Source of the DNA: a virus
Length of the DNA: 31,879 bases
Reading direction: 5' to 3' (one strand)
IMG/VR virus record: IMGVR_UViG_3300009149_003749
Span: 1 to 31,879 of that record
In this document: positions 1 to 31,879 of the stretch, one piece after another
Position numbering within the stretch: position 1 is the stretch's first letter
How the letters are laid out: every line of letters begins with the position of its first letter
Notes under the pieces: model-generated
The model's database searches: none
Seen by the model: only the letters and a program-made list of their open reading frames with translations
What the model was told of the DNA's origin: nothing
Position numbers and translations under genes: made by a program

Positions 1-31
1 CATTCTTAGGTGTACTAACTAAAATAACGTA

Positions 32-49
32 GATTAGATTTCTCTAATC
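32..49. other. Perfect 7-bp hairpin near left edge
   Basis: The arms GATTAGA and TCTAATC enclose a four-base loop (TTTC on plus, GAAA on minus). It lies just beyond the last minus-strand gene, so it could end that operon, but the sequence after it on the minus strand (TACGTTATTTT) is only moderately T-rich. It may equally be an RNA stabiliser. Confidence 0.4.
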
Positions 50-66
50 AGAGTCTGGTGAACAGT

Positions 67-390
67 TTAACTCCTCCTCACAGAGAAGCCCATAGTTGTC
101 GTAGACACTATGGGTGATTCACTCGATTCTCTTTTGTAAGAATTAAATTCATGAAGACCAACTCTTTCTGAGTTTGTTAGAAACCCTCCAATCCTTTTTA
201 AACCAAAGTCTATATGTTTTATAATACTTCCTCTACTCATACCAAAAGATACAGTACCACCGTATCTAGGACGTTTACCGAATTTATTAAATTTCAAACG
301 GCGAAGTTTTCTCTTCCAAAAGGGTATCTTTTTAATTATTTTAATTTTTCGGTTCCCATTTTTCACAGGTTTTAATTCGTGGTGCAACAC
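67..390 (-). CDS. Small very basic protein, unknown function
   Basis: I do not recognise this protein. It would be up to 107 residues, rich in Lys and Arg in its first half (for example KIIKKIPFWKRKLRRLKFNK) and ending in FSVRRS. The longest form starts with GTG at 390, inside the preceding cysteine protein, giving a 50-base overlap in another frame; a second GTG at 366 is also possible. Neither has a clear Shine-Dalgarno sequence, so expression would rely on translational coupling. The basic composition would fit nucleic-acid binding, but that is only inference. It could be a chance open frame. Confidence 0.4.
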   Translation of the reverse strand: MLHHELKPVKNGNRKIKIIKKIPFWKRKLRRLKFNKFGKRPRYGGTVSFGMSRGSIIKHIDFGLKRIGGFLTNSERVGLHEFNSYKRESSESPIVSTTTMGFSVRRS

Positions 391-559
391 TTGGTTGATG
401 TGAAATCTCTAGTTCATCTATTTCATTAACTACGTCTGAAGTGTGTTCCATGTCATACATACATAATTCAAATGTATTATCATGAGTCATAACAGTTCCA
501 AATCTACACGTTGAACAAGTTTTATTTAATCTTATATTCTCTTTTAATTTCCAATTCAT
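341..559 (-). CDS. Small cysteine-motif protein, possible zinc binding
   Basis: A 72-residue protein with Cys15-x2-Cys18 near the start, Cys33 in the middle and a closing CEKWEPKN segment. Small phage proteins with a CxxC pair and a late Cys followed by a WEP-like tail are common, and the four cysteines could hold a metal ion, but the role is unknown. The ATG at 559 has an AGGAG sequence eight bases upstream, so this start is well supported. It follows rtcB by about 30 bases on the same strand and is probably cotranscribed with it. Confidence 0.75.
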   Translation of the reverse strand: MNWKLKENIRLNKTCSTCRFGTVMTHDNTFELCMYDMEHTSDVVNEIDELEISHQPSVAPRIKTCEKWEPKN

Positions 560-588
560 AAATATTCTCCTAATTTAAATATCTTATA

Positions 589-1791
589 TTATTTTCTTCT
601 TTTTTTATATTTAGCTTTAAGAGTAGCCATAGGGGTAAGTTCAGATATTATTTCAACTAAATCAGTTTGATCTTTCATAACTATTGATATATCCTTATAT
701 GCACCATCTGATTCTCCTAAATCATCCTTACTATTAAGAGTGTGTACAGTTCCTAAATCATCTAGTTTTTTACGTTCTTCTTCAAAATCAAGATTTTTAA
801 TAGCAGCGGTTATACTCATAGATCTTCCAGCACCATGGCTACAGGAATTAAAACTTCTTTTATTACCCAACCCACGAGCAATATAACTATGAGATCCTTG
901 AGATCCGGGTATTAAGACGATTGTTCCTTCTCTGGCCATAACAGAACCTTTCCTATGTACCATTACATTTTGGTTGTAATGATTTTCCATAGCTGCATAA
1001 TTATGTTTTGTATCAACCATGTCATAAAATATAATACCAGGAAATTCATTTCTAAAAATATCTTTAATTCTATTCATCATAAGAAGCCTATTAGCAGCAG
1101 CAAACCTAATACAAAAATCCATTTCTTTTCTATATAAATATGCTTCTTGTGTATCTATTGGTAAGAATGCAAGATCCCATTTAGTAGGTATAGATGAAAA
1201 CCATTTCTCATTTAATTTTTTTGCTATATCATTGTAATGATCACACACACGGTTTCCTAAGTTTCGACTTCCAGAATGTAACATTATTCCTACATTTTCA
1301 TCTTCGTCTACTTGAAATTCTATAAAATGGTTTCCTCCTCCTAGTGTACCTAGTTGTTTTAAGGCACTTTCATATTGTTCACCTACTACTGTATTCTCTA
1401 AACCAGGCATATCGTTCAATGGCATTAATGAAATATCTTGTTTTTCTTTATGATGATTCTTTCCTAAAGGTATAACCTTCCTTATTTCATCCATTAGTCT
1501 TTTACGAGTCCCCTTTGATAATTCTTCCTCATACAGATTGGTTTTTACAAAAGATACACCACATCCTATATCTTTTCCAACTGCATATGGTATTATTACA
1601 TCTTTAGTAGCTATAATAGACTCTATAGGCATACCATATCCTTTATGACACCCACCCATTAGTGCAATATGATGAAATGCAAAAGGCAAATTAGCTAAAT
1701 GCATTGCTTGGTTTAATGCACCTTCTTCTAGATTTTTTAAATCTAACCACATCATTATTGGTATTGGCCCAGTTGATATTACATGTTTCAT
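589..1791 (-). CDS. rtcB: RtcB-type RNA ligase
   Basis: RNA-splicing and repair ligase that joins 2',3'-cyclic phosphate or 3'-phosphate ends to 5'-hydroxyl ends using GTP and Mn2+. The 400-residue length matches bacterial RtcB. Counted from the chosen start, family motifs are DIGCGV (Asp74, Cys77), GGGNHF (His155), LHSGSR (His172), IPGSQGSHSYI near 295, and SCSHGAGR, whose His319 corresponds to the guanylylated histidine. The frame is open to 1854, but ATG 1791 has AAGGAG upstream (CTAAAAAGGAGAATAAAATG) and begins the conserved fold, so I prefer it. No archease gene is visible beside it. In a phage the likely use is repairing tRNAs or other RNAs cut by host anticodon nucleases or toxins; this is inference. 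Metal and catalytic residues all look intact. Confidence 0.95.
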   Translation of the reverse strand: MKHVISTGPIPIMMWLDLKNLEEGALNQAMHLANLPFAFHHIALMGGCHKGYGMPIESIIATKDVIIPYAVGKDIGCGVSFVKTNLYEEELSKGTRKRLMDEIRKVIPLGKNHHKEKQDISLMPLNDMPGLENTVVGEQYESALKQLGTLGGGNHFIEFQVDEDENVGIMLHSGSRNLGNRVCDHYNDIAKKLNEKWFSSIPTKWDLAFLPIDTQEAYLYRKEMDFCIRFAAANRLLMMNRIKDIFRNEFPGIIFYDMVDTKHNYAAMENHYNQNVMVHRKGSVMAREGTIVLIPGSQGSHSYIARGLGNKRSFNSCSHGAGRSMSITAAIKNLDFEEERKKLDDLGTVHTLNSKDDLGESDGAYKDISIVMKDQTDLVEIISELTPMATLKAKYKKRRK

Positions 1792-1822
1792 TTTATTCTC
1801 CTTTTTAGAAATAATCCATAAA

Positions 1823-2566
1823 TTAAAGTTGTGGTAATTCAATACCATTATCAAATATTGTATTTATATCTCCTCTAAAATCAATATTATTAGAGAATTT
1901 TGTATCCATAAATTCTTTTAATTTTTCTACACCATATTCACATATAAAGGTTGATACAAAAAACATAATATTATCTCTATATCCTTTAATAGAATAAATA
2001 TCCTTATTTAAATAAAGAGACCAAGTTGTTTCAAATTCTGTAAGTGTTATACACATTAATCTTGGCCCAAATATGTATTATGTACGGGTGTTTGAAACGC
2101 GTCTCCAATAGTTTGATATCAACAAATAATTATTAAAACGTTTTAAATTTTTCAGATGAGTAAATAATATTAACGATGCTTTAGATTCTACAGTGTAAAC
2201 ATGATTTAAATTATTTAGATTTAATATAGGAGAAAAATCACGAGCAGGTGATCCAAACATATTTAATTCTACAATACTATTAGAATTTTTAAGGAATGAT
2301 AAATCTTTAACATTGGTATCCATTAAATTCAGATATTTCAAATGTTTTAAATTTGATATATATTCTAACTTTTTTAGTTTACACCCAATTAAAACTAATT
2401 TTTCTAAATTAGGCATGTACTCTAAAAAAGATAATACAATATTACATTTGTCAAAATAATGATTATTTATATTAAATTCTGTTTCGTTTTTTAATGTTTT
2501 ACAATAATCATTATTGTTTAATTCTTCTAAAAAATCGGTATATTCTGATTTTCTTGTTATATTCAT
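1823..2566 (-). pseudogene. Leucine-rich-repeat protein interrupted by an in-frame TAA (copy B)
   Basis: Two open stretches, 2078-2566 (162 residues) and 1823-2056 (77 residues), are in the same frame and are separated only by a TAA at 2078-2080 and seven sense codons. The first part has LRRs of the LxxLxLxxxxL type (LEKLVLIGCKLKKLEYI, LKYLNLMDTNVKDLSFL). The second part aligns with the C-terminal region of the neighbouring intact LRR protein, ending FDNGIELPQL against MNDGIKL. Together they give about 247 residues against 263 for the neighbour. ATG 2056 has no Shine-Dalgarno sequence, so the second part is unlikely to be a separate gene. ATG 2566 follows AAAAAGG. This is a nonsense-interrupted paralogue, a readthrough gene or a sequence error. 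LRR domains bind proteins; the partner is unknown. Confidence 0.8.
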
Positions 2567-2585
2567 ATTAGATACCTTTTTATAA

Positions 2586-2643
2586 TTATGATATTAAAAT
2601 TTCTTCATTTAGGAAGAACGTCACAACTTGAAGTTGCGGTAGT
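2586..2643 (-). repeat. Buried coding tail of the LRR family, copy A
   Basis: Read on the minus strand, this stretch encodes CELPQLQVVTFFLNEEILIS and then TAA, one frame away from the LRR gene that ends at 2644. Bases 2586-2639 match 31711-31764 at 47 of 54 positions, and all seven differences are transitions. The same PQL codons end LRR copy B at 1823. It therefore looks like the original C-terminus of the family, cut off here by a frameshift. It contains the near-palindrome CAACTTGAAGTTG. Confidence 0.75.
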
Positions 2644-3435
2644 TCACAATTTAATTCCATCATTCATAATAAGATGTTTTTGTATATCTTCTGATAATAT
2701 CATATATGAATTATCTAATATTAATTTCTTAACTTGTTTGGGTGAATATTTTTTGAATATAATATCTAAGAAATCCATAATGTATTTTTTATCTTTTATT
2801 TTGGCATTTATTAATAATATAAAATCATCAATATTTAACAACCAACCATTAGAATAACAGTGAATTGTAACACCATTAAAAGGATTTGTTTTGTTTTCTA
2901 CACCATATCTAAATTCACATGGTTTATTCCTTGCAGCACAACTTGAATAATACCAATATCTATTTTCTTCTACAATTGTAGAAAAATTAACAGTTTTTAA
3001 ATTTGGTATTTTTGATAATGTTTCAGATGTTATCTGTGTAGTTCTACAAGATAATGATATTAATTTTTTTAATTTTAGTAATGGATCAAAGACTTTTACT
3101 TTATTCAATCCAGTTATTGAGAGATATTGTAAACTTTTTATAGATGATATAGGTGTTAAATCAGTAATTTCAAAATTATAATCCAAATTAAGTTGTATTA
3201 AATTAGTTAAATTTTTTAAAGGAGTTATATCTACTATTCTATTTTTGTCTAAATATGCATAGTGTAGATTTGTCATTTTAGACATAATTGATATATCTTT
3301 TACATTACTAGTTGGTAACAGTTCCAATGATGATATTTTATCTAGAGATTTATCTTTTTCGTTTATACCTGCTTGTCTAAATCCTTTTTCTATTGCAGCA
3401 CTCATGCCTCTAGATACATTATATTTGTTTGCCAC
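2644..3435 (-). CDS. Leucine-rich-repeat protein (copy A)
   Basis: A 263-residue protein with no signal peptide or membrane segment, so probably cytoplasmic or virion-borne. Residues ~40-165 hold repeats of the internalin/SDS22 pattern (LxxLxxLxLxxNxIxDxxPL), for example IVDITPLKNLTNLIQLNL and ITDLTPISSIKSLQYLSI. Residues ~165-263 form a distinct C-terminal region with Cys178 and Cys184. Such domains bind other proteins, but no partner is evident. The start is GTG 3435, with AAAGGGG upstream. Compared with copy B, the 3' end carries a seven-base insertion just before ACCGCAACTT; it shifts the frame so translation stops after NDGIKL instead of running on to 2586. The gene lies in a row of minus-strand accessory genes. 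Confidence 0.85.
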   Translation of the reverse strand: MANKYNVSRGMSAAIEKGFRQAGINEKDKSLDKISSLELLPTSNVKDISIMSKMTNLHYAYLDKNRIVDITPLKNLTNLIQLNLDYNFEITDLTPISSIKSLQYLSITGLNKVKVFDPLLKLKKLISLSCRTTQITSETLSKIPNLKTVNFSTIVEENRYWYYSSCAARNKPCEFRYGVENKTNPFNGVTIHCYSNGWLLNIDDFILLINAKIKDKKYIMDFLDIIFKKYSPKQVKKLILDNSYMILSEDIQKHLIMNDGIKL

Positions 3436-3496
3436 TTATATCCCCTTTGCAACAAGTGTTTGTTAAATATTTAAAATTTTTTGAAATAAAATCTTG

Positions 3497-3901
3497 TCAT
3501 TCGGTAGTTTTATCATGATTGTATTTTATTAGATGATCTATGTAGCTTTTATCATTGCCATTTTCCTTCATAAATAATATAGAAGAAATTATTCGTAACA
3601 TGAGGATGTCCTGGCGAAAATCTTTAAATAACATTTTAAATAATGCTATTATAGCCAAAGGGTTTGTCTTTAATTGATATGATTCCATATGTCCAACTTC
3701 TTTGATATCAAAAATATCATCACTTAATTCTGAACAATATACACTATTTATATACCATTTAAAAAGATATCCCATATCTAATCCCATCCTCGAAAGAATG
3801 TATATAGTTTTTTGTGTTTTTGTATGATTGATCGTATTTATTTGACTTATTAATTCTAATTCTTTTAAAACTAAAAATAACTTTTCTGATCTTGTAATCA
3901 T
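3497..3901 (-). CDS. YwgA/Panacea (DUF4065)-like protein
   Basis: A 134-residue protein from ATG 3901, chosen because AAGGAG lies upstream (ATTAAGGAGATATAAAATG); the frame is open further to 3937 without a better site. The segment around residues 28-62, KTQKTIYILSRMGLD followed by FKWYINSVYCSELSDDI, resembles the YwgA and Panacea/SocA-like families, whose hallmark is KxQKxxYLL then Y.F.WY.YGPYS.EL. Members of those families occur as phage-associated proteins and as antitoxin domains. The glycine-proline of the usual YGPYS is replaced by NSVYC. No toxin gene is obvious next door, so a toxin-antitoxin role is not claimed. Confidence 0.6.
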   Translation of the reverse strand: MITRSEKLFLVLKELELISQINTINHTKTQKTIYILSRMGLDMGYLFKWYINSVYCSELSDDIFDIKEVGHMESYQLKTNPLAIIALFKMLFKDFRQDILMLRIISSILFMKENGNDKSYIDHLIKYNHDKTTE

Positions 3902-3923
3902 TTTATATCTCCTTAATTTGATA

Positions 3924-4097
3924 TTAAATTTTTTCAATCTTCCAATGTTTTGATAAACAATAGGATTTTATAAAGTTTATATTTTTGCCATTCATCCATT
4001 TTAGTATGGGTGCTGTTTTTATCACAATATTGTTTTTAGTAAATATACCTGCTACAAAATAATATGATGATATCCGATATAATATGTTTTCTTTCAT
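3924..4097 (-). CDS. Small conserved phage-type protein, unknown function
   Basis: About 57 residues from ATG 4097. The pattern YYFVAGIFTKNNIVIKTAPI then LKWMNGK and a final KSYCLSKHWKIEKI resembles a small protein widespread in phages (xAGIVxxNGxVxxAAPILxWMxGK...C..KGW.VxxI) for which I know no function. An upstream TTG at 4163 would extend it, but the extension covers the late-type motif and has no fitting ribosome-binding site. The ATG has only a distant AGGG, so initiation is probably weak. It is the first gene of the leftward accessory block. Confidence 0.6.
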   Translation of the reverse strand: MKENILYRISSYYFVAGIFTKNNIVIKTAPILKWMNGKNINFIKSYCLSKHWKIEKI

Positions 4098-4142
4098 GAT
4101 TTTAAATACCCTGCTTAAAACCTGTTTATAAAAAATTTTATT

Positions 4143-4159
4143 GAGGACAAACTGTAAAT
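4143..4159 (+). promoter_or_regulatory. Late-type motif, copy a, with no gene downstream
   Basis: GAGGACAAACTGTAAAT differs from the consensus GGACAAACTTTAAA at one base. Unlike the other six copies it is followed directly by two hairpin terminators rather than an open frame. Confidence 0.55.
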
Positions 4160-4161
4160 AC

Positions 4162-4201
4162 AAGTCACCTTAAAATACAGCCCCTCATAGGTGACTTTTT
4201 T
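4162..4201 (+). terminator. Intrinsic terminator 1 before the tail tube gene
   Basis: A nine-base stem, AAGTCACCT with AGGTGACTT, ends in a run of six T on the plus strand. No plus-strand gene precedes it in the window. Confidence 0.65.
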
Positions 4202-4203
4202 GT

Positions 4204-4240
4204 AGACCGATTTTCTTACATGAAAATCGGTCTTTTTTTA
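4204..4240 (+). terminator. Intrinsic terminator 2 before the tail tube gene
   Basis: A perfect twelve-base stem, AGACCGATTTTC with GAAAATCGGTCT, encloses the loop TTACAT and is followed by a long T run. It is the strongest terminator in the window and points rightward. Confidence 0.85.
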
Positions 4241-4289
4241 TTAGGATGTCCATATAGGTTACTCTAAATTGATTTATCCATAGAAATAC

Positions 4290-4306
4290 GAGGACAAACT
4301 TTAAAT
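4290..4306 (+). promoter_or_regulatory. Late-type motif, copy b (tail tube)
   Basis: GAGGACAAACTTTAAAT lies 33 bases before the tube ATG, after two terminators. The position fits a dedicated promoter for an abundant virion protein. Confidence 0.65.
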
Positions 4307-4339
4307 AAGAAATATAAATAATATAAGGAGGAATTTATT

Positions 4340-5077
4340 ATGGGTTTTGTAAATAGTTTTGCAGCATTGGAAACAAATAGTTTTTCAAGAAAATGGGGAG
4401 GCGGGGGAGATGGTTCTGCTGTTGACCCTTATATATCAGGTTATTTTTTTACACATTGGGCATATTTACCACCTAAGTTGGGTGAGAATATAGCAAAGGC
4501 TGGTGGTCCAGATGGTTTAACAGACGAGAAGGAAGCTCGTAGAATAATGAGAGCATCCTGTCTTGGTGTTACACTTCCTGGTGGAACAGTAAATAAAGCT
4601 GAGTTTACAGGACTTGGTGGGGTCAAATGGTCTGTTCCTACTAATGTAGAATTTGATAATACTGTAACAATTAAATTCTTAGAATTTTCGACCCCTCCAA
4701 TCATGTCTATAATTAGTGGGTGGGTAAGAATGATGAGAGATTACCGTTCAGGTACTACTAATTTGGTTGGTGATGAAGGTGAATATACAAAGAGTAATTA
4801 TGCAGGAACAATGTATTATTACACAACTAAACCAGATGGTAAATTGGTAGAATATTATGCTTGTTTGACAGGTATGTATCCACTTAAAGATCCTATGGAT
4901 CAATATGGTGGGGATATTACTACATATGATAAGTTAGAACTAGATATTGATTTTAATACGGACTGGGTTTGGAGAGAAGACTGGGTTAGAAGTAGGTGTC
5001 AAGCTATATCTGATACAGTTTATGGTGAAAGAGAAACTACTGTTCATAATTATGGTCCAGACGGACCAGAAGCATAA
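4340..5077 (+). CDS. Tail tube protein (T4 gp19-like)
   Basis: A 245-residue soluble virion protein that should stack as rings to form the inner tail tube. The support is the beta-rich tube pattern: VEFDNTVTIKFLEFSTPPI followed by a helix ISGWVRMMRDYRSG, then YYYTTKPDGKLVEYYACLTGMYPL and KLELDIDFNTDW, which resembles the paired strand and helix blocks of myovirus tube proteins. The length is larger than T4 gp19 (about 163 residues), with a glycine-rich N-terminus and a short proline/glycine tail. ATG 4340 is preceded by AAGGAGG. It stands alone as a single-gene unit with its own late-type motif and terminator, as expected for one of the most abundant structural proteins. No sheath gene is in this window. 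Confidence 0.8.
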   Translation: MGFVNSFAALETNSFSRKWGGGGDGSAVDPYISGYFFTHWAYLPPKLGENIAKAGGPDGLTDEKEARRIMRASCLGVTLPGGTVNKAEFTGLGGVKWSVPTNVEFDNTVTIKFLEFSTPPIMSIISGWVRMMRDYRSGTTNLVGDEGEYTKSNYAGTMYYYTTKPDGKLVEYYACLTGMYPLKDPMDQYGGDITTYDKLELDIDFNTDWVWREDWVRSRCQAISDTVYGERETTVHNYGPDGPEA

Positions 5078-5098
5078 ATCTTAGAATAACGTTTTTTA

Positions 5099-5140
5099 AA
5101 GAAAAGGGATGATTCCAAATCATCCCTTTTCTTCTATATA
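5099..5140 (+). terminator. Terminator between tube gene and convergent minus-strand genes
   Basis: A perfect fifteen-base stem, AAGAAAAGGGATGAT with ATCATCCCTTTTCTT, and a five-base loop. The plus strand continues T-rich (TTTTCTTCTAT), so it ends the tube transcript. It can also fold on the minus strand and may stop the convergent operon, with a poorer T run. Confidence 0.85.
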
Positions 5141-5141
5141 A

Positions 5142-5375
5142 TCAATCTCCATTTCCAAGTCTATAAATAATTTTTACCAACAATATTATAATTAGGATAA
5201 CATTAAGAAAGACTAGAATATTAAAAGGGTACATGTGAAAATTACGAATACCAACTAGTGTCCATATTAAACCTGTTGCTGACCATATTATCACACTATC
5301 AACTTCAAGGTTAGTTCTACCTACCCTTAATAATGCAAGACTAACGCAAAACAAAGAAACAAGCACAAAAATCAT
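5142..5375 (-). CDS. Small membrane protein
   Basis: A 77-residue hydrophobic protein with about three membrane segments (roughly 2-16, 28-42, 51-70) and a charged tail, KIIYRLGNGD. It is not recognised. ATG 5375 overlaps the stop of the preceding gene by four bases (ATGA), so translation is probably coupled. Its size and topology resemble its two upstream neighbours, suggesting a divergent duplicate. A holin or other envelope role is possible but nothing in the sequence shows it. Confidence 0.65.
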   Translation of the reverse strand: MIFVLVSLFCVSLALLRVGRTNLEVDSVIIWSATGLIWTLVGIRNFHMYPFNILVFLNVILIIILLVKIIYRLGNGD

Positions 5376-5623
5376 AACAATTCTCCTTTTCTATTTTTTG
5401 CTATTTTTAATCCCTCGCGTGTAGTTTTCGATACTAATAGAATAATTAAAATTAAATTAATAATTAATCCATTAAAATTATTAATAGATATACAAATATT
5501 AATAAACCAACAACTAAATACAATAAACCACCCAATCTGTATAAACAAATTCCAATTAATAAAAGAATCAAATAGAACAAATAACAAATTCACAATACAT
5601 AAAAAACAAAAAAGATAAATCAT
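5372..5623 (-). CDS. Small membrane protein of the MIYLF-leader family
   Basis: An 83-residue protein beginning MIYLFCF with three hydrophobic stretches (about 1-18, 25-48, 52-66) and a basic C-terminus, TREGLKIAKNRKGELL. The start and the upstream AGAAAGGAATAAAATG block are nearly identical to those of the genes starting at 5914 and 6673, so these genes arose by local duplication. The function is unknown. It overlaps the next gene by four bases. Confidence 0.7.
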   Translation of the reverse strand: MIYLFCFLCIVNLLFVLFDSFINWNLFIQIGWFIVFSCWFINICISINNFNGLIINLILIILLVSKTTREGLKIAKNRKGELL

Positions 5624-5662
5624 TTTATTCCTTTCTGACCTTTCGGAGTTTAAATTAAAATA
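5613..5662 (-). repeat. Shared leader element, copy 1
   Basis: The upstream region, ribosome-binding site and first codons (AGAAAGGAATAAAATGATTT) are shared with copies at 5904-5955 and 6663-6715. An adjacent block, TTTCGGAG then TTTAAATTAAAA, is also alike in copy 3. Confidence 0.7.
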
Positions 5663-5671
5663 ATGTTATAA

Positions 5672-5914
5672 TTATCCAACAGGGTCAAATAATTGAAGCC
5701 ATAATAATATAATTAAAAAAACATTCCAAAGAAATACAATCCCATATTCGGGTTGTAAAAAAACAAAATAAATATTTAAAGAATGCATAACAAAATATAT
5801 AATAAAACTGATTCTTTTAATAATGCTTTTTTTAAAAATATTCCCACCACTACAAAAACAAACTACAATAATAAATATGTTTGCAATTATTGAAAATCCA
5901 AAAAGGTAAATCAT
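5672..5914 (-). CDS. Small membrane protein of the MIYLF-leader family
   Basis: An 80-residue protein beginning MIYLFGFSIIANIFIIVVCF, with further hydrophobic segments at about 34-52 and 58-76. The leader matches that of the CYTH protein next upstream. ATG 5914 is preceded by AGAAAGGAATGAA, giving a good ribosome-binding site. Cysteines 19 and 21 lie at the end of the first segment, but there is no lipobox. The function is unknown; it is probably cotranscribed with the CYTH gene. Confidence 0.7.
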   Translation of the reverse strand: MIYLFGFSIIANIFIIVVCFCSGGNIFKKSIIKRISFIIYFVMHSLNIYFVFLQPEYGIVFLWNVFLIILLWLQLFDPVG

Positions 5915-5955
5915 TTCATTCCTTTCTATCCTTTTTAGGTGTTATTAATTAAAAG
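5904..5955 (-). repeat. Shared leader element, copy 2
   Basis: The upstream and start region of the gene at 5914 closely matches the elements at 5613 and 6663, including the AGAAAGGAAT ribosome-binding block and MIYLFGF codons. Confidence 0.7.
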
Positions 5956-6673
5956 GATTTTTCTTAAAAGTTATTTCGGGTGTATTATTGTTTATACATT
6001 CTTCAGAGACTCCATATTTTTTATTATATAATGTTCCTACTGAATCGAATATAGCCATCGAATAATCAAATCCCAATTTCTCAGTAATTATTTTTACCTC
6101 TTTTTCATTTGCTCCTTCTATTTCTACAAGTGGTTCAAGAAAGGGCCATTCATCAATAACAATTTCAACATTATTTAATTCCCAGATCTCCCTTTTTGTT
6201 TCTTGGTATGATTTTTTAATACAACCACATTCTTTAATAAATCTTTCTGCTTTATCATAATCATCAACAACAAGACAAATCTCTTTCCTTCCTTTGATTC
6301 CTCCACCTTTATATGCTTTTATACTTAATGTTACCTTATCGTTTTCATATCTAACTCTCAAATATGTATCTTTTGATTTTCCTCGTGGTGGGTGAAATAC
6401 ACTTCTCCTTTGCATAAATTCTTCCTTAACCAAGTTGGCTCCTATTTTTCTCAGTTTTTTCCTTATATTTTCTTTATTCACATTAGAAAACATTGCCTCA
6501 TATTCTATATCCATATTTGTTTCGCATTCTATATTCGTAACTGCTTCATGTTCTATATTCATAGAGGGTCTTAGAAATAATAATTTAAATATTTTATTAA
6601 ACAACTTAACTCTTGGTAAATATAAAACCAATAATAAATTTTCTAAAACTAAAAAACCAAAAAGATAAATCAT
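5945..6673 (-). CDS. Membrane-anchored CYTH-domain protein (triphosphate tunnel family)
   Basis: A 242-residue protein. Residues 1-20 (MIYLFGFLVLENLLLVLYLP) form a membrane segment shared with the small neighbours. Residues ~55-222 fit the CYTH fold (class IV adenylyl cyclase, thiamine triphosphatase, triphosphatases): an IExEx strand (Glu57, Glu59), TYLRVRYE (Arg106, Arg108), LSIK (Lys119), KEICL (Glu131), TKREIWEL (Lys160, Arg161), VIDEWPFLEPLVEIEG (Asp174, Glu184, Glu186). These line the tunnel that binds a triphosphate and metals. The Lys of the ExExK signature is Met61 here, so activity is uncertain. Residues 39-62 repeat the IExE strand three times. Substrate may be a nucleotide or other triphosphate; cyclic AMP synthesis is not established. 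ATG 6673 has AGAAAGGAAT. Confidence 0.8.
   Translation of the reverse strand: MIYLFGFLVLENLLLVLYLPRVKLFNKIFKLLFLRPSMNIEHEAVTNIECETNMDIEYEAMFSNVNKENIRKKLRKIGANLVKEEFMQRRSVFHPPRGKSKDTYLRVRYENDKVTLSIKAYKGGGIKGRKEICLVVDDYDKAERFIKECGCIKKSYQETKREIWELNNVEIVIDEWPFLEPLVEIEGANEKEVKIITEKLGFDYSMAIFDSVGTLYNKKYGVSEECINNNTPEITFKKNPFN
6488..6559 (-). repeat. Three imperfect 24-base tandem repeats inside the CYTH gene
   Basis: Units encode NIEHEAVT, NIECETNM and DIEYEAMF. The first twelve to fifteen bases of each (A/G ATATAGAA...) are nearly the same. Only the last unit is placed as the first strand of the CYTH domain. Confidence 0.75.
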
Positions 6674-6715
6674 TTTATTCCTTTCTATCCTTTCGGATGT
6701 TATAAATTAAAAAAT
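6663..6715 (-). repeat. Shared leader element, copy 3
   Basis: The start region and upstream block of the CYTH gene match the elements at 5613 and 5904, including AGAAAGGAATAAAATGATTT. Confidence 0.7.
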
Positions 6716-6792
6716 GAACCGTGTTAATATCTATATCATAATTTAATATATATAGTTTCACCAATATTTCTTCTGGGTTGTAATCTAGAAAA
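6716..6792 (-). promoter_or_regulatory. AT-rich divergent region, likely promoter of the leftward membrane/CYTH operon
   Basis: On the minus strand TTGGTG is followed after 18 bases by TATGAT, a loose fit to a sigma-70-type promoter. The leftward operon has no copy of the late-type motif, so it may be expressed at another stage. The assignment rests only on this weak match. Confidence 0.3.
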
Positions 6793-6809
6793 AAGGACAA
6801 ACTTTAAAC
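6793..6809 (+). promoter_or_regulatory. Late-type motif, copy c (sugar-modification cluster)
   Basis: AAGGACAAACTTTAAAC lies 21 bases before the ATG at 6831 and is the only copy before the 8.5-kb cluster of glycosyltransferase and methyltransferase genes. Confidence 0.65.
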
Positions 6810-6830
6810 AAATAAATAATGGGGGGTATA

Positions 6831-7853
6831 ATGGAATTAATAAAAATAAAATCACCAAAAATTTTAAAAGATGTTAAAATAAAACAACCACTAGATAAAT
6901 ATCCTATAACCGTATGTATAGTAGGAGCATTTAGCGTACCATATTCTAATAACATATTATTAGCCGATGCCTTTGAAAAACTAGATGGTGTAGAAAAAGT
7001 TATAAGATACGATTATAGAAAACGCTTAAAAACTGAAGGTAATAAAATACTTTTGAGTATTAGAGAAATTGCTCATAAGACAGATCTTATGATAATTTGT
7101 AAAGGTAGTTATTTACATAAGGAATTTTTTGAGAAATCTGTCCATATGTGCAGGGTTATATATTGGATGATGGATGTTTTTACACATTTTAAATCATTGA
7201 AGGGTTTATTAAGTAATACGACTATATGTGATTATAGATCTGCAACTGGATATGATACTGCATATAAAATGATGGAAGAAACAAACCTTCCTATATATCA
7301 AGTATTAGATGGTGCAGATTTAAGTGTATATTATCCTGAAAACGAAAAGAAAATATATGATGTTACATTTATAGGGACGGCAGATAATGAACGAATTAAA
7401 ACTAGAGACTTTCTAAAAAGTAAAGGTATTCAGACAAATTTTATAGGACCAGGTTTTACAAGTTATATTCCACCAAATGAATTTAGAAAGGTTTGTAATC
7501 AGAGTAAGATTGTTTTAAATATTAGTAGAGGAAATTATGTAGGATATTCCTCAATTAGAATTTGGAATCTAATGGCGTGTGAGTCATTTGTATTAACTAA
7601 AAGAATAGCTGAAATAAATAAATATTTAGGGTTGACTATTGGTAAAGAACTATCAGAATATATAAACATCGATGATTTGGAACATAAAATTTTATGGTAT
7701 CTGGATCATGATGATAAAAGAAAAGAAATAGCTAAGAACGGGTTAGAGTTTGTTAGAAACAATAGAACATGGAAAGAGACAGCAGAGAGTTTTATGGTTT
7801 TAGCTTATAATGAAGAAGGTCGTAGTAAGTTTAAGAAGATAGTCTTAAAATAG
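6831..7853 (+). CDS. CgeB-like glycosyltransferase (GT-B fold)
   Basis: A 340-residue cytoplasmic glycosyltransferase that should move a sugar from an activated donor to an unknown acceptor. The N-terminal half (ITVCIVGAFSVPYSNNILLADAF) resembles the acceptor domain of CgeB/DUF3880-type enzymes. The C-terminal half has VTFIGTADNERIKTRDFL, then IVLNISRGNYVGYSSIRIWN and LMACESFVLT, the donor-domain signature of the Glyco_trans_1_2 family, and the closing helix WKETAESFM. ATG 6831 follows GGGGGG; an in-frame ATG at 6819 would put that G run inside the gene, so I chose the later one. It is the first gene of the cluster after motif c and resembles the frameshifted gene at 13139 in family. Confidence 0.8.
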   Translation: MELIKIKSPKILKDVKIKQPLDKYPITVCIVGAFSVPYSNNILLADAFEKLDGVEKVIRYDYRKRLKTEGNKILLSIREIAHKTDLMIICKGSYLHKEFFEKSVHMCRVIYWMMDVFTHFKSLKGLLSNTTICDYRSATGYDTAYKMMEETNLPIYQVLDGADLSVYYPENEKKIYDVTFIGTADNERIKTRDFLKSKGIQTNFIGPGFTSYIPPNEFRKVCNQSKIVLNISRGNYVGYSSIRIWNLMACESFVLTKRIAEINKYLGLTIGKELSEYINIDDLEHKILWYLDHDDKRKEIAKNGLEFVRNNRTWKETAESFMVLAYNEEGRSKFKKIVLK

Positions 7854-7861
7854 AAAAAATT

Positions 7862-8638
7862 ATGATTGAACATTATTGGGTATTATCAACAGGTCGTTGT
7901 GCAACAGTTACACTAACTAGATTATTTCAATTGTGTCCAACTGCAAATTCTTATCACGAAGTAGCTCCTAGATTATTTGGTATAGGACGAGATGCATATA
8001 AATATTATAATAATAACAAAGAAACAGATAAGATAAGAAAAAAGTTTTTAGAAAAGAGAAGAGCCCTATTTAAAAAGGCAGAGGCCGAAGAAAAGAAATA
8101 TATTGAAGTAGGCCCACATGTTACATTCTTACCTTATATTATAAACTCAATATTTCCTGACTCTAAATTTATACACTTGATAAGGAACCCAGAAGATGTA
8201 ATTATATCTGGTCTTAATAGGGATGCTTATATAAATGACTCTTCAGACAAACTAAGAATACGACCTAGACTAGAATCAGAACATTTTAAAGATTGGGAAA
8301 AATATACTCAGTTGCAAAAATTAAGTTGGTTTTGGATGACTACTAATCAATGGATTTCTGATTTTATGAGAACATTACCAAATGAAAGAAAATTGTTGAT
8401 TCATTCCGAAGATATATTTGAAAATAATAAGGATGTTATTAATAACATTTTTAAGTTTGTGGGTTTGCCCAAACCAAATAAAGTAGATATAAACAATATA
8501 TTAAATAAGAAATTAAATGCTACAACAAATAAAAAAGTTAAGATATTAACAGACGACGAATTTAAAATAATGAAAAGTTTTGTTAATTCAATTGCTAATA
8601 ACCTAGAGGAGATGTATAATGGAAACAGAAGATGCTAA
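7862..8638 (+). CDS. Sulfotransferase-like protein
   Basis: A 258-residue P-loop sulfotransferase, expected to transfer sulfate from PAPS to a hydroxyl on a sugar or other acceptor. The 5'-phosphosulfate loop is VLSTGRCATVTL (residues 7-18). The 3'-phosphate site is FIHLIRNPEDVIISGLNR with Arg108 and Ser116. The strand before it (KYIEVGPHVTFLPYII) and a C-terminal ITGFVGLP-like segment, IFKFVGLPKP, also fit. The ATG at 7862 has no clear Shine-Dalgarno sequence and lies eight bases after the previous stop, so coupling is likely. The next gene starts within its last 20 bases. Sulfation in a phage sugar cluster is uncommon. Confidence 0.8.
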   Translation: MIEHYWVLSTGRCATVTLTRLFQLCPTANSYHEVAPRLFGIGRDAYKYYNNNKETDKIRKKFLEKRRALFKKAEAEEKKYIEVGPHVTFLPYIINSIFPDSKFIHLIRNPEDVIISGLNRDAYINDSSDKLRIRPRLESEHFKDWEKYTQLQKLSWFWMTTNQWISDFMRTLPNERKLLIHSEDIFENNKDVINNIFKFVGLPKPNKVDINNILNKKLNATTNKKVKILTDDEFKIMKSFVNSIANNLEEMYNGNRRC

Positions 8639-9287
8639 AATAAACTATAATAAAAAAGTTTATAATATAAGAGGAGAGAAATATAGTCACCTTTTCAAAA
8701 CAATAAGAGCTAAACGATTCTATGAACTAGATTTACTAGAAGCTATTCGTAGTAGAAGAAGAAAAGGTATATATATCGACGCTGGTGCTAATATTGGGAA
8801 CCATTCTATATATTTTGCAGGAGAGTGTCTAAGTACAAAAGTATATTCGTTTGAGCCATATCCTTACACATTTAATATATTAAAATATAATATAGAATAT
8901 AATAATTTTAAAGAAAAAATAGTAGGACAAAATGTAGCACTATCTGATAGGTTATGTTATCTAGGTATAAAGCTTCCTACAAACATATGTAATATAGGAC
9001 GAATTGAAATGGTCGAAGGTGGTGAGGAAGTAAGATGTTCCACTTTAGATGTGTCTTGTCTAGATCCTTGTATTAAAGATGATATCGCAGTTATAAAAAT
9101 AGATGTACAATCCTATGAAATAAAGGTATTGAGGGGTGCTGTAGGAGTATTAGAAAAATATAAACCATTATTATCTATAGAGTGTACTACACTACGAGAA
9201 CTTAAACAAGTTGAAACCTTTTTAAGACCCTATAATTATAAAAGAGTAGGTAAATATTGTGCTACACCTACTTATATATTTGAATAG
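8619..9287 (+). CDS. FkbM-family methyltransferase
   Basis: A 222-residue SAM-dependent O-methyltransferase. Motif I is YIDAGANIGNHSIYFA (about residues 51-66), followed by VYSFEPYPYTFNILKYNI (acidic Glu at the end of strand 2) and the FkbM hallmark VIKIDVQSYEIKVLRGA near 160-176. Enzymes of this family methylate hydroxyls on sugars or other small groups. The start overlaps the sulfotransferase gene by 20 bases; GAGGAG just before the ATG fixes it. A second FkbM gene lies at 12261, and the two are divergent. Confidence 0.85.
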   Translation: METEDAKINYNKKVYNIRGEKYSHLFKTIRAKRFYELDLLEAIRSRRRKGIYIDAGANIGNHSIYFAGECLSTKVYSFEPYPYTFNILKYNIEYNNFKEKIVGQNVALSDRLCYLGIKLPTNICNIGRIEMVEGGEEVRCSTLDVSCLDPCIKDDIAVIKIDVQSYEIKVLRGAVGVLEKYKPLLSIECTTLRELKQVETFLRPYNYKRVGKYCATPTYIFE

Positions 9288-9295
9288 GGGGAACT

Positions 9296-9976
9296 ATGAA
9301 CATCAAGAAAAAGATTTTCAACCAGCCTTTAAAAATGATAGGTGATAGAGCTATAATGAATGATAGAATTATTGAAGTACCATTTGTCCATTCTCAGATA
9401 TTTAAGGATAGTTTAATGGGAAAATCTCTATTGGATTTTGGTTGTGCTTATAGTCCTTTGGTTTTAGAAGCAGCGTCTATGGGATTCAAAACGTTGGGCG
9501 TTGATATAAGAAACTATCCTTTTAAACACCCAAATTTAACTCTATATAAAGGAAACTTTTTGAACTATAAAGATACTATACAATTTGATTATATAGTTGC
9601 ACTATCGGCTATAGAGCATATAGGTTTACAAGAGTATGGTGGTTTTTTGAAGGATAAAAATAGTGATTTTTCAAATATTATAAATAAATTACATCAGTTA
9701 TTAGCACCTAATGGAAAATTCATAGCAACCTTTCCAGTAGGAAAAGAATATATGGATGAGAGAACAAGATCTTTTACACCTAGACAAGCAAGAGATATAT
9801 TTAAATTTAAAGACACTAGAGTAATTTCAGAAAGATTTTTTGCCAAGAATAAAGATCATCAGTTTATACCTACTACTTATGATACTATTAAAAATATATC
9901 TAATGCTGCTAAAGATTGTCCGTTGAGAGGATCTAATGGGACAGGTTGTTATACGTGGGAGAAAATCAGTGAATAA
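9296..9976 (+). CDS. Class I SAM-dependent methyltransferase
   Basis: A 226-residue protein with SLLDFGCAYSPLVLEAASMG as motif I (about 44-63), LGVDIRNYPF as the strand-2 acidic motif, and FDYIVALSAIEHIGL as the motif IV region, then a LAPNGKFIATFPVG strand. This is the general Methyltransf_11/23 pattern; the substrate cannot be told. ATG 9296 follows GGGGGAAC. It lies between the FkbM gene and a family 2 glycosyltransferase, so its acceptor is probably a sugar intermediate made by this cluster, which is inference. Confidence 0.8.
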   Translation: MNIKKKIFNQPLKMIGDRAIMNDRIIEVPFVHSQIFKDSLMGKSLLDFGCAYSPLVLEAASMGFKTLGVDIRNYPFKHPNLTLYKGNFLNYKDTIQFDYIVALSAIEHIGLQEYGGFLKDKNSDFSNIINKLHQLLAPNGKFIATFPVGKEYMDERTRSFTPRQARDIFKFKDTRVISERFFAKNKDHQFIPTTYDTIKNISNAAKDCPLRGSNGTGCYTWEKISE

Positions 9977-10709
9977 TAATTTTGTTATATTCTCGTCAGG
10001 TTATAACTGTGAGAAATTTGTTGAAAAAAATATAGATAGTGTTAAAAATCAAACATATAAAAATTTTAAACATATAATAGTAGATGATGCATCATCGGAT
10101 AATACATATAAAAAAATTATAAGCATTGATACATTTAACGAATTTATATATAGTAATATACTAAATAAAGGGTGGTTAGAAAATTCTGTTAAATATTTAA
10201 GTCCTAATGTAGAAGATGGTGATATTATAGTTATATTGGATTTAGATGATTGGTTATATGATAATAATGTTTTAGAGAAGATTAATAATATTTATAATGA
10301 AACAAATTGTTGGACCACATATGGAACTGCCTTACAAACAAATACCAATAAAGAAATATATTCTATAGGATATCCTAGAATCACAATACAACATAGAACA
10401 TTTAGGAACGGGCCTTGGTACTGGCAACATCTTAGGACATTTAAAAGTTTTTTATGGAAAAATCTTAAAGATAAAAGTTTGAGGGGACCAGATGGTAATT
10501 ATGGAAAGGGTGCGTATGATAGAGCTATAGGATATCCTATTTTAGAAATGTCACCCCCAGATAAAATCTTATATATTCCAGATATTTTAATGTATTATAA
10601 TCGTAATAATAATCTAAATTTAGACAAGGTAAATAGGAAAGTACAAAAAGAATTATGTTCACATTTTCAAAGTTTACCGATGTATGATATATTAGAGAGA
10701 ATTCTATGA
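9969..10709 (+). CDS. Family 2 glycosyltransferase (GT-A)
   Basis: A 247-residue inverting glycosyltransferase. It has the GT2 start VIFSSGYNCEKFVEKNIDSV, then NFKHIIVDDASSDNT (residues 33-47) for nucleotide binding, and IVILDLDDWLYD, whose D91-L-D-D is the metal-binding DxD. GTG 9969 is preferred because GGGAG lies seven bases upstream; the frame opens earlier at 9936, inside the previous gene, without a site. It overlaps the stop of the methyltransferase by eight bases and the next gene by four, indicating coupled translation. Its acceptor is unknown. Confidence 0.85.
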   Translation: MNNNFVIFSSGYNCEKFVEKNIDSVKNQTYKNFKHIIVDDASSDNTYKKIISIDTFNEFIYSNILNKGWLENSVKYLSPNVEDGDIIVILDLDDWLYDNNVLEKINNIYNETNCWTTYGTALQTNTNKEIYSIGYPRITIQHRTFRNGPWYWQHLRTFKSFLWKNLKDKSLRGPDGNYGKGAYDRAIGYPILEMSPPDKILYIPDILMYYNRNNNLNLDKVNRKVQKELCSHFQSLPMYDILERIL

Positions 10710-11644
10710 GAATTTTCGTAGATGGTGGTAAAAGAATAGCAATCACTAGACTCTTTCCCACCTGGAGAGAATTAGGACATGAAATTACAGATGACCCTAA
10801 TAATTCTAATGTACAATTATCGATCGTTAAAATAAGAAAAATAACAAATCTTCCTGTAATTTTAAGATTGGATGGTGTATATTATGATAAGGCAGATGAT
10901 TATAACAAAAGAAATAAACCTATAAATATGGCATATGGTATTGCTACAGGTGTTATCTATCAGAGTCATATGGCTAAAATGATGTGTGAGAAATATTTGA
11001 CTATAAAAAAACCAAAAATATATGATATAATATATAATGGTATTGATAATACAGATTGGGAACCACCAAAAAAACACAATGATATAAATATTGTAGCATG
11101 TTCTGTTTGGAGAAGGGTAAAAAGACTGCCAGAAATAATTGAAGTTTTTAAGGATTTTCTAGAAATATATCCTAATTCAAAACTACATATCATAGGGGGG
11201 TTATACAAAGACACCTATAAAATAAATCATCCAAATATCATTTATTATGGACAAATGGGGTTTGATCATATAAAAGAAATATACAGAATATGTGATATTT
11301 TTTTACATTTGTGTAAAAAAGATTCCTGCCCCAATGTTGTTGTTGAAGCAATTGCTTCTCAGTTACCAGTTATTACAACAAATGTATGCGGTGGTTCAAC
11401 AGAAATGTGTGAAATGACAAAAGGATGTGTTGTTGTAAACGAATGCATTGATAATATAGAACCTGATTATATTTATAAAGAGTGTTATAATAAAATATCC
11501 AAAAGAACAAAGGAAGATATAATATATAATATGATTGATATTATTAAAAATAAAACTAAGGTAGTATTACCAGAAAAATTAATGATTAAAAATACAGCAA
11601 GAAGATATATTGATATTATGAAGAAAGTTGAGGTATATATATGA
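10706..11644 (+). CDS. Family 4-type glycosyltransferase (GT-B)
   Basis: A 312-residue retaining-type glycosyltransferase. The N-terminal half is MRIFVDGGKRIAITRLFPTW and LPVILRLDGVYYD. The donor half has YDIIYNGIDNTDWEPP, VACSVWRRVKRLPEIIEVFK, KLHIIGG and the E-x7-E signature region CPNVVVEAIASQLPVITTNV with CGGSTEM. These are the usual landmarks of GT4 enzymes. The start overlaps the previous stop by four bases (ATGA), and so does the next gene. A TATATATA run spans its stop and the next start. The sugar used is unknown. Confidence 0.85.
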   Translation: MRIFVDGGKRIAITRLFPTWRELGHEITDDPNNSNVQLSIVKIRKITNLPVILRLDGVYYDKADDYNKRNKPINMAYGIATGVIYQSHMAKMMCEKYLTIKKPKIYDIIYNGIDNTDWEPPKKHNDINIVACSVWRRVKRLPEIIEVFKDFLEIYPNSKLHIIGGLYKDTYKINHPNIIYYGQMGFDHIKEIYRICDIFLHLCKKDSCPNVVVEAIASQLPVITTNVCGGSTEMCEMTKGCVVVNECIDNIEPDYIYKECYNKISKRTKEDIIYNMIDIIKNKTKVVLPEKLMIKNTARRYIDIMKKVEVYI

Positions 11645-12264
11645 AAATTGGTGATTATAAATCAGTTGATATAATAGATTTTCAAATAAAAGAGCACTCT
11701 CTATTGAAAAGCAAACAACTAACACAGAAAAGAAAAAAATTAAGATTGGGAGATATCAAATTAATAAAAAATTTATTTCCTAATGCAATAAATGTGTTAT
11801 GTATAGGATGCCGAGATGATTCAGAAGTTCAAGATTTTATTGATAATGGATTTAATGCTATTGGAATAGATATTTCTAATAATACAAAATTAATAAAAAA
11901 CATAGATGCACATGAATTAAATAAACATTTTAATAATATTGATGTTGTATATGCATCACATTCTTTAGAACATATGTATAATCCTAATATAGTTATGAGT
12001 CATATTAAAAATATTACAAAACAAGGTATATTAATATTATTACCAGAATTAACACAGGAACCAACACCAAAACACCCATCTGTTTTTGAAATAATGAGAA
12101 TAGATAAAGAGAATATGAATATATTCAAACAACCATTTGATTTTAAAGAGATATGGTCAGATTTTGAACCACTTGCACCCTTTGATATATTACATGGTGG
12201 TTTTAGAGAAGGTGTAACTGAAAGAGAAGTATTTGTATGTTTAAAACTAAAGGAGATTATATGA
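11641..12264 (+). CDS. SAM-dependent methyltransferase (Methyltransf_11-like)
   Basis: A 207-residue protein. INVLCIGCRDDSEVQDFI corresponds to motif I, although the usual G-x-G is reduced to IGCRDD. NAIGIDISNN and VYASHSLEHMYNP (motif IV, HSLEH) support a small-molecule or sugar methyltransferase. The ATG overlaps the previous stop, and GAGG lies upstream, separated by a TA repeat. The altered glycine loop means that SAM binding is probable but not certain. Confidence 0.7.
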   Translation: MKIGDYKSVDIIDFQIKEHSLLKSKQLTQKRKKLRLGDIKLIKNLFPNAINVLCIGCRDDSEVQDFIDNGFNAIGIDISNNTKLIKNIDAHELNKHFNNIDVVYASHSLEHMYNPNIVMSHIKNITKQGILILLPELTQEPTPKHPSVFEIMRIDKENMNIFKQPFDFKEIWSDFEPLAPFDILHGGFREGVTEREVFVCLKLKEII

Positions 12265-13133
12265 AATATTTTGAAGGGCGTGTTGGGAATTTTAATATAA
12301 GAGTTAATGCAAACGAGGGTGGAATACACGCTGATCTTCGTAAAATTTCAAAAAATGGTGGGGAGAGGGAACCTGGATTATTACACATTTTAAAATCTGA
12401 AGTAACTAATGGAATGACATGTATTGACTTAGGTGCTAATATAGGGTATGTTACTTTGTTATTAGCTGATATAGTTGGGCCACATGGTAAAATTTTTGCA
12501 ATAGAACCAGATCCTAATAATGTAGAATTACTAAAGAATAATATAAAAATTAATAAATTTGAAGAGAGGACAAAAATATTTCAAATGGGTATATCGAATA
12601 TAAAAGGTGTTTCTGATTTTTATATTGGTCTGAGTTCAAACTTAGGAGGAATGATAAAGAGACATAATACTAATAGCGATCCAATAAAGATAAAGATAGA
12701 TACATTGTCAAATTTTTGTAAAGAATATGATATACCAGACCTAATTAAAATGGACATAGAAGGTTATGAGGTTGAAGTTTTAGAGGGGATGTTTGATATA
12801 ATAAAGGAAAGATCTGATCCATGTAAAATTGTTATGGAATTGCACCCTGTTTATTATTCTAAAGAACATAGCCTAGAATATTGGATGAATAAATTTATAA
12901 ATTATGGATTCCATACTAAATATATAGTTTCTGCAGGAGTACCAATCCCTGATATGTTTAAAGAATGGAAATATTCACCTATAAAGGTTTTTAGTTCTGG
13001 TAGAGGCTTATATAATAATTTTTCAGATGAACATATGTTAATATCATGTTGTCATACAAACAAACAATTAATATCCCCAAAAAGAGGATTCTCTCCAAAA
13101 ATTGCACGATTTGTTTTAATAGAAAGAACATAA
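12261..13133 (+). CDS. FkbM-family methyltransferase, second copy
   Basis: A 290-residue SAM-dependent methyltransferase with CIDLGANIGYVTLLLADIVG as motif I, IFAIEPDPNNVELLKNNI, IKIDTLSNFCKEYDIPDLIK and MDIEGYEVEVLEGMFDII, the complete FkbM series. It is about 70 residues longer than the first copy at 8619, mostly at the C-terminus (SPKRGFSPKIARFVLIERT). ATG 12261 is fixed by AAGGAG six bases upstream and overlaps the previous stop by four bases. The target is probably a sugar hydroxyl. Confidence 0.85.
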   Translation: MKYFEGRVGNFNIRVNANEGGIHADLRKISKNGGEREPGLLHILKSEVTNGMTCIDLGANIGYVTLLLADIVGPHGKIFAIEPDPNNVELLKNNIKINKFEERTKIFQMGISNIKGVSDFYIGLSSNLGGMIKRHNTNSDPIKIKIDTLSNFCKEYDIPDLIKMDIEGYEVEVLEGMFDIIKERSDPCKIVMELHPVYYSKEHSLEYWMNKFINYGFHTKYIVSAGVPIPDMFKEWKYSPIKVFSSGRGLYNNFSDEHMLISCCHTNKQLISPKRGFSPKIARFVLIERT

Positions 13134-13138
13134 GAATA

Positions 13139-14094
13139 ATGAAGATTTTGTATATATATATAGAGAATATGAGAACAGAAGGAAAAGATATGCTAAAGAA
13201 ATATCTAAATTGAATCATGATGTTTTTTGTATAGAAACTAAAGGAAAAATAAAAAAGAATCAGATAAATGAAGATATGATAAAAAAACATAACCCGAATA
13301 TAGTTTGGTTGCTTTCACCATTTTATGTACAAAATGAAGTTATATCTAAATGTACTATATCGTATTTGAAACAAAAACAAATACCAATAGTGTGTTATAG
13401 TACCTTTAATACACAAATTCCTTATAACAAACAAGATGATTTATGGAAAGTTTTTGATTTCTTTTTTGCTCAAAATATTGATTTTTATAATCATCTAAGG
13501 AAAATAAATGTAAACGCCTATTATATACCTTTAGGATTTTACCCAGATCAATATTATTATATACAAGAGACAACAAAGAAAATACAAATCTCTTTTAGTG
13601 GTAATCCGCAAACAACTGTAGAAACTGAATATGATAAGAGAACAAATTATCTAAAAAGTTTAAATGATTTTAATATAAAAATTTATGGAAAAAGATTTTC
13701 TGAAAGAGGTCTTAATGCTATATCATATAATACACATAAAGAAGAAAATAATATTTATAATATTAGTAAAATAAATTTGGATCTTCCTTTTATAAATTCG
13801 TCTTTGGATTTTTATAAAAATAAATATCATATAAAAAACAGATTTTTTGAGATACCAGCTTCCAATAACTTTTTACTAAGTAGTAAATATAGCGAGGCTT
13901 TGAATATATTAGATGAAACCATGATAGGTTATTATGATGATAATGTTGAATCTTTAAAATATACAATAAATAAATATATTAAAGACGAAAAACTGAGACT
14001 TAAAATGTCAAAAAAGGCATATTCTGAAGTTTTAAACAAACACACATTTCATCATAGGTTTAAAAAAATGTTGTACATAATTGGAGAACTATAA
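13139..14094 (+). pseudogene. CgeB-like glycosyltransferase put out of frame by a (TA)6 tract
   Basis: From ATG 13139 the frame reads MKILYIYIENMRTEGK and stops at TGA 13211. The downstream frame, open through 14094, reads VYIYREYENRRKRYAKEISK and then LNHDVFCIETKG. Removing one TA from TATATATATATA (13151-13162) joins them into MKILYIYREYENRRKR and on, a typical start for this family, giving about 317 residues. The donor domain is recognisable: ISFSGNPQTTVETEYDKR, KNRFFEIPASNNFLLSS and the closing EVLNKHTFHHRFKKML. The gene is off, a slipped copy, phase-variable or a sequencing error. A shortened product from TTG 13210 is possible, with no good ribosome-binding site. Its relative at 6831 is intact. 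Confidence 0.8.
13151..13162. repeat. (TA)6 dinucleotide tract in coding sequence
   Basis: Six TA units sit thirteen bases into the frameshifted glycosyltransferase. Five or eight units would keep the gene in frame, six do not. Confidence 0.9.
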
Positions 14095-14690
14095 TGAATA
14101 ATAATTTATTTTATAAGAAAAGAAATATTAACCCAATGATAGGTGGTTGTAAGTTTTCCAATATAATTTATAAAAAAGTTATAGATATATGTGGTCATCC
14201 TAAAAGTATTATTGAATTGGGTTGCGGTAATGGCGGTAACTTAGAAAAATTTTCTGATTCTGTTATAAAAATAGGAATTGATCCACATATAAAAAATATT
14301 AATAATGCCAAAATGAAAAATATAAAAAATTGTGAATTTATTTATGGAAGTCATATAGATCTTAAAAAATTTGGTTATAATTCATTTGATGTGGGTATAA
14401 CATTATCAGTTTTAGACCATATCGAGGATTATAAAAATGCATTATCGGATATGATGAATATAACCAAAACTTTGATTTTAATAGAACCAATTAAATCAAA
14501 AACTGATAGATTAGCACATAAAGAAGAAACCTTTAGATGGTCAAATACTTGGTATCATGATTATCAATCGTTTTTAGAAACTAATAATATAAAATATTTA
14601 TTGACACCATGTGAATTATATAAAACAAACAGTGGGCCATTATACCATTTATTTCATATTGATTGTGGAGATTTTAGTCTGAAAGGATAG
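14094..14690 (+). CDS. Class I SAM-dependent methyltransferase
   Basis: A 198-residue protein with SIIELGCGNGGNLEKF as motif I, IKIGIDPHIKNIN as the strand-2 region and FDVGITLSVLDHIEDY as motif IV. The C-terminal half contains WSNTWYHDYQSFLETNN. It is an ordinary Methyltransf_11/25 type enzyme; the substrate is unknown. The ATG shares one base with the previous stop (TAATG), so reinitiation is likely, which would make its translation depend on the frame of the upstream phase-variable gene. Confidence 0.8.
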   Translation: MNNNLFYKKRNINPMIGGCKFSNIIYKKVIDICGHPKSIIELGCGNGGNLEKFSDSVIKIGIDPHIKNINNAKMKNIKNCEFIYGSHIDLKKFGYNSFDVGITLSVLDHIEDYKNALSDMMNITKTLILIEPIKSKTDRLAHKEETFRWSNTWYHDYQSFLETNNIKYLLTPCELYKTNSGPLYHLFHIDCGDFSLKG

Positions 14691-14695
14691 ATGAA

Positions 14696-15394
14696 ATGAA
14701 TAATGATTATATTGTAACAACAGGATACTATTCTCCTCCAGATAATAAATTTATAGAAGACTTCTTTCATATATGGTATGACAATATTATAAAATATTCA
14801 AGCCCTAAAAGAATAATTGTTGTTAATGCAGGATGTAAGAGGCCAGAAGGTGCAAAAGGAGAATGGTTAGATGGATATAATTTTGGATATGTGCCTGTTA
14901 TGGATAAAGAACGCAATTGTCCAAAATTTTGTGGATGGTCTATAGGGTTTATGGTTGGTATGATGATAGCATTTCATAATAATTGTGATTTCATATACCG
15001 CGAGCAAGACACTTTGGCATTTGGAAAATACATAGATGCAATATATAATATGGTAAATAAAAAAGGAAAAAAGATTTTAGTAGGTGAGGATTGTGCACAT
15101 GCGTATAAAATCGATAACGGATTCACATTCCTCAAACATGATATAATATTAGATTTTCTTAAAGAATGGTTGACTATCGATAGAAAAGATGCAGGGCCTG
15201 GAAGATTAAGACCAGAACAAAAATTTACGACTGTATTTAAAAAATTCACTAAAGTACAAGGATTCTTACCGTTTGGATATGGTACGTTTAATCGACCAAT
15301 TAACTATGAAGATGAGACATTCTATTTTCACCCAAATAATAAAAAAGCATTAGCAATATGTTTAGAGGAGGTAAGAAAGAGAAAACTAGTATAA
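14696..15394 (+). CDS. Glycosyltransferase-like protein, last gene of the sugar cluster
   Basis: A 232-residue protein I do not place in a named family. The order of segments, IVTTGYYSPPDNKF, RIIVVNAGCKRP, then a helix GFMVGMMIAFHN followed by CDFIYREQDTLAFGKYID, resembles the GT-A fold, with EQD in the position of the metal-binding DxD. The C-terminal part (GPGRLRPEQKF, GFLPFGYGTFNRP) may form the acceptor site. GAAAGGAT lies before the ATG. It starts six bases after the methyltransferase and ends just before late-type motif d, with no terminator in between. Confidence 0.55.
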   Translation: MNNDYIVTTGYYSPPDNKFIEDFFHIWYDNIIKYSSPKRIIVVNAGCKRPEGAKGEWLDGYNFGYVPVMDKERNCPKFCGWSIGFMVGMMIAFHNNCDFIYREQDTLAFGKYIDAIYNMVNKKGKKILVGEDCAHAYKIDNGFTFLKHDIILDFLKEWLTIDRKDAGPGRLRPEQKFTTVFKKFTKVQGFLPFGYGTFNRPINYEDETFYFHPNNKKALAICLEEVRKRKLV

Positions 15395-15404
15395 CTATTT
15401 GAAA

Positions 15405-15421
15405 AAGGACAAACTATAAAA
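15405..15421 (+). promoter_or_regulatory. Late-type motif, copy d (first baseplate genes)
   Basis: AAGGACAAACTATAAAA differs at one base from the consensus and lies 40 bases before ATG 15462. Confidence 0.6.
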
Positions 15422-15461
15422 CGATTTACTAACAAACAATTTAATCGAGGGGGATTAAAAA

Positions 15462-16076
15462 ATGCCAGTATTTAAAGGGTTTCAATTTGATTATCCACAT
15501 TATGATGTTGTATTGCCTCAAACAGGATACTTCTATGATGTACGTTCCTTAAATGTTATGGAAACAGACAAACTAAAAGGTTCATTAACTGTACCATCAA
15601 AAGCACCAGGGCACATAAACAAAATATTATGGAAATCATTAGTATCAAAACCAGAAGAGATTAAAACATTCGAGGATTTTAAAAAGAATACAACCATCAG
15701 AGATAGAGAGGCATTAATGTATGCGCTCTATTATTCTACATTTGGTGATGAGAGAGAATTCAATGCAACTTGTAATAAATGTAGACATTCACAACTGTTA
15801 AAATTGAAACTATCAAAGTTATTTTCTATGGTTGCTTATCCAATAAGCGCAGCTATGAAAAATACATACAAAATTGCTAAAGCAGTAGATAATGAAGTAT
15901 ACGATCTCGAAATAGAAAAAGCATTAAACAAACCAACATATAAAAAACAACCTGTAGGTATGCCTAAAGATATAGCAGATTTGGAATTTGCAGATGATGA
16001 CGATGATGGTATTATATTAGGAGAAAAACCTAATATTATAAAAGAAGAAATTAAAAAAGAAGAAATTAACCAGTAA
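15462..16076 (+). CDS. Baseplate hub or tail assembly protein (T4 gp26-like), N-terminal part
   Basis: A 204-residue protein. After a beta-rich start, a helical part DREALMYALYYSTFGDERE leads to CNKC (Cys104, Cys107), a half zinc site. Small CxxC proteins of this layout with a short helical part occur among T4-type baseplate hub assembly proteins, and the gene stands at the head of the baseplate row. The end is acidic and low in complexity (a DDDDDG run, then EEIKKEEINQ, built from a 15-base direct repeat) and looks like a linker rather than a natural end. The next open frame continues in the -1 frame straight after the stop. GAGGGGG precedes the ATG. The gp26 assignment is tentative. Confidence 0.5.
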   Translation: MPVFKGFQFDYPHYDVVLPQTGYFYDVRSLNVMETDKLKGSLTVPSKAPGHINKILWKSLVSKPEEIKTFEDFKKNTTIRDREALMYALYYSTFGDEREFNATCNKCRHSQLLKLKLSKLFSMVAYPISAAMKNTYKIAKAVDNEVYDLEIEKALNKPTYKKQPVGMPKDIADLEFADDDDDGIILGEKPNIIKEEIKKEEINQ

Positions 16077-16123
16077 TACCAGAGAGTGATGATGAGGATT
16101 CAATTCTTACTAAGAGAATAGAT

Positions 16124-16507
16124 TTGGAATTACCAATCTCTAAAGTACATGCTATAATAAAACAACCTACATTATGGGATGAAGAAAGAGTTATGGATGC
16201 TGTTCCTTTTGCTCAGAAAAAACAAACTGATTTGTTAAATGAAACTATGGTTATAGAACAATTCGAGCAATATAAACTAGGTGCCAAAGTTCCAAATTTA
16301 ATTATTAATAATCGAGAAGATATATTATATGGATATCAATCATTACCATCATTGGATAAAATTGAAATATTCAAAAAATTTCAAGATACTTTTGGTCAAT
16401 ATGGAATAGAATTAAAAACAAAATACTCGTGTTCAGAATGTGGTGAACCACAAGAATTGGAGGTGGACATCGTTGTCCAGTTCTTTCGTCTTCTTGCAAC
16501 AGTATAA
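16124..16507 (+). CDS. Baseplate or tail assembly protein, possible continuation of the previous gene
   Basis: The annotated part runs 127 residues from TTG 16124, which has only a weak AAGAGA ahead of it. The same frame is open from 16070 and encodes an acidic stretch, PVIPESDDEDSILTKRIDLE, that matches the linker-like end of the previous gene. It carries a second pair of cysteines, YSCSECGEPQEL (Cys103, Cys106), after a helix like that before CNKC in the previous gene. The two could therefore be halves of one protein with two similar modules, joined by a -1 shift, or they could be separate subunits. Its end overlaps the next gene. The function is inferred only from position. Confidence 0.5.
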   Translation: MELPISKVHAIIKQPTLWDEERVMDAVPFAQKKQTDLLNETMVIEQFEQYKLGAKVPNLIINNREDILYGYQSLPSLDKIEIFKKFQDTFGQYGIELKTKYSCSECGEPQELEVDIVVQFFRLLATV

Positions 16508-16724
16508 GGATATAGATAATTTCAAGAATGTATTGTATGAAAATGTCAGATCTTTAATGGAATTAATGAAGGAGTCATGGTCATCTATTATGATGATGCC
16601 TTATAAATTCTTTTTGGATACACTAAAATGGAAAATTGATTTAGAAGATGAAAAAAGAAAAAGACTTGAAGAGAACAAATCAATATCGGGTCATAGAACT
16701 CCTAATAACTTAAGAAAGGGATAA
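16473..16724 (+). CDS. Small helical protein of the baseplate/tail assembly group
   Basis: About 83 residues from TTG 16473, chosen because GGAGGT lies eight bases upstream; the frame opens earlier at 16440 (GTG) without a site. The protein is mostly helical (YENVRSLMELMKESWSSIMM) and ends in a charged helix, KWKIDLEDEKRKRLEE. It overlaps the previous gene by 35 bases in another frame, which points to coupled translation as in other tail assembly pairs. I do not recognise it by sequence. A terminator follows it. Confidence 0.55.
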   Translation: MSSSFVFLQQYKDIDNFKNVLYENVRSLMELMKESWSSIMMMPYKFFLDTLKWKIDLEDEKRKRLEENKSISGHRTPNNLRKG

Positions 16725-16787
16725 ATCAACACATATTAAAACTTGTGTCATTAAACCTTTTAAAAGTTAATCTGATTAAAAAAGTTC

Positions 16788-16822
16788 AAAGGGATCATAT
16801 CTATGATCCCTTTCTTCTTTTA
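16788..16822 (+). terminator. Terminator between the two baseplate transcription units
   Basis: An eleven-base stem, AAAGGGATCAT with ATGATCCCTTT, and the loop ATCT are followed by CTTCTTTT. Motif e begins three bases after it, so one unit ends and the next begins. Confidence 0.85.
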
Positions 16823-16824
16823 AG

Positions 16825-16841
16825 AAGGACAAACTTTAAAT
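16825..16841 (+). promoter_or_regulatory. Late-type motif, copy e (baseplate wedge genes)
   Basis: GAAGGACAAACTTTAAA begins at the end of a terminator and lies about 19 bases before ATG 16861. Confidence 0.65.
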
Positions 16842-16860
16842 AATAGATTTAGGAGAATAT

Positions 16861-17289
16861 ATGGCAATAAAGGATATAGAAAAGTTTTTTAAAGAAGTTC
16901 CAGGTAGTAAATCAGAAATAAGAGATATGGATGCTAAGATAACACAATCTGGTGATTATCAAGGTATAAGAGGTGTTGATGTTATAATACGTAGCATATC
17001 GCGATTATTATTAATACCCACAAATACATATATCTTTGATCCTGAACTAGGAACTGGTCTTTATAAATATATATTTGAACCAGCAGATATGGTAACAAAA
17101 TCTGCAATTGAGCAGGTTGTTGCTCAGGCAATTCATAGATATGAAAATAGAGCGAAAATAGATTATAAAGTTTTATTCTTTAAAAACAGAAAAGGTTTTA
17201 GAATAGATCTTTATATAGAATACGAAGGACAAAAAAGATCTGTTAGTGTAGATATAAACGACTCTATGCTTAAGACTTTGGATAGATAA
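16861..17289 (+). CDS. Baseplate wedge protein, gp25/GpW-like
   Basis: A 142-residue virion protein of the gp25 family (lysozyme-like fold without known activity), the wedge subunit that starts sheath assembly. Support comes from the core layout: VDVIIRSISRLLLIPTNTYIFDPELGTGLYKYIFEPADMVTKSAIE and a later helix VVAQAIHRYENRAKI. The EPAD segment matches the family's conserved EPR/EPN-type motif. Its length is close to T4 gp25 (132). AGGAG precedes the ATG. It is the first gene after motif e, in a run toward the gp6-like wedge protein. Confidence 0.85.
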   Translation: MAIKDIEKFFKEVPGSKSEIRDMDAKITQSGDYQGIRGVDVIIRSISRLLLIPTNTYIFDPELGTGLYKYIFEPADMVTKSAIEQVVAQAIHRYENRAKIDYKVLFFKNRKGFRIDLYIEYEGQKRSVSVDINDSMLKTLDR

Positions 17290-17299
17290 GGATTATATA

Positions 17300-17812
17300 A
17301 TGATAAGCAAAACATATATAGATAAAATAGCAAATACAACAGCGACTTCTCCGACGAATGATATACCACAACCCTCAGAGGAACAAAAAAAAGCAGGAAC
17401 ATATAAAAAAGGACATCTTAATATATATGGATTAAATATAGCAATAGAAAACCCCAAAGATTCTATAAGATCTGGAGTAGATAGAAATGGGAAGCATTGG
17501 TCTATAAAATTAAAAAATCATTATGGTTATATATTAGGAACAGTTGGGAAGGACAAGGATCATGTTGATGTTTTTATAGGACCAAGTCCCAATAGTGAAA
17601 AAGTATATATAGTAAATCAAAAAAACTCTGATAATAAATTCGATGAGCATAAAATATTACTTGGATGGGATAGTTTTCCAGATGCAGTAAAAGGATATCT
17701 CGATAATTATGAAAAAAGATGGGATATGATATCATCTGTACACCAATCAGATATTAATGGGATTAAAGATTGGTTAAAAAATGGTAACACTAAAGTTCCA
17801 TATAAAGGATAG
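17300..17812 (+). CDS. Pyrophosphatase-like (InPase, polyvalent-protein type) domain protein
   Basis: A 170-residue protein. Residues ~76-165 carry GYILGTVGKDKDHVDVFIGP, KVYIVNQ, FDEHKILLGWDS, a helix with AVKGYLDNY and the ending IKDWLKNGNTKVPY. This series is typical of the small inorganic-pyrophosphatase-like domain found in phage polyvalent and structural proteins, with Asp87/Asp90 and the DEHK block as likely metal ligands. Such a domain standing alone among wedge genes is unusual. It may have a virion role, or act on phage DNA or nucleotides; nothing shows which. The start has AAGGA upstream and lies eleven bases after the gp25 stop. Confidence 0.7.
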   Translation: MISKTYIDKIANTTATSPTNDIPQPSEEQKKAGTYKKGHLNIYGLNIAIENPKDSIRSGVDRNGKHWSIKLKNHYGYILGTVGKDKDHVDVFIGPSPNSEKVYIVNQKNSDNKFDEHKILLGWDSFPDAVKGYLDNYEKRWDMISSVHQSDINGIKDWLKNGNTKVPYKG

Positions 17813-17815
17813 ATA

Positions 17816-18481
17816 ATGCAACCTTGGGTTAGAAGTTTCAATTACTTACAAAATTATTATGACAGTGTATACAAAGTATATTCTACCTATTACCCTGCAT
17901 ATCCAGTTGTCTATTATATGGTAGACTGGGAGGCAAGTGTTTATGAAAAAGGAACTTTAGATGCTGGTACCTATGAGAAGATGGGAGTAGGAGAGCTATC
18001 GGGTTTAAAATACAGAAAAATACTTTTTCTTCCTGTATATGGTATAGAACAAATAACACCTACCAATAATGCAGGGGAAAGAGGTGTTACTATGTATGAC
18101 TCTGAAATAACACAAGTGGTCATACCTAGCGACTATAATTTTAAACCATGTGAATGGGATATTGTTCATTTTATACAGGATTTTGTGTCACCTGAACAAT
18201 TTGAAAATGGACCAGTGTTTGTAGTACATAATGTGAACCCCGCAACACTTGGGACAATGACACATTATCAATGTAAATTAAAAGTTGCTCCATTTGAACT
18301 AGAAGCAGTTAAAGATCAATTATCTGGACAATATATGTTTTTAGAACACACTAAAAAAATACATAGGATAGACACTGCATTCATTATGTTAAGATTACAA
18401 GAAAGATCTGAGGCAATATCTTTAAGATTAAAAGATATGTTTCATGATCCGACAGGTTTCTATTTAAGGCAAACCCCATAG
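17816..18481 (+). CDS. Virion protein of the baseplate row, gp53-like by position
   Basis: A 221-residue protein not placed in a family by sequence. It has a tyrosine-rich start (SVYKVYSTYYPAYPVVYYMV) and a beta-rich middle, VVIPSDYNFKPCEWDIVHFI followed by GPVFVVHNVNP and YQCKLKVAPF, reminiscent of tail or head-tail joining proteins. The C-terminal half is helical. T4 has gp53 between the gp5 hub and gp6 wedges; the position before the gp6-like gene makes a wedge role the best guess. AAAGGAT lies before the ATG, and the gap from the previous gene is three bases. Confidence 0.55.
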   Translation: MQPWVRSFNYLQNYYDSVYKVYSTYYPAYPVVYYMVDWEASVYEKGTLDAGTYEKMGVGELSGLKYRKILFLPVYGIEQITPTNNAGERGVTMYDSEITQVVIPSDYNFKPCEWDIVHFIQDFVSPEQFENGPVFVVHNVNPATLGTMTHYQCKLKVAPFELEAVKDQLSGQYMFLEHTKKIHRIDTAFIMLRLQERSEAISLRLKDMFHDPTGFYLRQTP

Positions 18482-18544
18482 CCATAATAAAGATGAAACT
18501 AACTAAAACAAGTATTACTATATCAATTATAAATAACGTCCTAC

Positions 18545-18584
18545 AGGGTCCACAAGATACCTTTATGGACCTTTCATAAAGGGG
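18545..18584 (+). promoter_or_regulatory. Two mutually exclusive hairpins over the gp6-like ribosome-binding site
   Basis: Hairpin 1 pairs AGGGTCCA (18545-18552) with TGGACCTT (18566-18573). Hairpin 2 pairs CCTTTATG (18560-18567) with CATAAAGG (18575-18582). They share bases 18566-18567 and neighbours, so both cannot form. Hairpin 2 covers the first two G of the AAAGGGG Shine-Dalgarno sequence. This is a possible translational switch. Confidence 0.4.
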
Positions 18585-18591
18585 TTGATAA

Positions 18592-21264
18592 ATGTTTGAT
18601 GAAAAAACCGTAGAGATTTTTAGTTCACGAGATAAAATACGAGATCAAATATCAGAATATACAAAAGAATACTTAGAACTAGAAGGTATAGATTTAAGCA
18701 AGACTAGCTATTTAACATTTCTTATCAATGTATTATCAGCACTTACTGCAAATTTATTATATTATAATACATCAACATATAGAGAAATGTTTTTAACAAA
18801 AGCTATTCAAAAAGAAAGTGTTTTAAATCTAAGTGCTATGCTAGGATATAGACCGCAATGGGCAGAACCTGCTACATGTTCTGTGTTGGTAGGGGTGTCT
18901 GTAGACTTTACTAGTGATACATTCTTTGTAATTCCTGCAAAACACAAATATTATGCAGGTAATATAGTATTCACACAAGATAATTCTATATATGTAGATA
19001 TAATAAAAGATCCATCTGGGACAATCTCTTCAGTAACTGTAACAGAAGAAGTATCTAGTGGTGGTACAAGGTCTGTAAAACATCAACTAGTATCAACTAA
19101 TGATGCAAATATTTTATATTTTGTGGTAAACCTAACACAAATATATGACGAGGTTTTTGATTTTCAAATACCTTCTCTTGAACCATATGAATTCCATATA
19201 GAACATGTAACCTTCGATAAACAAATATCAGATATAAAGGTTATTATATCAGACGAATGGAGTATGTATGATTCTCTGTTTCTAATACCATTTGATGAAA
19301 AAGGATATGCATTTAGAATAACAGAATCTGGCGGACAAATATCTTTTGGAAATGGTGTAATAGGAAAACAACCAGAAATAGGAAAAGCTTATACAATTAC
19401 ATTATCTATGACAGATGGATTAAAAGGAAATGTAATATCTGGTTCTATAAACAAAGCCGATAAGATATATGTGAGAGATTATGATCCTAATGGAAATTCT
19501 ATAGATGATACTGGAGCACATGCAGGAATTCCTTATATTATGAGACCCGTCGGACTTATAGTTGTTAATACGGCTCCTGCATACAATGGAAAAGATTTTC
19601 CCACATTAGATGAGATAAGAAATTCTGCTATAGCAAGTGTTGCATCTATGAACAGACTAGTAACCCAAGGGGATTATGATAATATACAAGAGATAATACC
19701 AGAATTACCAGTCCAACATGCTGTTAATATCATAAAAAGAAGTGATTTAAAAAACAATGAAATACAATTGTTCACAGATATTCTTTTTGAAGATACAATT
19801 GTACCAACTAGGAATGCTACATGGATATTAGACAGTACTAATAGTTTAGAGAAATTTATATATACAACGGACACTATAGAAATAGATGGGATTGAATATT
19901 ATAGTATGTTTAATATAGATATCAATCCTATGTTTAAAAATTGTTCCTATTATTATCTCATGGATGAAGTGGAAAAAGCAGTTATTATAAATAATACAAG
20001 TTCTGGATTAACAGGAATCCTACCAACGTATGCTAAATTCAAAACAATTACAACGGATGAAAGTGGAAATCAGTTACCCGAAGCACAACATGAATTAGAT
20101 GTAGAACTTCATTATGATGTTCTAATAGAAAATGCAGATACTGATCTACAATGTATTGTAGAAACAAGTTGGGATGGTGCAACATATGATATGTCCCAAG
20201 AAACAATAGATGACGAGGTAGTATTTAGAATTCCAGATAATTCACCATTGCAATTATCAACAATAGAAAATGGAAATCAACGATTTATATTTAAGATGTA
20301 TTTCTTAAAGGAAAACCCGTCATATGACCCTCTCCAGCCAGTAAGCCCTAGTAACCCTGAATATATACCAGAATTACCTTATTTAAATGAATCTCAAGTA
20401 GATTTGATAATTAGAGATAATCTAGATGATTATATGTATAGTCAAGTTCATATAGAAGGTACGCCAGGTGATTATAATATAGCTGTTTATGATGTACCTG
20501 TTATTAAGAAATCATATTATGATATAATAAACCAAACTAATTTTACAAATCAAATATATAATAAAATATTAACATTTGATGTTATAAATTATAGAATGTT
20601 AACAGACTTTGTAAATTTAAAATTTAGTAATACTACAGGTTCAATGGATAATATGAAATATAATATCGTAACAAGATCTGATATTATAGGTGTAAATCCT
20701 ACTAGTATAGATATAATGGATTCTACAGCAGATGGTATGAGATATTTAGTATCAGATGATGATTATGTTAATCCTTGGGGATCAGATCCCTGGAATCGCG
20801 AACCACCATTTATTGCTCAATATGTGAGAAGCACCGACAATTGGATATTTGAAAAAATTAGTACTAATGATATAATATATAATACAACAACTGAACAAAA
20901 GGTTTTATATACTGGTAGCCAATTAGTAGTTCCTATTACATCCATTCCATTTCAAATACGATTAATAGTATGGAGAGATAGGACGCAATCAGCAACGGCT
21001 GCTGCTATAATTTCTAATATAAAAACATCTTTAATAGATGGATTATATAGAAAGTTTGGGTTTGATAAAGATATATATATGAGTGAAATAATAGAAATAG
21101 TACAAAACGTACAGGGTGTATCACATTGTAAATTAATTGAACCAATACATGATATATTCTTTAACTATGATTTAAAGAAGGATTTAACACAACAAGAATT
21201 GTTAGAGTATTCACCACAGTTGATTTGGTTTGATAGTACTTCTATATCTATAGAAATGAGATAG
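18592..21264 (+). CDS. Baseplate wedge protein, gp6/BaseplateJ-like
   Basis: An 890-residue structural protein. Near residues 252-281 it has ISFGNGVIGKQPEIGKAY and then ITLSMTDGLKGNVISG, the BaseplateJ/gp6 family hallmark, followed by EIRNSAIASVASMNRLVTQG and DYDNIQEIIPELPVQ around 341-370. The first ~110 residues form the helical part that contacts other wedge proteins. The C-terminal ~500 residues hold extra beta-rich domains. It is much longer than T4 gp6 (660), pointing to a larger baseplate. The upstream 110-base gap contains the paired hairpins. The ATG follows AAAGGGG. Confidence 0.85.
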   Translation: MFDEKTVEIFSSRDKIRDQISEYTKEYLELEGIDLSKTSYLTFLINVLSALTANLLYYNTSTYREMFLTKAIQKESVLNLSAMLGYRPQWAEPATCSVLVGVSVDFTSDTFFVIPAKHKYYAGNIVFTQDNSIYVDIIKDPSGTISSVTVTEEVSSGGTRSVKHQLVSTNDANILYFVVNLTQIYDEVFDFQIPSLEPYEFHIEHVTFDKQISDIKVIISDEWSMYDSLFLIPFDEKGYAFRITESGGQISFGNGVIGKQPEIGKAYTITLSMTDGLKGNVISGSINKADKIYVRDYDPNGNSIDDTGAHAGIPYIMRPVGLIVVNTAPAYNGKDFPTLDEIRNSAIASVASMNRLVTQGDYDNIQEIIPELPVQHAVNIIKRSDLKNNEIQLFTDILFEDTIVPTRNATWILDSTNSLEKFIYTTDTIEIDGIEYYSMFNIDINPMFKNCSYYYLMDEVEKAVIINNTSSGLTGILPTYAKFKTITTDESGNQLPEAQHELDVELHYDVLIENADTDLQCIVETSWDGATYDMSQETIDDEVVFRIPDNSPLQLSTIENGNQRFIFKMYFLKENPSYDPLQPVSPSNPEYIPELPYLNESQVDLIIRDNLDDYMYSQVHIEGTPGDYNIAVYDVPVIKKSYYDIINQTNFTNQIYNKILTFDVINYRMLTDFVNLKFSNTTGSMDNMKYNIVTRSDIIGVNPTSIDIMDSTADGMRYLVSDDDYVNPWGSDPWNREPPFIAQYVRSTDNWIFEKISTNDIIYNTTTEQKVLYTGSQLVVPITSIPFQIRLIVWRDRTQSATAAAIISNIKTSLIDGLYRKFGFDKDIYMSEIIEIVQNVQGVSHCKLIEPIHDIFFNYDLKKDLTQQELLEYSPQLIWFDSTSISIEMR

Positions 21265-21267
21265 AAT

Positions 21268-22347
21268 ATGAATCTATTAGAATTTGGGAATGTTGAAATC
21301 TCGCCCAAACCAGATGCCGTTGTGTATAGATATATTTCTAAGATTGTAGGAACAGAAATATCAAATTTATCTCTACCTTGTCAGTATCCAAAATTAATTA
21401 GATATATATCAGACCTTCAAAATTATTTAGGTGTTTCGAATGATGATATTAAACAGTTTAAAAGTAAAATTGAAACAAAATATAAGACCTTTGATATCTA
21501 TAATGATAAATATACTGTATTATTAATAATGGCTGTCTTACATTTTTCTAGGAAAAAGAAATATGAAATAGCAAAATCATTCTTTTTGTTTTTATCATTA
21601 AAATTTTATTCTAGTAGGATACATATGCATCTCAGTAAGTTTTGCAATGATGGAATATGGATGTTGACACTTGATAGACTATCACCTAGACACTTATTTA
21701 AAACAAATAAAGGGATAGGAAATGCAATATCATATATTTCAGATTTTGATTTTAATAAAAATAAAAGTAAATTAGAGGATATAAATTTAAAAGATATTGA
21801 CTTGGTAGGAGTAGTATATGGTTTAAGAACTAAGATAGCACAATCAGTAAAATCCTTTGCACAATTATATTATAAGTTATTTGAAGATGGAAAATCTACA
21901 TCTTTATCAAGCGAAGATGGGGAAGAAGTAGCAGGAACTCAGTTGGTAGCAGATAAGATTAGTATGACCATGTGTGTTTTTGGACAAATTGATAAGACAG
22001 CATTATCTAATGCAATATCACAAAGTAGGGTTAGAAAAGACTTAGCTATCTCTATGGTATCTCAACTATCGAATTCTAAATACAAAGATAGTATACGTTT
22101 TATTATAATTTTAATAAGTCGTTTAGACAGTTTAAAAAATGTTTGTATAGAATCTAAAAAAAATAAATTAATAAAAAAAATAAATTCTAAAGTTAAAGTA
22201 GGTGGAAAATATATTATAAGAGATGAAATAAAAAATTTGTTATATTCATTAGAATCGGGGTACCAGTTGAGAACCATATATGATGCTCAACTGGTTATGT
22301 TTTTTGGACATTATTTAACTAATTTTTTAAGAAATAGAATTTGCTAA
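21268..22347 (+). CDS. Baseplate-row protein, unknown family
   Basis: A 359-residue protein that I do not recognise. It is mostly helical with a Lys-rich, hydrophobic N-terminal half (for example IAKSFFLFLSLKFYSSRIHM) and a middle segment RHLFKTNKGIGNAISYI. It begins four bases after the gp6-like stop and is probably translated with it, so it may be a wedge partner or a chaperone of assembly. Its last four bases overlap the end of the convergent minus-strand operon (stop codons TAA and TAG share two bases), leaving no room for a terminator. Confidence 0.7.
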   Translation: MNLLEFGNVEISPKPDAVVYRYISKIVGTEISNLSLPCQYPKLIRYISDLQNYLGVSNDDIKQFKSKIETKYKTFDIYNDKYTVLLIMAVLHFSRKKKYEIAKSFFLFLSLKFYSSRIHMHLSKFCNDGIWMLTLDRLSPRHLFKTNKGIGNAISYISDFDFNKNKSKLEDINLKDIDLVGVVYGLRTKIAQSVKSFAQLYYKLFEDGKSTSLSSEDGEEVAGTQLVADKISMTMCVFGQIDKTALSNAISQSRVRKDLAISMVSQLSNSKYKDSIRFIIILISRLDSLKNVCIESKKNKLIKKINSKVKVGGKYIIRDEIKNLLYSLESGYQLRTIYDAQLVMFFGHYLTNFLRNRIC

Positions 22348-23543
22348 CCAAATAAACCACCCGTACCAGTACCTGGTAAACCACCGGGCATTACTGTGTT
22401 CATTATAGAATTTGCAGTGGGAGAAACTCTAGAAGGTGATGATATAGGTTCCTCGCTAGAAGCTGGTGAATATGACCAATTGTCTTCAATTTTTGCTTCG
22501 CCGATCTCTGCTTTGGTCGTTCTCATCTGTTCAACATAATCAGAAAATGTTGGCCTAAACTTATCTTTAATTTCTGATAACCCATGTGATATCATAGTAT
22601 TATATAAATCATTAAAAGTCATTCTAACATCAACCATACCAGGTCGTTGTATATAAGATATATTATTAGAATCTCCTCCTTTTATTATCTCAACAGATGA
22701 TACATATCCAGCTTTTACTTGAAACAGCCCAGGACACATTACAGAACATAATACAGGAAAAGAAAATGTAGAAGGTGAATCTGATACAGGTATTGTAAAA
22801 GCTACAATTTTTGCTAGTGGTTCTACTATAAATTTATTGTGCCATGCGTCATCTTTTGGATTAGGATTATACAATCTTATAGTAACAGAATAAGAAGGTG
22901 AATAACCGCTACCTTTCCACATCATAGGGAAATCTATTTTGCTACCTGTTACTATTTTTGATATTCCAGATTTTCCACCCATCCATTCTGTTAATGATTC
23001 TCCTAAACCCACAGCACCACCACCTACACCACTCATAAGTGGACCGGTAATGTTTCTTCCGACCCAACCACCCTGTTTTAATTTATCACCTACTGCTTCA
23101 AGTGTCTCTTTTCCTCCTTTTGTACCTGTCATATATCTTAATTCTGACATAGTATCCGCAGCAATATTTCCAATAGATTCAAATTTAGATTCTCCATATT
23201 CTGAACTAAATGATTCTGTTATACTTGCATCGTTTTGAAACGCTATATGGATATGTCTTTCTTCTGGACTTAAAATAATTCCTGCCGAATTTAGAACCTG
23301 TTGATATACTTTAACACCTTCTTCATAATTAAGTGAGAATAATTGTAAACCAGCACGCTCACCATCTGGTAAAGTGGGATAAGCTGGATATAGAGTCATG
23401 ACCGGTAAAGATGCTCTTACTAATTCACTATCACTATTCCCTGTAGATAAAGCGGGTTCGAATATATAAGAGGGTGGTAATCCTATTATATTTGTAGTTT
23501 CATATTTGAAAACGGTATCTAACATAGGTGAGTTTTCAGCCAT
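22344..23543 (-). CDS. Tail tube initiator or tube-cap protein (T4 gp48/gp54-like)
   Basis: A 399-residue virion protein. Residues ~210-325 have YSPSYSVTIRLYNP, EPLAKIVAFTIPVS, GYVSSVEIIKG and RPGMVDVRMTFNDLYNTM, a strand order like the tail-tube fold. The N-terminal third and a Ser/Pro/Gly-rich end flank it. The position right after the tape-measure gene matches T4 gene order 29-48-54, in which gp48 and gp54 start the tube on the baseplate hub. A glycine-rich loop (MSGVGGGAVGLGESL) may be a flexible insert. The ATG has AAGGAGA upstream. The assignment depends on position and fold pattern, not strong sequence identity. Confidence 0.6.
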   Translation of the reverse strand: MAENSPMLDTVFKYETTNIIGLPPSYIFEPALSTGNSDSELVRASLPVMTLYPAYPTLPDGERAGLQLFSLNYEEGVKVYQQVLNSAGIILSPEERHIHIAFQNDASITESFSSEYGESKFESIGNIAADTMSELRYMTGTKGGKETLEAVGDKLKQGGWVGRNITGPLMSGVGGGAVGLGESLTEWMGGKSGISKIVTGSKIDFPMMWKGSGYSPSYSVTIRLYNPNPKDDAWHNKFIVEPLAKIVAFTIPVSDSPSTFSFPVLCSVMCPGLFQVKAGYVSSVEIIKGGDSNNISYIQRPGMVDVRMTFNDLYNTMISHGLSEIKDKFRPTFSDYVEQMRTTKAEIGEAKIEDNWSYSPASSEEPISSPSRVSPTANSIMNTVMPGGLPGTGTGGLFG

Positions 23544-23552
23544 TTTATCTCC

Positions 23553-26500
23553 TTATAATCTTCCGCCCAATATTTTTTCAGTATCGCTATCAAAGCCACT
23601 TGATCCTGTATTACTGATAACATTGCTAGAAGCTGTTGTTGAATTATTAGATGTTGCATTGTTTACAGTAGAATTAATGACTGTAGCACTTATTAATTTA
23701 TCAATAGAACCTTTCAGATTCTTATTACCCTGAGATAATTCATTTGCAATAATTTTTTGTTTACCCACTTCCATTCTTGCTTCATGTTCAGCAATATTTG
23801 ATGATGTTGATATTGCCTTATTTTCAACTTCTTTATATCTAGAGCCACGATCCTTTAAATCTTTAGAGATTATATTCATAAAGGCATCTGTTATAACTCT
23901 TCCAAACTTTGGCTCATCTGGTGTTACAACCATTTCCCCACCTTTAACAACTGTAGAGAATTCTTTATCACCCATAAATGCAGCACCTGTATGTGCCGTT
24001 ATAACAGGTTTTTTTGTAACTATATTATCTTCGTCACCAGTTAAAATCAACCCACCTACTGTTTTTGCCCTATTTGGTAACTGTTGTGCATATAAGCTTT
24101 TTTCTGTTGAATCTTTACTCTTATACATAATTTCTTTATATGCATCTTCATAGTTTCTTTCTTTTAAGTATTCTAGAGCGTTTTTAAATTTTTTAACACC
24201 ACTAACACCAAGATTAAATGCCATATCTAACAGAGCACCTTGTCTTACTGCATCTACATTTCCAAAAACATTTAATCTTTCTTTGATACCTTGATAATGA
24301 TCTATAAAATCTTTATCAAATAAATTATATGCTTCCTCTTTACTTATTTTATTAGGAAATCTTTCACCGGGTTGAATTAAATGACCTATTCCAATTGTTT
24401 CCTTTCCTAAAGTATCTAAATATTTTGAAAGTCTTACGCCTTCATGAAATATGATTTGTTTTTTGATAGCATCAAGTATTTCTGGATTTTGTTCTAATCC
24501 ACCTGATAATGGTATGACTGCTTCTGGACCAGCTTCTCCTATTAATGCTTTTGTTGGTGCTGTTACAATGCCGCCTTTGGCCATGTTAGGAATATTCTTA
24601 TCATTCATCATTGATTCTTCTTTGGTATAAAATTTTTGACCTAGCGTATTTTTAGGACCTTGTACAATAGCACCAATATCCATTAATTTTTTATTATTTG
24701 CAACATCTCCATTTAATAGTTTATATGCATTTGGTGTAAACAATCCTTTTACTTTTTCAGTTGCGCCTGTTTTCATATCAACTGCATTTTCATTATTAAT
24801 TTTCTTCCCAATCCAATCACCAATAAAAGGAATACCTTTTATTTTTTCTGTAATCCAATCTTTTGCTGCTGTTAGTAATTCTTTTATTTTCTCAAACGGC
24901 CACATTATTATATCTATAATATCTTGTAATTTATCTTTTATAGAATCAAAACTTGGTATTTTTTCTGTTATCCAGTCTTTAGCTTTCTTTATACCCTTCC
25001 ATATCATTTTATATGGCCATGTTATAAAGTCTATAATACCCTTTATAGTTTTCTTAGCACCATCAAATACATATTGAAGGGCTTTAGATATATTTTTTCC
25101 ACCAATTGCTCCTAATATGCCACCTGCAATGGCACCAATACCAGCACCAATAGCAGTTCCTATAGGACCACCTGCAATAGTACCAATACCAGCACCAATT
25201 AATGCACCTTTGCCGGCACCCATTGCTGCGTCTTTTAGATCACCTTCTCCAGAACCACCAAGTGCACCACCTATACCCGCAGTTATTTTCTGCGATGTTT
25301 TTACTTTTTCTCCTGGTTTAACACCGTGCCACTCACCAGCTTTTTTCACACCTTTATAAGCACCATATGCAGCCATTCCTAAACCAGCCACACCAGCAGC
25401 AGCACCAGCTGCTCCTAATCCACCCATAGATCCTAATAAACCTTTTAATCCAAATCTTGCAGCTAATACTGATCCAAGTGTCGTAATAGCTGTTGTTATT
25501 TGGCTGCCAACAAACATAAAAGCAGTTTTTAAACCACCAAATATTTTTAACATGCCTTGTAAGATCCATTTCTTCCAGAATCTTCTTAACCACCCTGTAA
25601 CCGAATCCATCCCACCTCTAATTTTCCGTGTCATATATTCCATTTTAGATTCATGAGCAACTCGTTCTATATTTATTTTAGAATCACCCTTTAATATTTT
25701 ATATATTCCTTTAAGATAATATAATATTTTTCCTGGCCACTTGGCAGTTACTGGTTGCCCTTGGGGATCTGCTCCTACGACATTTTCGCCTGTTATTTTT
25801 CTCTTCAAAAAACCAAACGCGCCCTTAACTTTATCTTTTATTTTTTCTTTTACGCTAGATACTTTATTCTTAATACTTTGGAATGGTTTCATTATAAAAC
25901 GACCAACTGCTTTAAATGGTGCTGTTATCATTTTCCATCCAAAACTTAGAGCAGTTTTTAAACTACTTACTCCAAAATTTATAGCATGTCTGATACCAGT
26001 AAGTCCTGTTCTCGTAGCACTTAATGTTGCTCTAGCAATATCTACTCCTAGCCCAATACCCTTTGATATAGTTTTTAGTATTACATTTGCAGCAGTCATG
26101 GGTGCACCGATTAATTGACCCAAGCCCTGAGAAATTCCTTTTGCAAAACCAGTGCCCATTGATAATGGTAATTTTATAATACCAGTTCCTATATCAGCTA
26201 TACCGCCTAACATTTTACCAAAAATACTTTGTCCTTCTTTAGAATAACCAGACGAGATTATCTTTATAATTGTATCTAGTTTTTCAATTATCCTATTATC
26301 ATACTCACTGAACTGTTCATCTTTTTTAAATCCTAATTTAATAAGTGCTCTACTAAACATCCCAGCAACTTTTTCAGTAGCAGTAGGATCATCTAAAGGT
26401 AGAACGACTTCCGGTCCAGCCTCTCCTACAACAACCCCCTTAGCGGCATAAATAACACCACCCGTTGCCATAGTAGTAACTTTTTCTGACTCTGCTTTTT

Positions 26501-29500
26501 TAAATTTATCACGCATTGTATTAGAAACAAACGAGGCAAAATCGATCATATTATTTTTTATCAAGATAGTAGTCTCTTTTATATTTTTCCATAAATCACT
26601 AAAATCTTTATTTAAATTTTTAAATAAACCAGTTTCCCTATATTCTTTAAGACCTTTATAAAAATCTTTAAGTCCCCTTGTTATATCAACAAAAAGATCA
26701 GTAAGTGGTTTTAACGCTGTCTTAATACCTACCTTTGCAGCCTTAAACATTCCAGTAAACCCACTTGTTATTATTCCTATTAATCCATGTTCTTTATCTA
26801 CAGAACCAGTAAATTCTGAGAAAGCAGATCTTATGGAATTTATAGTACTCATTATTAAACTAAATGACATTAACCTTACTTGAAGTACCCAATCTTCTAT
26901 TTTAGAATAAATCTTATGCCACGATTCTGGTAATATTTTTCCCACTAGTTCTTTACGAACCTCTACCATAGTAAGACCAAATTCAAAAGCTAATTGATAA
27001 CCCACACTAGATAAACTCATAAATGCACCAAATATAGCACTTCCTAATTGACCAATAGATTTAGTAATACCAATGGCTAAATCAAGTATACCTTTAAATG
27101 CTTCAATTATAGATATAGGAATAGCTTTAATAGATGCTAATGCTTTTGTAAAAAGGCTACTATCTTCATCTTCCCATGTTTTTTTAATTGGTTCAATTAT
27201 TTTTTTGCCAAAGGTTTCGAATGTAGATAAGGCAGTACGAATAGGTTGTGTAAATTTATCTATAAGGGTAGAGGCTTCTACAATAAGCTCAGAGAATTTA
27301 TTATATAATCGTGTTATTCCTTTACTTATAGCATCTGGCACAAAATCTTGAAATGCTTTTGCTAAAATAGTACTAAAACTTCTAGGAGAATCTGTTAAAT
27401 CTTGTCTTAGAATTTCTGAAATATTAATAGCTAAATCTTCAAAAGTTTTTTTAACATGTTTTGAAAAATCTTGTATAGCTGTTACAATTCCACCAACCAT
27501 TGATGTTTTTTCTCTTTCCTTAAAAGTTGTTCTTGTTCTATCACCTTTTAATTTTTCATCTTTTTTTATAAATTGAGTACCAGTAGTAAAAGATCCCTTA
27601 ATGTGTTTAAATAGTTCAGGTATAGGTTTAAGATATTCAAATTTTTCTTTAAATGAATCTACAAATTCAGTTAATTTTTTTGCAATGATGGATTCATCCC
27701 AAACTTTTTTAATTTTTATTGAAACATCGCTTGCTAGATTAACAACAGCATTTTTAAGATCAATAAACCATTTTCCAATTCTTTTAAATATCCCACCAGT
27801 AAAGAAATTTGCAACCCCTCCTAACATCCTAGAAAATATTCCTCCCTTTGGAGTAGTTTCTTCAGCTTGTTCTTTTTTATTTGTAAAAGAGCCTTTTATA
27901 TTTTCTGTTTTATCTTTTACAAATTCTTTGGCCTGACTATATTTTTCTTTTACTGTGCCTTTTATCTTTGCTATCTTTCCAACTGTCTCGCCTTTATCAA
28001 CTTCTACTAAACCACCCTCTGTAATTTCTTTGGGATCATCCATTGCTTCGGCCAACTTTGGAATCTTGGCACTTCTTATTTTTGCAGTTTTTAACTTTCC
28101 GTTTTTTAATAATTCTGTAACTTGTTTGATTCCTTCATTTATTTGTGGGAGATACTCTTCTATTAATGATTTTGTTTCTGACATAAGTTGTATTCTAGTA
28201 GCTATGGATGGTGATTTTTTAAGTTCCTCTGCTTCTTTCTGAAATTTTTTCTTTTCACCCCATTCTTTATATCCGGGTATGATTTTTTCAAAAAAACTAC
28301 CACCTTCTTTGTCTTTACCAATACCAAGAAATGATGCCACCCCACCAGCAAGACCCTTGATTTTTCCAGTTAAGGCATCCTTAAGATATGCAAAAGGCCC
28401 GTCTGTACCACCAACAACAGCTCCAAATGATTCTGCAATAGTCCCTCCTAACCAAGCAGATAGGCTTCTAGCTCTTGGTCTCCATAGTGTTCCAGGTATT
28501 TCAAATCCTATCTGTAGTAATTTAGATTGTTGTAACATTATTTTATTTATTTCATGTGATGCAAACCTACTATCAACATGTAATAATCCTAATGTTCTTA
28601 ACATTGCACCAAAAATACCATACTTACCAGGCTGTGATAATTCAGCCTTATAACCTGCACCAAATATAGGGATGGCATATCCTATAGTCGCGCCTAGACC
28701 AAACATATCACCAATCATACTTCTAAATATCCCAGATTTACCAGTATCTTGGAAAGCATCACTAATAGAGTTTGCTAATAATTTTCTGTGTTTTTTATTA
28801 GATATATCTTCAGATGAAAATGCATCAACAAATTCATCAGTAGGGGATACTTTTAATGGACCACTTCCTTCTTTAACATCTAATAATTCATTTGTTGTTA
28901 TTACTTTTTCTGATATTGATTCTAATCCTTTTGTAAATTCTTTATCGGGTGCAACCTGAAACTCTTTGTTTTTTTCAGGTGCTACATGAAAGATGCCTTC
29001 TTTCTGTGTTTTTTTAGGAAATCCTTTTACCCAATTAGCAATAGTTGCAATTCCACTACTCATACCAGCAATACTAGTAGCACCCATACCTTTAATACTA
29101 GAACCAAAACCAGACCCACCACTACTACCTTCTTCGCTACTACCAAACATTCTGGTAAGAGATTTTAATGCCATTCCGGGTGCTATTCCGCCAGCAGTAC
29201 CCATTAAACCAATTCCTAATGCTTTCTTAAAACTTTCTTTAGTTTCTCCTCTTACATTACCAATTGTTTCTTGTGCAACTTGGGATGGTTGATCTAGAAT
29301 ATTCATGCCTGCTCTAACTGGAGCAGTTGCTACTCTTCCTGCAACCTTGGCCGTTCCTACAGTTGCTCCTTTGATGCCCCTATATGCTGCATAACCAGCC
29401 GCTGGAACAGCAGCCATAGCTGTCCATTTTCCTAAAGTCTTTAATCCATCACTAACATACTTCATTTTTGTGTTATTTTCTTCAGTAACACTTGTTAGCT

Positions 29501-29840
29501 CATCAAGAGATTCTGTTAATTCTGATGCCGAGTCATCAAATGAATCCCTTAGCTGTAACGTATCTTTATCCAATTTGCCTATAGACTTATCTAAACCATC
29601 TAAAGAAGAATAAATCTTTTTATTCATAGAAGAACTTACATTTTTTATTTTTGTAGATGATTTATTATATCTTTCTAATTCAGAAACATCAAATGCGCCA
29701 ATCTTCTTTTTCGATAAGGCATATTCTTTAGTTGTTTTACTCAACTCATCTGAAAAATCAGCTAATGACATATTAACAGTTTTCAGATTTTTTATGAACT
29801 TTTTTTGTTCTTGTTCGAACTCATTTGTTTGTATAGGCAA
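23553..29840 (-). CDS. Tape-measure protein with C-terminal T4-type lysozyme domain
   Basis: A 2095-residue tail tape measure. The start has coiled-coil-like helices, the middle has hydrophobic glycine/alanine-rich stretches, including about 1537-1585 (GAGIGTIAGGPIGTAIGAGI), and the motif GEAGPE(V/A)V(L/I)PL occurs near 1138 and 1765, as in many tape measures. Residues ~1793-1940 form a GH24 lysozyme: HEGVRLSKYLDTLGKETIGIGH has Glu1800, Asp1809 and Thr1815 with the same spacing as T4 lysozyme Glu11, Asp20 and Thr26, and QLPNRAKTV matches its C-terminal helix. It should cut peptidoglycan as DNA is injected. TTG 29840 is chosen because AGGAGA lies seven bases upstream. A helix of this length without the C-terminal part suggests a tail of about 270 nm, a rough estimate. 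Confidence 0.9.
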   Translation of the reverse strand: MPIQTNEFEQEQKKFIKNLKTVNMSLADFSDELSKTTKEYALSKKKIGAFDVSELERYNKSSTKIKNVSSSMNKKIYSSLDGLDKSIGKLDKDTLQLRDSFDDSASELTESLDELTSVTEENNTKMKYVSDGLKTLGKWTAMAAVPAAGYAAYRGIKGATVGTAKVAGRVATAPVRAGMNILDQPSQVAQETIGNVRGETKESFKKALGIGLMGTAGGIAPGMALKSLTRMFGSSEEGSSGGSGFGSSIKGMGATSIAGMSSGIATIANWVKGFPKKTQKEGIFHVAPEKNKEFQVAPDKEFTKGLESISEKVITTNELLDVKEGSGPLKVSPTDEFVDAFSSEDISNKKHRKLLANSISDAFQDTGKSGIFRSMIGDMFGLGATIGYAIPIFGAGYKAELSQPGKYGIFGAMLRTLGLLHVDSRFASHEINKIMLQQSKLLQIGFEIPGTLWRPRARSLSAWLGGTIAESFGAVVGGTDGPFAYLKDALTGKIKGLAGGVASFLGIGKDKEGGSFFEKIIPGYKEWGEKKKFQKEAEELKKSPSIATRIQLMSETKSLIEEYLPQINEGIKQVTELLKNGKLKTAKIRSAKIPKLAEAMDDPKEITEGGLVEVDKGETVGKIAKIKGTVKEKYSQAKEFVKDKTENIKGSFTNKKEQAEETTPKGGIFSRMLGGVANFFTGGIFKRIGKWFIDLKNAVVNLASDVSIKIKKVWDESIIAKKLTEFVDSFKEKFEYLKPIPELFKHIKGSFTTGTQFIKKDEKLKGDRTRTTFKEREKTSMVGGIVTAIQDFSKHVKKTFEDLAINISEILRQDLTDSPRSFSTILAKAFQDFVPDAISKGITRLYNKFSELIVEASTLIDKFTQPIRTALSTFETFGKKIIEPIKKTWEDEDSSLFTKALASIKAIPISIIEAFKGILDLAIGITKSIGQLGSAIFGAFMSLSSVGYQLAFEFGLTMVEVRKELVGKILPESWHKIYSKIEDWVLQVRLMSFSLIMSTINSIRSAFSEFTGSVDKEHGLIGIITSGFTGMFKAAKVGIKTALKPLTDLFVDITRGLKDFYKGLKEYRETGLFKNLNKDFSDLWKNIKETTILIKNNMIDFASFVSNTMRDKFKKAESEKVTTMATGGVIYAAKGVVVGEAGPEVVLPLDDPTATEKVAGMFSRALIKLGFKKDEQFSEYDNRIIEKLDTIIKIISSGYSKEGQSIFGKMLGGIADIGTGIIKLPLSMGTGFAKGISQGLGQLIGAPMTAANVILKTISKGIGLGVDIARATLSATRTGLTGIRHAINFGVSSLKTALSFGWKMITAPFKAVGRFIMKPFQSIKNKVSSVKEKIKDKVKGAFGFLKRKITGENVVGADPQGQPVTAKWPGKILYYLKGIYKILKGDSKINIERVAHESKMEYMTRKIRGGMDSVTGWLRRFWKKWILQGMLKIFGGLKTAFMFVGSQITTAITTLGSVLAARFGLKGLLGSMGGLGAAGAAAGVAGLGMAAYGAYKGVKKAGEWHGVKPGEKVKTSQKITAGIGGALGGSGEGDLKDAAMGAGKGALIGAGIGTIAGGPIGTAIGAGIGAIAGGILGAIGGKNISKALQYVFDGAKKTIKGIIDFITWPYKMIWKGIKKAKDWITEKIPSFDSIKDKLQDIIDIIMWPFEKIKELLTAAKDWITEKIKGIPFIGDWIGKKINNENAVDMKTGATEKVKGLFTPNAYKLLNGDVANNKKLMDIGAIVQGPKNTLGQKFYTKEESMMNDKNIPNMAKGGIVTAPTKALIGEAGPEAVIPLSGGLEQNPEILDAIKKQIIFHEGVRLSKYLDTLGKETIGIGHLIQPGERFPNKISKEEAYNLFDKDFIDHYQGIKERLNVFGNVDAVRQGALLDMAFNLGVSGVKKFKNALEYLKERNYEDAYKEIMYKSKDSTEKSLYAQQLPNRAKTVGGLILTGDEDNIVTKKPVITAHTGAAFMGDKEFSTVVKGGEMVVTPDEPKFGRVITDAFMNIISKDLKDRGSRYKEVENKAISTSSNIAEHEARMEVGKQKIIANELSQGNKNLKGSIDKLISATVINSTVNNATSNNSTTASSNVISNTGSSGFDSDTEKILGGRL

Positions 29841-29853
29841 TGGATTCTCCTAA

Positions 29854-30453
29854 CTATTTTCCAAATTCTGGATCTGATTTTCTTTTATTTTCAACCCAGT
29901 CAGCAAGATCATTTCTTAATTTATTAGCTTGTGTTGATATATCAGGATGTTTATTTTTATTAAATACTTTCAGGGTTGTTAATTGTTGTGATAATTCATC
30001 CCATTGTTTACCCTTATTAATTTGATCCTTATATTTTTCAATAGGATCTTTTAAACTTAATCCCATATCGCCAGTTTCTATAGGTATTTTTATTTTGGGA
30101 TCTTTCTTTTCTAAAAGATGATTTAGACAACCTTTTGTTGTTTTAATTGTAAAATACTCCTTCATATTTTTCCAAGGAATTGTTCCAAAATCAATGGTTA
30201 ATTCTTCCCCAGATGATATCTTTTGATTTGTGAATAGATAGTATTTCCACCTAGATGCCTTTATAGTCAAATTAGAATTTTTAGAATGTTGTATACCTCT
30301 TCCGAGTCTAGTAGGAACATAATCAACATCAGGGTTCCCAGTCTTCTTTAATTTAATAAAACCAGGCCCTAAGTTTATATTTTCAGGAATACCAATTTTA
30401 GCATAAACACCATTGGTTTTAATATTTAAATATTGAAATTGAATACCTGGCAT
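29854..30453 (-). CDS. SET-domain-like protein in the tail operon
   Basis: A 199-residue protein. Residues ~15-90 follow the SET pattern: GVYAKIGIPENINLGPG, then RGIQHSKNSNLTI (His56, Ser57, Asn61, like NHSCxPN) and KISSGEELTIDFG (82-90). SET proteins use SAM to methylate lysine. The catalytic tyrosine of the usual ELTxDYG is Phe89 here, and the Asn before His56 is Gln55, so activity is doubtful. The C-terminal ~100 residues are helical and charged. Its ATG overlaps the metallopeptidase-like gene's stop (TAATG), and the tape measure follows after 13 bases, so it is made with tail proteins. It could be a structural or a chaperone protein. I know no phage family with this role. Confidence 0.5.
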   Translation of the reverse strand: MPGIQFQYLNIKTNGVYAKIGIPENINLGPGFIKLKKTGNPDVDYVPTRLGRGIQHSKNSNLTIKASRWKYYLFTNQKISSGEELTIDFGTIPWKNMKEYFTIKTTKGCLNHLLEKKDPKIKIPIETGDMGLSLKDPIEKYKDQINKGKQWDELSQQLTTLKVFNKNKHPDISTQANKLRNDLADWVENKRKSDPEFGK

Positions 30454-31358
30454 TAAGAATATTTCCTATAATCTATCATATTAATCAATCTTGCAACATT
30501 AGATGGTATATCCCACTGAGATGTAATAGCAACAATTTCTGATGGAAATGCAAATTCTTGACCCGCATGAGTCCATTTACATGCATCATGCCCTAGTTTA
30601 TTATAAGCCATACAATATCTTTTATATGTTTCGTTAATAAGAGGTCTATGGGATGAATTTTTTACTTTATCACTGTTTATAAAATATAAATAAGGTAGGG
30701 CCATACGGATTATTAAAGGTTCCACTTCATCTTTTGGATAGGCATGTTCTATATACAATCTCCATATATTAATAGTGTCTAATACTTTATTTGGTTGAGG
30801 TGATGCATCTCCTGTTATTATTAGAGTTTGTATTGTTTTAGATAGAATAGAATCACTTATATTTTTTGTTAAAGGTGCTAAATTATAACAAATATTTTTA
30901 TAGAATGGTAGCAGATGACTTCTTAGTGTTGTAGATATAAAAGATTTAGGTTTGTCAAACGCTGCAAAATGACATAATTCATGAGCTAATATTGATGGTA
31001 TTTCAGTTATAGCTTTTCCTAATATATTAACATTATCATCCAATAAAATAACAAGTTTTTGATCTACTGGTGAAAAATATCCTAAAGTATGCATACCATG
31101 AGATACACCTGTGAAACTTTTAATTCTATTAGATAAGAACGATAGTTTGCTTTTATTTTCATAACCGATTAATATAGAACGAGCTTCAATTCCTTTTTTT
31201 ATTCCTGGTAGTATGGGTTTTGTTATGGATGATTTTTCTAACCAACCTAATGTTGCATCTATTATTTTTTCATTAGAAAAAATAGGTTCATTGTCTGCTA
31301 TTCCATATTGTTTCAGTCCCGTAGGAATCAAATCTAAAAATTCATTCAATATTTCCAT
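30453..31358 (-). CDS. HExxH metallopeptidase-like protein at head of tail operon
   Basis: A 301-residue protein with ILAHELCHFAAF at residues ~123-134, a zinc-peptidase HExxH motif (His126, Glu127, His130). A later GQEFAFPSEIVAITSQ (about 268-283) provides a Glu that could be the third ligand of the gluzincin type. The rest is helical and not recognised. It has no signal sequence. ATG 31358 follows GAGAGG. As the first gene after late-type motif g it is expressed with the tape measure, so it may be a virion protease, a processing enzyme, or a structural protein using an inherited fold. Confidence 0.65.
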   Translation of the reverse strand: MEILNEFLDLIPTGLKQYGIADNEPIFSNEKIIDATLGWLEKSSITKPILPGIKKGIEARSILIGYENKSKLSFLSNRIKSFTGVSHGMHTLGYFSPVDQKLVILLDDNVNILGKAITEIPSILAHELCHFAAFDKPKSFISTTLRSHLLPFYKNICYNLAPLTKNISDSILSKTIQTLIITGDASPQPNKVLDTINIWRLYIEHAYPKDEVEPLIIRMALPYLYFINSDKVKNSSHRPLINETYKRYCMAYNKLGHDACKWTHAGQEFAFPSEIVAITSQWDIPSNVARLINMIDYRKYS

Positions 31359-31379
31359 ATATATTACCTCTCATTATCA

Positions 31380-31396
31380 GTTTAAAGTTTGTCCTG
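31380..31396 (-). promoter_or_regulatory. Late-type motif, copy g (leftward tail operon)
   Basis: The minus-strand sequence CAGGACAAACTTTAAAC lies 21 bases before the ATG at 31358. It is the only leftward copy and precedes the 9-kb run of tail genes from 31358 to 22344. Confidence 0.65.
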
Positions 31397-31419
31397 TTTA
31401 TAATTTTAAGAAATTTGTC

Positions 31420-31458
31420 AAAAAAATAAAAAGGGGATAAATATAACATTACCCCCTT
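31420..31458 (-). terminator. Terminator of the small membrane gene
   Basis: On the minus strand AAGGGGG pairs with CCCCTT across an AT-rich loop of about 15 bases and is followed by TTTATTTTTTT. It separates the upstream small gene from the tail operon promoter. Confidence 0.75.
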
Positions 31459-31464
31459 GATATT

Positions 31465-31680
31465 TCAAAGATATTCTCGAAAATTTTTTATAAAATTGTA
31501 AACACCATATAAGCCAAAGCCTGAGTAAATAAGACCTATTATAAAATGTCCAGTACCAATTGTATAAGAAGGCATAACTACACCACTTTTTGAAAATATA
31601 AATATGGCGTGTATTATCCATATTATAAAAATAATCACAGCAGTACAATCACTAAATAAGTTAAATATCTTACTTTTCAT
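31465..31680 (-). CDS. Small membrane protein
   Basis: A 71-residue protein with two predicted membrane segments (about 12-28, 40-62) separated by SKSGVVMPSYTIGTG, and a basic C-terminal NFIKNFREYL. It is not recognised. ATG 31680 has AGGAGA upstream. It stands alone, with a terminator after it and no late-type motif before it, so its timing probably differs from the tail operon. A second overlapping frame on the same strand is a shadow. Confidence 0.65.
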   Translation of the reverse strand: MKSKIFNLFSDCTAVIIFIIWIIHAIFIFSKSGVVMPSYTIGTGHFIIGLIYSGFGLYGVYNFIKNFREYL

Positions 31681-31710
31681 TATGTCTCCTATATGATATT
31701 ATTATTATGA

Positions 31711-31773
31711 TTATGATATTAAAATTTCTTTATTCGGGAAGAACACTACAACTTGAAGTTGTGGATGAATTCC
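31711..31773 (-). repeat. Buried coding tail of the LRR family, copy C
   Basis: On the minus strand it encodes GIHPQLQVVVFFPNKEILIS then TAA, with a TAG just upstream. Bases 31711-31764 match 2586-2639 at 47 of 54 positions. No LRR gene precedes it, so only the tail remains. It lies upstream of the small membrane gene. Confidence 0.75.
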
Positions 31774-31798
31774 CTATGATCTAGTTTTTTAACCAACT

Positions 31799-31813
31799 GT
31801 CCTGGAAGGACAA
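31799..31813 (+). other. Inverted repeat overlapping motif f
   Basis: TGTCCT and AGGACA enclose GGA and run into the beginning of motif f. It could be an operator or chance; other motif copies do not have it. Confidence 0.3.
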
Positions 31814-31822
31814 ACTTTAAAT
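31806..31822 (+). promoter_or_regulatory. Late-type motif, copy f (gene at right edge)
   Basis: AAGGACAAACTTTAAAT lies 34 bases before the TTG at 31857, which has its own ribosome-binding site. Confidence 0.65.
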
Positions 31823-31856
31823 TACAAACATTTAACTAACTTTTTAGGAGATTCAT

Positions 31857-31879
31857 TTGAAGTCTAGAAAATCTTTCAC
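31857..31879 (+). CDS. Start of a gene cut by the window edge
   Basis: Only the first codons are present: TTG then KSRKSF. TTG is chosen because AGGAG lies six bases upstream and motif f precedes it at the usual distance. The product cannot be inferred, though the motif suggests a late, perhaps structural, gene. Confidence 0.55.

Follow-up and report, generated by a model that had tools for sequence, protein, structure and literature searches.

We identified, in a 31,879-base virus record from IMG/VR (IMGVR_UViG_3300009149_003749; 29% G+C; the whole stretch is referred to here as the window), a gene for a CYTH-domain protein joined in frame to a membrane leader that is shared with two small membrane-protein genes lying next to it (Table 1). 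So far this leader–CYTH fusion has been seen on a single metagenomic contig, and no other CYTH protein was found to be built in this way. The fusion is real and unusual and its parts are individually known; its anatomy is solid, whereas we infer its function.

The product of the gene matched the Pfam CYTH family (E = 3e-8; 34.1 bits, passing the cut-off of 23.2) and, by sequence, SaTTM (E = 2.6e-5); its score against the cyaB model TIGR00318 was 40.8 bits, under the cut-off of 57.95. An AlphaFold model based on 26 sequences (the window protein and relatives) had a mean pLDDT of 83.7, with the CYTH domain mostly at 85–99, and comparison using Foldseek and a DALI-like aligner indicated that the modelled domain is an eight-strand CYTH tunnel, the fold that the initial annotation had proposed. 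The aligner gave Z scores of 17.6 for 2dc4 (2.2 Å over 156 residues), 17.5 for Yersinia CyaB and about 16 for SaTTM (16.3 for the SaTTM–ATP structure 7nsd), with mouse ThTPase (12.8) and Vtc4 (8.1, best among Vtc structures) more distant. As modelled, the domain has its structural place with archaeal and bacterial CYTH proteins.

Two observations concern where the protein begins. Translation from M1 is favoured over the internal ATGs at M38 and M54, because the Shine–Dalgarno sequence is good at M1 (AAGGA, at the usual spacing, 5 nt before the ATG), poor at M38 (AAG only) and absent at M54; initiation at residue 38 or 54, which had been named beforehand as the finding that would remove the leader, is thereby disfavoured. 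Both internal ATGs also fall inside a 24-nt unit that is triplicated in frame and encodes MNIEHEAV, TNIECETN and MDIEYEAM. Of the three, the last provides strand 1 of the CYTH barrel, and cellular relatives have a matching native N-terminus (MDIEYEAKF and MQIEYEATF). The captured gene would formerly have started at M54, that start having then been duplicated and the leader joined upstream.

Table 1 Features of the CYTH gene and its surroundings in the window
Feature	Position	Strand	Details
Membrane-leader CYTH protein, 242 aa	5945..6673	-	ATG start; Pfam PF01928; Shine–Dalgarno AAGGA
Leader residues 1-19, predicted transmembrane helix	6617..6673	-	hydropathy 2.15; model helix 6-17
Residues 20-35, basic amphipathic helix	6569..6616	-	model helix 20-33, moderate confidence; hydrophobic moment 0.33-0.46
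24-nt unit, three copies in frame, residues 38-61	6491..6562	-	repeat 79%
Met61, ExExK lysine position	6491..6493	-	E57-x-E59-x-M61
CYTH/TTM domain, residues 54-242	5948..6514	-	confident model and structure matches
Small membrane protein, 80 aa	5672..5914	-	three hydrophobic segments; leader present
Small membrane protein, 83 aa	5372..5623	-	three hydrophobic segments; leader present; basic C-terminus
Small membrane protein, 77 aa	5142..5375	-	three hydrophobic segments; without MIYLFGF leader
Perfect 16-bp inverted repeat	5099..5133	.	between convergent tail-tube-like gene and CYTH cluster

The leader belongs to a 102-nt direct repeat present in three copies (69–71% identity) over the gene starts at 5623, 5914 and 6673. 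The window contains its 19-nt core around the ribosome-binding site (RBS) and ATG, AGAAAGGAATRAAATGATT, exactly three times, compared to 0.14 expected (three mismatches allowed), and three occurrences were obtained in 0 of 100 shuffles. In the stretch between −20 and +20, the copies agree at 17–20 of 20 nt, with identity at background past about +60. Among the proteins, identity is 67% over 18 aa between the CYTH leader and the product of the 5623 gene, and the CYTH protein is 33% identical to residues 1–48 of the 5914 product. Codon differences among the copies are silent at Tyr3, Gly6, Asn12, Leu13 and Leu17 and the other changes mostly replace one hydrophobic residue with another, indicating that the shared stretch is translated. 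We ruled out a shared RBS as the sole basis of the similarity, since the similarity extends through codons 2–18 with some silent changes. An assembly chimera is also unlikely: the near-identical block covers ~30–40 nt at the start codon, and the junction (residues 34–54) lies in unshared sequence.

These results uphold the initial annotation in that the three genes have the leader and ~30 upstream bases in common and that the CYTH domain sits in frame behind a duplicated membrane leader, and they amend it in two respects. The leader sequence was given as MIYLFGF, but the copy at 5623 reads MIYLFCF; and only two small neighbours carry the leader, not three, as the start at 6673 is that of the CYTH gene itself and the remaining small protein (77 aa) lacks it. 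That protein starts with MIFVLV in another RBS context, is 27–30% identical to the other small proteins and is loosely similar in its C-terminal helix.

Within the leader, the predicted transmembrane helix carries Glu11 at its middle and was modelled at a pLDDT of <50 (residues 1–19), two points that weigh against a membrane anchor, which the hydropathy of 2.15 and the Shine–Dalgarno site at M1 favour. Five basic residues downstream of it (R21, K23, K27, K30 and R35) predict, by the positive-inside rule, an N-out/C-in orientation, and residues 20–35 align with the loop following helix 1 in the 5914 small protein. Because the leader consists of one hydrophobic helix and one basic amphipathic helix, the CYTH domain is predicted to lie on the cytoplasmic face.

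To place the CYTH domain among its relatives, the genomes of 84,980 species were scanned for kin and 380 Patescibacterial genomes were searched by profile. The closest kin are stand-alone Patescibacterial CYTH proteins (best identity 56%), among which the window sequence also falls in a tree; its exact sister is without strong support, and the second kin sample was drawn from Patescibacteria only, which bears on the exact donor group. These proteins, from Parcubacteria, Woesebacteria and kin (for example L054, L055, L053 and L017), resemble the window protein over the whole domain at about 46–56% identity, with an MDIEYEA-type start and the same catalytic ligands, and several likewise lack the ExExK lysine, having Thr. 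They are cellular genes and differ in having neither the membrane leader nor the triplicated first strand. Nearest kin are mostly ~190–215 aa long and begin at the CYTH strand; no membrane leader was present among the Patescibacterial CYTH open reading frames (ORFs) checked, and where a few relatives have a long open frame upstream, it is not a hydrophobic leader. No conserved gene context was found for the cellular kin, whose neighbours are mixed housekeeping genes (NUDIX, RadC, TatD and MetG-like). A 32.7-kb viral contig also has a Saccharibacterial-type stand-alone CYTH gene at its end (L080:1-591), before phage-like genes; the gene is possibly host DNA beside a prophage.

Scans of viral contigs (with the single protein and with an alignment), a leader-pattern search, tblastn against phages and the phage relatives yielded no homologue of the fused protein. 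T4-like phages RB49, Aeh1 and KVP40 carry CYTH proteins (PMC1524935), but these belong to another subfamily, with the motif at the extreme N-terminus, the lysine kept and no leader. The initial view that membrane-bound CYTH proteins are unusual holds for prokaryotes as far as checked, but not for eukaryotes, which have Vtc4 and plant TTM1; the latter is a mitochondrial membrane protein according to a reference title in PMC10218978, which indicates that eukaryotes have membrane-bound TTM proteins.

All 16 columns that are invariant in an alignment of 27 sequences (26 relatives and the window) are retained in the window protein (M54, E57, E59, R90, R106, R108, K119, E131, Q157, E158, R161, D174, P177, E184, E186 and V193), and in a larger set of 63 rows (62 relatives and the window) the ligand columns are still invariant and likewise retained. 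The metal and phosphate ligands are thus in place, including R90, R106, R108, K119 and R161 for phosphate and E184 and E186 of the late ExE. The exception is the ExExK hallmark, of which both glutamates are there and the lysine is absent. Of the 62 relatives, 50 carry Lys at this position, 11 carry Thr and one carries Ser; nearest kin mostly have Thr. By sequence, the protein is filed as a CYTH-fold member of a lysine-less branch and not as a canonical TTM enzyme. A triphosphate enzyme, as first proposed, is plausible, but the claim is weakened by the replacement of the hallmark lysine with Met, so that activity cannot be assumed.

Loss of the lysine was at one point considered a phage-specific decay, a reading withdrawn after the profile search of the 380 Patescibacterial genomes gave Thr or Ser in 12 relatives; the first 35 CYTH relatives had all carried Lys, in a set fetched partly by a K-or-M-only pattern. 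Thr in place of the lysine, with the other ligands kept, is found in Patescibacterial L052–L058, L065, L067, L070 and L079. We found no measurement of the effect of ExExT or ExExM on activity, and this branch poses a testable question on the TTM mechanism.

Published motif rules (Vogt et al. 2021, PMC8233210) bear on the substrate class: class IV adenylyl cyclases (AC-IV) follow HFxxxxExExK, with the second glutamate of the late ExE changed to Ala, and W/YxRxR marks thiamine triphosphatases and plant TTM1/2. The residues preceding E57 are ETNMDI, without the HF motif, and E186 is present, which excludes a class IV adenylyl cyclase (CyaB). Y104-L-R106-V-R108 fits the ThTPase-type motif, the first position being aromatic in 60 of 62 relatives, and on this basis a triphosphate with an aromatic head is weakly predicted as the substrate, which would make the protein a ThTPase-like triphosphate hydrolase. 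Mammalian thiamine triphosphatase has the same aromatic-x-R-x-R and late ExE but is only about 17% identical, and the window protein differs from it in the missing ExExK lysine and the added leader. SaTTM (Saci_0718) and other archaeal and bacterial TTM triphosphatases likewise have the eight-strand tunnel, late ExE and Arg/Lys phosphate ligands, whereas SaTTM, at about 24% identity, has the classical ExExK, Ala at the W/Y position and no leader.

Taken jointly, the explanation we consider best, and to which we give an even chance of being right, is that of a captured CYTH gene whose product is membrane anchored, with a cytoplasmic tunnel that hydrolyses triphosphate and small paralogues alongside. 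A tailed phage would have taken up a Patescibacterial-type stand-alone CYTH gene, which would have come to lie among small membrane-protein genes arrayed in tandem, in frame behind the RBS of one copy. Of that copy, the fusion would have kept the first of the membrane helices and the basic juxtamembrane helix, with helices 2 and 3 replaced. Its product would be signal-anchored at the host inner membrane, the CYTH tunnel facing the cytoplasm, where it would most likely bind and slowly hydrolyse a triphosphate whose head group is aromatic or a nucleoside (ThTP- or NTP-like) by the two-metal TTM mechanism. Co-expression with the small membrane paralogues is probable, and packing against them is possible; shared ancestry and gene order are what suggest such a partnership. 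Computation established the structure of the gene, the homology of the leader, the fold, the kinship, the retention of metal and phosphate ligands and the missing ExExK lysine; we infer how the protein sits in the membrane, its activity and substrate, any partnership and what the phage gains. If the tether is real, a prokaryotic TTM-fold enzyme has been brought to the membrane by being fused to a small membrane protein of the phage, and the locus preserves a direct record of how the fusion arose, from a tandem array and a captured gene, with the 24-nt repeat lengthening the junction.

Other accounts differ from this one mainly in what the anchored domain does. It may be a membrane-tethered binder of triphosphates (a sensor or sponge) that is catalytically weak or dead, as the Met at the hallmark lysine position would suggest and as a triplicated N-terminal strand might be tolerated if active-site geometry were relaxed; but every other ligand residue has been kept despite ~45% sequence divergence, and the nearest cellular kin are lysine-less too, yet persist across several Patescibacterial genomes, so a missing lysine is by itself no sign of decay. 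We regard this possibility as doubtful, though worth serious attention. Alternatively, the small proteins could be holin-like or act in superinfection exclusion, with the CYTH fusion a by-product of capture behind a strong RBS and leader and the tether without a role. At 77–83 aa, with three hydrophobic segments that fit a class I-like holin and, for one of them, a basic C-terminus, they have a suitable build, the region is an insert missing from relatives, and small accessory genes are repeatedly tandem-duplicated in this phage group. Against this, no holin or exclusion family was matched in Pfam, PHROG, NCBIfam or PADLOC (the 80-aa protein had no match of any kind there), yet holins diverge fast; and the fusion has kept the leader's frame, hydrophobicity and basic helix intact. 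On balance we find this account unlikely.

VTC is the nearest working analogy, one to which neither family nor structure tests assign membership. It combines TTM subunits with the small three-helix Vtc1 at a stoichiometry of 3 Vtc1 : 1 Vtc3 : 1 Vtc4 (PMC9911596), its TTM fold is attached to the membrane, and the TTM-fold protein described here has its first helix in common with small three-helix neighbours. One could thus imagine a machine in which the CYTH tunnel feeds a pore of small three-helix proteins and triphosphate or polyphosphate chemistry is coupled to transport. However, every VTC subunit, Vtc1 included, has a three-helix membrane domain and the fusion retains a single, N-terminal membrane helix; helix 1 lacks the basic residues of the VTC channel lining; no VTC/Vtc1-type Pfam family is present in the CYTH or small proteins; and the fold is nearer to archaeal TTM and AC-IV proteins (Z 16–17.6) than to Vtc4/Vtc2 (Z 8). 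VTC (SPX-TTM-TM) and plant TTM1 (kinase-TTM) are, moreover, eukaryotic and of other domain families. Such a machine is very improbable, and the same low standing applies to its fullest form, in which the CYTH tunnel, belonging to a branch that functions without the ExExK lysine, would dock via the shared helix on small three-helix proteins arranged as a ring; this phage-made complex would link the turnover of triphosphate to membrane permeability or transport while infection proceeds, as an independently evolved prokaryotic counterpart of VTC. Lowest of all we place signalling by, or degradation of, alarmones at the membrane, the role that the initial annotation had suggested: triphosphate compounds are CYTH substrates, but no (p)ppGpp or cyclic oligonucleotide synthetase, hydrolase or receptor was recognised nearby, PADLOC gave no match and the motif rules point to the ThTPase/TTM1-2 pattern, which leaves the idea scarcely credible.

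The setting of the CYTH gene is a fragment with myovirus baseplate genes that also encodes an RtcB ligase and a lysozyme-domain protein of 2,095 aa. In eight related records a tail-tube-like gene is followed after 131–744 nt by a baseplate-hub-like gene; in the window, 10.4 kb separates the two (4340-5077 and 15462-16076). The CYTH gene is part of this ~10-kb insert, which is missing from related phages, and 0 of 9 related phage records, several of them fragments, had a CYTH match. The CYTH cluster occupies the minus strand of the insert, and the plus strand has ten genes (glycosyltransferases, methyltransferases and a sulfotransferase) and one further, unassigned gene, with the cassette at 6819-15394 including FkbM and other methyltransferases. 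The inverted repeat beside the CYTH cluster is a possible bidirectional terminator, given no score by the terminator scan; sigma-70 and terminator scans of the window had yields not above chance. A Patescibacterial host was considered and set aside, the baseplate protein having matched 0 of 362 genomes in a search without a positive control.

Small accessory genes have been duplicated in tandem repeatedly within this phage group, so the origin of the shared leader is ordinary, but its fusion to a CYTH domain is not. In the related 223-kb record L005 (IMGVR_UViG_3300033141_006329), 22 head-to-tail minus-strand ORFs of about 93–125 aa adjoin the tail-tube-like gene (759-7756), ten of which form one detectable paralogous family while others pair up. 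Next to each other at 304-766 of the same record are the genes of two small membrane proteins, paralogues at 32% identity (E = 1.6e-9) that do not clearly resemble those of the window, and L007 has a series of five copies of a 62-nt repeat over tandem small minus-strand genes (429-2229).

Elsewhere in the window, an inorganic pyrophosphatase-like domain (PF18823, E = 6e-51; 17300-17812) lies within the baseplate module and is conserved in L003–L006, and a phage-encoded SET-domain protein (PF00856, E = 7e-5) is found at 29854-30453. Upstream of the tail-tube-like gene, L002, L004, L006 and L007 have a plus-strand ORF of 559–687 aa, which is replaced by minus-strand genes in L005 and in the window (1-4163), where two leucine-rich-repeat proteins are encoded side by side at 2078-3435.
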